From Burkholderiales bacterium (lineage in GTDB: Bacteria > Pseudomonadota > Gammaproteobacteria > Burkholderiales > JAEUOS01), in NCBI GenBank assembly GCA_016790635.1, contig JAEUOR010000036.1, positions 1 to 64,000 on the forward strand: 64,000 nucleotides of DNA, in the 5' to 3' direction. Positions 1 through 64,000 of this stretch are shown here, piece by piece; position 1 is the first letter of the stretch; each line of letters opens with the position of its first letter. A program made the translations under genes and the position numbers. Under the pieces are notes generated by a model. It was not told the DNA's origin, did not search any database, and saw only the letters and a list, made by a program, of their open reading frames with translations.

Positions 1-492
1 CAGTCCTCGCGCAAGATCGTGGACATCATCAGCGTGATCGATGGCATTGCCTTTCAGACCAACATCCTGGCGCTGAATGCTGCAGTGGAAGCCGCCCGCG
101 CCGGTGAACAAGGCCGTGGGTTTGCCGTGGTGGCCAGCGAAGTGCGCGGCCTGGCCCAACGCAGTGCAGCAGCCGCCAAGGAGATCAAGACCCTGATCGA
201 CGATTCGGTGGCCAAAGTCGGAATCGGCACCCAGCTGGTAGAGCGCGCCGGAACCACCATGGGCGATGTGGTCCAGGGCGTGAAGAGCGTGACCGCCATG
301 GTGGCCGAGATCAGCGCAGCCAGCAGCGAGCAAAGCGCTGGCATTGCCCAAGTCAACCAGGCCGTCACGCAGATGGACCAGGGCACCCAGCAAAACGCCG
401 CCCTGGTAGAAGAAGCCTTGGCCGCAGCCCAGTCGCTGAGCCAGCAGGCACTGGCGTTGTCTCAGGTGGTGGGCAAGTTCCGCGTTGCTTGA
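1..492 (+). CDS. Methyl-accepting chemotaxis protein, C-terminal fragment
   Basis: The 3' part of a chemoreceptor gene; the reading frame is open from base 1, so the start lies outside the window. The translation carries the highly conserved cytoplasmic hairpin tip ([19 protein letters not shown], then [18 protein letters not shown]), which binds the CheA/CheW signalling complex, followed by alanine/glutamine-rich heptad repeats of the adaptation helix. The ligand-binding and membrane domains are not in the window, so the stimulus cannot be predicted. There is no obvious C-terminal CheR-docking pentapeptide. It converges on the next gene with 31 bp between the stops, where a small GC hairpin (about 509-523) without a T-run is visible. 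Confidence 0.95.
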
Positions 493-523
493 GCGCAAGG
501 CTGGAGCGGCCCGCTCAGCGGGC

Positions 524-1573
524 TCACCCAGCCGAACCTACCAAGCCCGTGATCTGCAGGAAATGGTCAAGCATGTGGAAGTGGTCTTCGAAGAACTCTG
601 CCTCCAGTGCGGCAATTTGGCCCACAGGGATCCACTCGGCCTGTAGGGCATCGTCGTCGGCCCGCACCGCGGGCAGGGGGGCGTTGCCCAGATCGAAGTA
701 ATGCGCGTGGGTGATGGTGCGGCCGCGCTGGCTGCGGTCGGGGTGGTCAAACACGGCCACCGATTGCAGCGCGGCGCGCAGGGCGGCTTCGGGCACGTCG
801 CAGTGGGTTTCTTCTGCTAATTCGCGCAGGCACGATTGCCACACGGTTTCGCGCTGCTCAAGGAAGCCGCCAGGCACTGCCAGCTGCCCCTTGCCGGGCG
901 CGTGGGCACGGCGAATCAGCAGCACATGGTCCTGGCAGCGCAGCACGGCGTCCACCGTCACAAACACCGGCGGGTAGGGCGCTGCGGCCCAGGCGTCGCG
1001 GTAGCTGCGCAGCATGCGCCATTCTTCCTGCAGCGCGGGGTAGTGCTCGGTCCGGGCGAACTGCTGCAGCGTGGCGATGGTGCTGGCGGGAATCTCGGCA
1101 GCCAACGGCGCGAGGGCTTGGCCCAAGGTGTTGGGTGTGGCGCTGAAGTACGCGTCGCGGATGGTGGTGGCGTCCATCTGGCCCTGGCGGGGCAGATCGA
1201 TGAGAGACCAGCCCGGGAAGGCGCGCAGGTAGCTGCTGGTGGCGTCTTTGAAGTGGCCCACCAGCGCGATGCGCGCCCCCGGCGGAGTGTGTTGTGCCAC
1301 ACCGGCCCGCACCGCCTGCACCCAGACGGCTTCGTTGTAATAGTCGCGCACTGGCAGCACCTGCACGCGGGCGCGGTCTGGCGCTGGCAGTGCTTCGCGC
1401 AGCATGGCCTCACGCTCTTGCCAAGTAAAGGGGTTTTTGGGGGAGCGGGGCTGCCAGGCGGAGCCTACCACCACGATGACCTGAGGGGCCTGGCGCAGGG
1501 CCTCTTGCAGCAGAGCAAGGTGGCCACTGTGCACGGGTTCAAAGCGGCCGATCAGAAGGGCGGTATCGTGCAT
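524..1573 (-). CDS. Bifunctional NMN adenylyltransferase / Nudix hydrolase
   Basis: Predicted 349-residue two-domain enzyme. The N-terminal half is a nucleotidyltransferase: GRFEPVHSGH near residue 9 contains the HxGH-type signature, and DATTIR further on resembles the ISTTxxR motif of NMN adenylyltransferases. The C-terminal half is a Nudix domain with a clear Nudix box (GGFLEQRETVWQSCLRELAEE). Proteins of this architecture (Synechocystis slr0787 type) make NAD from NMN and ATP and hydrolyse ADP-ribose, so the likely role is NAD salvage and clean-up. The usual partners nadV and prs are not adjacent. The start is the ATG at the end of a long open frame, preceded by an AT-rich stretch. Assignment of both domains is firm; exact Nudix substrate is inferred. 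Confidence 0.9.
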   Translation of the reverse strand: MHDTALLIGRFEPVHSGHLALLQEALRQAPQVIVVVGSAWQPRSPKNPFTWQEREAMLREALPAPDRARVQVLPVRDYYNEAVWVQAVRAGVAQHTPPGARIALVGHFKDATSSYLRAFPGWSLIDLPRQGQMDATTIRDAYFSATPNTLGQALAPLAAEIPASTIATLQQFARTEHYPALQEEWRMLRSYRDAWAAAPYPPVFVTVDAVLRCQDHVLLIRRAHAPGKGQLAVPGGFLEQRETVWQSCLRELAEETHCDVPEAALRAALQSVAVFDHPDRSQRGRTITHAHYFDLGNAPLPAVRADDDALQAEWIPVGQIAALEAEFFEDHFHMLDHFLQITGLVGSAG

Positions 1574-1585
1574 GGGTCTTCAGCA

Positions 1586-1647
1586 TTTTTATAAAAAAGA
1601 GCCTCGCGCGCTTGATTTATGAGCGCAGGCAGCTATGTTTTTTATAG
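1586..1647. repeat. Comamonadaceae-style intergenic repeat with inverted ends
   Basis: An AT-flanked element upstream of the NMN adenylyltransferase gene. Its ends are inverted (TATAAAAAA at 1590-1598 and TTTTTTATA at 1638-1646) and its core reads gagcctcgcgcgcttgattt then gagcgcaggcagctat. Elements with a gagcctc-agcgctt-aagcgct-gcagctat layout are, from memory, very common between genes in Acidovorax and relatives. The element may add a transcription terminator or promoter sequence; the family assignment is recall, not a search. Confidence 0.45.
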
Positions 1648-1767
1648 TGATTTTACCGGGTGACTACGGGCCGCCTCTTCGCGAGTGCAGGCGGGGCGTG
1701 GTGACAGACGCACACCCATCGGTGCGATGCGTACGTTGGACCAAGACCGCAAGCCTGCAATGCGCGT

Positions 1768-2253
1768 TCACTCCGCCGTCGTGCAGTCTTCGGGCTGCAC
1801 GGCCAATTCGGCTTTGGCAGTGTCGTATTCGTTCAGGTAGTCGCGTGCCAATGCGCTTTTTTGAGCGTCGGTCAGCAGCTTGCCTGCCATCTGAAAAAAG
1901 CGCTGCTCCTCTTCACGCAGGTGGTGCTCCACTTTTTCTGTCAACTTGCGCGCCAGAGGCAACCAGGCGGGGCTGGATGCTTCGGTGGTTTCCAGCGCTT
2001 CCACCAGTTCATCGATCTGGTGGTGCTCTGCAATCGCGTGGCGTGACAGGTCGATGCCCGCATCATGCTGCATGAGCGGGATGTAGAAGTGCCTGTCTTC
2101 CGCCAGCGCATGCACTGCCAGTTCGCCCTTGAGGGCATGGAACAGGGTGTGCCGCTCAGCCGTGTCACCATGGGTCTTGAGCAGCAGGGCAGACAGATGC
2201 CGCTGAACGGTGTGGCTTTGGCGCAAGGCCTCAAAGATGTTTAGGCGCTGCAT
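1768..2253 (-). CDS. Hemerythrin HHE domain protein
   Basis: Predicted 161-residue all-helical protein of the hemerythrin/HHE family, which binds a di-iron (oxo) site between four helices. Candidate iron ligands are visible in order: SHTVQRH near the N-terminus, HALAEDRHFYIP, EHHQIDEL and VEHHLREEEQRFF. It probably senses or stores O2/NO, or protects against iron or redox stress; no attached signalling domain is present. The chosen ATG overlaps the stop of the upstream DUF1328 gene (TGATG), which indicates translational coupling; a longer reading upstream would run through that gene and is unlikely. Family call is solid, function is inferred. Confidence 0.85.
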   Translation of the reverse strand: MQRLNIFEALRQSHTVQRHLSALLLKTHGDTAERHTLFHALKGELAVHALAEDRHFYIPLMQHDAGIDLSRHAIAEHHQIDELVEALETTEASSPAWLPLARKLTEKVEHHLREEEQRFFQMAGKLLTDAQKSALARDYLNEYDTAKAELAVQPEDCTTAE

Positions 2254-2438
2254 CACTTGATCGCCCGGCTGACGGCACCAGCGGCCTTGACGGCCAGGAC
2301 CACAAAAATCAAGGTCAGTATCAGAAACACGACAAACAGCACCTTGGCAATGCCTGCGGCTCCTGCTGCCACCCCGGTGAAGCCCAGGGCGCCGGCGACC
2401 AGTGAAATCAGTGCAAAGACGATGGCGTACTTCAGCAT
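2253..2438 (-). CDS. DUF1328 small membrane protein (YtjA-like)
   Basis: A 61-residue protein with two hydrophobic helices (about residues 4-25 and 30-50) separated by a glycine/alanine-rich turn, starting [20 protein letters not shown]. This is the typical size and pattern of DUF1328/YtjA proteins, found near stress-response genes. The ATG has a GAGGAG ribosome-binding site 7 bases upstream. It is the first gene of a two-gene unit with the hemerythrin gene, sharing one base. The role is unknown; membrane location is inferred from the two segments. Confidence 0.85.
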
Positions 2439-2584
2439 GGCGTTCTCCTCGTTCTGGGGCTGCGACGCGCGGCCCGTTGGGTAGCACGATAGGGGAATGA
2501 GCATTGGGGTGCTGTAGGCGCAGCCGGTGTGCAGATGTAGGAGGCGAGGGCGATCTGCCCATGCGGACAGGGCCAAAAATCCAA

Positions 2585-2612
2585 AGAAAAAGGGGCCCGG
2601 AGGCCCCTGGTT
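2585..2612 (-). terminator. Rho-independent terminator downstream of metK
   Basis: A GC-rich inverted repeat (aggggcc / ggcccct, 4-base loop) at about 2590-2607 is flanked by an A-run on the left and TGGTTTT on the right. Read on the minus strand, the stem is followed by a T-run, which fits termination of the leftward metK transcript before the DUF1328 gene. The sequence could work in both directions. Confidence 0.7.
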
Positions 2613-2654
2613 TTGTTGCTTGTAACTAGGCCCATGCGCCTAGCTGCGACGGGC

Positions 2655-2696
2655 TTACAGCCCTGCAGCAGCAGGCAGTGCGGTAGCCTTGTCCGT
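2655..2696 (-). pseudogene. Remnant of a second metK 3' end
   Basis: About 80 bases beyond the metK stop, the minus strand reads TDKATALPAAAGL followed by TAA. The intact metK ends [13 protein letters not shown] followed by TAA, so 11 of 13 residues and the stop agree while several codons differ. No upstream metK coding sequence continues this fragment (the residues before it no longer match). It is best read as a fossil of a duplicated or replaced metK copy. Chance similarity of a short alanine-rich tail is the alternative. Confidence 0.6.
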
Positions 2697-2820
2697 ACTT
2701 TGGTCTACGTTCACATCGCTGGCGCGATATGAACTTCGCCCGAAGACCGATACCGCGCTGTCAGCGCGGAGGGCTTACAGCCCGGCTGCTGCGCGCAGCG
2801 CCGCAGCTTTATCGGTCTTC
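2697..2820. other. Inverted repeats between metK and its remnant
   Basis: The gap between the metK remnant and the metK stop is palindrome-rich. CCGCGCTG (2753-2760) pairs with CAGCGCGG (2762-2769). GAAGACCGATA (2742-2752) is an exact inverted copy of TATCGGTCTTC at 2810-2820, which lies inside the metK 3' coding end. The latter places an inverted fragment of metK outside the gene, consistent with local rearrangement. The rest of the 2439-2774 intergenic stretch holds only the terminator listed separately. Confidence 0.5.
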
Positions 2821-3953
2821 TCCCAAGTGAACTCGGGTTCTTCACGGCCGAAGTGTCCGTAGGCGGCGGTCTTGCTGTAGATGGGGCGCAGCAGATCCAG
2901 CATCTGGATGATGCCCTTGGGGCGCAGGTCGAAGTGGGCTTCCACCAGCTTGGCGATTTCGTGGTCGGGGATCACGCCAGTGCCTTCGGTGTACACGGTG
3001 ATGTTCATCGGGCGTGCCACGCCAATCGCATACGCCACCTGGATCTGGCACTGGCGTGCCAGACCTGCGGCCACGATGTTCTTGGCCACGTAACGGGCTG
3101 CGTAGGCGGCAGAGCGGTCTACCTTGCTGGGGTCCTTGCCGCTGAATGCGCCGCCGCCGTGGGGGCATGCACCGCCGTAGGTGTCCACGATGATCTTGCG
3201 GCCCGTGAGGCCACAGTCACCCTGCGGGCCGCCGATGACGAAGCGGCCGGTGGGGTTGATCAGGTACTTGGTGTCCTGCAGCCATTCCTTGGGCAGCACG
3301 GGCTTGATGATTTCTTCGATGCAGGCCTCGTAGAAGCTGGCCTTCATCTTGGTGGCGGTTTCCGACTGGTCGGGGCTGTGCTGGGTGGAGAGCACCACGG
3401 TGTCGATGCTGTGGGGCTTGCCGTCCACATAGCGCATCGTGATTTGGCTCTTGGCGTCAGGGCGCAGGAAGGGCAGGCGGCCGTCCTTGCGCAACTGGGC
3501 CTGGCGCTCGACCACGCGGTGCGCGTAGTAGATGGGCGCGGGCATCAGTTCGGGCGTTTCGTCGCAGGCGTAGCCAAACATCAGGCCCTGGTCGCCGGCG
3601 CCGATGTTCAGGTGGTCGTCGGACGCGTGGTCCACGCCCTGGGCGATGTCGTTGGATTGCTTGTCATAGGCCACCAGCACCGCGCACCCCTTGTAGTCGA
3701 TGCCGTACTCGGTGTTGTCGTAGCCGATGCGCTTGATGGTCTCGCGCGCCACGCCGATGTAGTCGACATTGGCACGCGTGGTGATTTCGCCGGCCAGCAC
3801 CACCAACCCGGTGTTGCACAGGGTTTCGGCGGCGACGCGGCTGGTCTTGTCCTGGGCTAAAATCGCATCCAGAATCGCGTCCGAAATCTGGTCTGCGACC
3901 TTGTCGGGATGGCCTTCGGAGACCGATTCGGAAGTAAACAGGTATTCACTCAT
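2775..3953 (-). CDS. metK: S-adenosylmethionine synthetase
   Basis: A complete 392-residue enzyme that makes S-adenosylmethionine from methionine and ATP in the cytoplasm. The signature motifs are in place: [14 protein letters not shown] near residue 14 (ATP/metal site), [12 protein letters not shown] near residue 118, and [19 protein letters not shown] in the third domain. Length matches the bacterial family. It is transcribed away from the lipid A acyltransferase genes, the standard Burkholderiales arrangement. Codon choice is visibly less GC-biased than in the genes to its right. A short remnant of a second metK 3' end lies just downstream. No SAM or SAH riboswitch could be recognised in the 77-base divergent gap. 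Confidence 0.98.
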
Positions 3954-4030
3954 GGGCGTGGGTTCGTGAGGTGATTGTCGGGACGCTTGAAAAAGCTGGC
4001 TAGTTTAGCAGACGCCTTCCATCGAGCCCC

Positions 4031-4909
4031 GTGCTGAAGCTCTTCTTTCACCTCGCTGCGCGCCTGCCCCTTCCCGTCCTGCACTTTGCCGGCACGATCT
4101 TGGGGCGCCTGGTGTACCGGTTTTCGCCATCGTGGCGTGCACACCTGACCGCCAATCTCGCGCAGGCCGGATACCAGGACGACGCCACCCGCGCCGCGGC
4201 GCTGCGCGAAGCCGGCAAGGCGCTGACCGAGCTGCCCGCGGTGTGGCTGCGCGCGCATGCCGACGTCGCCGCGCTGGTACGCCATGTGGATGGCTGGCAG
4301 CACATCGAGGCGGCGCAGGCCGCCAGCACGCCGATCGTCTTCCTCACCCCGCACCTCGGGTGCTTCGAGATCACCGCGCAGTACTACGCCTACCGCACCC
4401 GCGCCGACAAGCCGATCACGGTCCTGTATCGACGCCCGCGCAAGGCGGCGCTGACGCCCCTGATCGAATCGGGCCGCGGCCGCGCCAACATGCGCCTGGC
4501 GGCAGCTGACCTGTCCGGGGTGCGGGCCCTGATCCGTGCCCTGCGCCAGGGCGAGGCGGCGGGCCTCCTGCCCGACCAGACCCCCGACCTGGGCGAGGGG
4601 GTGTGGGCGCCCTTCTTCGGCCGTCCGGCCTACACCATGACCCTGGTCAAGCGCCTGGTGCGCGCCAGCGGCGCGACCATCCTCCTGGCGTTTGCCGAGC
4701 GACTGCCGCGCGGGCGCGGCTACCGGCTCACGATCCGCCCCTTCGCCGAGCCCCTTGCGGAGGACGTGGTGACCGCCACCACGCAGATCAACGCCGCCCT
4801 CGAAGACCTGATCCGCGCCTGCCCGACCCAATATCTGTGGAGCTACGACCGCTATCGCCAGCCGCGCGTCGTCCCCCGTGGCGCCACCGGCGACTCCGGC
4901 ACGGCATGA
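4031..4909 (+). CDS. Lipid A biosynthesis acyltransferase (LpxL/HtrB family), first copy
   Basis: Predicted 292-residue inner-membrane acyltransferase that adds a secondary acyl chain to Kdo-lipid A. A hydrophobic N-terminus ([20 protein letters not shown]) provides the membrane anchor. The catalytic HX4(D/E) motif is PHLGCFE near residue 115, and [12 protein letters not shown] is typical of the family. The start is a GTG; no better ATG lies upstream before the metK start region. The next acyltransferase gene begins inside its stop codon (ATGA overlap), so the two are translated as a pair. Which acyl position each copy modifies cannot be told from sequence. Confidence 0.9.
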
Positions 4910-5778
4910 GCAAGCTGCTGCTCAAGCTCCTGGGCCTGGGCCGTTTTTTGCCCGTGCCGCTCCTGCGCACAGCCGGAGCGGCCCTGGGAGGCCTTCTCTA
5001 CCTCTTCGCACGCGAGCGCCGCGCCATCGCGCACGCCAACCTGGCAGCCTGCTTTCCGGCCCTGTCGGCAGAGCGCCGCAACGCGCTGGTGCGCGCGGTG
5101 TTCCGCGCCTTCGGCCGGTCAGTGCTCGATCGGGCCGTGCTGTGGCATGGCAGCGCCGAGCGCGTGCGCGACTTCGTCCGCATCGAGGGGCGCGAGCACC
5201 TCGACGCGCTGGCCGGGCGTCCGGTGATTCTCCTGGCGCCGCACTTCGCGGGCCTGGACGCCGGCGGCATCCGCATCACCGCCGACTGGCGCATCGTCTC
5301 GATCTACTCGCGGCAAAAGGATGCCGCCTTCGACGCGGCGCTCCTGGCCGGGCGCTCGCGCTTCAATGCCCCCATGCTCCTGACGCGCCAGGCCGGAGTG
5401 CGCAGCGCCCTGCGCGGCCTGTCGATGGGGCTGCCTTTCTATTACCTGCCGGACATGGACTTCGGCGCGCGCGACGCGGTCTTCGTGCCTTTTTTCGGCG
5501 TTCCGGCGGCGACCGTGACCGCGCTGTCGCGCCTGGCCAGGCTGTCCGGCGCCAGTGTCCTCCCCTGCGTGACACGCATGACCGCCGACGGCTACCGCAC
5601 CACCATCCTGCCGGCATGGCGCGACTTTCCCGGCAAGAGCCTCGAAGAAGACGCGCGCCGCGTCAACGCCTTCATAGAATCCGAGGTGCGCGAGATGCCC
5701 GAGCAGTACCACTGGCTGCACAAGCGCTTCAAGACACGCCCCCCCGGCGCGCCGCCGTTCTACGGGCCTTCGGCCTGA
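4906..5778 (+). CDS. Lipid A biosynthesis acyltransferase (LpxL/HtrB family), second copy
   Basis: Predicted 290-residue homologue of the preceding protein, with ATG overlapping the previous stop by four bases. It has an N-terminal hydrophobic anchor (about residues 1-30), the HX4D motif in [12 protein letters not shown] near residue 112, and the later [20 protein letters not shown] block that corresponds to the second conserved region. It probably adds the other secondary acyl chain to lipid A. Tandem acyltransferases before dapF are the rule in Burkholderiales. Twenty-six bases separate it from dapF. Confidence 0.9.
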
Positions 5779-5804
5779 GCGCGCATGGCAGAATGCGCCG
5801 CGCC

Positions 5805-6746
5805 ATGAAGCTCGCGTTCACCAAGATGCACGGCCTGGGCAACGATTTCGTCGTGCTCGACGCGACGCGCGCGCCGCTCGCGCTCACGCGGGCGCAGTGG
5901 CGCTTCATCGCCGACCGGCACTTCGGCGTCGGCGCCGACCAGATCCTGGTCGTCGAGGCACCGCGCGGCGCGGACACCGACTTTCGCTATCGCATCTTCA
6001 ACGCCGACGGCGGCGAGGTCGAACAATGCGGCAACGGCGCACGCTGCTTTGTGCGCTTTGTCGTCGAGCGCGGGTTGACCACGAAGCGCAGCATTCGCGT
6101 CGAGACCCTGGGCGGCATCATCGAACCGCGCCTGGAGGACGACGGCCGCGTCACCGTCGACATGGGTGTTCCTGCGCTCACCAGCGCAGCCGTGCACTTC
6201 GATGTCGCGCGCGCCACGGCCACCGGCGACCCCACGCGCTTCCTGATCGACGTGGCCGGAGAGTCGATAGATGTGACCATCGTCTCGATGGGCAACCCGC
6301 ATGCCGTGCAGGTGGTCGACGACGTCCTGCGTGCGCCGGTCGGGCGCATGGGCCCCCTGGTCGAGGCGCACCCGGCCTTCAGGCAGCGGGTCAATGCGGG
6401 GTTCATGGCGGTGGAGTCGCGGCATGCGTTGCATCTTCGCGTCTACGAGCGCGGCGCAGGCGAGACCTTGAGTTGCGGCAGCGGCGCCTGCGCCGCGCTG
6501 GTCGCCGCGACCCTGCGCGGGCTGGTCGACGGCGGACCGGTAAGCGTCGCCACGACCGGCGGAGACCTCACGATCAGTTGGGGCGGACCCGGCCGGCCGG
6601 TGATGATGACGGGCCCGGCCGCGACGGTCTTCGAAGGCAGCCTGGAACTGCCATCGGCTGCGACTGCGCAGGGCCTCTTCGCACGCGCACCAGGCGCGGC
6701 GGAGTCCGTACAATCTGGGTCATCCGCACCCTTGGCCCGCGCATGA
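5805..6746 (+). CDS. dapF: Diaminopimelate epimerase
   Basis: Interconverts LL- and meso-diaminopimelate for lysine and peptidoglycan synthesis. Both active-site cysteines are present: Cys75 in EQCGNGARC and Cys224 in LSCGSGAC. The protein begins [19 protein letters not shown], the usual start; an in-frame ATG 12 bases upstream is possible. At 313 residues it is longer than typical members (about 275-290) because of a low-complexity C-terminal tail after the end of the catalytic fold (roughly residue 288 onward, [16 protein letters not shown]...). The tail ends in a stop that overlaps the DUF484 start (ATGA). Confidence 0.95.
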
Positions 6747-7468
6747 GCCCCGACGCCGTCGCCCAGTACCTGCAGCACAATCCGCGCTTTTTCGAGGACT
6801 ACGCCGATCTCATGGCGCAGATCTTCGTCCCGCACCCGCATGGCGGGCGCGCCATCTCTTTGCCCGAGCGCCAGATGATCACGCTGCGCGACAAGGTGCG
6901 CAGCCTCGAGCACACGCTGGCCGACCTGATCGAGACCGGCCGCAGCAACGACGCGCTCTCCAACCGCATGCATGCGCTCAACCTGGCGCTGCTGTCGGCT
7001 GCGACCGAGGCGCCGCGCCGCGTGATCGCGATGGTCGAGGCGCGCCTGGTCGAGGATTTCGCGATCCCGCACACCGCGTTTCGCATCTGGGGCCTGGACG
7101 CCGCGGGCGCCGCCGCCGATCGCGTGATCGCGCTCGATGACGACCTGGCGCGCGTGGTCGCTTCCGACTACTTCAAGCATCCGTACTGCGGACCCTTGGC
7201 CGGGCTGGAACACGACGGCGTGCCCATCGGCGAACGGGTCGGCGCGTGGTTCGGCGAGGCGCAAGGCCACCTTAAATCGGCCGCCCTCCTGGCCGTGCGG
7301 GCCGGCGCCGGCGGCGGCCTCCTGGCGCTGGCGTCCGAGGACGAGCACCGCTTCTATGCCGGCATGGGCACGCTGTACCTGGAACGCCTGGCCGAATCGC
7401 TGGGCGCTGTCCTGACGCCTGCCGCCGCCGGCACCGATGGCGCGGCGGCGCCCGCCCCGGCCGGCTAG
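6743..7468 (+). CDS. DUF484 family protein
   Basis: A 241-residue GAF-like DUF484 protein, beginning [24 protein letters not shown], which is the diagnostic N-terminus of the family (a short region that reads as L-x-xHP-xFF). A helical segment (about residues 45-75, [23 protein letters not shown]) probably forms a coiled coil before the GAF-like half. Function is not established. It sits between dapF and xerC as in most beta- and gammaproteobacteria, and its ATG overlaps the dapF stop. Confidence 0.9.
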
Positions 7469-7471
7469 GCC

Positions 7472-8389
7472 GTGGACCCGGCTTTCGGCGACAGCGTGGC
7501 GGCGTTCTGCCGCTACCTCGCCGCCGAGCGCGCTTACTCGGCTGCCACCGTCACCGGCTACCGGCGCGACCTGGAAGCGTTGGCCCGCCTGACCGGCGAC
7601 GCGCCACCGGAGTCGCTGGACGCGCAGGCCATTCGCACCGCAGCGGCACGATTGCGCCAGCGCGGCCTCGCGCCGCGCTCGATCGCACGCGCGCTGTCGG
7701 CCTGGCGCAGTTATTTCGCCTGGGGTAGCCGGGTGCGCGGTTTCGCGCACAACCCGGTGACCGGGGTGCGTGCGCCCAAGGCGCCGCGCGGCCTGCCCAA
7801 GGCGCTTTCCACCGATCATGCCAAGCAGCTCCTGGATGCACCGACGGCCGCCGCGCCCGGCGACGCCGTCCGCGACACTGCGATGTTCGAACTCTTCTAT
7901 TCCTCCGGCCTGCGCTTGAACGAACTCATCGGCCTGGACCTGATGCGTGCGCCCGCTTCCCGCGGCTGGGTCGACATGGGCGCGGGCGAACTCACCGTGA
8001 CAGGCAAGGGCGGCAAGACGCGCGTCGTGCCGGTCGGCGCCGCCGCTCGCGCTGCGCTGGCCGCGTGGATCAACGAGCGCGGCAGCGTCGCGCGGCCCGA
8101 CGAAACCGCGCTCTTCGTCTCGCCGCGCGGGCGGCGCGTGTCGGCGTCCTACGTGTCCACGCGCCTGAAGCGCCGCACCCTGGAAGCCGGCGTGCCGGCC
8201 AAGGTCCATCCGCACGTGCTGCGTCACAGTTTCGCCAGCCATCTGCTGCAATCCTCCGGCGACCTGCGCGCCGTCCAGGAGCTCCTGGGCCACGCCAACA
8301 TCTCGACCACGCAGGTCTACACCCACCTGGACTTCCAGCAACTGGCCCGCGTCTATGATGCCGCGCACCCGCGCGCGCGGCGCAAGTGA
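7472..8389 (+). CDS. xerC: Tyrosine recombinase XerC
   Basis: A 305-residue site-specific recombinase that, with XerD, resolves chromosome dimers at dif. N-terminal SAM-like DNA-binding domain (about residues 1-95), then the catalytic domain with the conserved arginine in YSSGLRLNEL, the beta-hairpin lysine in GKGGKTR, the HxxR box in HPHVLRHSFASHLL, GHANISTTQVYTHL carrying the last histidine and the nucleophilic tyrosine. The start is a GTG three bases after the DUF484 stop. Position after dapF-DUF484 identifies it as XerC rather than a mobile-element integrase; no dif site was recognised nearby. Confidence 0.93.
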   Translation: MDPAFGDSVAAFCRYLAAERAYSAATVTGYRRDLEALARLTGDAPPESLDAQAIRTAAARLRQRGLAPRSIARALSAWRSYFAWGSRVRGFAHNPVTGVRAPKAPRGLPKALSTDHAKQLLDAPTAAAPGDAVRDTAMFELFYSSGLRLNELIGLDLMRAPASRGWVDMGAGELTVTGKGGKTRVVPVGAAARAALAAWINERGSVARPDETALFVSPRGRRVSASYVSTRLKRRTLEAGVPAKVHPHVLRHSFASHLLQSSGDLRAVQELLGHANISTTQVYTHLDFQQLARVYDAAHPRARRK

Positions 8390-9573
8390 AGGTCCCGGCC
8401 CTCATCCTCAAGCCCGGCCGCGAAAAGTCGCTCAAGCGCCGCCATCCCTGGGTCTTCTCCGGTGCGGTCGAACGCGCCGAAGGTGCACCTGCGCCCGGCG
8501 CCACGATTGTCGTGCGGGCCAGCGACGGCCAACCGCTGGGACTGGCCGCCTACAGCCCGCATTCGCAGATCCGCGCGCGCATGTGGAGCTTCGCAGCGGG
8601 CGAGCGCATCGATGCGGACTGGTTCAGGCAGCGCATCGCCGCGGCGGTGGCGCGCCGCGCGGGCCTCGACCCGGCCGCAGGGGTGCGACTGGTGCACGCC
8701 GAAGCCGACGGGCTGCCCGGGCTGATCGTCGACCGCTACGCCGACCTGGCCGTGGTCCAGCTGCTGTCTGCCGGCTGCGAACACTGGCGTGAGGCGATCG
8801 TCGCCGCGCTCGTTGAGGCCACCGGGGTCGCGCAGGTCTACGAGCGCTCCGACACCGACAGCCGCGAGCTCGAGGGACTTGAGCCGCGCAGCGGCCCGCT
8901 GCACGGGCCACCGCCCGCAGCACCCGTCGAGATCGTCGAGAACGGATTGAAGCTCGCAGTCGACGTGGCGCATGGCCACAAGACCGGCTTCTACCTGGAC
9001 CAGCGCAACAACCGCGCCCGCGCGCGGGCCGCGGCCAGACCCGGCATCACGGCCCTCAACTGCTTTTGCTACACCGGCGCCTTCTCGGTGGCGCTGGCCG
9101 CCGGCGGCGCGGCGCGCGTCGTCTCGATCGACTCCTCCGCACCGGCGCTGGACCTGGCGCGCGCCAACTGGGCCGCCAACGGCCTGGACGCTGCGCATGC
9201 CGAGTGGCGCTGCGCCGACGTCTTCGAAGAACTGCGCCGCGCGCGCGACCGCGGCGAGAAGTACGACATCATCGTCCTCGACCCGCCGAAGTTCGCGCCA
9301 ACGCCAGCCAGCGTCGAGCGTGCAACGCGCGCCTACAAGGACATCAACCTGCTGGGACTGAAACTGCTGGCCCCGGGTGGACGCCTCATCACCTTCTCGT
9401 GCTCCGGCGGTGTCAGTGCCGACCTCTTCGGCAAGATCGTCGCCGGCGCGGCGGCCGATGCCGGGGTGGAAGCCATCATCGAGGCGCGCCTGGTCGCGGC
9501 AGCGGATCACCCGGTGCTGCTGTCGTTTCCGGAAGGGGAGTACCTGAAGGGCTTGGTGCTGCGGCGGATTTGA
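8386..9573 (+). CDS. rlmI: 23S rRNA m5C methyltransferase, RlmI-type
   Basis: Predicted 395-residue class I SAM-dependent RNA methyltransferase. The N-terminus (LILKPGREKSLKRRHPWVFSGAV) is a PUA RNA-binding domain; the Rossmann methyltransferase domain has NCFCYTGAFSVALAAGG (SAM motif I) near residue 225 and LDPPKFAP (motif IV) near residue 300. This architecture matches RlmI, which methylates C1962 of E. coli 23S rRNA. The GTG start overlaps the xerC stop (GTGA). It is the last gene of the metK-side rightward run; 200 bases without a recognisable gene follow. Confidence 0.88.
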   Translation: MKVPALILKPGREKSLKRRHPWVFSGAVERAEGAPAPGATIVVRASDGQPLGLAAYSPHSQIRARMWSFAAGERIDADWFRQRIAAAVARRAGLDPAAGVRLVHAEADGLPGLIVDRYADLAVVQLLSAGCEHWREAIVAALVEATGVAQVYERSDTDSRELEGLEPRSGPLHGPPPAAPVEIVENGLKLAVDVAHGHKTGFYLDQRNNRARARAAARPGITALNCFCYTGAFSVALAAGGAARVVSIDSSAPALDLARANWAANGLDAAHAEWRCADVFEELRRARDRGEKYDIIVLDPPKFAPTPASVERATRAYKDINLLGLKLLAPGGRLITFSCSGGVSADLFGKIVAGAAADAGVEAIIEARLVAAADHPVLLSFPEGEYLKGLVLRRI

Positions 9574-9773
9574 AACCGCCTGCTTCCATCCGGGAAGCCT
9601 CGCGTTCCGAGCCACCAAGTCCAGGATCCGAGGACGGGCCTCAATCTGGCCTGCAAAATCGCATCGTCGGCTGCCATATCGCTGATATCATCGCGGCGCG
9701 GCCCAAAAAACGGCATTGTCCTGAATTCTGCAAAGCGCGCGGGCCCTCGCGAGCATGCCCGAGGAGACGCACC

Positions 9774-10775
9774 ATGCTTGACGGTATTTCGCTCGGCTGC
9801 AACGGCCGCGGCGTGCAGCACATTGCCGGCACACCGATCACGGTGGACGAGCAGTTCCGCCTGCTCAAGTCGGCCGGCATCTTCGATCACTTCGACCGCA
9901 TGCCGCAGCCGGGGCAGGAGCGCGAGTATGTGGATGCGGCCAACCGCCACGGCGTGCCCATCCGCACCGGGCTGTGGTCGTACACCATCGGCAAAGACGA
10001 AGCGCAGCTGGAGAAAAACCTGCGCGTGTGCAAGGACGCCGGCGGCGAGTTCCACGACATCATGCCTCTCACGCGGCACGCCGCCGGGCACGTGGTGACC
10101 GACCGCGAGGCGCTGGAGTTCTACCTGCATGCGCACGAAGTGGCGCAAAAGGTCGGCATCGGCATCGGCTTCGAGGTGCACATCTACATGTTCACCGAAG
10201 ACTTCCGCCGCGTCATGCCGCTGGCGCGCGCCGTGCGCGAGCGCGGCGTGCCGTTCAACTTCATCCTCGACCACAGCCACGTGCTGCTCAAGGTGGAGAA
10301 TCCCGAAGAGCAGGACGTGAGCGGCATTCGCGAAGACGTCGAGGCCGGCCGCTGCATCATCGACCCCTACGAAGAAGGCAACGTGCTCGATGAGTGGATC
10401 GCCGAGGACATGATCCCCTGGCTGCAAGTGCGGCCGGTGTCGCCGGCGGGGCCGAAGAACCGTTGGGCACTCACCGCCGATGGCCACTGGGGCCGCGCCT
10501 GCCAGTACCCGTTTGTCAAGCCGCGCCCCGGCGAGTGGCACAGCAGCTGGCACGCCTGGCGCGTGGAACCGTGCAAGGAAGTGGTGCGGCGCGTGTTTCG
10601 CCGCCACCTGACGCATGCCGCGACGAGCCCGTTGCGCTACCTCACCACTGACATGATCGACATGCCCGACTACGGCGACGGCGCGCGCTACAGCCTGTTT
10701 GAACAGAACGTGGCCATCGCACAGTGGCTGCGCAAGACCTACGCCGAGATCAAGGCCGACGTCGCGCGGGACTAG
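9774..10775 (+). CDS. Xylose-isomerase-like TIM-barrel protein
   Basis: A 333-residue cytoplasmic protein of the sugar-phosphate isomerase/AP endonuclease family 2 fold (Pfam AP_endonuc_2-like). Segments such as GFEVHIYMFTEDFRRVMPLA and FNFILDHSHVLL, with acidic and histidine residues on successive strands, fit a divalent-metal TIM-barrel site. GAGGAGA lies 7 bases before the ATG. Family members include isomerases, epimerases and inositol catabolic enzymes; nothing nearby identifies the substrate. It converges on the MAPEG gene with a 4-base overlap of the two stops. The 200 bases before it (9574-9773) contain no gene I can recognise. Confidence 0.75.
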   Translation: MLDGISLGCNGRGVQHIAGTPITVDEQFRLLKSAGIFDHFDRMPQPGQEREYVDAANRHGVPIRTGLWSYTIGKDEAQLEKNLRVCKDAGGEFHDIMPLTRHAAGHVVTDREALEFYLHAHEVAQKVGIGIGFEVHIYMFTEDFRRVMPLARAVRERGVPFNFILDHSHVLLKVENPEEQDVSGIREDVEAGRCIIDPYEEGNVLDEWIAEDMIPWLQVRPVSPAGPKNRWALTADGHWGRACQYPFVKPRPGEWHSSWHAWRVEPCKEVVRRVFRRHLTHAATSPLRYLTTDMIDMPDYGDGARYSLFEQNVAIAQWLRKTYAEIKADVARD

Positions 10776-11206
10776 GTCGCCGTCTTGCCGGCGAGCCCGA
10801 TGACAAACGCCGCCCAAAGCCCGACCAGCAGCGCAAACCCCGCCCCAAAAGCCGCGAAGCGCTGCATGACGCGGTTGTAGGTGCAGTGAATGAAGCTGTG
10901 GACCGCGCGCAGCGCGACGTACACCCAAGCACCGACGATGAGCCAGTCCGGCACATGGTGCGCGCCGATGGCGGTTGCAACCAACGCATAAAACAGGACC
11001 GGGGTCTCGAACAAATTCCTGAAGTTGTCGGCCGCCTGCACATTCTGCAGTTTGGCCGCCATCAATACCGAAGTCGACGCCGCCTGCGGGTGCACGCGCT
11101 TCTCGCGCATTTCCTGCGATCGGACATAAAGCAGCCTGAGCCCCACCAGGACGGTAAGGATGACGAGCGCAAAGGCGGGCAGGGCAAGCTGGAGGGATGG
11201 CGACAT
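10772..11206 (-). CDS. MAPEG family membrane protein
   Basis: A 144-residue integral membrane protein with four hydrophobic helices (about residues 5-28, 66-82, 88-107 and 115-138). DNFRNLFETPVLFYAL and the conserved RAVHSFIHC segment match the MAPEG family (membrane-associated eicosanoid/glutathione metabolism), whose bacterial members are glutathione transferase-like. The role in this organism is not defined by its neighbours. The gene overlaps the stop codon of the TIM-barrel gene on the other strand. Confidence 0.85.
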   Translation of the reverse strand: MSPSLQLALPAFALVILTVLVGLRLLYVRSQEMREKRVHPQAASTSVLMAAKLQNVQAADNFRNLFETPVLFYALVATAIGAHHVPDWLIVGAWVYVALRAVHSFIHCTYNRVMQRFAAFGAGFALLVGLWAAFVIGLAGKTAT

Positions 11207-11323
11207 GGGAATTGGAATGAGGTGTACGGCTGGGTTTACCGGAAGATGGCCAGCCGCTTTGCGGCTCCCACCCAGGCAAGGAGTCTGACATACCTGCCGC
11301 GATCGTCGTGCGCAGGTATCGGG

Positions 11324-11614
11324 TCACTCGGGCACATGCCCGCAATGACGACAACTCTTTGTGAACAGGTTCGGATACGGCGCGACGTCCCCGCCCGACT
11401 GCGAGCCCGTGAAACGCTGGCCACATGCCGGACAGCGAACCAGAACAAGCAACCCAGAGGCGGCGAAAGTGAGCAGGAAGCCAACGCCCAGGATTGCCTT
11501 GACCGTACCTGGATGCTGGCTGGCCAGGAGAATCCCTGCCATGCCCGCGGCCACGGCCATCAGCCCGAAAGCACAGCCGTAGCGCAAGAGCGAGAGACGT
11601 GTGGCGACTGGCAT
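11324..11614 (-). CDS. Small membrane protein with C-terminal zinc ribbon
   Basis: A 96-residue hypothetical protein with two predicted transmembrane helices (about residues 10-30 and 40-58) followed by a cytoplasmic or periplasmic zinc-ribbon: CPACG near residue 62 and CRHCG near residue 89. The layout suggests a metal-structured tail on a small membrane anchor; no function is known to me. It stands alone on the minus strand between the MAPEG and TctC-type genes, with 100-130 base gaps on both sides. Confidence 0.6.
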   Translation of the reverse strand: MPVATRLSLLRYGCAFGLMAVAAGMAGILLASQHPGTVKAILGVGFLLTFAASGLLVLVRCPACGQRFTGSQSGGDVAPYPNLFTKSCRHCGHVPE

Positions 11615-11746
11615 CAGGCAGCCCGAGAGCGATGGAGCCGATCTTCGTCGACCCGCGGCACAGCAGTGCGATGGATGCCTTTCCTGCTCATGGCGACCCG
11701 GTCATGGCGAGTCAAGCCGCGCGCTCGCAGCGCTGCCCCTGACTCG

Positions 11747-12709
11747 CTAAAGCTTGAAGTTTGATTTCGCAACGAAGGCCCTCCAGCGCGCCGACTCCTG
11801 GGCAATGTAGGCACCGAATGCGTCGGACGTGCCGGGCGAGGGTTCGATATCCCATTTGGCGAACGTCGCCTTCAACTCCGGATCGGCAAGCGCGCGTCCG
11901 ATCTCGGTGTTGAGGCGGGCGACGACCGCACTCGGCAGTCCCGCCGGCCCGACGAACCCCCACCAGAAATGGACGTCGAGACCGGCCACGCCCTGTTCAG
12001 CCAAGGTGGGCACCTGCGGCAACGCCGTCAGGCGCTTGGGGCCGGTGACCGCCAGGGCGCGAATCTTGCCGGCCCGGATGTGCGCCAGCGGCGCCGGCAG
12101 CGAGTCGAACATCGCATCGATCTCGCCGCCCAGCATGGCGATGTACGCGGTGGCGCCGCCCTTGTACGGCACATGCGTCATGTCCACGCCGGTCGCCTGC
12201 TTGAGCATCTCGCTCGCGAGATGATGCACGCTCCCCTGGCCGGGCGAACCATAGTTGACCTTGCCCGGATTTCTCCTGGCCCAGGCAAGGAACTCCTGCA
12301 TGCTCGCGGCAGGCACATCGGGCTTCACCATCCAGATGTACGGACCACGCGCAACCTCGATGATGGCCGCGAACGCCTTTGCCGGGTCGTAGGGCGCGGC
12401 ACTCATCGTCGCCGGCGCCACGGCAAGGTTGGCCGCCACGCCAAACAGCAGCGTGTGACCGTCCGGTTCCGCGCGCGCCACCGCCGTGCCGGCGATCGTC
12501 CCCGCAGCACCGGCGCGGTTCTCGATGACCACAGGCTGGCCCAGGCGCTCGGACAACTTCGTGCCGACCAGGCGCAGCACCGTGTCGGTCGGGCCGCCCG
12601 GCGGAAAGCCGTTCAAGATCGTCACCGGCCGTGACGAATAGGACTGGGCCGCAACGGACGCGCAAAGCAAGAGTCCGGCAACAGAGAGGATGACGCGCAC
12701 TAATTGCAT
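11747..12709 (-). CDS. Tripartite tricarboxylate transporter (TctC/Bug) binding protein
   Basis: A 320-residue periplasmic solute-binding protein. The N-terminus MQLVRVILSVAGLLLCASVAAQ is a signal peptide; PVTILNGFPPGGPTDTVLR and the later THVPYKGG are hallmarks of the Bug family. These bind carboxylates or other small organics. The start is the ATG at 12709 rather than a farther in-frame ATG, because it sits directly before the signal peptide. No TctA/TctB membrane genes are adjacent, as is usual for the expanded orphan Bug proteins of Burkholderiales, so the ligand is unknown. Confidence 0.9.
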   Translation of the reverse strand: MQLVRVILSVAGLLLCASVAAQSYSSRPVTILNGFPPGGPTDTVLRLVGTKLSERLGQPVVIENRAGAAGTIAGTAVARAEPDGHTLLFGVAANLAVAPATMSAAPYDPAKAFAAIIEVARGPYIWMVKPDVPAASMQEFLAWARRNPGKVNYGSPGQGSVHHLASEMLKQATGVDMTHVPYKGGATAYIAMLGGEIDAMFDSLPAPLAHIRAGKIRALAVTGPKRLTALPQVPTLAEQGVAGLDVHFWWGFVGPAGLPSAVVARLNTEIGRALADPELKATFAKWDIEPSPGTSDAFGAYIAQESARWRAFVAKSNFKL

Positions 12710-12787
12710 TCCGTTGCTCCGGTATTCCGCAATGGATCGATCCGGCTGTTGCCCTTGATGGGGGAGCGGCGCGACGGCACGCATTCG

Positions 12788-13132
12788 TTACGTCTCCACG
12801 TTGACTCGGTCGCCCGTGGTACTGGGGGCCGAAACGACGAGAAACGTAACATCGGCGTCGCCGGTATTGCGGACACGATGAGTACTCCCCGGAGGGACTT
12901 CAAGGGCGTCTCCACGAGCGAGGTGATGAACGCGGCAATCGATGTCAATATCCAGTGTACCTTCCAACACGTAGAACAGCTGGCGTGCGCGCGCGTGGTA
13001 ATGCCTCACTTCGCCTGCGCTCGGCGGAATGCGCTCCTGGATCACGCTCAAGTCCGGCCGATCTAAAAGGCGCCAGCCATCACAAACTCCGCCCCATCGA
13101 TAGTGCTCCGCCGTCTCGCGGTTCTTGATCAT
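12788..13132 (-). CDS. Cupin domain protein
   Basis: A 114-residue single-domain cupin. The two conserved motifs are visible: HYHARARQLFYVLEGTLDID (motif 1, with metal-binding histidines and glutamate) and LEVPPGSTHRVRNTGD (motif 2 with the final histidine). It is probably a small metal-dependent beta-barrel enzyme or sensor; the substrate is unknown. The start is the ATG in MIKNRETAEHYRW. It follows an attC-like palindromic region by 16 bases and may belong to the same acquired segment as the next ORF upstream. Confidence 0.8.
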   Translation of the reverse strand: MIKNRETAEHYRWGGVCDGWRLLDRPDLSVIQERIPPSAGEVRHYHARARQLFYVLEGTLDIDIDCRVHHLARGDALEVPPGSTHRVRNTGDADVTFLVVSAPSTTGDRVNVET

Positions 13133-13148
13133 GCTGATGCTTCCATCT

Positions 13149-13235
13149 GTCAAACATGAGGGTGACCGGCGCTGCGCGGCCTTATCGGGCAGCGTCTGGC
13201 TGCCGGAGGAAGCAAGGTGGAGCGCCATGTTAGGT
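13149..13235 (-). repeat. Possible integron attC-like element
   Basis: On the minus strand, ACCTAAC (matches RYYYAAC) contains the stop codon of the membrane-protein ORF, and 80 bases on, GTTTGAC (one mismatch to GTTRRRY) sits 16 bases before the cupin ATG. Between them are imperfect palindromes: AACATG (13153-13158) with CATGTT (13226-13231), CGCTGC with GCAGCG, and GGCAGC with GGCTGCC. Size, symmetry and stop-in-core position fit an integron recombination site, but one core is imperfect and no integrase is present. Confidence 0.3.
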
Positions 13236-13679
13236 TGCTTTCGCTCCCATGACCTTGTACCCGACAAAACAGAGAAGCAAGCCAATGCTCGACCACAGGC
13301 CGAACGCAAGATACCGCGCAACTGTTTCACCGAATGATTGTGATGCCAAGAGAATGAGCCCGCACATAGCACGACATGTACCGGAGCCGTTGGGCAAAGG
13401 TTGATTGCCCGCAATGAAACTTACCCCGGAGAAAATGCCAAACGCTCCAAGCAAGAGCAGGACTACGCCCATAGGTTTGAGGCTAAGCTTATAGCTCCGC
13501 AATAAACGCTTTTCGGTGTGCTCCTTGAGCGCCAGTGTAAGTGCGAGCAGAAACGCCACGAAGCCGGAGAAAACTACGATCGTCGTGAGATCGGTGTCTG
13601 GCCGAAAAATGAGAGCTGCAAGCGCAATTCCGGCCCCACCAAGAATTGCGAGTTGTAGAAGGATGCGCAGGGCTCTCAT
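13230..13679 (-). CDS. Hypothetical membrane protein, AT-richer, cassette-like
   Basis: A 149-residue protein of unknown family with four predicted transmembrane helices (about residues 5-20, 28-45, 63-83 and 118-140). The start MRALRILLQLAILGG is chosen because a GGGA sequence lies 7-10 bases upstream; earlier in-frame ATGs exist at 13691 and 13763. Its base composition and codon use (AAA, AGA, TTG, CTA are frequent) differ from neighbouring genes. The stop TAA is embedded in an attC-like core. All this suggests recent acquisition, perhaps as an integron gene cassette. No function can be assigned. Confidence 0.6.
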   Translation of the reverse strand: MRALRILLQLAILGGAGIALAALIFRPDTDLTTIVVFSGFVAFLLALTLALKEHTEKRLLRSYKLSLKPMGVVLLLLGAFGIFSGVSFIAGNQPLPNGSGTCRAMCGLILLASQSFGETVARYLAFGLWSSIGLLLCFVGYKVMGAKAT

Positions 13680-13804
13680 TGAAATTCCCATCCCGGCGAC
13701 GGTTGATTCATTGGCAGAAAGCATACGCCGATCGTCTACGCGAATCAGTCGCAGACCCCTCACGATTGATTGCTAGGCTTCGCCTCCTGCACTAGACTTG
13801 CACC

Positions 13805-14224
13805 ATGTCCCCGGCCATTTCCCCCGACCCCACCGTACACAGGCTGCGCAGCCGCGGCGCGCGCGTGACTTCGGCGCGCGTGGCCGTGCTGGACGTGCTC
13901 ACCCGTTCCGACCGGGCTCTCACGCATCGCGAGATAGAGGACGGCTTGGCTGGCATGCGCGTGGACCGGGTCACGGTCTACCGCGTGCTCGAGTGGCTGA
14001 CTTCCGAAGGCCTGGCGCACCGGATCGCCGACGACGACCGGGTGACGCGCTTTTCGGCGGCTGGGGATTCGGAACATGCCCATGCGCACTTCAAGTGCGG
14101 CGCCTGCGGCGGGGTGTACTGCATCCCGACCGGACCTGCGCTCAAGCTGCGGCTGCCGGCGGGGTTTCGGGCCGGCGAGGTCGAGTTGACCATCAAGGGC
14201 ACGTGCGCGCACTGCGCTGCGTAG
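13805..14224 (+). CDS. zur: Fur family regulator, probably Zur
   Basis: A 139-residue metalloregulator: winged-helix domain (about residues 10-85, with VTSARVAVLDVL and RVDRVTVYRVLEWL) and a dimerisation/metal domain with HAHAHFKCGACGGVYC and a C-terminal CAHC. The two CxxC pairs form the structural zinc site. Fur, Zur and PerR cannot be separated by motif alone. The zinc-related genes directly downstream (DUF2796, MacB-like ABC transporter, DUF3299, COG0523 GTPase, zinc-finger-less DksA) make Zur the best call. No clear Zur box was found in the short upstream gap. Confidence 0.8.
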   Translation: MSPAISPDPTVHRLRSRGARVTSARVAVLDVLTRSDRALTHREIEDGLAGMRVDRVTVYRVLEWLTSEGLAHRIADDDRVTRFSAAGDSEHAHAHFKCGACGGVYCIPTGPALKLRLPAGFRAGEVELTIKGTCAHCAA

Positions 14225-14255
14225 TTTCGTGCTGTCCTGGAAGGAAAGGTTCGTC

Positions 14256-14825
14256 ATGTCCACGCTTCGTCCGCTCGCCGTCGTGTTTGCGGCGCTCCTT
14301 GTCGCCGCCGCCGCCCTGCCTGCCCAGGCCGGCAAAGGACACGTGCATGGCCTGGCCACGCTCAAGGTCGCGGTCGACGGGGAGACGCTGACGTTGACCC
14401 TGGAAAGTCCGCTGGACAACCTGCTTGGATTCGAGCGCGCCCCGCGCGACGACGCCGAGCGCCGCGCTGTGGCGACCATGGCCGAGCGCCTGCGCAACCC
14501 CGAGAAGATGCTGCTGCCGGCGGCTGCGGCGCGCTGCACGCTGGCCGAGGTGCGCCTGACCTCCTTGGTCCTGGCCGGCACGCCCGCACACGATGCTCCC
14601 GCCGGGGCTGCCGGCGCGGCTGCCGCGGCCAAGCCTGCCGACGGCCACGGCGACCTGATGGCGCAGTACCGCTACCGCTGTGCGGCGCCGGCCGAACTGC
14701 GCAGCGTCGAGGTGCGCTTTTTCGAGTCGTTTCGCCGCCTGGCCTCGATCAACGCGCAGGTGGCCGGGGCCAAGGGCCAGTCGGCGAAGCGGCTGACACC
14801 CAAGCAGAGCGTCCTCAAGTTGTGA
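14256..14825 (+). CDS. DUF2796 periplasmic metal-binding protein (ZrgA-like)
   Basis: A 189-residue secreted protein. The signal peptide MSTLRPLAVVFAALLVAAAALPAQA is followed by GKGHVHGLATLKVAVDG, the conserved histidine-containing start of DUF2796, and DNLLGFERAP. A flexible alanine-rich linker (about residues 115-130) includes HD and DGHGD histidines that could bind metal. DUF2796/ZrgA proteins are linked to zinc uptake in Vibrio and are Zur-controlled in Pseudomonas. The ATG at 14256 fits the signal peptide and has AAGGAAAGG upstream. The next gene's GTG overlaps its stop. Confidence 0.8.
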   Translation: MSTLRPLAVVFAALLVAAAALPAQAGKGHVHGLATLKVAVDGETLTLTLESPLDNLLGFERAPRDDAERRAVATMAERLRNPEKMLLPAAAARCTLAEVRLTSLVLAGTPAHDAPAGAAGAAAAAKPADGHGDLMAQYRYRCAAPAELRSVEVRFFESFRRLASINAQVAGAKGQSAKRLTPKQSVLKL

Positions 14826-15541
14826 GCGCGACGGCTGTCGCGGCCATCGAAGTCCGGGATCTGCGTTTTCGCTGGTCGGGCGCGCAAGCCGATTGCCTGG
14901 ACATCGTGGAATTCACCGTGGCGCCCGGTGAAGCGGTCTTCCTGCACGGACCCAGCGGCAGCGGCAAGAGCACGCTCTTGAACCTGCTGGGCGGCGTCGT
15001 CTTGCCGCAGGCGGGCGCCGTGCGCCTGCTGGGCCATGACCTGACCGGACTTGCCGGCGCGGCGCGCGACCGCCTGCGCGCCGACCACATGGGATTCATC
15101 TTCCAGCAGTTCAACCTGGTGCCCTACCTGCCGGTCCTTGAAAACGTGCTCCTGGCGACGCGGTTTTCCGCGCGCAGGAGGGATGCGGCCGCATCGGCGC
15201 ACGGGTCCCCGGCGGCAGCTGCGCGCTCGCTCCTCGACGGACTCGAAGTGGGTGGTTTGCTCGCGGGCCAGCGTGCCGATACGCTCTCGGTCGGCCAGCA
15301 GCAACGCGTGGCTGCCGCGCGCGCCTTGATCGGCGCGCCGGAAGTCGTGATCGCCGACGAACCGACCTCGGCGCTCGACGAGGCACTGCGGCGGGCCTTC
15401 CTGGGGCTCCTCACCGCGCGCTGTCGCGCGCACGGCACGGCGCTGGTGTTCGTCAGCCACGACCGGCGCATGGCGGCGTCCTTCGATCGCAGCGTGGCGC
15501 TGGCTGACATCAATCGCCCGCAGGGCAGGAGTGGCGCATGA
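14822..15541 (+). CDS. ABC transporter ATP-binding protein, MacB/LolD type
   Basis: A 239-residue ATPase with Walker A GPSGSGKST (near residue 43), signature LSVGQQQR, Walker B VVIADEPTSALD and the switch histidine in FVSHD. FIFQQFNLVPYLPVLENV is characteristic of the LolD/MacB/FtsE branch that works with FtsX-like permeases by mechanotransmission rather than classical import. The GTG start overlaps the DUF2796 stop, and the permease gene overlaps its end, so the three proteins are coupled. In the Zur cluster it probably helps zinc acquisition; direction of transport is not shown. Confidence 0.88.
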   Translation: MSATAVAAIEVRDLRFRWSGAQADCLDIVEFTVAPGEAVFLHGPSGSGKSTLLNLLGGVVLPQAGAVRLLGHDLTGLAGAARDRLRADHMGFIFQQFNLVPYLPVLENVLLATRFSARRRDAAASAHGSPAAAARSLLDGLEVGGLLAGQRADTLSVGQQQRVAAARALIGAPEVVIADEPTSALDEALRRAFLGLLTARCRAHGTALVFVSHDRRMAASFDRSVALADINRPQGRSGA

Positions 15542-16800
15542 GCTTTCTCCTGCGCCTGGCCGCCTTGAGCGCATGGAACCGGCGCCTGACGCTGGGGTTG
15601 CTCATGGCGTCGATCGCGCTCTCGACGGTGCTCTTGGTCGGCATCGAGCGCCTGCGCCAGGACGCGCGCGCGAGTTTCAATGAAGCGGTCTCGGGCGCCG
15701 ACCTCGTGGTCGGCCCGCGCGGCAGCCCCGTGGGGCTGATCCTTTTTTCGGTGTTCCGCATCGGCGCGCCGACCGACACGCTTTCATGGGCCGCCTTCCA
15801 GAAGCTCGAACGCGACCCGGCGGTGGCCTGGGCGGTGCCGCTTTCGCTCGGCGATTCGCATCGCGGTTTCGCGGTGCTCGGCACGACAACGGCGTATTTC
15901 GAGCGCTTTCGCCACGGCGAAAAGCGACCACTCACTTTCGCTGCCGGGCGCGGTTTCAGTGGAATTTTCGAGGCCGTCATCGGCGCGGAGGTGGCGGAAC
16001 GCCTGAAGTACACCGTCGGCGCGCGCATCACCCTCGCGCACGGCACGGGCGAGTTCGCGCTGGCCGAACACACCGACAAGCCATTCACGGTCACCGGCAT
16101 CCTGACCCGCACCGGCACCCCGGTCGATCGGACCGTGCACGTGAGCCTGGAGGCGATCGAGGCGATTCACCTGGATTGGCGCGGCGGCACGCCCATCCCG
16201 GGCGTGGTGATCCCGCCGGAATTCGTGCGCAAGTTCGACCTGACGCCCAAGACCATCAGCGCCGCCTTGGTCGGGCTCAACAGTCGCGCCGAGGTGTTCG
16301 AAGCACAGCGACGCCTGCACGCCGAGCGCGCCGAGCCCATGCTGGCCGTCCTGCCCGGGGTGGCGCTGGATGAACTGTGGCAGCTCCTGGGCACGGCCGA
16401 ACGCACGCTCTCGGTCGTGTCCGCGCTGGTGGCGCTGGTGTCGTTTGCCGGGCTGATCGCGGCCGTGCTGGCCGGGCTCAACGAGCGCCGCCGCGAACTG
16501 GCCATCCTGCGCGCGGTCGGTGCACGGCCGCGCGAGCTCACTTTGCTACTGTTCTGCGAGGGGATACTTGTCACTGTCGGCGGGGTCGCCGCGGGGTTGA
16601 CCATCCTTGCGCTTGGCACGGCCGCATTCGGCGATACACTGCTCTCTGCCTACGGCGTGCAGCTCGCCACCCGCCTGCTGACCATGGACGAGGCGCCGCT
16701 CGTCGCCGGTGTCCTGGCGGCGGGTTGCCTGGCCAGCCTGGTTCCCGGCATACGCGCCTACCGGCTTTCCCTCGCAGACGGACTGACACCGCATACATGA
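15538..16800 (+). CDS. ABC transporter permease, FtsX/MacB type
   Basis: A 420-residue inner-membrane protein with one N-terminal helix (about residues 17-40), a large periplasmic domain (about 45-280) and three C-terminal helices (about 290-410), the MacB/LolC fold. LVALVSFAGLIAAVLAGLNERRRELAILRAVGARP is the FtsX-like cytoplasmic coupling region. It partners with the preceding ATPase; start and stop overlap both neighbours by four bases. The order DUF2796-ATPase-permease-DUF3299 recalls the zinc-starvation operon PA4063-PA4066 of P. aeruginosa, from memory. Confidence 0.87.
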   Translation: MSFLLRLAALSAWNRRLTLGLLMASIALSTVLLVGIERLRQDARASFNEAVSGADLVVGPRGSPVGLILFSVFRIGAPTDTLSWAAFQKLERDPAVAWAVPLSLGDSHRGFAVLGTTTAYFERFRHGEKRPLTFAAGRGFSGIFEAVIGAEVAERLKYTVGARITLAHGTGEFALAEHTDKPFTVTGILTRTGTPVDRTVHVSLEAIEAIHLDWRGGTPIPGVVIPPEFVRKFDLTPKTISAALVGLNSRAEVFEAQRRLHAERAEPMLAVLPGVALDELWQLLGTAERTLSVVSALVALVSFAGLIAAVLAGLNERRRELAILRAVGARPRELTLLLFCEGILVTVGGVAAGLTILALGTAAFGDTLLSAYGVQLATRLLTMDEAPLVAGVLAAGCLASLVPGIRAYRLSLADGLTPHT

Positions 16801-17414
16801 CCCGCCCCGCCCCTCACGCCTCACCGCGCCGCCGCATCATCCAGGCGCTGCTGGCCGCGGCGGCGACAGCCGCCGGAGCCCGCGCCGGCCTGGCGCAGGA
16901 GCGCGGCAGCTACAAGCTGGGCGACCGGCTCGCGCCGGGCACCGCGCGCAGCGGCGCCGCCTATCGAGAGATCAACTGGGACATGCTCATCCCGCCGGGC
17001 TGGGACCCGGCGGCTGCGTTCAAGGGCCTGGACTTGGCCAACCTGAAGGACGGTGACCCGCGCGCCATGGAAGCCATGGCGCGCGTCCAGGAAGTCTGGG
17101 ACCAGGCGCCGCTGAACCAGGAGATGCACAACCTCAAGGTGCGCATCCCGGGTTTCGTCGTGCCGCTGGAGCGGCGCGGCACGCTGATCTACGAATTCCT
17201 GCTGGTGCCCTACTTCGGCGCCTGCATCCACACCCCGCCACCGCCGGCCAACCAGATCATCCATGTCTTTCCGGCGCGCCCGGTGACCGACGTGATCGCG
17301 ATGGACCCGGTGTGGGTGAGTGGCCCGATCGAGAACAAGCGCAGCGCGACCACCATGGGCCGCGCGGGCTACCGCATGGGCGCCGACCTGGTCGCGCCGT
17401 ACAAGAAGCGCTGA
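16797..17414 (+). CDS. DUF3299 exported protein
   Basis: A 205-residue protein with a twin-arginine-like or Sec signal (RRRIIQALLAAAATAAG, then ARAGLAQ). The mature part contains REINWDMLIPPGWDP and the block IPGFVVPLE...LVPYFGACIHTPPPPANQIIHV that defines DUF3299. The Cys-x-His in FGACIHTPPPP may bind metal. It is encoded with the MacB-like transporter, overlapping the permease stop, and is probably an accessory zinc-handling lipoprotein-like or periplasmic protein; function is inferred from context. Confidence 0.82.
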   Translation: MTRPAPHASPRRRIIQALLAAAATAAGARAGLAQERGSYKLGDRLAPGTARSGAAYREINWDMLIPPGWDPAAAFKGLDLANLKDGDPRAMEAMARVQEVWDQAPLNQEMHNLKVRIPGFVVPLERRGTLIYEFLLVPYFGACIHTPPPPANQIIHVFPARPVTDVIAMDPVWVSGPIENKRSATTMGRAGYRMGADLVAPYKKR

Positions 17415-17498
17415 CCCGGGGGACGCGGCAGGCGGCGCTTTCTGCTATGCTCGCGGCCCCTTGTCAGCAGCCCGCTTGCATCCGAAGGCCGATTCGCC

Positions 17499-18479
17499 AT
17501 GTCCGTCCAGGTCCCCGTCACCATCCTCACCGGCTTCCTAGGCGCCGGCAAGACCACGCTCTTGAACCGCATCCTGACCGAGCAGCACGGCCTGAAGATC
17601 GCGGTCATCGAGAACGAATTCGGCGAAGAGGGCATCGACAACGAGATCCTCTTGCGCGAAGAGGGGCGCGAGCAGATCGTCGAGATGAACAACGGCTGCA
17701 TCTGCTGCACCGTGCGCGGCGACCTGATCCGCATCCTGGGCGACTTGAAGCGCAAGCGCGACGCCGGCAAGCTGGCGTTCGACCGGGTCATCATCGAGAC
17801 CACGGGCCTGGCCGACCCGGGCCCGGTGGCGCAGACCTTCTTCATGGACGATACGATCGCCGAGTACTACCTGCTCGATGCCGTCGTCACCGTGGTTGAC
17901 GCCAAGCACGCCCAGACCCAGTTGGACGAGCATCACGAGGCGCAGGAACAGGTCGGGTTTGCCGACCGCATCCTCCTCTCCAAGGTGGACCTGGTCGGCG
18001 ACGACGAGCAGATCCGCCTGAAGGACCGCCTGAAACGCATGAATCCGCGCGCGCCGATCAAGCCCGTGCACTTCGGCAACGCGCCGATCGCCGAGGTGCT
18101 GGACATCCGCGGCTTCAACCTGAACGCGATCCTCGAGATCGACCCGAACTTCCTGGACGACGACGACCACAGCCACGACGACGACGTCAAGTCCTTCATC
18201 TACAAGACCGACAAGCCCTTCGATTCGATGAAGCTCGAGGAATTCCTGGGGGCCATGATCCAGGTCTACGGCAAGGACATGCTGCGCTACAAGGGCGTTC
18301 TCAATGTCAGCGGGCAGAACCGGCGCGTGGTGTTCCAGGGCGTGCACATGATGATGGGCGGCGATCTCGCCAAACCCTGGGGCGAGAACGAGGCCAGAAC
18401 GAGTAAAATGGTGTTCATCGGTCGCAACCTCCCGCAGGATGTCTTCATCAAGGGCCTGGAGTTGTGTACCGTCACCTGA
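17499..18479 (+). CDS. COG0523 GTPase, putative zinc metallochaperone
   Basis: A 326-residue G3E-family GTPase. Walker A GFLGAGKTTLL (residues 12-22), the metal-binding CxCC motif in NNGCICCTV (Cys67, Cys69, Cys70), Walker B region VIIETTGLADPGPV and the base-recognition LSKVDLV are all present. An acidic-histidine stretch (DDDDHSHDDDV) near residue 220 could hold metal. COG0523 proteins deliver zinc, cobalt or other metals to target enzymes; the Zur neighbourhood points to zinc. Eighty-four bases separate it from DUF3299, so it may have its own promoter. CobW-like proteins next to dksA are common in Burkholderiales. Confidence 0.88.
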   Translation: MSVQVPVTILTGFLGAGKTTLLNRILTEQHGLKIAVIENEFGEEGIDNEILLREEGREQIVEMNNGCICCTVRGDLIRILGDLKRKRDAGKLAFDRVIIETTGLADPGPVAQTFFMDDTIAEYYLLDAVVTVVDAKHAQTQLDEHHEAQEQVGFADRILLSKVDLVGDDEQIRLKDRLKRMNPRAPIKPVHFGNAPIAEVLDIRGFNLNAILEIDPNFLDDDDHSHDDDVKSFIYKTDKPFDSMKLEEFLGAMIQVYGKDMLRYKGVLNVSGQNRRVVFQGVHMMMGGDLAKPWGENEARTSKMVFIGRNLPQDVFIKGLELCTVT

Positions 18480-18551
18480 TGTTCCAGCCGGCACGCCCAC
18501 AGGGGGTGTGCCGTATCCGATCCATATTTGTCCAGGAAGCAAGGGTTCGCC

Positions 18552-18992
18552 ATGGCAGGCGCCGTCAAGACCAAACCGCAAGCTAAGCCCGTGAGCGAGG
18601 CAGAGCTGTTGCGCATGCCCGCCAAGGATTACATGAACGAGGCGCAGCTGGCCTTCTTCAAGGCGCGCCTGGAAAACCTGCGCGACGAACTCCTGGCCAA
18701 TGCCGGCGAGACCTCGGAACACCTGCGCGAGACGCCTTCGGTTCCCGATCCGGCCGATCGCGCGACCATCGAGGAAGAGCATGCGCTGGAGTTGCGCACC
18801 CGCGACCGCGAACGCAAGCTCATGAAGAAGATCGAGGGCTCGCTGATGCGCATCGAGTCCGGCGACTACGGCTTTTGCGACGAGACCGGCGAGCCGATCG
18901 GCTTGAAACGGCTGCTGGCCCGCCCGACCGCCACCCTCACCATCGAGGCGCAGCAAAGGCGCGAGCTCAAGCAGAAGATGTACGGGGAGTAG
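18552..18992 (+). CDS. dksA: DksA-type RNA polymerase-binding regulator lacking a full zinc finger
   Basis: A 146-residue DksA homologue that would bind the RNA polymerase secondary channel and work with ppGpp. The coiled coil (about residues 30-105) carries the tip motif DPADRA (Asp66, Asp69, Ala71). In the zinc-finger region only Cys109 of the usual four cysteines remains; Thr112, Thr130 and Ala133 replace the others, so zinc is not expected to be needed for folding. Such zinc-independent DksA proteins substitute for the zinc form under zinc limitation in Pseudomonas. ATG at 18552 is preferred over an upstream TTG. It follows the COG0523 gene. Confidence 0.9.
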   Translation: MAGAVKTKPQAKPVSEAELLRMPAKDYMNEAQLAFFKARLENLRDELLANAGETSEHLRETPSVPDPADRATIEEEHALELRTRDRERKLMKKIEGSLMRIESGDYGFCDETGEPIGLKRLLARPTATLTIEAQQRRELKQKMYGE

Positions 18993-19072
18993 CTGACGCA
19001 CGGGGCAGCCCGCCGCCGCGCCGCAGCACGGGGCTTCTGACCGACACGGCCGGGCCCGGGGATTTTTCTCAA

Positions 19073-20305
19073 GTGATCTCCCTCTTCAACAAGAAACCCG
19101 TCCCGCAGCCCAGGAAAGGGCGAGTCGCGGTCGAGCACGGTTTCTCCGGCGGCGCGAAACCGCAGCCCAAAGGCAAGGGCCCGGCAGGGCAGGGCGTGGA
19201 AGCGCCGGACGACCAGGAACCAGACGACAGCGCCGCCAACCGCGCCGCCGGGGTCAGCTCGGTCATGATGATGGAAGTGCAGGAGGCGCGTTTCGACGCC
19301 GCCCCTGCGCTCGAGGAGGCCGCGATCCTCTACGCCAATCGCCAGGACGACGCCGCGCGGGCGGCCCTGGAGGAAGCCCTGGCCCAGGACGACCTGCCTG
19401 TCCCTGTGGTGCGGCAGGCCTTCGCCATGCTGTTCGACCTGTTCGAGAACGCCGGCAATCGCAGCGACTTCGAATCCACCGCGCTGGCCTTCGCGGTCAG
19501 GCTGGAGACTTCGCCGCCGGCCTTCAACGACCGCTCGAACATCAAGCAGGAGTCGGTGCGCGCCGGCAACCTGCCGCAAGTCGCCTTCGGCGCCAAGCTC
19601 GACGCCGATGCGGTGCGGCAATGCGACCAGGCGCGCGCGTTCGCGGCCAAGAACCCGGCGCTGCGCCTGGATGCCTCGAAGATCGAAAGCGTCACCCCGG
19701 AGGGCGCTGCCCATCTGCACGCGCTGATCACGGGACTGCAGCGCTCCGCGCGCACCATTGAATTCGGCGGCGCATCGCATTTGACGGCGTTGCTCGACAG
19801 CCTCACCGAGACCGGCCGCGCCGACGTGCCACAGACCTACTGGCTCCTCATGCTGGACCTGCTGCAATTGCAGGGCAAGCTGGCCGAGTACGAAGAGACC
19901 GCGCTCAACTACTGCGTCACCTACGAGGTCTCGCCGCCGGCGTGGGTCGATGCTCCCAAGCCCAAGGCAGGGCGCACGTCCGGTCCGCCCGAACCGGCCG
20001 CCCCCCTGCCGGATGACGCGTTCTACCTGAGCGGCGAGATCGAAGGCAGTGCCCAGGCCACCGTCAAGGCCATCGGCGACTACGCCGCCGAGAAGTCGCT
20101 CCTGGTGATTGATACCTTCAACGTCAAGCGCCTGGACTTCATCGCCGCCGGAGCACTGCTCAACCTGGTGTCGGCCTTGACGAGCGCCGAACGGCAGGTC
20201 GAGATTCGCAATCCGAGTCCCCTGATCGCCGCGCTGCTGGTGGCGATGGGATTCACCGAGTGCGCGCGCCTGTCGCGACGCAAGGAACCCAAGCCGCGGC
20301 CTTGA
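19073..20305 (+). CDS. STAS-domain protein of the dksA-hslV interval
   Basis: A 410-residue cytoplasmic protein starting at a GTG ([15 protein letters not shown]). After a disordered basic/proline region (to about residue 60) there is a helical part, then two segments with the look of STAS/MlaB folds: [19 protein letters not shown]... near residue 180 and [21 protein letters not shown] near residue 320, each ending in an aliphatic-rich helix. A long acidic/alanine linker separates them. Proteins in this position in Burkholderiales are annotated as STAS-domain proteins with no known role. No ATG fits better; upstream the frame enters dksA. Confidence 0.7.
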
Positions 20306-20370
20306 AGGGCGCTGACGCGGCCCCATCTCCACATAGCGCGCGGCGCCTGGCCGCGAGAGTCCGGCTCGAC

Positions 20371-20907
20371 ATGGAACAATTTCACGGCACGACCATACTC
20401 GCGGTGCGCCGCGGCGCCAAGGTCGCCCTGGGCGGCGACGGCCAGGTGACCCTGGGCAACGTTATCATCAAGGCGGGGGCAAGAAAGGTCCGGCGCCTGT
20501 ATCACGACCGCATCCTGGCCGGATTCGCCGGCGGCACTGCCGATGCCTTCACGCTCTTCGAACGCTTCGATGCCAAGCTGGAGAAGCACCAGGGCCACCT
20601 GATGCGCGCCGCCGTCGAACTGGCGCGCGACTGGCGCACTGACCGCATCCTGCGCAGGCTGGAAGCGATGCTGGCGGTCGCCGACCGCGAACATTCCTTG
20701 GTCATCACAGGCAACGGCGACGTGCTCGAACCCGAAGCCGGCATCGTCGCCATCGGCTCGGGCGGCGCGTTCGCGCAGGCGGCAGCCAAGGCCTTGCTGG
20801 AGAACACGGCCCTCGAACCGGCCGAAATCGTCAAGAAGGCGCTCACCATCGCCGGGGAGATCTGCATCTACACCAACCAGCAGCACGCCATCGAGGAACT
20901 GGTCTAA
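20371..20907 (+). CDS. hslV: ATP-dependent protease subunit HslV
   Basis: The 178-residue proteolytic subunit of the HslVU (ClpQY) protease. It begins [15 protein letters not shown]; cleavage after Gly6 exposes the catalytic threonine (Thr7). GDGQVTLGN and the conserved [13 protein letters not shown] are typical. The ATG at 20371 gives the standard propeptide; longer starts would prevent correct processing. HslU follows after four bases, so both subunits are made together. The complex degrades misfolded and regulatory proteins, usually under heat-shock control, though no sigma-32 promoter was identified. Confidence 0.97.
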
Positions 20908-20911
20908 TCCA

Positions 20912-22240
20912 ATGTCGGCCATGACCCCGCAGGAAATCGTGCACGAGCTCGACCGGCACATCGTCGGCCAGGCGCGCGCCAAGCGCGCGGTCGCCATCGC
21001 GCTGCGCAACCGCTGGCGGCGGCAGAACGTCGCCGAACCGCTGCGCGCCGAGATCACGCCCAAGAACATCCTCATGATCGGTCCCACCGGGGTCGGCAAG
21101 ACCGAGATCGCGCGCCGCCTGGCACGCCTGGCGGATGCGCCATTCATCAAGGTCGAGGCAACCAAGTTCACCGAGGTCGGTTACGTCGGGCGCGATGTCG
21201 ACACCATCATCCGCGACCTGGCGGAGGTCGCCGTCAAGCAGACGCGCGAGGCGGAGATGAAGCGCCAGCGCGCGCGCGCCGCAGACGCCGCCGAGGAACG
21301 CATCCTCGACGTGCTGCTGCCGCCCGCGGCGGACCGCGCGCTGCAGCCGCAGGGCGAGGCCGAGAACGCGACGCGCCAGAAGTTCCGCAAGAAGCTGCGC
21401 GAGGGCGGCTTCGACGACAGCGAGATCGAGATCGATGTCGCCGCACCCTCCGCGCAGATGGAAGTCATGGCCCCGCCGGGCATGGAAGAGCTGACCGCGC
21501 AGCTGCAGGGCATGTTCGCCAACCTGGGCCAGGGCAAGCGCAAGTCCAAGAAGCTGAAGGTCCGGGACGCGCTGCGCATCATCACCGACGAGGAGGCGGC
21601 CAAGCTCGTCAACGACGACGAACTCAAGTCGCGCGCCATCGCCAGTGTGGAAGAGAACGGCATCGTCTTCTTGGATGAGATCGACAAGATCGCCAGCCGC
21701 TCCGAGACCCAGGGCGCCGACGTGTCGCGCCAGGGCGTGCAGCGTGACCTGCTGCCCTTGGTCGAAGGGACGACGGTCACCACCAAGTACGGCATGGTCA
21801 AGACCGACCACATCCTTTTCATCGGTTCCGGCGCGTTCCATTTCGCCAAGCCCTCCGACCTGATTCCCGAACTGCAGGGGCGCTTTCCGATCCGCGTCGA
21901 GCTGGAATCGCTGACGGTCGAAGATTTCGAGAAGATCCTCACCGCCACGCACGCCTCGTTGACGCGCCAGTACGAGGCCCTGCTCGCCACCGACAACCTG
22001 CGCGTCGACTTCACCGCCGACGGCGTGCGGCGCCTAGCGGAGATCGCGTTTTCGGTCAACGAGAAGACCGAGAACATCGGCGCGCGGCGCCTGCACACGG
22101 TCATGGAAAAACTTCTGGAAGAAATTTCGTTCGAGGCCGCCGGTGCCGAAGCCAAGGTCCTGAAGATCGATCCGCAGTACGTCGACGCGCGCCTGGCCGA
22201 ACTGGCCAGGTCCGAAGACCTGGCCCGCTACGTCCTGTGA
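20912..22240 (+). CDS. hslU: HslUV protease ATPase subunit HslU
   Basis: A 442-residue AAA+ unfoldase that feeds substrates to HslV. Walker A is [15 protein letters not shown] near residue 55, Walker B is [12 protein letters not shown] near residue 250, and the inserted I domain lies between. The C-terminus ends LARYVL, the tail that docks into HslV. Two ATGs nine bases apart could be used. The GTG of the next gene overlaps its stop. Confidence 0.97.
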
Positions 22241-23364
22241 GCGCGCACGCCGCAGACGACGCCCGCGCGGCGTCATTCCTGACCCTGCAGGAGGTCGTGG
22301 CCGCTGCACGTTCACGCCTCACCCCCGGCACCTGGGCCTACCTGGTGGGCGGTACGGAGACGGAGGCCACCGTGCGCCGCAATCGCCAGGCGCTTGACGC
22401 TCTGGCGTTCCGTCCGCGCGTCTTGAACGACGTGCGCGATGCGCAGCCGGTGGCTGCCTGTCTGGGCCGCCCCGTGCGCCTGCCGGTGTTCCTGGCGCCG
22501 GTTGGCGGCGTGGAAGCCTTTGTCGACGGCGGTGCGGCCACATCGGCACAGGCCGCGGCCGGTTTCGGCGTTCCGCTGATGCTGTCCTCGGTATGCCAGC
22601 CGGGGCTGGAGGCGACCGCGCAGGCCGCCGATGCCCAGCGCATCTTCCAGCTTTACGTGCGCGGCGACGACGCCTGGGTCGACGACTGGGTGCGCCGCGC
22701 GCGCGACAACGGCTATCAAGCCTTCTGCCTGACCGTGGACAGCGCCTACTACAGCCGCCGCGAGCGCGACATCATCGGCCGCTACGCCAAACCGTGGCGC
22801 CCGGCGGACAGCGCCGGTCTGGCCTGGCAATCGGCGCTGTCGTGGCGCGAGGTCGCGCGCTTCAAGGACAAGTGGGACCTGCCCCTGATCCTGAAGGGGA
22901 TCGCGACCGCCGAGGATGCCGCACTGGCGGTGGATCATGGCGTGGACGTGGTGTACGTCTCCAACCACGGCGGCCGGCAACTCGATTGCGGCCTGGGCAG
23001 CATCGCCGTGCTGCCCGAGGTCGTCGCTGCCGTCGCCGGCCGCGCGCAGGTCTGGGTCGACGGCGGCGCCATGCGCGGCAGCGACGTGTTGAAGGCGCTC
23101 GCGCTGGGTGCTTCCATGGTCGGCATCGGCCGACTCGCCTGCCTGGGACTGGCGGCGGCCGGCGTGCCCGGCCTCATGCGCACCCTCGAGATCCTCGAGG
23201 AGGAAATGCGACTCTGCCTGGGGCTCCTGGGTGTCACGCGCGTCGCGCAACTGACGACGCGCCACCTGGCCGCGGCGCCCCCGGTGGCCGACCACGGCGT
23301 GCTGGGCGCGTTTCCGCTGTTGGATACCCACGCACCGCCCGAGCCGCAAAAGGGTGGCACCTGA
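22237..23364 (+). CDS. FMN-dependent alpha-hydroxy acid dehydrogenase/oxidase
   Basis: A 375-residue member of the lactate dehydrogenase/glycolate oxidase family. The FMN TIM barrel is recognisable from [36 protein letters not shown] and the active-site block [11 protein letters not shown] (catalytic His near residue 245, Arg three residues later), then [20 protein letters not shown] for phosphate binding. It would oxidise an L-2-hydroxy acid such as lactate, glycolate or mandelate; specificity is not decided by sequence. GTG overlaps the hslU stop. Confidence 0.88.
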
Positions 23365-23405
23365 GGGCGCCGCAAGGGCGTTGCGCACAGCAGTACAATC
23401 CCCTG

Positions 23406-23783
23406 ATGCATCGCTTGTTCCGCCGCTCCCTGCGCCTGTTCGTCCTGGCGATCGCCCTCCTGCAGTTGGGTCTGCCGGTGGCTGCATACGCCAGGGCAGC
23501 CGCGACCGGCGGCCTGACCCAGGAGATATGCACGCCCAGCGGGGTGAAGCAGATCGTGATGGACGCCGATGGCCAGGCGCGGGAAGTTCCCGCCGACGCC
23601 AAGGCGGATCACTCGCGACACTGTTCCTTGTGCGGCGCAGGCCCGTCCCTGCCGCTGCAGACCCTGATCGATTGGCACGTCGGCCAGACCCCGCGTGGAG
23701 AGTTTCGCGACTCCGGCGTCTGCGCACCTGCATTCGACTCGGTCGCCAAGCCGCCGGCCACCGGCCCGCCTTCGCGCCTGTAG
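23406..23783 (+). CDS. DUF2946 exported protein
   Basis: A 125-residue small exported protein. A signal peptide (MHRLFRRSLRLFVLAIALLQ, then LGLPVAAYA) precedes EICTPSGVKQIVMDADG and DHSRHCSLCG, the CxxC-type cysteine/histidine pattern of DUF2946. This family often sits in copper-responsive or TonB-linked operons. It begins the copper cluster (MbnP, MbnH, PCu(A)C). A TACAAT -10-like hexamer lies at 23394-23399 but no good -35 was found. Role: probable periplasmic metal-binding protein. Confidence 0.75.
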   Translation: MHRLFRRSLRLFVLAIALLQLGLPVAAYARAAATGGLTQEICTPSGVKQIVMDADGQAREVPADAKADHSRHCSLCGAGPSLPLQTLIDWHVGQTPRGEFRDSGVCAPAFDSVAKPPATGPPSRL

Positions 23784-23872
23784 TTTCGCCAAGGCCCCGG
23801 CGCGCGCCGACGCGCCGGCATCCATGTTGCGGCACGCCGGCGATGACGGCTGCCTCCTGCGGGACACCATCC

Positions 23873-24769
23873 ATGTTCAAGACCCTGTTCGCGATTCTTT
23901 TCGCATCCGTCGCATCCCTTGCCGCCGCACAGCAGCAGGTGAATCTGCGCTTCGACGCACGTGTCGGCAATGAGCCGCTTGCCTGCGGCCGCGCCTACAT
24001 GACTGCCGATACACCGTTCCAGGTACAGGACTTTCGCTTGTACGTACACGATGTCGCCCTCCTCCGGGAAGACGGCTCGGCCGTGCCGGTCCTGCTTGCG
24101 CAAGACGGCCGCTGGCAGCGCGACCGCGTCGCGCTCCTCGACTTCGAGGACAAGAGCGGCGAGTGCGGCAATGGCACCGTCGACACGCGCAAGGCCGTGA
24201 GCGGCAGCGTGCCGGCCGGAAAATTCACGGGCGTGCGCTTCACGCTGGGCGTGCCGTTCGAGCAAAACCACCAGGACGCGACCATTGCCCATGCGCCTTT
24301 CAACCTGTCAGCCCTGTTCTGGAACTGGCGCGGCGGCTACAAGTTCGCGCGCATCGACCTGGCCACGCGCACTGCCGACGGCCGGCCGCACGCCTTTCCC
24401 ATCCATCTGGGCTCGACCCAGTGCATGCCGGCCGGCATGGCGGGCGGCATGGCCCCTGCGGGCGGGCACGGCGCGCACGGCGGGGGGCACGGCGGCGGCG
24501 CCGGCATGAACGTGCCGCCGGCCTCCTGCGCCAACCCCAACCGCGTGACCGTCGAACTGCGCGACTTCGATGTCGCACGCGATATCGTCGTCGCCGACCT
24601 GGCCGCGCTCCTGGCCGGCACCAACATCCGCGTCAACCATGGCGAGGCCCCGGGCTGCATGTCCGCGCCGAACGACAACGACTGCATCGCGATCATGAAG
24701 AACCTGGGCATCCCGTACCGCGGCGTGACCGGCGAGCAGCGCTTTTTCCGCGCGGCGCGGGCGAACTGA
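23873..24769 (+). CDS. mbnP: MbnP-like copper protein (metallo-mystery pair, four-Cys motif)
   Basis: A 298-residue secreted protein. The signal peptide MFKTLFAILFASVASLAAAQ leads into the MbnP fold. Cysteines at 38, 98, 184, 219, 262 and 271 include the family's four-Cys set, and FWNWRGGYKF (Trp150, Trp152) contains the region in which a tryptophan is converted to kynurenine by the partner MbnH in characterised members, creating a copper site. A His/Gly-rich loop (residues 197-210) is an additional candidate metal site. The partner MbnH is encoded next. No methanobactin precursor gene is seen. Confidence 0.85.
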   Translation: MFKTLFAILFASVASLAAAQQQVNLRFDARVGNEPLACGRAYMTADTPFQVQDFRLYVHDVALLREDGSAVPVLLAQDGRWQRDRVALLDFEDKSGECGNGTVDTRKAVSGSVPAGKFTGVRFTLGVPFEQNHQDATIAHAPFNLSALFWNWRGGYKFARIDLATRTADGRPHAFPIHLGSTQCMPAGMAGGMAPAGGHGAHGGGHGGGAGMNVPPASCANPNRVTVELRDFDVARDIVVADLAALLAGTNIRVNHGEAPGCMSAPNDNDCIAIMKNLGIPYRGVTGEQRFFRAARAN

Positions 24770-24783
24770 GAGCGAGCAAGGCC

Positions 24784-25947
24784 TTGCGCTGCTTGATTGC
24801 ACCCGGACTGGCCGCGCTCTGCCTGGCCGTGTCCGGGGTGGCGACGCAGGCCCAGGAGGCGTTCGACTGGCGCCTGCCGACCTGGGCGCCCAAACCCTTG
24901 GTACCGCCGGGCAACCCGATGTCAGAGGACAAGGTCGAACTCGGACGTTTCCTGTTCCACGACAAGCGGCTGTCGATCAACGGCAGCACCAGTTGCGCCA
25001 CCTGCCATCAGCAGGCACGCGCCTTCACCGACGGCGTGAAGCTCGCCATCGGCGCCACCGGAGAGAAGCACCCGCGCAACACCATGGCGCTGGCCAACGT
25101 CGCCTACCTGCCGGTCCTGACCTGGGCCCACCCGCTCATGACCGCGCTCGAGTCCCAGGCGCTGGTGCCGATGTTCGGCGAGCATCCGGTCGAGATGGGC
25201 CTGGCCGGCAAGGAAGCCGAACTCCTGCGCCTCATGCGCCGCGACCCGCGTTACGAGCGCCGCTTCGCGCTGGCCTTCCCCGGCGAGGGCGACCCGTACA
25301 CGCTGGCCAACCTGACGCGTGCGCTGGCGGCCTTTCAGCGCACCCTGCTGTCGTTCGATTCTCCCTACGACCGCTATCGCTACGGCGGCGACGGCAAGGC
25401 GATTTCGGCCTCGGCCAAGCGCGGCGAGCGACTGTTTTTCAGCGAGCGCCTGGAGTGCTTTCATTGCCACGGCGGCGTCAACTTCTCCGACTCGGCGGTG
25501 CACGAACGCCTGCGTGACCCCGAGATCGCCTTTCACAACACCGGGCTCTACAACCTTGACGGACGCGGCGCCTACCCGAGCGGCAACCAAGGGCTCATCG
25601 AGCATTCGGGCAAGAGCGCCGACATGGGCAAGTTCCGCACCCCGAGCCTGCGCAACGTCGCCGTGACCGCGCCCTACATGCACGACGGCTCGATCGCCAC
25701 CTTGAGCGAGGTCATCGAGCACTACGCGCGCGGCGGACGACGCTTGGCCAGCGGCCCGCATCGCGGCGATGGTGCGAAGAATCCGCACAAGAGCGGCTTT
25801 ATCAAGGGCTTTCGCCTGACCGCAAGCGAGAAACGTGACCTGATCGCCTTTCTCGACAGCCTGACCGACCGCGGCTTCCTGACCGACCCGCGCTTGGCCG
25901 ATCCGTTCGAGACGCGCGGCGCGGCCACCCTTCCCTCCTCCCGCTAG
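24784..25947 (+). CDS. mbnH: MbnH-type di-heme cytochrome c enzyme
   Basis: A 387-residue periplasmic di-heme enzyme of the cytochrome c peroxidase/MauG superfamily. Two CxxCH motifs are seen: CATCH (71-75) and CFHCH (225-229). GRFLFHDKRLSINGS and MGKFRTPSLRNVAVTAPYMHDGS are typical of the family. MbnH oxidises a tryptophan of MbnP to kynurenine. There is no ATG near the signal peptide; TTG at 24784, 14 bases after the MbnP stop and preceded by GAGCAAG, gives a proper leader (RCLIAPGLAALCLAVSGVA). The start is therefore inferred. Overlaps nothing; forms an operon with MbnP and PCu(A)C. Confidence 0.85.
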   Translation: MRCLIAPGLAALCLAVSGVATQAQEAFDWRLPTWAPKPLVPPGNPMSEDKVELGRFLFHDKRLSINGSTSCATCHQQARAFTDGVKLAIGATGEKHPRNTMALANVAYLPVLTWAHPLMTALESQALVPMFGEHPVEMGLAGKEAELLRLMRRDPRYERRFALAFPGEGDPYTLANLTRALAAFQRTLLSFDSPYDRYRYGGDGKAISASAKRGERLFFSERLECFHCHGGVNFSDSAVHERLRDPEIAFHNTGLYNLDGRGAYPSGNQGLIEHSGKSADMGKFRTPSLRNVAVTAPYMHDGSIATLSEVIEHYARGGRRLASGPHRGDGAKNPHKSGFIKGFRLTASEKRDLIAFLDSLTDRGFLTDPRLADPFETRGAATLPSSR

Positions 25948-25958
25948 AAACCTGCGCC

Positions 25959-26417
25959 ATGAAAATCCTCGTCACACTCGCTCTGTTTGCCTCTCTCGCC
26001 GCGCACGCCCACGACTTCAGCCTGAAGGACCTGCGCATCGTCCACCCGGTCGCGAACGCCACTGTCCCGGGCGCCACGACCGGCGGCGCCTACCTGACGC
26101 TGGAGAACAAGGGCAGGACCGCCGACCGCCTGGTCGCCGCCTCAACGCCGCGCGCCAAGCGCGTCGAACTGCACACCATGAGCATGGACGGCGGGGTCAT
26201 GCGCATGCGCGAGGTCGACGGCATCGAGATCAAGCCCGGAGAGACCATCAAGATGCGTCCGGGGTCGGGCTTTCACCTGATGTTGATGGAACTGCCCGCG
26301 CCGCTCAAGGACGGCGAGACCTTTCCCCTCACCCTGACCTTCGAGAAGTCCGGCAAGGTCGAGGTCAAGACCTGGGTGCAGAAGGCGAAGGGCGGGCACG
26401 AGCACCACAAGCACTGA
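25959..26417 (+). CDS. PCu(A)C copper chaperone
   Basis: A 152-residue periplasmic copper(I) chaperone. After a signal peptide (MKILVTLALFASLAAHA) the beta-barrel domain has the copper ligand pattern H(M)...M...HxM: VELHTMSMDGGVMRMREV and later GSGFHLMLMEL. The C-terminus is histidine-rich (GGHEHHKH), which may add metal binding. PCu(A)C proteins load copper into cytochrome oxidase and similar sites. It ends the DUF2946-MbnP-MbnH run after an 11-base gap, which supports a shared copper task. Confidence 0.9.
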   Translation: MKILVTLALFASLAAHAHDFSLKDLRIVHPVANATVPGATTGGAYLTLENKGRTADRLVAASTPRAKRVELHTMSMDGGVMRMREVDGIEIKPGETIKMRPGSGFHLMLMELPAPLKDGETFPLTLTFEKSGKVEVKTWVQKAKGGHEHHKH

Positions 26418-26479
26418 ACCGTCCGCCCTGTCGAGCATTCGCCGGTGGCGATACCAAGGAGGGCGCGGTACCGGCTGGC

Positions 26480-26485
26480 TATAAT
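26480..26485 (+). promoter_or_regulatory. Candidate -10 box for argS
   Basis: A perfect TATAAT lies 36 bases before the argS ATG in the only non-coding gap of this stretch. No convincing TTGACA is found 16-18 bases upstream, so the promoter is tentative. Confidence 0.35.
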
Positions 26486-26520
26486 TTGCGATTGCCCTTG
26501 CGCATCACTGCGCTCCCGTC

Positions 26521-28245
26521 ATGCTTCCCGCCATTCGCGCGCAGATCACCGCCAGCATCGAGAACGCGCTCGCTGCCATCGGCACGGCGCCGCACCCGCC
26601 GGTGGTGCTGGAGCGCCCCAAGGCCGCAGCGCACGGCGACCTGGCCTGCAACATCGCCATGCAGCTGGCCAAGTCGCACAAGCGCAATCCGCGCGAACTC
26701 GCGACAGCGCTGGTCGCTGCCATCGGCGCGGCCGGCGACTCGCCGATCGCCTCCGCCGAGGTCGCCGGCCCGGGCTTCATCAACCTGCGCATCAAGCCCG
26801 CGGCCAAGCTGGCGGTCATCGGTGCCGCCCTGGCAGAAACCGATGCTTTCGGCAATTCGCGTGCCGCGGACGCCGGACGCCTGATGGTCGAATTCGTCTC
26901 CGCCAACCCGACCGGCCCGCTGCACGTCGGTCACGGCCGCCAGGCGGCGCTCGGCGACGCGCTGTGCAACCTGTTCGCCGCGCGCGGTTTCGAGGTGACG
27001 CGCGAGTTCTATTACAACGATGCCGGGGCGCAGATCGCCAACCTGGCGCTGTCGGTGCAGGCGCGCTGCCGCGGCCTCGCGCCCGGCGACGCCGACTGGC
27101 CCGAGGCGGCCTACAACGGCGAGTACATCGCCGACATCGCAGAGGACTACCTGGCGAGGAAATCGGTCAAGGCGGCCGACATCGAGGTCACTGCGAGCGG
27201 CGATGTCGAGGACCTGGGCGCGATCCGGCGCTTCGCGGTCGCGGCGCTGCGCCGCGAGCAGGACCTCGACCTGCAGGTCTTCGGCGTGCGCTTCGACAAC
27301 TACTACCTCGAGTCGTCGCTCTACACCGACGGCCGGGTCGACGCCGCGGTGGCAGCCATGCGCGCCTCGGGCAGGACCTACGAGGAGGGCGGCGCGCTGT
27401 GGTTGAAGAGCACCGACTTCGGCGACGACAAGGACCGCGTCATGAAGAAGTCCGACGCGACCTACACCTACTTCGTCCCCGACGTGGCCTATCACATCGC
27501 CAAGTGGCAGCGCGGCTACTCGCGCGTGGTCAACGTGCAGGGCTCCGACCACCACGGCACCATCGCGCGCGTGCGCGCCGGCTTGCAGGCCAGCGGTGCC
27601 GGCATACCGCCGGGGTGGCCCGACTACGTGCTGCACAAGATGGTCACGGTCATGAAGGGCGGCGCCGAGGTCAAGATCTCCAAGCGCGCCGGGTCCTACG
27701 TGACGCTGCGCGACTTGATCGAGATGTCCGGCGGCGGCACCGGCGAGGCCGAACTGGCGCGCGGGCGCGACGCTGTGCGCTTTTTCCTGGTTTCGCGCAA
27801 GGCCGACACCGAATTCGTTTTCGACGTCGATCTGGCGCAGAAGGCCGGCGACGAGAATCCGGTCTACTACGTGCAGTACGCGCATGCGCGCATCGTGAGC
27901 GTGCTGTCCTCATGGGACGAGCGCTGGCGCTCGCGCGCGGCCGAACTGGCGGCCGTGCCGCTTGACGCCCTGCTCCACGAGCGTGAACTGGCATTGGCGC
28001 AAAAGCTGGGTGAACTGCCCGGCGTGATCGAGGCGGCGGCACGCGACCTGGCGCCGCACGACCTGGCGTTCTACGCACGCGAGGTGGCGGCCGCCTTCCA
28101 CGCGGTCTATAACGAGCGTGAACTGCGCGTCCTCAGCGCTGCCGAAGAGGTTAAACTCGCCAGGCTCGCGCTGTACGCGGCGACCGCCCAGGTGATTCGC
28201 AACACGCTGGCCAAGCTGGGCGTGGGCGCGCCTGAGCACATGTGA
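26521..28245 (+). CDS. argS: Arginyl-tRNA synthetase
   Basis: A 574-residue class I aminoacyl-tRNA synthetase that charges tRNA-Arg. The HIGH motif appears as PLHVGHGR after VSANPTG (near residue 135), and the catalytic lysine region as [11 protein letters not shown] near residue 384. The N-terminal Add-1 domain and C-terminal DALR anticodon domain ([14 protein letters not shown] onward) are both complete. Length matches the family. A possible TATAAT promoter lies upstream; the SPOR-domain gene follows closely. Confidence 0.97.
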
Positions 28246-28252
28246 GGCTGCC

Positions 28253-28954
28253 ATTCCAAACGTAAACCCGCCCAAGAACGCGCGCTCCGGCCGTGCCGGC
28301 GCCCCTCGGCGCGGCGGCACGCTGGTGGGCATCGTCATCGGCCTGATGCTGGGTCTCATCATCGCCGCCTCGGTCGCGCTGTTCCTGACCAAGGGGCCCA
28401 AGCCTTTCGCCGACAAGACCGCGCGCCCGCCCAGCACGGCCGCGCCCAAGGGCGCGCCCAACGACGATCCCAACAAGCCGCTCTTCGGCAAGGATGCCAA
28501 GTCCCATCCCTCCGCGGTCCCCAAGGACGGCAAGGATGGCGAGAAGCGCTTTTCGTTCTACGACATCCTGCCCGGCAAGGAAGAAGTGATCGACCCGCGC
28601 AAGGCGGCGCCTACGGCCAAGGTCGAGCCGAAGGCGGAGTCCCGCGCGGATGCGGCCAAGTCCGACCCCGCCCGCGGCGACGCTGCCAAGGCCGACGCCA
28701 AGGCGCCCGCGGGCGAGCGCTACTTCCTCCAAGCCGGGGCCTTCGGCTCGGCGGGCGATGCCGACAACCAGAAGGCCAAGCTGGCGCTGATGGGATTCGA
28801 GGCACGCGTCGAGTCGATCGACATCGAAAACAAGGGCACCGTCTACCGCGTGCGCATGGGGCCCTACAATCGGCTCGAGGACATCAACCGCATTCGCGCG
28901 ACCCTGACGCAGAACAACGTCGACGCCGCGCTGATCCGCGTGCGCGAACCCTGA
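28253..28954 (+). CDS. SPOR-domain membrane protein, probable ATT start
   Basis: A single-pass protein of about 233 residues: a short basic cytoplasmic part, one membrane helix (GIVIGLMLGLIIAASVALFL), a long lysine/alanine/proline-rich periplasmic linker and a C-terminal SPOR domain (RYFLQAGAFGSAGDADNQKA to the end) that binds denuded peptidoglycan at division sites. The first ATG/GTG/TTG in frame is GTG 28325, which would leave no cytoplasmic tail. Reading from ATT at 28253 gives PNVNPPKNARSGRAGAPRRG before the helix, the usual form in argS-linked SPOR proteins, with GAGG upstream. I therefore extend to the ATT; certainty about the start is moderate. Confidence 0.75.
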   Translation: MPNVNPPKNARSGRAGAPRRGGTLVGIVIGLMLGLIIAASVALFLTKGPKPFADKTARPPSTAAPKGAPNDDPNKPLFGKDAKSHPSAVPKDGKDGEKRFSFYDILPGKEEVIDPRKAAPTAKVEPKAESRADAAKSDPARGDAAKADAKAPAGERYFLQAGAFGSAGDADNQKAKLALMGFEARVESIDIENKGTVYRVRMGPYNRLEDINRIRATLTQNNVDAALIRVREP

Positions 28955-28986
28955 TCGCGGTCACGCCAATGCCCACGGAGGTGGTC

Positions 28987-29643
28987 ATGCGTATTCTCGC
29001 CAGGCTGGCAGTCACGCTCCTTGTGACCGGGTTGGTCGGCGCTGCGGCGGTGCAGGCGCAGGTGCGCACCACGCTTCCCTACCGCACCATCGATCCGCCG
29101 CTGGCGCCGGTCGCCGGCGTGCTGGGCGACAGCCCGCGCGACAAGATCGAGGTGATCCAGTTCTTCTACTACGGCTGCCCGCACTGCTTCGACCAGCAAC
29201 CGCTGATCGAGGACTGGCTTGCCAAGAAGCCGGCGGACGTCGAGTTCCGCTACCTGCCGGCGCTGCGCGACGACAAGTGGCTAACCCTGACGCGCGCCTA
29301 CTTCGCCCTCGAGCGGCTCGGCGAGGTGACGCGACTGCATCGACCGATCTACGACGTGATCAACTTCGATTCCGTGAACCTGGCAGAGGAGGCGCGCCTT
29401 ATCGACTGGGTGGCGCGCAACGGCGTGGATCGTGCGCGCTTCGTCGAGACCCTCCATTCGGACGAAACACGCGCCAAGGTCGAGGCGGTGCGCAAGCTCT
29501 CCAACGACTACAACGTGCGCGCCACGCCGACCCTGGTGGTGGCGGGAAAGTACCTGTTTGCCAGTGGGCAGGCCGGCAGCCATCATGAGGCGCTGCGTCT
29601 GCTCGACCAGTTCATCGAGGTCGCGCGGCGCGAAAAGCGCTAG
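28987..29643 (+). CDS. dsbA: Thiol:disulfide interchange protein DsbA
   Basis: A 218-residue periplasmic oxidoreductase. A signal peptide (MRILARLAVTLLVTGLVGAA) precedes the thioredoxin fold with the CPHC active site in FFYYGCPHCFDQQP and the cis-proline loop RATPTLVVAG. It introduces disulfides into exported proteins, with DsbB as expected re-oxidant (not in window). GGAGG sits just before the ATG at 28987; an in-frame ATG 18 bases upstream is less likely. A second DsbA-like gene follows. Confidence 0.92.
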   Translation: MRILARLAVTLLVTGLVGAAAVQAQVRTTLPYRTIDPPLAPVAGVLGDSPRDKIEVIQFFYYGCPHCFDQQPLIEDWLAKKPADVEFRYLPALRDDKWLTLTRAYFALERLGEVTRLHRPIYDVINFDSVNLAEEARLIDWVARNGVDRARFVETLHSDETRAKVEAVRKLSNDYNVRATPTLVVAGKYLFASGQAGSHHEALRLLDQFIEVARREKR

Positions 29644-29674
29644 CGCTGCCGGATTCGCCCGGAAAGGACATGCC

Positions 29675-30328
29675 GTGAAACCCAAGCGCAGAACCCTGAT
29701 CGCCGCATTGACCGCGGGAGCGGCCTTGCCTCTTGCTGCGCCCGTGCGCGCGCAACGCCGCGAACCGGACGCCGGCATCGACTACCGCGTACTCGATCCC
29801 ACGCAGCCCACCGAGTCGGGTTCCCGGATCGAGGTCATGGAGTTCTTCTGGTACGGCTGCCCGCACTGCTACGCGTTCGAGCCGCCGCTGAGCGCCTGGA
29901 TCCGCAGGCTGCCCTCAGATGTGGCCTTCCGGCGTCTGCCGGCGCAGTTCAATGCGACCTGGGCGCAGCACGCCAAGCTCTACTACGCCCTGGAGGCGCT
30001 GGGCCAGGTCGAACGGCTGCACAAGAGGTGCTTTGACACCATCCATCTGGATCGTCGTTCGCTGGTGCAGGACGCCGACATGACCGAATGGGCGGTGTCC
30101 AACGGCATCGACCGCGCACGCTTCAGCGAGGCTCTCAATTCCGCCGAGACCGCCACCAAGATGTCGCTGGCGCGACAGACGCTCATCAACTATCGCATCG
30201 ACGGCGTGCCGGCCATGGCCGTGAACGGCCGCTACCTCACCTCGCCTGCGATCGTCGGCAGCCACGAAGGCTGCCTGCAGGTGCTGGACTTCCTGATCGT
30301 CGAGGAACGCAAGCGCAAGCGCTCCTAG
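29675..30328 (+). CDS. Second DsbA-like thiol:disulfide oxidoreductase
   Basis: A 217-residue paralogue of the preceding protein with its own signal peptide (KRRTLIAALTAGAALPLAAP; the RR could also suit Tat export) and CPHC active site in FFWYGCPHCYAFEPP, plus the cis-Pro region IDGVPAMAVNG. GTG start with GGAAAGGA upstream. The active-site dipeptide PH is the DsbA type, so it is probably an oxidase rather than an isomerase. Tandem DsbA genes of different sequence suggest division of substrates. The C-terminus is strongly basic (ERKRKRS). Confidence 0.88.
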   Translation: MKPKRRTLIAALTAGAALPLAAPVRAQRREPDAGIDYRVLDPTQPTESGSRIEVMEFFWYGCPHCYAFEPPLSAWIRRLPSDVAFRRLPAQFNATWAQHAKLYYALEALGQVERLHKRCFDTIHLDRRSLVQDADMTEWAVSNGIDRARFSEALNSAETATKMSLARQTLINYRIDGVPAMAVNGRYLTSPAIVGSHEGCLQVLDFLIVEERKRKRS

Positions 30329-30347
30329 GAGCCTTGAACGCGACGAC

Positions 30348-30557
30348 TCAGCCGCCGGCCTGCGCGCGCCGGCGGATCGCTGCCCATACCTGCTTGCGCG
30401 CGGCGTCGTCCATGCGCGACCAGGCCGCGATTTCCTCGAGCGTGCGCAGGCAGCCGACACACTTTGCACCGCCCTCATCAAGGCGGCAGATGCCGATGCA
30501 GGGCGACGCCACGGGCAGCGCGGGCGTGATGCCGCCGACAGGCGGATTCGCGGCCAC
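30348..30557 (-). CDS. DUF1289 small Cys-rich protein
   Basis: A 69-residue protein with the DUF1289 pattern SPCIGICRLDEGGAKCVGC followed by LRTLEEIAAWSRM. The four cysteines probably bind zinc or an iron-sulfur centre. The GTG start lies two bases after the ghrA stop. The role is unknown; members are widespread in proteobacteria and often ride at the end of metabolic operons. Confidence 0.8.
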   Translation of the reverse strand: MAANPPVGGITPALPVASPCIGICRLDEGGAKCVGCLRTLEEIAAWSRMDDAARKQVWAAIRRRAQAGG

Positions 30558-30559
30558 CC

Positions 30560-31486
30560 TCAGTAACCCCGCACCCGGTCGATCAACCCGTCGACCGGGA
30601 GGCCGCGCTCGATGCGGCGGATCTTGTCGGCGATCTGCCGCATCGAGACCTCGATCACGGTCTGCGCCGAGATGTGCGGTGTGATCGTGATGCGCGGATG
30701 ACGCCAGAGCGGCGAATCCGCCGGCAACGGCTCGGCCGCAAAGACATCCAGGGTCGCGCCGGCCAGATGTCCGTTGTCCAGGAGCGCAAGCAGGTCCGCC
30801 TCGATCAGGTGCCCACCGCGGCCGATACCGACCACGTGCGCTCCGGCCGGCAGGCCAAGCATGAGGTCGCGATCGAGAATACCGCGCGTGGCCTCGGTCA
30901 GGGGCAGGAGGCACACCAGGAGGTTGCTGGCGGCCAAGAACGCCGCGCGCTCATCCGCCCCGGCATGACAGGTCACCCCTGCGATGGCCTGGCGGCTGCG
31001 GCTCCAGCCGCGCACCGCGAAGCCCATCCCGACCAGATAACGCGCGACTCGCGCGCCCAGCACGCCCAAGCCCATGATCCCGATCGAGAACGACGCACGC
31101 GGCGTGAACGGCAACTGCCGCCATTGCGAACGCGCCTGCTGGCGCGCGTAGTCGTCGGTGCGGCGCAGCGCGCGCAACGCGCACCACGCCACGTACTCCT
31201 CCATCTGTTCGCCCATGCCGGCGTCGGTCACGCGCACCAGCGGTACACCCGCCGGCAACGCGCGACCGTCCAGGATGGCATCCACCCCGGCGCCCAGGTT
31301 CATGATCGCCTTCAAGCACGACTGCCCGTGGAAAAAATCGGCTGGCGGCTTCCAGCACACCGCGTAATCGCACGACGCCTTGTCGCCGTCGGCGAAGCGA
31401 TGCACGCGCGCCTCGGGCAAGGCGGAGGCCAATACATCGGCCCACGCCGGTGCGTCCTCGTCTTCGGCGAAAAAAAGCACGTCCAT
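30560..31486 (-). CDS. ghrA: Glyoxylate/hydroxypyruvate reductase (GhrA-like)
   Basis: A 308-residue D-2-hydroxyacid dehydrogenase that reduces glyoxylate or hydroxypyruvate with NADPH. The Rossmann motif is GIMGLGVLGARVARYL near residue 140, followed by GWSRS (the serine/arginine side typical of NADP preference). Catalytic arginine, glutamate and histidine regions are GIGRGGH, DVFAAEPLP and ITPHIS. It ends the liuBCD unit by position (8 bases after liuD), although no link to leucine breakdown is known. Confidence 0.87.
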   Translation of the reverse strand: MDVLFFAEDEDAPAWADVLASALPEARVHRFADGDKASCDYAVCWKPPADFFHGQSCLKAIMNLGAGVDAILDGRALPAGVPLVRVTDAGMGEQMEEYVAWCALRALRRTDDYARQQARSQWRQLPFTPRASFSIGIMGLGVLGARVARYLVGMGFAVRGWSRSRQAIAGVTCHAGADERAAFLAASNLLVCLLPLTEATRGILDRDLMLGLPAGAHVVGIGRGGHLIEADLLALLDNGHLAGATLDVFAAEPLPADSPLWRHPRITITPHISAQTVIEVSMRQIADKIRRIERGLPVDGLIDRVRGY

Positions 31487-31494
31487 GCGTGCAC

Positions 31495-33461
<1,967 letters not shown>

Positions 33462-33462
<1 letters not shown>

Positions 33463-34271
33463 CAGTCTGCCCCGGTTTCCAGATCGGCAACCCAGGAGGG
33501 CCTGCGTTTTTCCAGGAACGAAGCAATGCCTTCCCTGCCTTCGGCCGAGGCGCGCGCATCAGCGATGCGGCGCGCGGTCGCGGCGCGCACTGCCGGTGTC
33601 AGCCGCGTGCCGCCGGACAACGCGATCAACTTCTTGGACTCGGCCAGCGCGCGCGCGCCGCCCAGCACCAGATGCCCGAGCAGGTCGTTGACCCGGTCGT
33701 CGAGTTCCCCGGTCGGGCAGATGTCGTGCACGAAGCCGATGCGATAGGCCTCGGCGGCATCGAAGCGCTCGGCCGACAGGAAGTAGCGCCCCGCAGCACG
33801 TTCGCCCATGGCACGCACGACGTAGGGCGAGATGACGGCCGGTATCAGCCCCAGCTTGACCTCGGAGAGGCAGAACGACGCCTCCACAGAAGCGATGGCC
33901 ATGTCGCAGGCGGCCACGAAACCCATTCCGCCGGCATAGGCGTTGCCGTGCACGCGCGCCACGGTCGGCTTGGGAAAACTGGCCAGCGCCCACAGGGTGT
34001 CGGCCAGCGCCTGGGCGTCGCGTGTGTTCCTCGCCTTCGAATAGGTCGAGGTGCGCTGCATCCAGTTGAGGTCGCCCCCCGAGCAAAAGGATTTGCCGTG
34101 GCCGGCCAGCACCATGGCGCGCACGCCGCGATCGCGCGCCAGAGCCTTGAGCAGCGCGTGCATCTCGGCGATCACGACGTCGTTGAGCGCGTTGTGTATT
34201 TCGGGACGGTTGAACCAGACGATGGCGACCTGGTTGCGGATGTCGACCGCGAGCGTGGTGGGTTTGGACAT
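33462..34271 (-). CDS. liuC: Enoyl-CoA hydratase family, methylglutaconyl-CoA hydratase
   Basis: A 269-residue crotonase. The oxyanion-hole segments SFCSGGDLNWMQR and VHGNAYAGGMGFVAACDMAIA and the second glutamate loop are visible. Between the two MCC subunit genes it is most simply methylglutaconyl-CoA hydratase, which hydrates 3-methylglutaconyl-CoA to HMG-CoA. The start ATG lies 8 bases after the liuB stop. HMG-CoA lyase (liuE) is not found nearby. Confidence 0.88.
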
Positions 34272-34279
34272 GGTCGGAT

Positions 34280-35887
<1,608 letters not shown>

Positions 35888-36106
35888 GCGATGAGAGGAG
35901 TGTGTGCTGTCGCTGTGATCGGAACGAAGCGACGGCCGGATTCACCGCGAAATCTACTACGAAGTCACTACGAAGCCGCGCGCTTCGCAGTAGCGCGTAC
36001 CGAAATCGTCGGAGACGTGTTCGCCTGACAGGCACCGCGCCGCTTGCGCGTGGTTCCAGGCAGGGCGCGCCGCGCGCTCGCCCCCCGCGAGCCTGCGATT
36101 CGCCCC

Positions 36107-36613
36107 TTATTTCCTCGGCAATGTGTAGAGAGGGTCGTCCATGCCGTGCTTCTGCTGGACGAATTCCTCCGGGAGGCGCACGGGGCCGTCAAGCGGCTCC
36201 GGCACCATGTCCCCGTGCACGAGGGTGCGATAGGCGACTTTCCATTCGCCATTCCTCTTCTCGAAACGGTCCAGGTAGCGCGCTGAGGCGGTCACCCGAC
36301 GGTCCTTGAAGCGCTGCAGCACCAGGACGTAGGTCTCGACAAAAGCCCGGTCCCTTGCCGTGAACTCGATCAGCACGTTGGTGTTGAAGTGCATCGAGTG
36401 CTCCTGCAGGGCGTGCATCCTGGCGATATGCGCAAGGAAGCTGTCCGCGGGGCCGTTGAAGAAGCCGTGGTCGTCGATGGCATCGTCGTGGTAAAGGGTC
36501 CGTGCCAGCGCCCAATCCTGCCGGTCGACCCCGCGCGCGAAGCGATTCAGGCAATCCTCGATGGCGACCCTCGCCTCGAGTTCTTCAAGAAAATTGTCGA
36601 AGACCACGTTCAT
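36107..36613 (-). CDS. NTF2/SnoaL-like protein
   Basis: A 168-residue protein with the cone-shaped NTF2-like fold of SnoaL-type cyclases and dioxygenase beta subunits: LEARVAIEDCLNRFARGVDRQ, DWALARTLYHDDAIDDHGFF and later RFKDRRVTASARYLDRFEKR, WKVAYRTLVHGD. ATG at 36613 with GGAG upstream; a longer in-frame start is unlikely. Last gene of the leftward ior unit, so perhaps it acts on an aromatic intermediate or helps an oxygenase. Function unknown. Confidence 0.75.
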   Translation of the reverse strand: MNVVFDNFLEELEARVAIEDCLNRFARGVDRQDWALARTLYHDDAIDDHGFFNGPADSFLAHIARMHALQEHSMHFNTNVLIEFTARDRAFVETYVLVLQRFKDRRVTASARYLDRFEKRNGEWKVAYRTLVHGDMVPEPLDGPVRLPEEFVQQKHGMDDPLYTLPRK

Positions 36614-36712
36614 TCTCCGTGAAAAAATGAAGTCGGGTGGGGTCGCCGGAGCAGGGCAGGTGATCATCGGCCCGGGCCGTGGCGCCAACACCGATTATCA
36701 CGGCCCGTTACA

Positions 36713-37171
36713 TCAAGGTGTCCTCGCCAGTTCATAGCGTTCGTCCGATCGGTATCTCTCCAGCGCAGCCCGAAGGTCCGCGGGGATTTCGATCGCCTTC
36801 TTGCCGCCCATGTCCACGAATACAACGGTGAGGTTGGCGACGAGTTTCAGGTCAGTCGCTTGCGCTGCACCCTGGCCGCGCATCGTGATGTCCAGACTCA
36901 AGGACGACGTCCCCAAGCGACTGACGACCAGCCCGGCTTCCAGGGTCTCACCGAGGAAGCCCGGGTTCTTAAAATCGATTTGCAGCTTGACCACAGGGAT
37001 GGCGATCGCGCGCGGTCCGTGCAGCGTCGCGAAATCGCAGCCCAGTCCGTGCTTGAACCAGTGCTCGACGACGTCATTGATCATCTCCGCGTAGCGCGGG
37101 TAGAAGACGATCCCCGCCGGATCGCAATGCCGGAAGGAAATCTCCAGCGCGGTGCGGTGAACTTCCGTCAT
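36713..37171 (-). CDS. Acyl-CoA thioesterase, 4-hydroxybenzoyl-CoA thioesterase family
   Basis: A 152-residue hot-dog fold thioesterase with the catalytic aspartate segment RHCDPAGIVFYPRYAEM near the N-terminus, typical of the 4HBT/YbgC group. It would hydrolyse an acyl- or aroyl-CoA. Encoded six bases after iorB, it could release the free acid from the arylacetyl-CoA formed by IorAB or recycle CoA from dead-end thioesters. Confidence 0.85.
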   Translation of the reverse strand: MTEVHRTALEISFRHCDPAGIVFYPRYAEMINDVVEHWFKHGLGCDFATLHGPRAIAIPVVKLQIDFKNPGFLGETLEAGLVVSRLGTSSLSLDITMRGQGAAQATDLKLVANLTVVFVDMGGKKAIEIPADLRAALERYRSDERYELARTP

Positions 37172-37177
37172 GCGAAC

Positions 37178-38686
37178 CTACGCGAGCGCCGCCAGGCAAG
37201 CCCGCAGCTTGACGCCGGACTCATCCGCGAGCGCGGCCTCGCGCATTTCGCGCACCGACGGGGCGCCCGGCGCGGACCGGTCGAGCGCGCCGAGGATCGC
37301 CTGGTAGTTGGCGAAACCGCGCGCGTGCGTGTCGCCATATCCCTTGATCAGCCGCGGGCATTCGGCGATCTCGCAGGCCAGCGCATAGTCGTCTGCCACC
37401 GCCTTGCCGATACGCCCGAGCCAGTCGCGCATGGCGGCGGTCTCGCGCTCGTAGCGCAGCGAGCGGCGCCGCAAGCCGCGGCACGCGGCCACCGCGTAGA
37501 GCATCAGGAAGCCGCCCAGCGAACTCGTGCGGATCACCCGGCCCTGCCTCGTCAATCGTCGGAGCAGCGCGCGCGACAGGCGGCTGGCCAGCAGCCAACG
37601 GCCAAGGCCCGCGGGCGCCGTATCGGCGATTTCCTCCAGTCTCGGATGGAAATACTCGTGGATATGCAGCACCTGGCCGGCCTCTGCCCGCGCTTCGCGG
37701 TGCACACGCGCGAAGCGCGAGCGTCTCAGCTTCAGTTCCGCGACGCGCGCGACGTCCTCGAAGGTCATCCACAGCGCCAGGTAACGGGCGGTCTCGCGCA
37801 GGAGGCGCCAGCTCCCGTCGCCAAAGCGTCGATCGAGTTCCGCAACCGGCGCTAAGCGGTCCAGCAATTCGCCGGCGTAGGCGAGATCCTGGTAGTCCGC
37901 TGCGCGCGCCAGGGCAGGCTCGATGATGTCGGCGCAGGCGGCAGGAAGCTCGCTCGCCGCCCTGCGCAGGAGCTCTCCCAGGCGCGGATCGGGTGCGAGG
38001 CGATTCGCTGCCGATACCGGCCCGGCCTCAGGCTCCTTAAGGAATGCGTCGTGCCCCGCCGCGAAGGCCTGCAAGCTCGCCGCGACGCCCACCCCGCCCC
38101 GAACGATCGCCGCTTCGCAGGCCTGCCGGTCCCAGGGCAGCGCGCCCGACGCCGCCAGCGCGCCGAACAGCGGGCCGCTGATCACGCTGCCGCATTGTTC
38201 CGCGAGCTGCGCGAAATCGCGCGCGACATACCGCTGCGCGGCCTCGCGTCCGGTATCGATGAACGGCTCCGACGATACCCGACCGTCACCCATCGCCATC
38301 TTCTCGTCGATGGCGTAGACACGATGGGACGACGTGATCAGCAAGGTCTTGTCCGGCGTCACGATACCGCGCTGGACCGCCCGCGCCGACTCCATGAGCT
38401 CGGAGGCGATCACGACGTCTACATCGCCCGGTGTCGGCATCAGGCTGAAGACCGGCTGGCGCGACAGGTCGCGCGCGACCGGCAGCACCTCCACGTAGTA
38501 GAGCGTGGCGCCGGTCCGCTGGGCGACGCCGGGAACCGAGGTGGACTGGGCGTAGTAGCTCTCGCACTCCGCGGCATCGACGATCCAGTCGGCCAGCACG
38601 CCTCCGCCCTCGCCGCCCATCGCAAGGATGGCGATCTTGATCGGGCGCGCGCGCATGGCCGAAGCGGACATCGCGTCACGCGACAT
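37178..38686 (-). CDS. iorB: Indolepyruvate ferredoxin oxidoreductase beta subunit (IorB)
   Basis: About 502 residues. The N-terminal 190 residues are the gamma/beta-type POR domain (IKIAILAMGGEGGGVLADWIV, SVPGVAQRTGATLYYVEVLP); the remaining 300 residues are a DUF6537-like helical extension found in long IorB proteins. With IorA it oxidatively decarboxylates an arylpyruvate (indole-, phenyl- or hydroxyphenylpyruvate) to arylacetyl-CoA. The start is uncertain: ATG 38686 overlaps iorA by 11 bases, with further ATGs at 38671 and 38656; a TTG lies upstream. Confidence 0.88.
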   Translation of the reverse strand: MSRDAMSASAMRARPIKIAILAMGGEGGGVLADWIVDAAECESYYAQSTSVPGVAQRTGATLYYVEVLPVARDLSRQPVFSLMPTPGDVDVVIASELMESARAVQRGIVTPDKTLLITSSHRVYAIDEKMAMGDGRVSSEPFIDTGREAAQRYVARDFAQLAEQCGSVISGPLFGALAASGALPWDRQACEAAIVRGGVGVAASLQAFAAGHDAFLKEPEAGPVSAANRLAPDPRLGELLRRAASELPAACADIIEPALARAADYQDLAYAGELLDRLAPVAELDRRFGDGSWRLLRETARYLALWMTFEDVARVAELKLRRSRFARVHREARAEAGQVLHIHEYFHPRLEEIADTAPAGLGRWLLASRLSRALLRRLTRQGRVIRTSSLGGFLMLYAVAACRGLRRRSLRYERETAAMRDWLGRIGKAVADDYALACEIAECPRLIKGYGDTHARGFANYQAILGALDRSAPGAPSVREMREAALADESGVKLRACLAALA

Positions 38687-40874
38687 GGACGAACTGCCGG
38701 GCCGCAAGGCGTCGTTGCAGGCGGCCGATGACGAACTTGGTCACGCGCTCGACGAATCTTTCCGCGCGACCCGCATGGGTCACAAGTTCGGTCCGGTAGA
38801 AGGAGGGACACAGCACCGCCGCATGCGACACCTCGCCGCACAGCCCGCAGCCCACGCAGCTCGATTGCACGGTCGCCACCGGGTCTTTTCGCAGCGGATC
38901 CGGATTGGGCCGGATACTCAAGGACGGGCAGCCGGACAGCCGGATGCAGGAATGGTCCCCGGTGCAGGACTCGGGATCGATCCCGAAGCGCTCGACGACG
39001 ACGCGCTCGCCGCGGGCGGCGCGCTCGCGCAGCTGCGGTTTCACGCGCCGCTGCTTGTTGAGCATGCACTCGGATTGCGCCAGGACCAGCTTGGGCCCGG
39101 GTTCGCCCGTCGTCAGCGCGTCGCGGATCGCCGCCTTCATCTTCTTGAGACCATAGGTATGGGATACCTTGCGCAGCCATTTCACGCCGACGCCGCGCAC
39201 GGCGGCTTCGATGGGCAGCGCTGTGGTGCGGTTGGCATTGGGCGCCCGGGACGACGGGATGTCCTGGCCGCCGGTCGCCGCCGAGTAGCCATTGTCGATG
39301 ACGACGATGACGTTGTCGCTCTTGTTGAAGACGGCGTTGCCGACGCCGGAGGTCAGCCCGTTATGCCAGAAGCCGCCGTCGCCCATCACGCTGATCGTGC
39401 GCCGGTCCGCCCCGTTCGCGTTGAGGGCCGCGGCGCCGGCGGCGCCCAGGCCGTAGCCCATGGACGTCGCGCCGAAGTCGAAGGGCGCGAGCGCGGCGAA
39501 CTGGTGGCAGCCGATGTCGGCGCTGACGTGATGCTGCCTGCCGATCTCCCGCTCGACCAGCTTGATCGCCGTGAAGATCGGCCGCTCGGGGCAGCCGGTG
39601 CAGAACGAGGGCGGCCGCGGCAGCACGCCGGGCGCCTCCTTGAGCGCCACGCCGGGCATGGAGGGAACCAGCGGAATCACCTTGGGCGCAAGCATGGACG
39701 CCACGCCGCTGTCCAGGGGCTTGCGCTCCAGGAGTCGGGGCGCATGCTTCTGCAGGAACTTGCGCAGGCCCTTCAGCATCACCAGCGTGGTGTACTCGCC
39801 GGCGCGAGGCAACATGTCCTTCCCGTGCACGCGCGTTGCCAGGTCGGCGCGGCGCAGGACGGTCGCAAGCGTCTGCTCGATGAACTCCGGCTGCCCTTCC
39901 TCGAGCATCAGTACCGCATCGCGGCCCTCGCAGAATTCGATCGCCTCGTCCTCGATCATGGGGTAGACCACGTTCATCACGTAGATCGGGATCTGCGCCG
40001 TCCCCCAGATGTCGGCCAGACCCAGCATCTCGAGGGCGCGGATGAGGGTGTTGTAGAGGCCGCCTTGCACGATCAGCCCGATGCCGCCGCCGCCCTCGGA
40101 CTCCGCTCCCAGGAACTCGTTGAGCCGCTGTTCCCGCACGAAGCGGGTGGCGGCAGGCCAGCGCGCGTGGATCTTCTCGTGCTCGTGCAGGAAGGTCGCC
40201 GGCGCCAGCGCCATCCTCTGCACGTCGCGCCGCGGGTTCTCGATGGCGTCCTTGAGCGTGAACGCCGGCGGCTTGTTGTCGGAAGCCACGAAGCCTCCGT
40301 GCGCATGGCAGGCGCGCACGCGCATGGTGAGCATGACCGGCGTGCGGCTGGCCTCGGACAGCTCGAAGCCCTTTTCCACCGCCTTCACCAGGCTGTCGTG
40401 GGCGGGCCGCGGATCCAGCAGCCACATCTGCGACTTCATGGCGAAGGCGTGCGAGCGCTCCTGGATGATCGAGGACCCTTCGCCATAGTCCTCGCCCAGG
40501 ATCACGAGGCAGCCTCCGGTGACGCCGCCGGAGGCCAGGTTCGACAGGGCGTCCGAAGCGACATTGGTGCCGACGGTGGACTTGAAGGTGATCGCGCCGC
40601 GCAGCGGGTAGTGCACCGAGGCGCCGAACATGGCTGCGGCGGTGGCTTCACTGGCGGAGCTCTCGAAATGCACGCCGAGACCATCGAGGATTTCACGGGC
40701 ATCGGCGAGCACATCCATGAGGTGCGACACCGGCGCGCCCTGATAGCCGCCGACGTAGGCGACCCCGGCCTGCAGCAGCGCCTTGGTCACGGCGAGGATG
40801 CCCTCGCTGCGGAACTCCTCTCCCGCACCCGCCCGGAGCTTCTGCACCTCTTCCTTGAACGATCTTTCAGCCAC
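38676..40874 (-). CDS. iorA: Indolepyruvate ferredoxin oxidoreductase alpha subunit (IorA)
   Basis: About 732 residues. TPP-dependent pyrimidine and PP domains (VGGYQGAPVSHLMDVL; the TPP motif GDGGFWHNGLTSGVGNAVF to IDNGYSAATGG) precede a C-terminal two-cluster ferredoxin domain with CX5CX5C (CTGDHSCIRLSGC) and CVGCGLC plus a distal Cys. It forms the catalytic half of the arylpyruvate:ferredoxin oxidoreductase with IorB. GTG at 40874 with AGGG upstream is preferred; TTG at 40892 has no ribosome site and would lie next to the predicted transcription start. It is divergent from the ligase gene. Confidence 0.9.
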   Translation of the reverse strand: MAERSFKEEVQKLRAGAGEEFRSEGILAVTKALLQAGVAYVGGYQGAPVSHLMDVLADAREILDGLGVHFESSASEATAAAMFGASVHYPLRGAITFKSTVGTNVASDALSNLASGGVTGGCLVILGEDYGEGSSIIQERSHAFAMKSQMWLLDPRPAHDSLVKAVEKGFELSEASRTPVMLTMRVRACHAHGGFVASDNKPPAFTLKDAIENPRRDVQRMALAPATFLHEHEKIHARWPAATRFVREQRLNEFLGAESEGGGGIGLIVQGGLYNTLIRALEMLGLADIWGTAQIPIYVMNVVYPMIEDEAIEFCEGRDAVLMLEEGQPEFIEQTLATVLRRADLATRVHGKDMLPRAGEYTTLVMLKGLRKFLQKHAPRLLERKPLDSGVASMLAPKVIPLVPSMPGVALKEAPGVLPRPPSFCTGCPERPIFTAIKLVEREIGRQHHVSADIGCHQFAALAPFDFGATSMGYGLGAAGAAALNANGADRRTISVMGDGGFWHNGLTSGVGNAVFNKSDNVIVVIDNGYSAATGGQDIPSSRAPNANRTTALPIEAAVRGVGVKWLRKVSHTYGLKKMKAAIRDALTTGEPGPKLVLAQSECMLNKQRRVKPQLRERAARGERVVVERFGIDPESCTGDHSCIRLSGCPSLSIRPNPDPLRKDPVATVQSSCVGCGLCGEVSHAAVLCPSFYRTELVTHAGRAERFVERVTKFVIGRLQRRLAARQFVHVA

Positions 40875-40900
40875 GGGCCGACCCTGGAACAAATAGGATG

Positions 40901-40916
40901 ATTACAGTATACCTAA
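40901..40916 (-). promoter_or_regulatory. Half-symmetric GTATAC operator at the iorA promoter
   Basis: Contains CAGTATAC, the same core as the perfect palindrome at 41022-41035 about 120 bases away. On the minus strand it reads TTAGGTATACTGTAA, with TATACT in -10 position roughly 27 bases before the likely iorA start. Probably the second binding site for the shared repressor; weaker symmetry. Confidence 0.4.
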
Positions 40917-41021
40917 ACTGGCGAAAATACGACTGCACACTTCGTCATGGCCGCGCATTTTTCCGATTTCATCTCTAGACGCAGGCTTTTTCGCCTCAGG
41001 CCCCTTCCAAATGACGCAAAC

Positions 41022-41035
41022 TTCAGTATACTGAA
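41022..41035 (+). promoter_or_regulatory. Perfect palindromic operator over the ligase promoter
   Basis: TTCAGTATACTGAA is a perfect 14-base palindrome. It contains TATACT (41027-41032) in good -10 position for the ligase gene (ATG 48 bases downstream). GT-AC centred palindromes are typical binding sites of FadR/VanR-type GntR repressors, and such a regulator (45925-46617) is encoded in the same island. Related core repeated at the iorA side. Confidence 0.55.
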
Positions 41036-41082
41036 CATCCTCAAACCTTGAGCCATCGGCAAGCCGCCCTCCGTTTAACGCC

Positions 41083-42702
41083 ATGCAAACCGCGTATGGA
41101 AGATTTCGCCAGACTGCCGAGCGCCGGCCGGACGCCGACTTCCTGCACGTCGAAACGGTGACAGCGGCCACCTACGATATCCCGCCCGGAACCCTCTCCT
41201 GGTCGGCCGCGGCGGATGAGGTCGAGCACTTGCGCGCCGGCTATGCACAGGCCGGCTACGGCCACGGCCATCGGGTGGGCCTATTGATGGAAAACCGGCC
41301 GGCGCACCTGCTGCACTGGCTTGCCCTCAACGGACTCGGTGTCAGCGTGGTCCCCATCGGCGTCGAGATGCGCGCCGCGGAGCTGGAATACCTGATCGGA
41401 CACAGCGAGATCACCCTGGCGGTGGTGCTTGCGAAGCGGGTGGACGCGGTGCGGGCCGCCGCGCGCGCGGCTGGCGTGCGGACGCAGGTCGTGGCACTGG
41501 GCGCGACGCATTTCCCGGAACCGGCGCGGCCTGTCGTCGAACCGGCGGAACCCGGCCTCGAGACGGAATGCGCCCTGCTCTATACCTCGGGGACCACCGG
41601 TCGCCCCAAGGGTTGCCGTCTTTCGAACGACTATTTCCTGCGCGTCGGCGACTGGTACGCGGGGCTCGGTGGTCACTGTCCCGTGCGGACGGGCCAAGAG
41701 CGCATCCTCACGCCGCTGCCGCTGAACCACGTCAACGCGATGTCCTTCTCGACGATGGCGGTGATCACGACGGGCGGCTGCCTGATCCAGCTGGATCGCT
41801 TCCATCCCCGCTCGTGGTGGTCCTCGGTGCGCGAGAGTCGCGCGAGCATCGTCCACTATCTCGGCGTCATGCCGGCCATGCTCCTGGCGGGCCCCGCCTC
41901 GGAAGAAGACCGCGCCCACGACGTGCGCTGGGGTTTCGGCGCGGGCGTCGGCGCCGGCGACCACGCGCGCTTCGAGGAGCGCTTCGGCTTTCCGCTGGTG
42001 GAGGGCTGGGCGATGACCGAGACCGGTGCCGGCGGAGCCATCCATGCGAATCGCGGCGCCCGGCAGGTGGGCGTGCATGCGGTCGGTGTGCCCGGCGCGC
42101 ACATCGAGGTGCGCCTCGTCGATGAGGAAGGGCGCGATGTACCGGCCGGTCAGCCCGGCGAGCTGCTGGTGCGCGCCCGAGGTGAGGACCCGCGCAGGCA
42201 CTTCTTCTCGTCCTACCTCAAGGACGAGGCAGCAACGGAAGAGGCCTGGGCGGGCGGCTGGTTCCACACCGGCGATGTCGTGCGCGCCGACGCCGACGGC
42301 GCGCTGTTCTTTGTCGACCGCAAGAAGAATGTCATCCGCCGCAGCGGAGAGAACATCTCCGCCGTCGAAGTGGAGGCGGTGCTCGCTCGCCACGAACTCG
42401 TGAAGGTGGCCGCCGTGGCCGCGACGCCCGACCCGGTGCGCGGCGACGAAGTCCTGGCCTTGATCATCCCGAAAGACGAGGTTCCGGCCGCGGCCAGGGA
42501 AGATCTCGCGCGGGACATCGTGCGCCACGCACTGGACCAACTGGCGTACTACAAGGCGCCGGGCTGGGTCGCATTCGTGGCGGCCCTGCCGGTGACGGCG
42601 TCGCAGAAGATCCAGCGCGGTGAACTGCGCAAGCTCGCCGCGCAAATGCCCGGCCAGGCGCATTGCGTCGACACGCGCGCGCTCAAGACCCGCCAGGCAT
42701 GA
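41083..42702 (+). CDS. AMP-dependent acyl-CoA ligase
   Basis: A 539-residue ANL superfamily enzyme. The P-loop-like adenylation motif is LLYTSGTTGRPKGCRLS near residue 165; the YxxTE-equivalent region is EGWAMTETGAGG, the hinge is FFVDRKKNVIRRSGENI and the catalytic C-terminal lysine is in ASQKIQRGELRK. It forms an acyl- or aroyl-adenylate and then the CoA thioester. It begins the rightward arm of the divergent island under the palindromic operator; the thiolase-like gene overlaps its stop (ATGA). Substrate unknown; an aryl or branched acid fits the context. Confidence 0.88.
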   Translation: MQTAYGRFRQTAERRPDADFLHVETVTAATYDIPPGTLSWSAAADEVEHLRAGYAQAGYGHGHRVGLLMENRPAHLLHWLALNGLGVSVVPIGVEMRAAELEYLIGHSEITLAVVLAKRVDAVRAAARAAGVRTQVVALGATHFPEPARPVVEPAEPGLETECALLYTSGTTGRPKGCRLSNDYFLRVGDWYAGLGGHCPVRTGQERILTPLPLNHVNAMSFSTMAVITTGGCLIQLDRFHPRSWWSSVRESRASIVHYLGVMPAMLLAGPASEEDRAHDVRWGFGAGVGAGDHARFEERFGFPLVEGWAMTETGAGGAIHANRGARQVGVHAVGVPGAHIEVRLVDEEGRDVPAGQPGELLVRARGEDPRRHFFSSYLKDEAATEEAWAGGWFHTGDVVRADADGALFFVDRKKNVIRRSGENISAVEVEAVLARHELVKVAAVAATPDPVRGDEVLALIIPKDEVPAAAREDLARDIVRHALDQLAYYKAPGWVAFVAALPVTASQKIQRGELRKLAAQMPGQAHCVDTRALKTRQA

Positions 42703-43871
42703 GGCCCGCGCGACTCGCCTACGACGGCGTCGCCGCGGCCGCGCCGGTGACCGTGCCCTACGCGCGCTACAGCGAGCGCAGCGCGCACCACTTCGCGGCG
42801 CAGGCGCTCAGGCGGCTGCTCGACGAGGCGGACCTGGAAAAGGCGCAGGTGGACGGGATCATCGTCAGCAGCTTCGGGCTCGCGCCGGACACCGTCGTCG
42901 GACTCACCCAGCAGCTGGGGCTGGTGCCGCGCTGGATGGACCACATCCCCACCGGCGGCGCCTCGGGCGTCATGGCGCTGCGGCGCGCCGCCCGCGCGGT
43001 GCAATGCGGGGATGCGCAGATCGTGGCCTGCATCGGCGCGGACACCAACCATGTCGCATCGCACCGGCTGAGCCTTTCGAACTTCAGCCAGTTCGCCCGC
43101 GATGCCACCTACCCGTATGGCGCGGGCGGTCCCAACACGATGTTCGCATTGATCACGGACAACTACATGCGCCGGTTCGGCGCCACCCCGGAAGACTTCG
43201 GGCGCATCGCCGTCAGCCAGCGCGCCAACGCCTCGCGCAACGCCAATGCGCTCCTGCGTCGGCCGATCACGCTGGAAGACTACCTGCGAGCGCGGCCCAT
43301 CGCCGACCCGCTGCGCCTCCTCGATTGCGTGATGCCCTGCGCCGGCGCGGAAGCTTTCCTGGTGATGCGCGAGGAACGGGCGCGCGATCTGGACCTGCCC
43401 CACGCCTGCCTGCGCGGCGCCATCGAACGCCACAACGCTTTCACCGAAGATCCCGTCATGGTGCGCGGCGGCTGGCTCATGGATCAGCGCGAACTGTACG
43501 CCCAGGCGGGCATCACAGCCGGCGAGATCGACGTGCTGCACACCTACGACGACTATCCGGTCATCGTCATGATGCAGCTCGAAGGACTGGGCTTCTGCGA
43601 CGCCGGCGAGGCGCCGGCCTACGTGCGCGCGCACACCTTGACGCACGACGGCAGCGCTCCCCACAACACCAGCGGCGGCCAGCTCTCCGCCGGTCAGGCC
43701 GGCGCCGCCGGCGGCTACCTGGGCGTGACCGAAACGCTCCGCCAGCTCACCCAAACCGCCACCGGCCGGCAGGTTCCGGAAGCGCACTGGGGGCTGACCA
43801 GCGGATTCGGCATCGTCAATTACGACCGCTGCGTCTGCACCGGCGCGGTCGTTCTGGAGTCCGCCACATGA
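42699..43871 (+). CDS. Thiolase-fold protein without catalytic Cys (Ltp2-like aldolase)
   Basis: A 390-residue thiolase superfamily protein of the SCP-x/lipid-transfer branch. The nucleophile loop reads PTGGASGV (residues 85-91), with Gly87 where thiolases have Cys, and the usual GHP histidine loop is replaced by NTSGGQLSAGQAG. Loss of both residues is known in Ltp2-type proteins that, together with a DUF35 partner, act as retro-aldolases on 3-hydroxyacyl-CoAs. The next gene encodes a DUF35 protein (here fused to an SDR), supporting that reading. Starts overlap both neighbours. Confidence 0.85.
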   Translation: MRPARLAYDGVAAAAPVTVPYARYSERSAHHFAAQALRRLLDEADLEKAQVDGIIVSSFGLAPDTVVGLTQQLGLVPRWMDHIPTGGASGVMALRRAARAVQCGDAQIVACIGADTNHVASHRLSLSNFSQFARDATYPYGAGGPNTMFALITDNYMRRFGATPEDFGRIAVSQRANASRNANALLRRPITLEDYLRARPIADPLRLLDCVMPCAGAEAFLVMREERARDLDLPHACLRGAIERHNAFTEDPVMVRGGWLMDQRELYAQAGITAGEIDVLHTYDDYPVIVMMQLEGLGFCDAGEAPAYVRAHTLTHDGSAPHNTSGGQLSAGQAGAAGGYLGVTETLRQLTQTATGRQVPEAHWGLTSGFGIVNYDRCVCTGAVVLESAT

Positions 43872-45136
43872 CGGCACAGCAAATCGCGCGCGGCGGCCCC
43901 GGCCAGCGCAGCAACCCCGTCCTGCGCACCCCGCGCATAAACCTGCCGCCGGCGGGGCGAACCCGGGTCGCCCACGGACTGACCGCCGCCGCGGCCACCG
44001 GCAACGCCCTGGTCCTGCAGACCTGCAAGGACTGCGCAGCGACGCAATACCCGCCGCGGGAAGCCTGCGGCGCCTGTCTGTCCGATCGCTTGCAATGGCG
44101 CGAGCAGGCCGGCGGCGGCGCGCTCGTTGCCCAGACCACCGTGCGCCACAGCAACCACCTGTACTTCAGGGAGCGCCTGCCGTGGCGCGTCGGAACGATC
44201 CACCTGGATGCGGGCCCCGCGGTGGTCGCCTTCCTGACCGACAGCGTGCCCGCCGCCCCGGCGCGCGTGCGCGTGTCGCTGCACCTGGACCGCGCAGGCG
44301 AGGCCGTGCTTGTGGCACAACCCGAAAGCGAGTACGCCATGCATGGCGAAGAGAAGCTGCAGCGCGAAACCGGCTGCAACCCGAAGGGCCGCAACGTGCT
44401 GGTCAGCGACGGCAAGTCCGCCGTCGGCCAGGCGCTGGTGCGCGCGCTCGTCGGCGCCGGCTGCGCGACCGTCTGGGTCGGCCATGCCGAACCGTGGAAG
44501 AAGCACCTGGCCCTGGACGGCATCGCGACCCTCCCGGGCGTGCACCTCGTTCCCCTCGACCTCACCGACGCGCGCGCGGTCGCCGAACTGGGCGGCGAAC
44601 TGGGCGGCAAGGTGGACATCGTCGTCAGCAATGCGGAGGTGAACCGGACGCAGTCCGTCGCTTCGCGCCGGGGTACCGATGTCGCGCGCGCGGAGATGGA
44701 CATCAACTACTTCGGCCTCTTGAGGCTGGCGCAGGCCTTCGCGCCCGCGCTTCAGGCGCGCGCCGCCGACGGCGCCCGGCACGCCGTCGCCTGGGTCAAC
44801 CTACTGTCGATCTTCGCGCTCAACCACTATCCCACGCACGGCACGTACTCGGCCTCCAAGGCGGCCGCCCTGTCGATCGCGCAGGGCCTGCGCGCCCAGA
44901 TGCTGCCGCACGGCATCAGGGTGCTGAACCTGTTTCCCGGACCGGTCGACGACGAGTGGAACCAGAACCTGCCCCCCCCCAAGCTGAGCCCGGCCGCGCT
45001 GGCCAGCGCGACCCTGGATGCGCTGATGCGCGGCGTGGAAGACGTCTACCCGGGAGACGTCGCGCAGGAGTGGCTCGCGCGCTGGCGTGAAAACCCGAAA
45101 GCGCTGGAGCGTGAAGTCGCACACGGAAGCCTTTGA
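43868..45136 (+). CDS. DUF35 zinc-ribbon/OB protein fused to a short-chain dehydrogenase
   Basis: A 422-residue two-domain protein. Residues 50-160 are DUF35: zinc ribbon Cys53-x2-Cys56 and Cys67-x2-Cys70 (QTCKDCAATQYPPREACGAC), then an OB-fold ending near FLTDSVPAAPARVRV. From about residue 173 an SDR domain starts (NVLVSDGKSAVGQALV, a degenerate glycine motif), with SNAEVN, Ser314, Tyr327 and Lys331 (YSASK) as catalytic residues. DUF35 proteins normally stand alone as partners of thiolase-like enzymes; the fusion to a dehydrogenase is unusual. ATG overlaps the preceding gene's stop. Confidence 0.83.
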   Translation: MTAQQIARGGPGQRSNPVLRTPRINLPPAGRTRVAHGLTAAAATGNALVLQTCKDCAATQYPPREACGACLSDRLQWREQAGGGALVAQTTVRHSNHLYFRERLPWRVGTIHLDAGPAVVAFLTDSVPAAPARVRVSLHLDRAGEAVLVAQPESEYAMHGEEKLQRETGCNPKGRNVLVSDGKSAVGQALVRALVGAGCATVWVGHAEPWKKHLALDGIATLPGVHLVPLDLTDARAVAELGGELGGKVDIVVSNAEVNRTQSVASRRGTDVARAEMDINYFGLLRLAQAFAPALQARAADGARHAVAWVNLLSIFALNHYPTHGTYSASKAAALSIAQGLRAQMLPHGIRVLNLFPGPVDDEWNQNLPPPKLSPAALASATLDALMRGVEDVYPGDVAQEWLARWRENPKALEREVAHGSL

Positions 45137-45137
45137 C

Positions 45138-45935
45138 ATGACAACCTCCATCCTCGCCTCGCTGGCCCAAGCGCTGGCCGGCAACCAGGTGCGCGTCATC
45201 GACCTGACGCAGACGCTCGCCCCTTCCTTTCCCACCATTTCGCTGCCTCCCGAGATGGGCCAGTGCTGGCCGTTCCGCATCGAGGAAATCGCGCGCTACG
45301 ACGAGCGCGGTCCCGGCTGGTACTGGAACAACTTCTCATGCGGCGAGCACACCGGAACGCACTTCGACGCGCCGATCCACTGGATCTCGGGCCGGCACCT
45401 GCCGAACAACGCGGTCGACACGGTGGACGTGCAGCGCCTCATCGCCCCGGCCTGCGTGATCGACTGCTCCGCCCAAGCCGCCACGGATCCGGACTACCTG
45501 CTCAGCGTCGCCGACATCGAAGGGTTCGAGCGCGACCACGGCCGCATCCCGGCCGGCAGCTGGGTGCTGATGCGCACCGACTGGAGCAAGCGCTCCGATC
45601 CCGAGCAGTACCAGAACTACGACGAGACCGGGCAGCACACGCCCGGTCCGTCGGCAGAAGCCGTGCGCTTCCTCGTGGAAGAGCGCGACGTTCTCGGCTT
45701 CGGCTCGGAAGCGATCGGCACCGATGCGGGCCAGGGTTACCACCTGAAGCCGCCCTACCCCTGCCACTCGCTGATGCACGGTGCCGGCAAGCTCGGGCTG
45801 CAGTGCCTCACGCAACTGGACCTGCTGCCGCCCACGGGCGCGCTGCTCGTCACCCCGCCATTGAAGATCCTGAACGGTTCAGGCAGCCCGCTGCGCGTGC
45901 TGGCGCTGACCGAGACCTCCGGCCATGGAAACTAG
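45138..45935 (+). CDS. Cyclase family metal hydrolase (isatin hydrolase/KynB-like)
   Basis: A 265-residue protein with the metal-binding signature HTGTHFDAPIH (His71, His75, Asp77, His81) of the cyclase/kynurenine formamidase/isatin hydrolase family, followed by GSWVLMRTDW and the C-terminal TPPLKILNGSGSP block. Members hydrolyse formylkynurenine, isatin or related aryl-amide or cyclic bonds with Mn or Zn. Encoded inside the ior/ligase island it could open or hydrolyse an indole-derived intermediate. ATG at 45138 fits; a longer start overlapping the previous gene is unlikely. Confidence 0.82.
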   Translation: MTTSILASLAQALAGNQVRVIDLTQTLAPSFPTISLPPEMGQCWPFRIEEIARYDERGPGWYWNNFSCGEHTGTHFDAPIHWISGRHLPNNAVDTVDVQRLIAPACVIDCSAQAATDPDYLLSVADIEGFERDHGRIPAGSWVLMRTDWSKRSDPEQYQNYDETGQHTPGPSAEAVRFLVEERDVLGFGSEAIGTDAGQGYHLKPPYPCHSLMHGAGKLGLQCLTQLDLLPPTGALLVTPPLKILNGSGSPLRVLALTETSGHGN

Positions 45936-46617
45936 AGAAGACTCCCTCGCCACAGCCGCCCCGAGCCTGAGTGCGTCGGCGTATCAATTCCTGCTGGCGC
46001 GCCTGCGCGGGGGCCACCTGGACACCGGCGAGCGCTTGGTCGAGGCCGACATCGCAACCCGACTCGGCGTATCGCGCGTGCCGGTGCGGCAGGCGCTTCT
46101 GCAACTGGTTGCGGAAGGCTACCTGGTCAGCACGCCGCGCGGCTATCGCATGCCCACGCTCGGTCCTGAGGACATCCAGGACGTCTTCGAGTTGCGCCTG
46201 TTGCTTGAACCGCGGGCCGCGGCCCTCGCGGCGCGCGACATCACACCGGAGCAGATCCGGGAACTGGATATCGCGATCGGCGAGGCCCAGGCAGCGCACA
46301 AGTCGAACGACGTCCCCGCCGCCTTCGGCGCCGGCCGCCGCTTTCGCGATGCGTGGCTTGGGGCGGTGCGCAATTCCCGGCTTGCGTCCAGCATCACGCG
46401 CTACAACGACCAGGTAATCCTGGTGCGGCAGATGACGCTCGCCGACTTCGAACGCCGCCAAAGGATTGTTTCCGGATACGAGGACCTGCGGCATGCCTTC
46501 GCGCATCACGACAGCGTGACGGCGCACGACTGCATGCAGAGTCTCGTCCTGGCTGCCCAGCGCGACTTCACCGAGGTGACATCACTCCCCCAACTCCAGA
46601 CAGGAAAGACCCCATGA
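45925..46617 (+). CDS. GntR/FCD family transcriptional regulator
   Basis: A 230-residue repressor: winged-helix domain (about residues 15-80, with TGERLVEADIATRLGVSRVPV and RQALLQLVAEGYLV) and an FCD ligand domain (FELRLLLEPRAAALAAR onward). It overlaps the cyclase gene by 11 bases and the TctC gene by four, so it is in the same operon. FadR/VanR-type regulators bind GT-AC palindromes such as TTCAGTATACTGAA at 41022, the most likely operator. Its ligand may be the pathway substrate or its CoA ester. Confidence 0.88.
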   Translation: METREDSLATAAPSLSASAYQFLLARLRGGHLDTGERLVEADIATRLGVSRVPVRQALLQLVAEGYLVSTPRGYRMPTLGPEDIQDVFELRLLLEPRAAALAARDITPEQIRELDIAIGEAQAAHKSNDVPAAFGAGRRFRDAWLGAVRNSRLASSITRYNDQVILVRQMTLADFERRQRIVSGYEDLRHAFAHHDSVTAHDCMQSLVLAAQRDFTEVTSLPQLQTGKTP

Positions 46618-47621
46618 AGCCCCCCTATGCCAAGCGCGCGCTCGTCCTGCAGGCCATCTTCTCCGCCGCGGCGGTTCTCCTCGGCTGCAACACGGCTCCT
46701 CTACAGGCCCAGGACACGTTTCCGAATAAACCGATCCGCGTCATGATCCCGTTTCCGCCGGGCGGCGCGATCGACAACTTCGCGCGGACGATCGGCCCGG
46801 AACTGAGCGCGCAACTCGGCCAGCAGCCCCTCGTGATCATCAACAAACCCGGCGGCGGGTCGCAGATCGCCGCTGCGGACATCCTCAATTCGCCGGCGGA
46901 CGGACACACGCTGTTCGTGGCGCAGACGGGCGACTTCAGCGTCAATCCGATCCTGTACAAGAACAGCAACTACCTCCCGACCCGGGATTTCGACGGTGTC
47001 GCGATGCTGTTGCGGGCGCCGCTGGTCATGCTGGCGAACGTCGCCGGAAAACTGAACGGCGTGAAGTCGCTCAGGGACACATTGGCCACGCCGGGCGGCA
47101 GCGTCTTCTACGGCTCCTTCGGGCCCGGCACGGCCCCCCATCTCCTGGGGCACATCCTGTCCAGGAACTCGCCGGGCGCGAAGTTCACGCACATCCCGTA
47201 CAAGGGATTTCCTCCCGCCATGCAGGCCATCGTGACCAACGAGGTGGACCTGCTGTTCGACGCCGTTCCGGGCGCCCTCAACATGATGCGTACCGGCAGG
47301 GTCGTGCCGCTGGCAGTGGCCGCGGCGCAGCGCAACAGCTTCCTGCCCAACGTGCCGACCACCGCCGAGATCGGCCTGCCCTATCTATTGATGGACTTCT
47401 GGATCGGGGTGGCGGTGAAGAAAGGTACGCCACGGCACATCGTGAATCGCCTGCATGAAGCCCTCGACAAGGCCGTCGCCAGCCCCGAGAACCTCAAGAA
47501 GTTCACCGACATCGGGTACAGCCGCGTGACGATGCCCCCCGAGCAATTCGACGGGTTCATCCGCGCCGAGACCGAGAAGATGCGGCCGGTGATCGTGGAC
47601 ACGGGTGTGAGCGTCGACTAA
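46614..47621 (+). CDS. Second TctC/Bug-type binding protein
   Basis: A 335-residue periplasmic solute-binding protein with a signal/lipoprotein-like leader (ALVLQAIFSAAAVLLGCNTA; a lipobox-like LLGC), the Bug motif NKPIRVMIPFPPGGAIDNFAR and THIPYKGFPPA. It overlaps the regulator stop and precedes the Rieske oxygenase by 9 bases, so it may import the island's substrate; no tctA/tctB genes are nearby, and the real transporter is unknown. Confidence 0.88.
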   Translation: MKPPYAKRALVLQAIFSAAAVLLGCNTAPLQAQDTFPNKPIRVMIPFPPGGAIDNFARTIGPELSAQLGQQPLVIINKPGGGSQIAAADILNSPADGHTLFVAQTGDFSVNPILYKNSNYLPTRDFDGVAMLLRAPLVMLANVAGKLNGVKSLRDTLATPGGSVFYGSFGPGTAPHLLGHILSRNSPGAKFTHIPYKGFPPAMQAIVTNEVDLLFDAVPGALNMMRTGRVVPLAVAAAQRNSFLPNVPTTAEIGLPYLLMDFWIGVAVKKGTPRHIVNRLHEALDKAVASPENLKKFTDIGYSRVTMPPEQFDGFIRAETEKMRPVIVDTGVSVD

Positions 47622-47630
47622 AGGGAACCG

Positions 47631-48959
47631 ATGAACTTCGCTGCCGACCCCGACGCTGTCTCGAGCCTTGTCCGGCACGACCAGGTGCACAAGGACGTGT
47701 ACCTGAGCGCCGAGTTGTTCGCTCTCGAGCAACGCGCGCTTTTCGCGAAGACGTGGAACTACCTCGGGCACGCAAGCCAGGTTCCGGAGCGCGGCGATTT
47801 CTTCACCCTCGACTTGGCCGGAGAGCCGATCCTGGTGTTGCGCGACCCGGCGGGGCAGGTGCGGGCATTCCACAACCGCTGCGCGCACAAGGGAACCCGG
47901 CTCTTGACCGCGGAGTCGGGCCGCATCAGCGGCCCCGTCGTCCGCTGCCCCTACCACGCCTGGTCCTACCGCCTGGACGGCGGCGAACTTGCGGCCTTCC
48001 CTCTGAAGGAGGGATACGAACACACGCGGCTTGGCGAGTCCGAGGCAGGCCGCGGGCTCGCGCCGCTGGCGGGTTTCCATGTGTACCGGGACTTCATCTT
48101 CGGACGGATCAGCCCGCAAGGCGTCGGATTCGAGGAATACTTCGGCGAGATCCTTGAGGGCATCGACCTCATGGTCGACCGATCTCCCAGCGGCAGGTTG
48201 CGGATCGAGGGCGGCGTGTTGCGCAACACGATCAACTGCAACTGGAAGCTCTATCTGGAGAACATCAACGATTCCGTGCACCCGGTGTCCACGCACGCCT
48301 CCGCGGTGCGTGCCGCGCAATCCGTCCTCAAGGGGTTGAGCGCGGATGCGCCGAAGCCGCTGGCGTTCGAGCAGATCCTCCCCTTCGGGCAGAAGTACGA
48401 CTTCTTCGAGCAATCGGGCGGCAAGGTGTTTCCCAACGGGCACAGCATCACCGGGACTCGCTTCAGCATCCACTCCGGATACGGGGCCATGCCTGGTTAC
48501 GAGGCAGCGCTCAAGGCCGCGCGCGGGGAAGACCGGGCCCGGCAGATTCTGGAAAGGTCGCCGCAGAACACGGTGCTCTACCCCAGCCTCGCCCTCAAGG
48601 GCTCGCCCCAGACGATACGCGTCATCCGCCCGGTCGCGGTGGACAGGACCGTGATCGAAGCCTGGAACTTCCGGACGCTCGACGCGCCGGAGCTGTTGTT
48701 CGACCGCGCGCTCACCTACAGCCGGCTGGTGTTCTCGCCGATGTCCGTGGTGGCGCACGACGACATCCACCTGTTCGAGGCCCAGCAGAGCGGGCTGCGT
48801 TCGCAGGCGGCCGACTGGGTCAGCTTGCACCGCGAACATGACGCGCGCGAACTGGAAGAGCCTACCCGCGAGACCAGCGGGACGAACGAGCTCTTGATCC
48901 GCAATCAGCACCGGGCATGGGCGCTCTACATGGGCGCCGGGCAAAGGGGACCGGCATGA
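47631..48959 (+). CDS. Rieske ring-hydroxylating oxygenase alpha subunit
   Basis: A 442-residue oxygenase large subunit. Rieske cluster ligands are Cys84-x-His86 (NRCAHKG) and Cys106-x2-His109 (VRCPYHAW); the mononuclear iron site has His217 and His222 in NDSVHPVSTH, bridged by Asp214. It hydroxylates an aromatic ring (dioxygenation) or demethylates or hydroxylates a side chain. The beta subunit follows, overlapping. No ferredoxin or reductase gene is adjacent, so a distant electron-transfer chain must be used. Confidence 0.92.
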   Translation: MNFAADPDAVSSLVRHDQVHKDVYLSAELFALEQRALFAKTWNYLGHASQVPERGDFFTLDLAGEPILVLRDPAGQVRAFHNRCAHKGTRLLTAESGRISGPVVRCPYHAWSYRLDGGELAAFPLKEGYEHTRLGESEAGRGLAPLAGFHVYRDFIFGRISPQGVGFEEYFGEILEGIDLMVDRSPSGRLRIEGGVLRNTINCNWKLYLENINDSVHPVSTHASAVRAAQSVLKGLSADAPKPLAFEQILPFGQKYDFFEQSGGKVFPNGHSITGTRFSIHSGYGAMPGYEAALKAARGEDRARQILERSPQNTVLYPSLALKGSPQTIRVIRPVAVDRTVIEAWNFRTLDAPELLFDRALTYSRLVFSPMSVVAHDDIHLFEAQQSGLRSQAADWVSLHREHDARELEEPTRETSGTNELLIRNQHRAWALYMGAGQRGPA

Positions 48960-49438
48960 CCGCCGATGCCAGGGAGGCAGTGGATTTCATCTACATGGAG
49001 GCAGCGCTGCTCGATGATGAGCGGTATCGGGAATGGCTGGACCTCTTTGCCGAGGACGGCCGTTATTGGGTTCCGCTCCTGGGCGCCCGCCAGGCCGAAG
49101 AGGAGAAGCACAACGCGATCGCGGACGAAGACAGGATGCTCCTGTCCCTGCGCATCGAAAGACTCACTTCCGGACTGGCCCATTCGCAACATCCCAGGAG
49201 CAGCATGCAACACGTGTTGCAGGAACCCACTCTGCTCAAGGTTCGGGAGGACGAAGGCACGTTCACGTTGCGCACCTCCTTCGTGTATGCCGAGAGCCGC
49301 GGCGACGACATGGTGACGCTGTACGGCCACTACATCCACAGGCTAATCAGGGTGCGGAACACGCTGCGGATTTCTCTCAAGCGGGTCAACCTGGTCAACT
49401 CCGGCAGCCGGCTTCCCATGATTCAGCTGTTCCCGTGA
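48956..49438 (+). CDS. Aromatic ring-hydroxylating oxygenase beta subunit
   Basis: A 160-residue NTF2-fold small subunit of the preceding oxygenase. VDFIYMEAALLDDERYREWLDLF, DGRYWVP and LRISLKRVNLVN are typical of the family. The ATG overlaps the alpha-subunit stop (ATGA), giving equal translation for the heterohexamer. It is the last gene of the rightward arm; the next gene is on the other strand. Confidence 0.92.
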   Translation: MTADAREAVDFIYMEAALLDDERYREWLDLFAEDGRYWVPLLGARQAEEEKHNAIADEDRMLLSLRIERLTSGLAHSQHPRSSMQHVLQEPTLLKVREDEGTFTLRTSFVYAESRGDDMVTLYGHYIHRLIRVRNTLRISLKRVNLVNSGSRLPMIQLFP

Positions 49439-49499
49439 GAGCGATGGGTCGCTACGCGCCCACCGTGCGGGCGATTCGGGCCGAAGACCTGGCGAATCA

Positions 49500-50345
49500 T
49501 CAAGTCGATCGGCGCGGCATGCTGCCAAGGGCCGCCCCGCCGACAATCAGTGCCAAGGCGATCAGGGACATAAGCCCCAGACTGCCCTGCCCGGACAGCG
49601 CCAGCCATGCCGTCGACAAGAGGGGCGTCAGGTAGGAAAGCGTGCCGATCATGCGCGGATCGCCGCGTTTCATCGCGGCGTCCCAGGTGAAGAACGCCAA
49701 CCCCAGCGGAAAGACGCCCAACGCGGCGATCCATGCCCAGTCCGCAGCCGGGAGGCTCACTGCCGGCTCCCACAACGCATGGCACGCCAGCGATAGCGCC
49801 CCGGAGGCCAGGCAGAAAGCACCGACCGTCCCGGTCGGAAAGTCGCCCATGCGCCGCGTCAGAAGGGAGTATGTGGACCAGATGAGCGCCGCTGCGAGCG
49901 CGCAGGCGTAACCGAACAGATGCTCGGCGCGCAGCGCGAAGCTGCCGCCGCTGGCGAGCAAGGCCGCGCCGGCGAAGCCCGCGACACCACCGGCGACGTG
50001 GCGCGCGGCGAGCCTGACGCCCGGCACGAAGAGCGGCGCGAGCACGACGATCAGGAGCGGCCAGAGGTAGTTGACGAGGTTGGCTTCGATCGGCGGCGCG
50101 TGGCGCAGCGCGGTGAAGAGCGCGAAGTGAAAGCCGAAAAGGCCGTAGATGCCGAGCACCATGAGCCCGGGCGTCGCCGCGCGCCAGTCGCGCCAGCGCG
50201 CCAAGCCCACCGTGGCGCCGATGATCAAGGCGAGCCCGACCAGCAGGAAGGGCGGCACATGCCTGAGCGTCAGGCTCAGCCACGCGACCGAGGACCACAT
50301 CAGGATCGATGCAAGGGCGAGGAGAACGGGCGGCATGGCCCGCAT
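49500..50345 (-). CDS. EamA/DMT-type transporter
   Basis: A 281-residue permease of the drug/metabolite transporter superfamily with about ten hydrophobic helices in two EamA repeats (for example ALASILMWSSVAWLSL, YGLFGFHFALFTALRH, ALAAALIWSTYSLLTRR). Members export amino acids or metabolites. The ATG at 50345 overlaps the livF stop (TGATG), so it is the last gene of the livHMGF operon. Substrate unknown. Confidence 0.85.
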   Translation of the reverse strand: MRAMPPVLLALASILMWSSVAWLSLTLRHVPPFLLVGLALIIGATVGLARWRDWRAATPGLMVLGIYGLFGFHFALFTALRHAPPIEANLVNYLWPLLIVVLAPLFVPGVRLAARHVAGGVAGFAGAALLASGGSFALRAEHLFGYACALAAALIWSTYSLLTRRMGDFPTGTVGAFCLASGALSLACHALWEPAVSLPAADWAWIAALGVFPLGLAFFTWDAAMKRGDPRMIGTLSYLTPLLSTAWLALSGQGSLGLMSLIALALIVGGAALGSMPRRST

Positions 50346-51118
50346 CAACGCCAGGTCTTTTTCTTCTTCCAGCGCCGCGCGCCGCGCGCGCCTTCTTCCT
50401 TCATGCCCAGGTAGAACTCGCGGATGTCCTCTTTCTTCATGAGATTGGCGCAGGTGTCTTCCATGACGATGCGTCCGACCTCGAGCACGTAGCCGAAGCT
50501 CGCGGTCTTGAGCGCCATCTGCGCGTTCTGCTCGACCAGGAGGATGGTGGTGCCGCGTTCGCCGTTGATGCGGCGCACGATCTCGAAGATCTCCTGCGTC
50601 AGCTTGGGCGACAACCCCAGCGAGGGTTCGTCCAGCAGCATGAGTTGCGGCGAGGCCAGCAGCGAGCGCGCGATCGCCAGCATCTGCTGCTGGCCGCCGG
50701 AGAGCAAACCCGCATCCTGCCCGGCGCGCTCCTTGAGGATGGGGAAGTACCCGTACACCGCCTCCATGTCGCGCGCGACACCGTCGCGGTCGCGGCGCGT
50801 GTAGGCCCCCATCTTGAGGTTGTCCTCGACCGACAAAAGGGGAAAGACTTCACGCCCCTCGGGCACGTGCGAGATGCCGCGACGCACGATCCAGTCCGGC
50901 GCCTTGCCCTGGATCTCCTCGCCGGCAAAACGGATCTGCCCCTTGTTCGGGTCGATGATGCCGGAGATGGTCTTCAAAATCGTGCTCTTGCCCGCGCCAT
51001 TGCCGCCCAGCACGGTGGCGATCGAGCCCTTGGCCACGGTGAGGCTGACGCCGCGCAGCGCCTGCACCGGCCCGTAGGCCGACTCGATGTTCTTGAGTTC
51101 GAGGATGGGCTCGCTCAT
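50345..51118 (-). CDS. livF: Branched-chain amino-acid-type ABC transporter ATPase LivF
   Basis: A 257-residue ATPase with Walker A GGNGAGKST, signature LLSGGQQQML and Walker B LMLLDEPSLGL. It is the second ATPase of the HAAT/Liv importer (with LivG). It lies three bases after livG. Liv-type systems import branched-chain amino acids but many carry other acids, urea or aromatic compounds; no binding protein is encoded beside it. Confidence 0.92.
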   Translation of the reverse strand: MSEPILELKNIESAYGPVQALRGVSLTVAKGSIATVLGGNGAGKSTILKTISGIIDPNKGQIRFAGEEIQGKAPDWIVRRGISHVPEGREVFPLLSVEDNLKMGAYTRRDRDGVARDMEAVYGYFPILKERAGQDAGLLSGGQQQMLAIARSLLASPQLMLLDEPSLGLSPKLTQEIFEIVRRINGERGTTILLVEQNAQMALKTASFGYVLEVGRIVMEDTCANLMKKEDIREFYLGMKEEGARGARRWKKKKTWR

Positions 51119-51121
51119 GGC

Positions 51122-51892
51122 CTAGGTGTCATCCTGCTTGCCGAGATAGGCCTCGATGACCTTGGGATCGGACTGCACCTGCTTGGAAGTGCCGAGCGAC
51201 AGCATCTCGCCCTGGTTCATCGCCAGCACGCGGTCCGACACGCGCGAAACCAGGCTCATGTCATGCTCGACCATGAGCACGGTGACGCCAAGGTCCTTCT
51301 TGATGTCCTCGATCCAGAAGGCCATGTCGTCGGTCTCTTCGGGGTTCAGGCCCGAGGAGGGTTCGTCCAGGAGCAGGAGCTTGGGCCCGATCGACAGCGC
51401 ACGCCCCAACTCCACCACCTTGCGCACGCCGTAGGGCAGGCCCGCGACCAGGCTGTCACGGGCGTGCTGCAGGTCGAGGAAATCGATGACTTTCTCGACC
51501 GCAGCGCGGTGCTCCAGCTCGGCGCGCCGGACCGAAGGCAGGAAAAACAGCTCCTGCCACAGCGATGTCGAACGGTGCGTGTGCCGGCCGATGAGCAGGT
51601 TTTGCAGGACCGTGGCGTGCTCGAAAAGCTCGATGTTCTGGAAAGTGCGCGCGATGCCCAGGTTGGCGACGCGATAGGGCGAGAGGCCGGTGACCTCCCG
51701 TCCCTCGAACCAGATCTTGCCCGCGGTCGGCGGATAGATCAGGCTGATCAGGTTGAAGATCGTGGTCTTGCCCGCGCCGTTGGGGCCGATGATCGTGAAG
51801 ACCTCGCCCTTTTCCACTTCGAAGGAGACGTTGGTCACCGCCTTGACGCCGCCGAACTGGATCGACAGGTTCTCGACCTTGAAGAAGCTCAC
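51122..51892 (-). CDS. livG: Branched-chain amino-acid-type ABC transporter ATPase LivG
   Basis: A 256-residue ATPase starting at a GTG: Walker A GPNGAGKTT, IARTFQNIELFEHATVLQNL, Walker B LLLDEPSSGLNPEE and the switch EHDMSLV. These are LivG signatures. An odd point is the signature region, AGLPYGVRKVVELGRAL in place of LSGGQ, which is the normal form for this subfamily. Sixty-one bases follow from livM. Confidence 0.92.
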   Translation of the reverse strand: MSFFKVENLSIQFGGVKAVTNVSFEVEKGEVFTIIGPNGAGKTTIFNLISLIYPPTAGKIWFEGREVTGLSPYRVANLGIARTFQNIELFEHATVLQNLLIGRHTHRSTSLWQELFFLPSVRRAELEHRAAVEKVIDFLDLQHARDSLVAGLPYGVRKVVELGRALSIGPKLLLLDEPSSGLNPEETDDMAFWIEDIKKDLGVTVLMVEHDMSLVSRVSDRVLAMNQGEMLSLGTSKQVQSDPKVIEAYLGKQDDT

Positions 51893-51953
51893 GCGCGGCC
51901 CCTTCCCTCGTGCGTCGGCGGGCTCGAGCGGCCAGCGATCGGCGTCGGCGACC

Positions 51954-53030
51954 TCATTTGAGACGCTCCGACTTCATGTAGGACTTCTGGCGCCGGAACA
52001 TGCCGCGCCGGTAGAAGGGGAATAGCGAGAAATAGGCCTGGATCTTGCGCCAGCGCCCGTAGATGCCGAGCGGCTCGAAAATCAGGAAACCGATCAGGAT
52101 CAGGCCGAAGATGGTCGGCTGCAGCCCGGTCTGTTGCGCGATCGCCTGCGGCAGGTAATCCTTGATGAAGACGATCAACTGCGGCAGGACGATGATGAAG
52201 GCCGCACCGAACACGGCGCCGTGGAAAGACCCCAGTCCGCCGATGAAGACCAGCGTGGCCAACTCGATCGACACCAGGAGATTGAACTGCTCCGGCGAGA
52301 TGTACTGCACCTTGTGCGCGTACAACGCACCGGCGACGCCGGTCAGCGCCGCCGACAGCGCGAAGGAAACCGTCTTGTACCAGGCCAGGTTGATGCCCAT
52401 GCTCTGCGCCGAGATCTCGGAATCGCGGATCGCGACAAAGGCACGCCCGGTCGGGCTGCGCAGCAGGTTGACCATGCCCAGCACCAGGATGATCGTGATC
52501 GCGAGCGCGACGTAATAGAGTCGCGTGTCGTTGTCCATCGCGACGCCGAAGATCTTGATCGGCGGCACCGTGAGGCCCTTGTTGCCGGCGGTCACGCTTT
52601 CCCAGCGCGTAACCCCCTCCTCGACGATGAAGCCGAAGGCCATGGTCGCGATCGCCAGGTAGATGCCTTTCAAGCGCAGCGCCGGCAGTCCGATGATGAT
52701 GCCGGCCACGCCGGCCAGAAGCGCCGCCGCGGAGATCGAGATCACGAAAGGCACGCCCTTGCTGGCCAAAAGGGTCTCGGCATAGGCGCCCACCGCCAGA
52801 AAGGCCGCATGGCCCAGGGAGATCTGCCCGGTGAATCCGATGAGCAGCATCAACCCCAGCCCGGCGATGGCATAGATGAGGATGAAGACCATCTGCCCCT
52901 CGAGGTACTCGGGCAGGAACAGCGGCAGAGCCAGGAGTCCCACGACCAGGAGCGCGTACCAGAAGATCTGCAGGCCGTCCTTGAACAGGCCCACATCCTG
53001 CGCATAGTCGGTCTTGAAGTAAAAGCGCAT
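51954..53030 (-). CDS. livM: Liv-type ABC transporter permease LivM
   Basis: A 358-residue permease with about nine membrane segments; YALLVVGLLALPLFLPEYLEG at the start and GFTGQISLGHAAFLAVGAY (the conserved family motif) near residue 80. It pairs with LivH as the translocation channel. The C-terminal cytoplasmic tail is basic (FYRRGMFRRQKSYMKSERLK). Confidence 0.92.
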   Translation of the reverse strand: MRFYFKTDYAQDVGLFKDGLQIFWYALLVVGLLALPLFLPEYLEGQMVFILIYAIAGLGLMLLIGFTGQISLGHAAFLAVGAYAETLLASKGVPFVISISAAALLAGVAGIIIGLPALRLKGIYLAIATMAFGFIVEEGVTRWESVTAGNKGLTVPPIKIFGVAMDNDTRLYYVALAITIILVLGMVNLLRSPTGRAFVAIRDSEISAQSMGINLAWYKTVSFALSAALTGVAGALYAHKVQYISPEQFNLLVSIELATLVFIGGLGSFHGAVFGAAFIIVLPQLIVFIKDYLPQAIAQQTGLQPTIFGLILIGFLIFEPLGIYGRWRKIQAYFSLFPFYRRGMFRRQKSYMKSERLK

Positions 53031-53039
53031 GGGGCCCGC

Positions 53040-53918
53040 TCAGACTTTCTTGCGCAACTTCTCGCCGAACAGGCCCGACGGTTTGACCATGAGGACGATC
53101 AGCACGACGATATACGCGGCGATGTCCTTGAACCCCTCGGGCAGGTAGAAGCCGGCGAAGGACTCGACCAGGCCGATGATGAGCCCGCCGACGATCGCGC
53201 CGGGGATGCTGCCGAAGCCGCCCAACACCGCAGCCGGGAAGGCCTTGAGTCCGATGAAGCCCATGTTGGAGTGGATGAACGTGATCGGCGCCAAGAGGAT
53301 GCCGGCGAAGGTGGCCACCGCGGCCGAGATGCCCCAGATCAGGGTGTTGATGCGCGACACCGGTATGCCCATGTAGTAGGCGGCCAGCTGGTTCTGCGAC
53401 GCCGCCTGCATCGCAATGCCGATGCGCGTGAAGCGAAAGAACACGAACAGGATCGCGCACAGCACGGCCGTATCGACGATGACCATGATCTGGTCCAGCG
53501 AGAGCGCCGCGCCGGCGACGTTGACGACCTGGTCGGCGAAGGGCGTGACGATCTTGTAGGTGTCGGTGCCCCAGCCCGGGATCATCGTGACCACCCCGCG
53601 CATGATGTAGCCGACCCCGATGGTGACCATGACCACGGTGAACGCAGGCTGACCCAGCACCGGGCGCAGGACGACGCGTTCTGCCGCCATGCCGAACAGG
53701 GCCATGACGATGAGCGCGAAGGGAATTCCCGCCCAGTACGGCCAGCCCATGAGCGCGGTGGCCGTGTAGGCGAAAAACCCGCCCAGCATCATGACGTCGC
53801 CCTGGGCGAAGTTGACCGTTTCGGTGGCCTTGTAGATGAGCACGAAGCCGAGCGCGACCAGCGCGTAAACACAGCCGATCGCGATGCCGCTCAAGGCGAG
53901 TTGCAGGAACTGGGCCAT
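53040..53918 (-). CDS. livH: Liv-type ABC transporter permease LivH
   Basis: A 292-residue permease, first gene of the livHMGF-eamA unit. The ATG in MAQFLQLALSGIAIGCVYAL fits the usual start; YKATETVNFAQGDVMMLGGF is the diagnostic segment. An earlier in-frame ATG would add a basic, non-conserved extension. It diverges from the carboxyltransferase gene with 200 bases between. Confidence 0.92.
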   Translation of the reverse strand: MAQFLQLALSGIAIGCVYALVALGFVLIYKATETVNFAQGDVMMLGGFFAYTATALMGWPYWAGIPFALIVMALFGMAAERVVLRPVLGQPAFTVVMVTIGVGYIMRGVVTMIPGWGTDTYKIVTPFADQVVNVAGAALSLDQIMVIVDTAVLCAILFVFFRFTRIGIAMQAASQNQLAAYYMGIPVSRINTLIWGISAAVATFAGILLAPITFIHSNMGFIGLKAFPAAVLGGFGSIPGAIVGGLIIGLVESFAGFYLPEGFKDIAAYIVVLIVLMVKPSGLFGEKLRKKV

Positions 53919-54118
53919 TTGTCTCCGAGGGCGCCCCCGCCTTGGATTTTTTGACTGCGCTCGGCGGTTGGGCAATGCAAACCAGAACGTGCGGGATTAT
54001 GCCCGGAAAACGCCGCCGCGCCCAGCGCGAGCGCCCAGGTGAAAGGCCTGGCCTGACGCACCTTCCGCACGGCGGCGAAGCGTCTAAGATCGCGGTCTCT
54101 ATCGCGCTGGAGCCTGCC

Positions 54119-55666
54119 TTGTCCTGGCAACCCGAACTCGACGAACTGGAGCGCCGACGGCGCCACACCCTGGAACTTGGCGGCACCGAGAAGGTCAAGC
54201 GCCACCGCGACAACGGCAAGCTGACCGTACGCGAGCGCATCGACATGCTGCTCGATCCCGGCAGCTTTCGCGAGATCGGGTCGGTGTCGGGCTTTGCCAG
54301 CTACGACCGCGACAACGCGCTCTCGGGTTTTGTCGCCACCAATCACATCATGGGCCGCGGCGCCATCGAGGCGCGCACGGTCGCCGTCTCCGCCGATGAC
54401 TTCACCGTGCGCGGCGGGGCCAACGACGGCGGCGTCGGCGAGAAGCTGGTCTATGTGGAACGCATGGCCAATGAGCTGCGCATCCCGTTGATCCGTCTGG
54501 TCGACGGTACCGGCGGCGGCGGCTCGGTCAAGACCATCGAGACCATCGGCCGCACCTACGTGCCGGCGGTACCGGGCTGGGAGTACGCGGTGGCCAACAT
54601 GGCCACCGTGCCGGTCGTGGGCCTGGCGCTGGGCTCGGTAGCTGGACTCGGCGCGGCGCGCGTGGCCAACAGCCACTATTCACTCATGGTCGAAGGCATT
54701 TCGCAGATCTTCGCCGCCGGCCCGCCGGTGGTCGCCCGCGCCGGCGAGACCGTGACCAAGGAACAACTGGGCGGCGCGCACATCCACGGGGTGAACGGCA
54801 CGGTCGACGACGTCGTCGCCACCGAAGCGGAAGCCTTCGCGCGCACGCGGCGCTTCCTCTCCTACCTGCCCCCCTCGATCGACCAGCTGCCGCCACGCGG
54901 CCCGACCACCGATGACCCGTCACGCCGTGACGAGAAGCTGCTCTCCGCCGTGCCGCGCGATGCGCGCAAGGTCTATCGCATGCGCCCCATCGTCGAATCC
55001 GTCATGGACGCCGGCTCATGGTTCGAGATCGGCCGCGGCTGGGGCAAGTCGGTCATCACCGGCCTGGCGCGCCTGGATGGCTGGCCGGTCGCGGTGCTGG
55101 CTTCCGACCCGTACCACTACGGCGGTGCGTGGACCGCGCGCGCCTCGGAAAAGCTGACCCGTTTCGTCGACCTGGCGCAGACCTTTCACCTGCCGGTGGT
55201 GCACCTGGCCGACATCCCCGGATTTCTGATCGGCGTCAAGGCCGAGGAGGAAGCGACCATCCGCTACGGCGCGCGCGCCATGGCAGCCATCTACCAGGCC
55301 AGCGTGCCCTGGTGCTCGATCCTGGTGCGGCGGGCTTTCGGCGTGGCGGGCGCAGCGCACCAGAATCACGGTCGCTACAACGTGCGCTACGCCTGGCCGT
55401 CCGGTGAATGGGGGTCGCTGCCGATCGCGGGCGGCTTGGAAGCCGCCTACAAGGGCGAACTGGAAAAAGCCGCCGACCCGGCCGCACGCTTGGCCGAGAT
55501 CGAGGCGCGCTTGAACCAGTTCACGTCGCCTTTTCGCACCGCCGAACAGTTCAAGGTTGAGGAGATCATCGACCCGCGCGAGACGCGCAGGCTTTTGTGC
55601 GAATTCGCCAATCTGGCGGCGCCGCTGCGCGTGCCGGGATTGTCCGCGTTCGGTATGCGGCCTTGA
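54119..55666 (+). CDS. Acyl-CoA carboxylase carboxyltransferase (beta) subunit
   Basis: A 515-residue carboxyltransferase of the PCC/ACC beta family. NGKLTVRERIDMLLDPGSF near residue 34, RLVDGTGGGGSVKTIET, the oxyanion glycines in ADIPGFLIGVKAEEEATI, and C-terminal IIDPRETRRLL are family hallmarks. It would carboxylate an acyl-CoA together with a biotin carboxylase not present nearby. TTG at 54119 with GGAG upstream is preferred; in-frame ATGs upstream are poorly placed. Substrate (propionyl-, geranyl-, other acyl-CoA) is not decided. Confidence 0.87.
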   Translation: MSWQPELDELERRRRHTLELGGTEKVKRHRDNGKLTVRERIDMLLDPGSFREIGSVSGFASYDRDNALSGFVATNHIMGRGAIEARTVAVSADDFTVRGGANDGGVGEKLVYVERMANELRIPLIRLVDGTGGGGSVKTIETIGRTYVPAVPGWEYAVANMATVPVVGLALGSVAGLGAARVANSHYSLMVEGISQIFAAGPPVVARAGETVTKEQLGGAHIHGVNGTVDDVVATEAEAFARTRRFLSYLPPSIDQLPPRGPTTDDPSRRDEKLLSAVPRDARKVYRMRPIVESVMDAGSWFEIGRGWGKSVITGLARLDGWPVAVLASDPYHYGGAWTARASEKLTRFVDLAQTFHLPVVHLADIPGFLIGVKAEEEATIRYGARAMAAIYQASVPWCSILVRRAFGVAGAAHQNHGRYNVRYAWPSGEWGSLPIAGGLEAAYKGELEKAADPAARLAEIEARLNQFTSPFRTAEQFKVEEIIDPRETRRLLCEFANLAAPLRVPGLSAFGMRP

Positions 55667-55829
55667 GTTCCAATTTCATTCCCACGGAGTAAGGCGCGCG
55701 TTCGCCGATCACCGGCGCGCCGTGCCCAAAGTGTGAATCAGGGTAGGCATCCTGCGCGCCGCGTTTTCGGTCTTCCGCGTTTGTGGTTCATGGTGACAGC
55801 GTTGCCGAAAAGTACGTTGCGACGAACCC

Positions 55830-56099
55830 TCAAACGCCGCCTCGACTCACAAGAGGAAATTTCTCGGGATGTCGAATAGACTCAACAGACAAATCAACAT
55901 CGAGGTCCGGCCAATAGAGGTGGTCGGATGTCGGGAGTTCGACATTCACAATATTGCCGACCGGTGCGTTCTTGAACCAGGGAAACTCCGAAAACGGCAA
56001 AAATAGCTCTTCATCGTCAAGCAAGAGCCAGAATCCGTGCTTGGAGATATTGGTTACCTCAACCGGGGAAGTGCTTACGCCAAGCATTTCTGATTTCAT
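55830..56099 (-). CDS. DUF2442 small protein
   Basis: An 89-residue protein: MLGVSTSPVEVTNISKHGFW, LLLDDEELFLPFSEFPWFK and LPTSDHLYWPDLDVDLSVESI, the complete DUF2442 pattern. Partner of the upstream DUF4160 gene, which it overlaps by 41 bases; a shorter start (ATG 56087) would still overlap. The pair is typically found on mobile or recently acquired segments and has been suggested to be a toxin-antitoxin-like module; no biochemical role is established. Lower GC than surrounding genes. Confidence 0.82.
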   Translation of the reverse strand: MKSEMLGVSTSPVEVTNISKHGFWLLLDDEELFLPFSEFPWFKNAPVGNIVNVELPTSDHLYWPDLDVDLSVESIRHPEKFPLVSRGGV

Positions 56100-56310
56100 C
56101 TTGATGTCTCTGGACTATTCGCTGTGCCTCATCAATCTCGCGCTGTGAGAGGCCAACGGCTTTTGCAAATTCAATCGCCGGTTCAAGCCAGAATTTTGCT
56201 TCCCCATTCTGACCTTGAACATGCACGTGCATCCGCGATTCTTCCCGAGAAAAGAAGTAAAAGCGAAAGCCGCCCTCGCGGAAAATTGTTGGGCTCACGA
56301 GCAAAATCAT
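56059..56310 (-). CDS. DUF4160 small protein
   Basis: An 83-residue protein (MILLVSPTIFREGGFRFYFF, SREESRMHVHVQGQNGEAKF, WLEPAIEFAKAVGLSQREID) with the DUF4160 core: F-x-x-E/S-x-x-MHVHV. GAGAG precedes the ATG. It and DUF2442 form a two-gene unit with a long overlap, read left-ward from a 60-base gap shared with the SDR gene. Probably horizontally moved; function unknown. Confidence 0.82.
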   Translation of the reverse strand: MILLVSPTIFREGGFRFYFFSREESRMHVHVQGQNGEAKFWLEPAIEFAKAVGLSQREIDEAQRIVQRHQDEIRNAWRKHFPG

Positions 56311-56370
56311 ACGCGCTCTCCTCACGGAAAGCCGAACCGCCGCCATTAGGCGCTGTGTTAGATTGAATTC

Positions 56371-57102
56371 ATGACCCCGCGCCCTTCTGTCGCCCTCGTC
56401 ATCGGTGCCGGCGACGCCACCGGCGGGGCGATCGCGCGGCGCTTCGCCCGTGAAGGCTTCATCGCCTGCGTCACGCGCCGCCACGCCGACCGGCTCGCCG
56501 ACTTGAAGCGCCAGATTGAGGCCGCCGGCGGTGCCTGTCACGCCTTCGGCAGCGACGCGCGCGACGAAGAGCAAGTGGTCAAGTTGGTGGCTGATATCGA
56601 AGCCGACATCGGCCCCATCGAGGTGTGCGTCTTCAACATCGGCGGCAATGTGCGCTTCGGCATCACCGAGACGACCGCGCGGGTGTACCGCAAAGTCTGG
56701 GAAATGTGTGCCTTCGCCGGCTTTCTCGCCGGACGTGAAGCGGCCAAGGTCATGCTGCCGCGCGGGCGCGGGACCATCATCTTCACCGGCGCCACCGCGT
56801 CGCTGCGCGGCGGCGCGGGCTTCGCCGCGTTCGCCGGCGGCAAGCATGCGCTGCGCGCGCTGGCGCAGAGCATGGCACGCGAGCTGGGGCCGAAGGGCAT
56901 TCATGTCGCGCACAGCATCATCGACGGCGCCATCGACACCGCGTTCATCCGCGAGACCTTTCCCGAGCGCTATGCGAAGAAGGCCGAGGACGGCATCGTC
57001 GATCCGGACGCGATCGCCGAGGCTTACTGGATGCTGCACACCCAGCAACGTTCGGCCTGGACGCACGAGCTGGACCTGCGTCCCTGGATGGAAAGCTGGT
57101 AA
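56371..57102 (+). CDS. Short-chain dehydrogenase with Phe for catalytic Tyr
   Basis: A 243-residue SDR-fold protein. The nucleotide-binding motif is GAGDATGGAIARRF near residue 12, and the NNAG-like motif is NIGGN. At the YxxxK site it has Phe154-A-G-G-Lys158, so the proton-donating tyrosine is absent while the lysine remains; catalysis, if any, must differ. The conserved DLRPWMESW at the C-terminus is common to a group of Burkholderiales homologues that I recall as having the same change. The HCCA isomerase gene follows after 21 bases. Confidence 0.8.
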   Translation: MTPRPSVALVIGAGDATGGAIARRFAREGFIACVTRRHADRLADLKRQIEAAGGACHAFGSDARDEEQVVKLVADIEADIGPIEVCVFNIGGNVRFGITETTARVYRKVWEMCAFAGFLAGREAAKVMLPRGRGTIIFTGATASLRGGAGFAAFAGGKHALRALAQSMARELGPKGIHVAHSIIDGAIDTAFIRETFPERYAKKAEDGIVDPDAIAEAYWMLHTQQRSAWTHELDLRPWMESW

Positions 57103-57123
57103 CCCAACTCACGAAGGAACGTC

Positions 57124-57717
57124 ATGATGAAGCAGGTGGATTTCTTTTTTGACTTCGGCAGCCCCGCCGCCTACCTGGCCTATACCCAGTTGCCGCGCAT
57201 CGCCGCCGCCGCGGGCGCGACCATCCACTGGCGACCGATGCTGTTGGGCGGGGTCTTCAAGGCCACCGGCAACGCCAGCCCGGTGATGGTCGCGGCCAAG
57301 GGCAAGTGGATGAATGCCGATCTCGCGCGCTGGGCCGCGCGCTATGGCGTTCCGCTCAAGATGCCGGCCGGCTTTCCGATCAATACCCTGGCCCTGATGC
57401 GCGGGTCGGTAGGCATGCAGATGCGCGAACCGGCGCGCTTTGGCGCCTATGTGGATGCCGTCTACTCGGCGATGTTCGGGCGCGGCGAGAACATGGGCGA
57501 CTTCGAGATCGTCGGGCGCGTGCTCGGTGCGGCGGGATTCGATGCGGCGGCGTTCATGGCCCTGACCGCCGACCCCGAGGTCAAGCAGGGGCTGATCGCC
57601 AACACCGATGAAGCGGTGGCGCGCGGCGCGTTCGGCGCCCCGACCATGTTCGTCGGCGACGAGATGCACTTCGGCCAGGACCGGCTGGACTTCGTCGCAA
57701 GCGCGTTGGCGCGCTGA
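57124..57717 (+). CDS. HCCA-isomerase-like DsbA-fold protein
   Basis: A 197-residue protein of the 2-hydroxychromene-2-carboxylate isomerase / kappa-class glutathione transferase family: VDFFFDFGSPAAYLAYTQLP (the CxxC position is SPAA), WRPMLLGGVFKATGN, and GVPLKMPAGFPINT, ending GAFGAPTMFVGDEMHFGQDRL. It uses glutathione for isomerisation of naphthalene-type catabolites or other substrates. Two adjacent ATGs are possible starts. Confidence 0.85.
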   Translation: MMKQVDFFFDFGSPAAYLAYTQLPRIAAAAGATIHWRPMLLGGVFKATGNASPVMVAAKGKWMNADLARWAARYGVPLKMPAGFPINTLALMRGSVGMQMREPARFGAYVDAVYSAMFGRGENMGDFEIVGRVLGAAGFDAAAFMALTADPEVKQGLIANTDEAVARGAFGAPTMFVGDEMHFGQDRLDFVASALAR

Positions 57718-57736
57718 TGCGGCGGCCGGCAGAACG

Positions 57737-57777
57737 CGCGCAGTAAACTGCGCGGCGCTCGCGGGATTTGATCCCGC
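57737..57777. other. Tandem hairpins upstream of fadB-like gene
   Basis: Two perfect inverted repeats occur back to back: CGCGCAGT/ACTGCGCG (57737-57754) and GCGGGAT/ATCCCGC (57761-57777, loop TTG). No T-run follows, so they are not standard terminators. They may stabilise mRNA ends between the isomerase gene and the FadB-like gene, or serve as binding sites. Confidence 0.5.
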
Positions 57778-57813
57778 AGATGACTTTGTCCAATCCTGGC
57801 CCCCTGTCCGCCC

Positions 57814-59949
57814 ATGAACCCCATTCGCTCCGACCTCGATGCCGACGGCGTCCTGACCCTCACCTTCGACGCCCCCGGCGCGCCGGTCAACACCATGACC
57901 CAGGCCTGGAACGAGGCCATGCATGCCGCCATCGAACGTGCCGCCAGCGACGCCGCGGTCAAGGGCGTGATCCTGGCCTCGGCCAAGAAGACCTTTTTTG
58001 CCGGCGCCGAACTGAAGGACGTGATCAAGCTCACGCCAGCCGACGCGCCGCGCATGTTCGATGAGATCCAGGCCACCAAGAAGATGTTCCGCCGCCTGCA
58101 GACCTGCGGCAAGCCGGTGGTGGCGCTCCTGACCGGCAGCGCCCTGGGCGGCGGCTGGGAACTGGCCTTCACCGCCCAGCATCGCATTGCCATCGACGAC
58201 AACACGATCAAGCTGGGCCTGCCCGAGGTGACCCTGGGACTCCTGCCCGGCGCCGGCGGGGTGACGACCATGGTGCGCCTGCTAGGCCTCGAGAAGGCGT
58301 TCCCCTACCTGATGGAAGGCAAGACCTTCTCGCCCAAGGAGGCGCATGCCCTGGGCCTGGTGCACGACCTGGTCGATTCGGCCGCGGACATGCTGCCGCG
58401 CGCGCGCGCCTGGATCGCTGCCAACCCCAAGGCGCAGCACCCCTGGGACGTCAAGGGCTACCGCATTCCCGGCGGTGGTCCGGACAGCCCGAAGATCGCG
58501 CAGATGCTCGCCATCGCGCCGGCCATCACCCTCGACAAGACGCGCGGCATGCTGCCGGCGCCGGAAGCGATCATGTCCTGCGCGGTCGAGGGCGCGCGGG
58601 TCGATTTCGAGACCGCGCTGCGCATCGAGTCCCGCTACCTGGTGGGTCTCATGGTCGGCAGGCATTCCAAGAACCTGATCAGCCTCTTCTTCAACCAGGC
58701 CGCGATCCGCTCCGGCGCCTCGCGTCCCAAGGACGTGCCCAAGTGGAAGGCCACGCGCGTCGGCATCCTCGGCGCCGGCATGATGGGTTCGGGCATCGCC
58801 TGGGCCAACGCCAATCGCGGCGTGGCCTGCGTCCTGAAGGACGTGTCGCAGGAAGCGGCCGACCGCGGCAAGTCCTACAGCGCAAAGCTGCTGGAGAAGC
58901 GCATCGCGCAGGGCCGCATGGACGAGAAGCGTGCCGCCGCCACCCTGGGCCTCATCACCCCGACGGCCGCGGACTCCGACCTCAAGGGCTGCGACCTCAT
59001 CATCGAGGCGGTGTTCGAGAAGCGCGACCTGAAGGCGCAGGTGACGCGCGCCACCGAGCCGCTGCTGGCTCCCGGCGGGTTCTTCGCCTCCAACACCTCC
59101 ACGCTGCCCATCAGCGGGCTGGCCCAGGCCGCGGCGCGCCCCGAGAAATTCATCGGCCTGCACTTCTTCTCGCCGGTCGACAAGATGGCCCTGGTGGAGA
59201 TCATCAAGGGAGCCAGGACCGACGCCGAGACCCTGGCGCGCGCCTATGACTACGTGCTGCAGATCGGCAAGACGCCGATCGTGGTCAACGACAGTCGCGG
59301 CTTCTACACCAGCCGCACCTTCGGCACCTTCGTGCGCGAAGGCGCGTGCATGGTCGAGGAAGGCATCCCGGCCGCGGTGATTGAAAACGCCGCGCGCGCG
59401 GCCGGCATGCCGGTCGGCCCCCTGGCGGTGATCGACGAGACCTCGATGAGCCTCTCGGTGCACGTCATGACGCAGACGCGCGCCGACCTGGCCGCCGAAG
59501 GCAAGACTTACGTCGCCCAGCCGGGCGAGTCGCTGTTCGAGCGCATGGTGACCGAATTCAAGCGCCCCGGGCGCGCTGCGGGCGGCGGCTTCTACGACTA
59601 CCCGGCCGGGGCGAAAAAGACGCTGTGGGCCGGCATGAAGCAGTTCGAGAAACCGGGCGCCGCCTGGAACGTCGATGAACTCATGGACCGGTTCCTGTAC
59701 CGCCAGGCCATCGAGACCGCGCGCTGCCTGGAAGAAGGCGTGCTGACCACGGTGCACGACGGCAACATCGGCTCGATCTTCGGCATCGGTTTTCCGGCCT
59801 GGACCGGCGGCGCCCTGCAGTACATCGAGTTCGAAGGAGTGGCCCGCTTCGTCGAGAAGGCCGATGCGCTGGCGCAAAAATACGGCGAGCGCTTCGCGGT
59901 GCCGCAAAGCCTCCGCGAACGCGCGGCGAAGACCGCGGTCGCGGCCTGA
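57814..59949 (+). CDS. Multifunctional 3-hydroxyacyl-CoA dehydrogenase/enoyl-CoA hydratase
   Basis: A 711-residue FadB/FadJ-type enzyme. The N-terminal crotonase domain (about residues 1-190) has KKTFFAGAELKDVIKL and LTGSALGGGWELAFTAQHRI; the central NAD-binding domain (about 310-490) has GILGAGMMGSGIAWANANRG; the C-terminal dehydrogenase domain includes ASNTSTLPISGL and LHFFSPVDKMALVEII. It hydrates enoyl-CoA and oxidises the 3-hydroxyacyl-CoA in beta-oxidation. No thiolase (fadA/fadI) follows. Likely FadJ-like in length; which is not decided. Confidence 0.92.
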   Translation: MNPIRSDLDADGVLTLTFDAPGAPVNTMTQAWNEAMHAAIERAASDAAVKGVILASAKKTFFAGAELKDVIKLTPADAPRMFDEIQATKKMFRRLQTCGKPVVALLTGSALGGGWELAFTAQHRIAIDDNTIKLGLPEVTLGLLPGAGGVTTMVRLLGLEKAFPYLMEGKTFSPKEAHALGLVHDLVDSAADMLPRARAWIAANPKAQHPWDVKGYRIPGGGPDSPKIAQMLAIAPAITLDKTRGMLPAPEAIMSCAVEGARVDFETALRIESRYLVGLMVGRHSKNLISLFFNQAAIRSGASRPKDVPKWKATRVGILGAGMMGSGIAWANANRGVACVLKDVSQEAADRGKSYSAKLLEKRIAQGRMDEKRAAATLGLITPTAADSDLKGCDLIIEAVFEKRDLKAQVTRATEPLLAPGGFFASNTSTLPISGLAQAAARPEKFIGLHFFSPVDKMALVEIIKGARTDAETLARAYDYVLQIGKTPIVVNDSRGFYTSRTFGTFVREGACMVEEGIPAAVIENAARAAGMPVGPLAVIDETSMSLSVHVMTQTRADLAAEGKTYVAQPGESLFERMVTEFKRPGRAAGGGFYDYPAGAKKTLWAGMKQFEKPGAAWNVDELMDRFLYRQAIETARCLEEGVLTTVHDGNIGSIFGIGFPAWTGGALQYIEFEGVARFVEKADALAQKYGERFAVPQSLRERAAKTAVAA

Positions 59950-59976
59950 CCGGGCCGGCGAGCCCGGCCCTGCGTC

Positions 59977-60348
59977 ATGCCGCGCGGCCCGGAGGTCGCC
60001 ACTCGCATCCTGGTGCACCACGGCGCGCCGCCCAAGCCGCCGCTCGCCTCGCCGTGCAACGGCTGCGGCGTCTGCTGCCTGGCCGAGCCCTGCCCGCTGG
60101 GCAGCGTCCTGTCGGGGCGACGCACCGGCGCCTGCGCGGCTTTGCGCTGGTTGGATACCGAATCGCGCTACCGGTGCGGTGCGCTGGTTGCCCCGCGCGA
60201 AGTCCTGCCGCGGCTGCTTGCCTGGCTCGCGCCGCTGTTGCGGCGGCTGGCGCGGCGCTGGATCGCGGCGGGGAGCGGTTGCGATTCGACGGTCGAGGTC
60301 GCAGCGCCGGGCAGTGCGCAGCGCCGCCCCGGCAGCCCTCCCGCCTAG
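59977..60348 (+). CDS. YkgJ-type cysteine-cluster protein
   Basis: A 123-residue protein with the cysteine cluster PCNGCGVCCLAEPCPLG (CxxCxxCC then C) and a further Cys at CAAL and CGAL, as in YkgJ-family proteins thought to bind Zn or Fe-S. A hydrophobic-basic helix (VLPRLLAWLAPLLRRLARRW) follows. The stop overlaps that of the glycosyltransferase gene on the other strand. Function unknown. Confidence 0.7.
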   Translation: MPRGPEVATRILVHHGAPPKPPLASPCNGCGVCCLAEPCPLGSVLSGRRTGACAALRWLDTESRYRCGALVAPREVLPRLLAWLAPLLRRLARRWIAAGSGCDSTVEVAAPGSAQRRPGSPPA

Positions 60349-61247
60349 CCGGTCCGGCCGCGCAGCGCGTCGACGACGCCGCGGGCCATGGCCCAAAGTT
60401 TCTCGCGCCGATCGCGCTCGGCCAGGACGATGCCGAGCGCCTCGTAGGCGAGACGGACCAGGCAAAGCGCGACAAAGGACGGCCAGGCCAGTGCGTGACG
60501 CCGCGCGACCGCGACCGTGTTGCGCGCGATCATCCGGCGCCTTGCCGGGGCGTGCCCGCCGGATTGCAGCGTCTTGCCGAAAAGCCGGTACATGCGCCGC
60601 CTGCCAATCGAATGCGCGAACGGCGTCGCGGTGTTCAGCACCAGGCGATACCCGAGCGATGCTGCCCGCAGGCAGTAGTCCGTGTCGACATGGTCGACGC
60701 CCAATCCTTCGTCGTAGGGGCCGATCCTCAGCAGTGCCTGACGACGCCAGAGCGACATCGAGTTGATCAGGAAAGAGACGTCCACCGGACCTGCGACATC
60801 GCGCGGCAGCAGGCGATAGGTGAAGCGCCGCAGCCGGATGGGCGCCAGGCGCAGGCCGGTCTCGCGCTCGATGTAGACCGGCGCGACGGCGGCCACGTCG
60901 CCCCTGAAACAAGCCTCCCGGGTCGCCGCATGCGCAAGGAAATCCGGCAGCGCGCCAACCTCCGAGTCGTCATCCAGAAACAGGACATGGCTGGCGTGCG
61001 CCAGGTGCGCATCGATCTCCGCCAAGGCCAGGTTGTAGGCCCCTGCCAGCGCGCCGCGATTGCCGTTGGCAAGCACCGTCAGGCGCGGGCGCTTGGCCCG
61101 ATCGAAGTCGCGCGCGACTTCGGCATTGTCGACCAGGATCACATGCCGCACATGGCCCAGCGCCGCGTCGACCGCGGGCAGCGGGTCGCGAGCTGCGTCG
61201 TAGCTGACGATGACGCAGACGATGCCTGGTTCGTCGCGGTCCGCCAC
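60345..61247 (-). CDS. Glycosyltransferase family 2
   Basis: A 300-residue GT2-fold enzyme: VCVIVSYD, NGNRGALAGAYNLALAE (sugar-nucleotide region), the DxD-type metal site in VLFLDDDSEVG, and the GVDHVDTDYCLRAASLGYRL acceptor region. The last 70 residues contain a membrane-associated helix (AWPSFVALCLVRLAYEALGIVL). Rhamnosyltransferase-like proteins have this form. The GTG start overlaps the stop of the hydroxylase gene. It probably acts on surface polysaccharide; no polysaccharide genes are adjacent. Confidence 0.82.
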   Translation of the reverse strand: MADRDEPGIVCVIVSYDAARDPLPAVDAALGHVRHVILVDNAEVARDFDRAKRPRLTVLANGNRGALAGAYNLALAEIDAHLAHASHVLFLDDDSEVGALPDFLAHAATREACFRGDVAAVAPVYIERETGLRLAPIRLRRFTYRLLPRDVAGPVDVSFLINSMSLWRRQALLRIGPYDEGLGVDHVDTDYCLRAASLGYRLVLNTATPFAHSIGRRRMYRLFGKTLQSGGHAPARRRMIARNTVAVARRHALAWPSFVALCLVRLAYEALGIVLAERDRREKLWAMARGVVDALRGRTG

Positions 61248-62461
61248 TACCCGATCGCGTTGGCCATGCGCATGCTGTTGATCATCGAGGAGTTGAGCAG
61301 GTACTCGCGCGCTCGGATTGGGTCGGCCGCCGTCGCGCGCAGCATGTCGGCGCGTTCCTGCTTGCGTGCCGGGTCCTTCTCCTCGAGCGCCTTCTTGTTG
61401 GCGATCGAGACGTTCTGCACGTACTCGATGTTGACCGCGCGGCGCTGGCGCTCGTAGCGATCCATCAGGGTCGCGTCGGCCTCGCCGCGCATGACCTCTG
61501 CCAGTTTGGCCCCCAGGTTGATGGCATCGTGAATGCCGCTGTTGAGACCGAATCCGCCCAGCGGGTTGTTGACGTGCGCCGAGTCGCCGGCCAGCAACAC
61601 ACGACCGCGACGGAACGACTTGGCCACCCTCTGGTGCACCTTGTACATGCTCTTGTAGGGCACGTGCATGGACTCGGCCACCGGCAGGAAACGCCTGAGC
61701 ATGCGCTGGGCATAGGCATCGGACAACACCTCGTCCTCGGAGAGATCGGAATTGACGGGGCAGCACATGCGCCACAGGCCCGGCGGGCCGGCGTCCGGCA
61801 TGTGAAACACCGCGATCCACTCCTCGGGATCCGCGATGTACGCATTGCTCGCATAGCCGTAGCGGGCCAGGTCATTGGTGGTCGAAATGACGACGTAGCG
61901 TTCCGGCCAGGTGAAGCCTTCGAACTCGATATCCACCGACTTGCGCACCTGGCTGCGCCCGCCGTCGGCGCCGATCAGCCAGGCGCCGTCCAGTGTCAGC
62001 GCCCCGTCGGGGCCCGTGACGCGCACGCGCACGCCATCACCCTGCTGTTCAACACCTTCAAAACGCGTCGAAAAGCGCACCTGCACATGCGCCATGGGTT
62101 GGAGCAATTCAAAGATGATCGGCGTCAGGCGATGCTGCTCCAGGTGCAGGCGCCACGGATAGGGGGTGTCGTCCTTGAGCAGCGACAGGTCCCATTCGAC
62201 GATGAGCCCCTCCTTGCGGTCGCGCCACTGCCAGCGCGGCACCTTGATGCCGATCTCGAGCATCTTCGCGGTGATGCCCAGCGGCTGCATGATCTCCTGG
62301 GTCGGCGGATGGAAGGTGCCGGCACGCAGATCGCGCGTCAGCGCCGCCTCGGCCTCGACGACGATCACGGGAACCTCCTGACGCGCCAGCACCAGGGCAG
62401 TCAGCAGGCCGACCGGACCGGCGCCGGCGATGATGACCGGCTTCTTTAGCGAAGAATTCAC
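61247..62461 (-). CDS. FAD-dependent aromatic hydroxylase (PHBH-type)
   Basis: A 404-residue group A flavoprotein monooxygenase. N-terminal GxGxxG is IIAGAGPVGLLTALVL, the DG motif is LIGADGGRSQVRKSV, and the GD motif is RGRVLLAGDSAHVNNPLGGF. It hydroxylates an aromatic or polyketide-like substrate using NAD(P)H and O2. ATG at 62461. It is divergent from the TRAP transporter genes, so the two may share regulation and substrate. Confidence 0.9.
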   Translation of the reverse strand: MNSSLKKPVIIAGAGPVGLLTALVLARQEVPVIVVEAEAALTRDLRAGTFHPPTQEIMQPLGITAKMLEIGIKVPRWQWRDRKEGLIVEWDLSLLKDDTPYPWRLHLEQHRLTPIIFELLQPMAHVQVRFSTRFEGVEQQGDGVRVRVTGPDGALTLDGAWLIGADGGRSQVRKSVDIEFEGFTWPERYVVISTTNDLARYGYASNAYIADPEEWIAVFHMPDAGPPGLWRMCCPVNSDLSEDEVLSDAYAQRMLRRFLPVAESMHVPYKSMYKVHQRVAKSFRRGRVLLAGDSAHVNNPLGGFGLNSGIHDAINLGAKLAEVMRGEADATLMDRYERQRRAVNIEYVQNVSIANKKALEEKDPARKQERADMLRATAADPIRAREYLLNSSMINSMRMANAIG

Positions 62462-62535
62462 GACGAGACCTGCACGATCCGTGGAGTAGGACGCCCATTG
62501 TGCGCGATTTGGCGCGGCGCGAAGGCCCGGCGACC

Positions 62536-62564
62536 TTGAGTGCTACACTTATCCAACCGGTTAA
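62536..62564 (+). promoter_or_regulatory. Candidate promoter/operator of the TRAP operon
   Basis: TTGAGT (62536-62541) and an AT-rich TTAATT about 20 bases later could form a promoter; the palindrome AACCGGTT (62555-62562) overlaps it and could be an operator for a regulator not found in the window. The -35/-10 spacing is loose, so this is a weak call. Confidence 0.25.
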
Positions 62565-62650
62565 TTGCTGCGCGCTTGCAGTCCGCGCACCCCAGCCAAC
62601 AACAAACCCACCGGATCCCGCCGCACAGGCTACCCGTTCAAGGAGAAGAC

Positions 62651-63658
62651 ATGGAAACCATCAGCAAACCCAGGCGCGCCGTCGTCGGCGCCGGCGCCGC
62701 CGTCGCGGCCGCGATGCTCGCCCGCCGCGCCCACGCGCAAGCCCCCATCACGCTGCAAGGCGCGGTGCAGTTCAACGATGACCACGCCTTCAACAAGGCG
62801 CTCCTCAAGTTCGAGGAACTGGTCAAGAAGTACTACGGCAAGCCGATCAACTTCACCCTGCACCGCAATTCCTCGCTGGGGCTCGAGAAGGACTATTTCG
62901 CCTACATGAACCAGGGCAAGGCGGTCGACTACGCGATCGTCTCGCCGGCGCACATGTCGACCTTCGCCAAGGCGGCGCCCTTCATCGACGCGCCTTTCCT
63001 GTTCCGCGACCTCGATCACTGGAACAAGGTGCTTGACCAGGACGTCCTGAAACCGGTGGCCGACGAGGTCGCGCAAAAAGGCGAGGTCATGCTGATCGGC
63101 TACGCCGGCGGCGGCGTGCGCAACATCTTCGCCAACAAGCCGGCGCGGAACCTGGCCGAGCTGAAGGGCTTGAAGGTGCGCGTGCAGGGTGCGCCGATCT
63201 GGAGCCGGACGTTTTCCGCCATCGGCATGGCGCCGACCGTGATCGCCTACAACGAGGTCTACAACGCGATCCAGAACAGGGTGATCGAGGCGGGCGAGAA
63301 CGAGGCCGCCGGCGTGGAGGCGATGAAGTTCCACGAGGTCGCGCCCCACATCAACCTGACGCGCCACGCGATCACGATCCGCCCGGTGTGCTTTTCCTCC
63401 AAGACCTTCGCCAAGCTGCCCAAAGACCTGCAGGACGCAGTCCTGCGCGCAGGCAAGGAAGCCGGCGCCCACGGGCGGGAGATCGAGTCGTCCGAGGACC
63501 AGAAGAAACTCGACGCGCTGGAAAAGGCCGGACGCTTGAAGCAGGTTCCCTTCGCGGACCGCGCGGCGATGCAAAGGCTGGTCGAACCGGTGATGGCCGC
63601 CTACGCCAAGGAGATCGGCGCCGAGGCCATCTACGCGCGCATCAACGCGATCAAGTAA
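62651..63658 (+). CDS. TRAP transporter substrate-binding protein (DctP family)
   Basis: A 335-residue periplasmic binding protein of a TRAP transporter. A signal peptide with an RR pair (KPRRAVVGAGAAVAAAMLAR) precedes the DctP fold: GAVQFNDDHAFNKALLKFEEL, PAHMSTFAKAAPF and LAELKGLKVRVQGAP (the conserved substrate carboxylate-binding Arg region). AGGAGAAG precedes the ATG. The small membrane subunit follows after a strong hairpin. It may import the substrate of the divergent FAD hydroxylase. Confidence 0.92.
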   Translation: METISKPRRAVVGAGAAVAAAMLARRAHAQAPITLQGAVQFNDDHAFNKALLKFEELVKKYYGKPINFTLHRNSSLGLEKDYFAYMNQGKAVDYAIVSPAHMSTFAKAAPFIDAPFLFRDLDHWNKVLDQDVLKPVADEVAQKGEVMLIGYAGGGVRNIFANKPARNLAELKGLKVRVQGAPIWSRTFSAIGMAPTVIAYNEVYNAIQNRVIEAGENEAAGVEAMKFHEVAPHINLTRHAITIRPVCFSSKTFAKLPKDLQDAVLRAGKEAGAHGREIESSEDQKKLDALEKAGRLKQVPFADRAAMQRLVEPVMAAYAKEIGAEAIYARINAIK

Positions 63659-63670
63659 GCGTCGCCAACC

Positions 63671-63707
63671 CGGCCGCGGCCCCGCTCGACGGGGCCGCGG
63701 CCGTTTT
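63671..63707 (+). terminator. Strong GC hairpin with T-run after dctP-type gene
   Basis: A perfect 14-base stem (CGGCCGCGGCCCCG with CGGGGCCGCGGCCG, loop CTCGA) is followed by TTTT. It resembles a Rho-independent terminator or attenuator between the binding-protein and small-permease genes, which would make more binding protein than membrane subunits. Confidence 0.75.
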
Positions 63708-63738
63708 CGTCGCACCCGAGTCCTACCGGTCAACGCCC

Positions 63739-64000
63739 GTGAAAGCCTTCCTCGACCTCTGGCACCGCCTCCTCACCTGGCTCATGGCCGCCACCGTGGC
63801 CATCCTCCTGATTCCGGTGTGCCTGCAGATCTTCTCGCGCTACACCGAGCTCATCCCGCGCTATATCTGGACCGAGGAAATGAGCCGCTTCCTCTTCATC
63901 TGGATGATCATGCTGGGCGCGATGACCGGCTTGCGCGAGCGCCTGCATTTCGATGTCGACCTGTGGCCGCAACTCTCCGCGCGCACCGACGCGGTGCTGC
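63739..64000 (+). CDS. TRAP transporter small permease (DctQ), N-terminal part
   Basis: The first 87 codons of a small TRAP membrane subunit, cut by the window end. Starting at GTG: KAFLDLWHRLLTWLMAATVA, then ILLIPVCLQIFSRY and WTEEMSRFLFIWMIMLGAM, giving two membrane helices with the conserved TEE-x-x-RFLF motif of DctQ proteins. It stabilises the large permease DctM, expected next outside the window. Confidence 0.88.
   Translation, partial: MKAFLDLWHRLLTWLMAATVAILLIPVCLQIFSRYTELIPRYIWTEEMSRFLFIWMIMLGAMTGLRERLHFDVDLWPQLSARTDAVL

Follow-up and report, generated by a model that had tools for sequence, protein, structure and literature searches.

A DUF35–short-chain dehydrogenase fusion in an iad locus is IadH, a probable partner of a putative retro-aldolase, with a dehydrogenase half that appears to have lost its redox machinery

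One gene of the 64,000-nucleotide stretch of DNA analysed here (the window) encodes a DUF35 domain followed by a short-chain dehydrogenase (SDR) and adjoins a gene for a thiolase-like protein. This arrangement raises the questions of whether the fusion is genuine, which reaction the pair serves and whether the SDR half contributes redox chemistry to it. The fusion gene belongs to the iad (indole-3-acetic acid degradation) locus, in which it is iadH and is situated directly between iadG and iadI. The coordinates of the locus and of the IadH features are listed in Table 1.

The iadH reading frame has no internal stop, and its start ATG shares the sequence ATGA with the iadG stop. Three Pfam models match the product above their cut-offs: zf-ChsH2 on residues 46–75 (34.5 bits, cut-off 23.2), OB_ChsH2_C on residues 77–136 (35.0 bits, cut-off 27.1) and adh_short on residues 176–368 (78.4 bits, cut-off 26.6). 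The domain search agrees with the initial annotation of the window, which had described DUF35 and SDR in a single frame, and the residues named there (Cys53/56/67/70 and Ser314/Tyr327/Lys331) are present exactly as given. The cofactor motif is degenerate, as had also been noted, with Asp181 in place of the first Gly of TGxxxGxG and S254-N-A-E257 in place of NNAG.

Table 1. Genes of the iad-like locus in the window and features of the IadH protein.
Feature	Coordinates	Strand	Basis
iorB (iadB)-like subunit	37178..38686	-	
iotA (iadA)-like 2-oxoacid:ferredoxin oxidoreductase	38676..40874	-	
iadF, AMP-forming acyl-CoA ligase	41083..42702	+	family scan
iadG, thiolase-fold protein, putative retro-aldolase	42699..43871	+	fold, sequence, active-site residues
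iadH, DUF35-(pseudo)SDR fusion, 422 aa	43868..45136	+	ORF, Pfam, orthologues
IadH N-terminal segment, aa 1-45, putatively partner-binding	43868..44002	+	conservation, pLDDT
IadH DUF35: zinc ribbon aa 46-75 (Cys53/56/67/70), OB fold aa 77-136	44003..44275	+	Pfam, profile matches, Cys4 in 52/52
IadH SDR-fold domain, aa 173-418, putative pseudo-dehydrogenase	44384..45121	+	Pfam, fold match, motif losses
IadH degenerate cofactor motif S180-D181-G182-K183-S184-A185-V186-G187 (canonical TGxxxGxG)	44405..44428	+	Asp/Asn at 181 in 52/52
IadH Glu257 at the Gly position of NNAG	44636..44638	+	Gly missing in 51/52
IadH Ser314, Tyr327, Lys331, all present in the window protein	44807..44860	+	
iadI, isatin hydrolase family (PF04199)	45138..45935	+	5nmp match; gene caller prefers start 45111
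GntR/FCD regulator	45925..46617	+	family scan
TctC-family solute-binding protein	46614..47621	+	family scan
Rieske oxygenase alpha subunit, clade separate from IadD	47631..48959	+	tree
Rieske oxygenase beta subunit	48956..49438	+	family scan

A single scan of species genomes returned full-length fused homologues, 61–67% identical, on about 30 contigs from Variovorax, Ottowia, Castellaniella, Caenimonas, Ideonella, Rubrivivax-type MAGs and others. The identity of window IadH to the Variovorax-type loci is 60–66% over the full length, including both DUF35 and SDR. The window genome carries a second copy of the fusion on a different contig (64% identity), and fusions of 41–54% identity occur in some more distant Burkholderiales and in Alphaproteobacteria, including plasmids of Sulfitobacter, Roseibium/Labrenzia and Azospirillum. 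The initial annotation had suggested a search for the same architecture; the fusion was recovered in 48 distinct sequences and is constant in all 52 rows of the motif alignment, which come from isolates, plasmids and MAGs of Beta- and Alphaproteobacteria. These rows include four duplicate pairs, and the 45 sequences that are distinct at 95% identity give the same result. Among the homologues, neither two separate proteins nor a frameshift near residue 165, the point at which a false join had been envisaged, was found. Since 48 distinct homologues carry the same architecture, a frameshift or assembly join of two genes is ruled out, and the probability of such an artefact is practically nil.

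The homologues of iadH lie nearly always directly 3′ of a thiolase-like gene. Among 398 genomes sampled from the phylum, IadG orthologues (E < 1e-180) and full-length IadH were found in the identical 8 genomes, and iadG and iadH were adjacent in 9/9 copies. Variovorax-type loci show the order iotA-iorB-reductase-RieskeA-RieskeB-ligase-thiolase-iadH-cyclase-SDR-binding protein. This A-B-C-D-E-F-G-H-I-J synteny agrees with the gene order published for iadA to iadK, where iadH is flanked by iadG and iadI (IMG numbers, PMC10374108). In the window, a divergent gene pair resembling indolepyruvate-ferredoxin oxidoreductase lies upstream of iadF; thioesterase-like and SnoaL-like genes, recognised by eye from their translations, directly follow this iorB/iotA pair (36107–37171, minus strand). 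By the iad route, indole-3-acetic acid is converted first to dioxindole-3-acetic acid, then to isatin and finally to anthranilate (PMC9613470). PMC12633357 labels IadH an alcohol dehydrogenase, takes IadG for a ketothiolase and gives kynurenine formamidase as the annotation of IadI. The word DUF35 was not found in PMC12633357, PMC9613470, PMC10374108 or PMC11630574.

The predicted model of IadG (mean pLDDT 79.5, pTM 0.85) has the Sal-Shy(DUF35) aldolase 9myr as its best Foldseek match (E 4.5e-28, TM 0.84) and Ltp2-ChsH2(DUF35), 6ok1, as its third; 6ok1 and 9myr also lead the sequence matches. The thiolase nucleophile position is occupied by Gly87 instead of Cys, and Tyr283-Asp284-Asp285-Tyr286 (YDDY) is found where thiolases have HDCF. 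YDDY and GGQLSxGQ of IadG correspond to YDCY and GGQLSFGQ of Sal, with Gln328 and Gln333 noted as well. Gly87 and both motifs are invariant in an alignment of 28 sequences and also hold in the listed variants of 38. The description of IadG as a “Cys-less thiolase” is thus accurate for the nucleophile position, but cysteines are present elsewhere in the protein, four of them invariant. The base of Sal and Ltp2 is the first Tyr of the motif (PMC12329534). Neither of the known general acids, Cys304 of Sal and Tyr344 of Ltp2, is present in IadG: Asp285 takes the position of Cys304, where it may act as the acid instead, and Gln333 that of Gln352/Tyr344. IadG is best read as a retro-aldolase with a Sal/Ltp2-type fold that may use another acid, and is not classed as either Sal or Ltp2.

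The substrate points in the same direction as the fold. The CoA thioester of the published intermediate dioxindole-3-acetic acid is a 3-hydroxyacyl-CoA, and its C3 hydroxyl is tertiary, so that on chemical reasoning it cannot be oxidised to a 3-ketoacyl-CoA and thiolysis is excluded. The annotation in PMC12633357 implies a true ketothiolase, IadG, acting with IadH as a separate alcohol dehydrogenase. This assignment is very improbable in view of that chemistry, the retro-aldolases as nearest folds and the active-site residues, on which a thiolase function of IadG is rejected. The retro-aldol half of the initial annotation is supported, with a real fusion and a paired thiolase-fold protein whose active-site residues fit 3-hydroxyacyl-CoA cleavage.

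The structure comparison with the whole IadH model returned SDRs throughout, and the DUF35 half was placed by sequence profiles instead. The two best PDB matches of the profile of the N-terminal half are ChsH2(DUF35), 6ok1_B (E 8.7e-9), and Shy DUF35, 9myr_B (E 1.8e-7). These are the DUF35 partners of the very aldolases nearest to IadG, which supports the docking of IadH on IadG. The four Cys zinc ligands are invariant (52/52). Residues 13–45 are among the best conserved, with a mean pairwise identity of 0.78, but the single-chain model gives them pLDDT below 50. A segment that folds on a partner would be expected to behave in this way, and the N-terminal segment may therefore be partner-binding. 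In the Ltp2-ChsH1-ChsH2 system, however, DUF35 is reported to be non-essential for aldolase or hydratase activity. Docking need not therefore mean strict dependence, and IadH may be a mere dock.

The nature of the next enzyme bears on the product. Window IadI is nearest to solved isatin hydrolases (5nmp, E 7.6e-105). Labrenzia aggregata is the earlier name of Roseibium aggregatum, the same species. In Roseibium aggregatum, the gene directly 3′ of iadH is about 96% identical (248/257, printed alignment) to isatin hydrolase A, the structure and activity of which were published from Labrenzia aggregata (PMC6117287). The metal motif of window IadI, HTGTHFDAPIH, fits HxG[T/A]HxDxPxH as defined for isatin hydrolases in the same paper. 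The IadI proteins of iad loci are annotated as kynurenine formamidase or cyclase, yet their nearest solved relatives are isatin hydrolases. Because IadI belongs to this family, isatin is very likely the immediate product of IadG/IadH, as judged from sequence.

Published genetic data are compatible with this. Deletion of iadF, iadG, iadH or iadI leads to the accumulation of dioxindole-3-acetic acid (PMC12633357), which fits a need for IadH in the cleavage itself; the iadH phenotype weighs little, since the iadI deletion accumulates the same compound. IadF, IadG and IadH acting without IadI gave C8H7NO2, the formula of dioxindole and not of isatin, and the step was read as reductive (PMC12633357). 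This result counts against a non-redox step. On the non-redox reading, the compound seen without IadI would most readily be accounted for as isatin that other enzymes have reduced.

The predicted SDR domain of IadH superimposes on 5u4s with Z 26.7 and rmsd 2.9 over 234 aligned residues, and the SDRs of IadH form one clade apart from standalone SDRs (support 100/100). The first Gly of TGxxxGxG is missing in all 52 IadH rows (Asp in 49, Asn in 3), and the NAG Gly is present in one, being mostly replaced by Glu or Asp. The catalytic Tyr is kept in 14/52, with Phe (31), Trp (4), His (2) or Ala (1) in the others, and the catalytic Lys is kept in 41 and missing in 11. All five key SDR residues are intact in none of the 52, versus 8 of 9 standalone relatives, the ninth being without Ser only. 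In Roseibium and Sulfitobacter IadH, the SDR motif is almost gone. At least three changes between Tyr-Lys and Phe-Lys fall on well supported branches of the IadH tree, which suggests that the catalytic position has not been maintained. The dN/dS of the SDR half is 0.05–0.17 by a simple Nei-Gojobori estimate on sequence pairs. At the level of sequence, motif loss combined with low dN/dS is what a functional pseudoenzyme would show.

Two observations temper the pseudoenzyme reading. Window IadH itself keeps Ser314-Tyr327-Lys331, which counts against it, and the nearest solved SDR, 5u4s from Burkholderia cenocepacia, contains NADP in its crystal although it has no such Tyr, so that unusual motifs need not prevent an SDR from binding cofactor. 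Together with the C8H7NO2 that accumulates without IadI, these points speak for an SDR half that is an active isatin/dioxindole oxidoreductase with an unusual cofactor site, so that IadGH would cleave and then reduce. Such an enzyme, close to both the published “reductive removal” and the initial annotation, is unlikely: an active redox fusion is disfavoured by the loss of the first Gly in 52/52, of the NAG Gly in 51/52, of the Tyr in 38/52 and of the Lys in 11/52. Moreover, IadI groups with isatin hydrolases, and no report of dioxindole as a substrate was found in the isatin hydrolase literature examined. The earlier proposal that the SDR acts on the released carbonyl has thus not been borne out, as neither the cofactor glycines nor the catalytic residues are maintained across the 52 homologues. 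Nor does the pathway need a redox step at this point, since an isatin hydrolase acts next. The published alcohol dehydrogenase label for the IadH step is probably wrong, given the family-wide loss of cofactor-binding and catalytic residues.

The pseudo-SDR could also be the inactive subunit of a pair whose active subunit is the genuine SDR IadJ, and thereby link IadJ to the aldolase. IadJ is an intact SDR (TGGSAGIG, YSATK) whose gene adjoins iadI in many loci, and BbsCD, according to a title cited in PMC10818641, is an SDR with inactive pseudoenzyme subunits. However, no iadJ is found beside G-H-I in the window, in the second cluster of the same genome (L031), in Castellaniella (L055, L056, L064), in L052/L059 or in five of six alphaproteobacterial loci. 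The best IadJ-like match in the window genome is 42% identical, and IadJ is reported to act before CoA activation. An IadJ-IadH heterodimer is disfavoured as a general explanation and is a rather doubtful proposition.

The reading that we consider reasonably probable is that IadH is the DUF35 partner of the retro-aldolase IadG with a conserved pseudo-dehydrogenase half, and that the pair converts dioxindole-3-acetyl-CoA to isatin and acetyl-CoA in a non-redox step. IadF would make the CoA thioester of dioxindole-3-acetic acid, and the DUF35 half of IadH would dock on IadG to give a retro-aldolase of the Sal-Shy(DUF35) or Ltp2-ChsH2(DUF35) kind. With Tyr283 as the base and probably Asp285 as the acid, IadG would cleave the tertiary 3-hydroxyacyl-CoA in a non-redox reaction that yields acetyl-CoA and isatin, and IadI would hydrolyse isatin to isatinate. 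The SDR half would be a pseudo-dehydrogenase, its fold under purifying selection and its cofactor binding and catalysis presumably lost in the family, and its role would most likely be structural, substrate-holding or one of hand-over. A bolder version can be put forward tentatively: IadGH might form a new class of DUF35-partnered retro-aldolase on oxindole-acetyl-CoA, in which a non-NAD(P) Rossmann pocket binds the CoA ester or isatin and passes it to the isatin hydrolase. Features that would mark such a repurposed pocket are the acidic residues at the cofactor-glycine positions and a conserved Trp210 after strand 2.

Several loci differ in their surroundings. The window Rieske pair, a long branch in the tree, is 63% identical to the second Rieske of Xenophilus (L046:13154-14530) and about 50% to the IadD type; in Xenophilus, Variovorax and Caenimonas, members of its clade lie 3′ of a normal iadDE. 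Since the window Rieske belongs to a non-IadD clade and neither iadC nor iadJ is beside the locus, the first substrate of the cluster may be a relative of indole-3-acetate instead of indole-3-acetate itself. The second F-G-H-I cluster of the window genome (L031, G000:C86:27000-46000, 5217-10131) is 62–78% identical, adjoins a TRAP transporter and has no Rieske genes within 19 kb; one organism may therefore run two iad-like modules for different substrates. A G-H-I triad with no nearby Rieske or iadJ is present in Castellaniella (L055, L056, L064), where it adjoins iotA/iorB, and in most alphaproteobacterial loci (L092-L097). This triad may be a core module for other routes to oxindole-acetyl-CoA. 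The iadH of Azospirillum thermophilum (L100, NZ_CP029358.1, ~2600-4300) is unannotated and seemingly frameshifted near its 3′ end.

Root-associated bacteria are being engineered to break down auxin, a plant hormone, and the mid-pathway steps IadF-G-H-I have been assigned from annotation only. If the proposed reading is true, the “ketothiolase plus alcohol dehydrogenase” step would be a non-redox retro-aldol cleavage to isatin, IadI would be a true isatin hydrolase and IadH would best be regarded as a docking protein, with a conserved pseudoenzyme for its dehydrogenase half. The functions published for IadG, IadH and IadI call for revision. The role of DUF35 fusions would also become directly testable in a soil bacterium that is not a pathogen.

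IadH of Variovorax paradoxus CL014 (PMC12633357, PMC10374108) occupies the same F-G-H-I gene position and was published without mention of DUF35 or a degenerate SDR. Homologues from other Variovorax loci show 62–66% full-length identity; the window locus is unlike that of CL014 in its Rieske of another clade and in the absence of adjacent iadC and iadJ. The need for iadH in anthranilate formation and dioxindole-3-acetic acid breakdown has been published for CL014 only (PMC12633357). The closest SDR by sequence and fold, 5u4s of the PRK08264 group, is standalone, with no DUF35, and unlike IadH keeps TGxxxGxG and NNAG and binds NADP. In ibuprofen degradation, IpfD/IpfE likewise combine a Rieske oxygenase, a CoA ligase and a thiolase-like protein, and an oxidised aromatic loses its acyl-CoA side chain by retro-aldol chemistry; there the substrate is a ring diol, and no SDR fusion is described (PMC9195938). 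BbsCD of anaerobic toluene degradation resembles IadH in having inactive SDR subunits beside a DUF35-containing thiolase (BbsAB), but its pseudo-SDR is not fused to DUF35 and forms a subunit of its own within an active SDR.

Two further parallels come from steroid-degrading systems. In Shy and Sal of Comamonas testosteroni (PMC11321319, PMC12329534), as in IadH, an enzyme fold is fused to a DUF35 that binds a thiolase-fold retro-aldolase, and Sal is the closest solved fold to IadG. Unlike IadH, Shy carries an active MaoC hydratase in place of an SDR and serves a steroid substrate, its zinc site is Cys3His versus Cys4 in IadH, and Sal has YDCY versus YDDY in IadG. ChsH2 with Ltp2 (6ok1) likewise joins a catalytically dead enzyme domain to an aldolase-binding DUF35, but this domain is a MaoC fold that works with an active partner, ChsH1, on the cholesterol side chain. 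IadH would thus add to ChsH2 a second example of a dead enzyme domain, here of a different fold, that is fused to DUF35 and accompanies a retro-aldolase. The combination of DUF35 and an enzyme domain beside a retro-aldolase is of a known kind; what is new is that the fused domain is an SDR, with redox machinery that appears to have been lost throughout the family.
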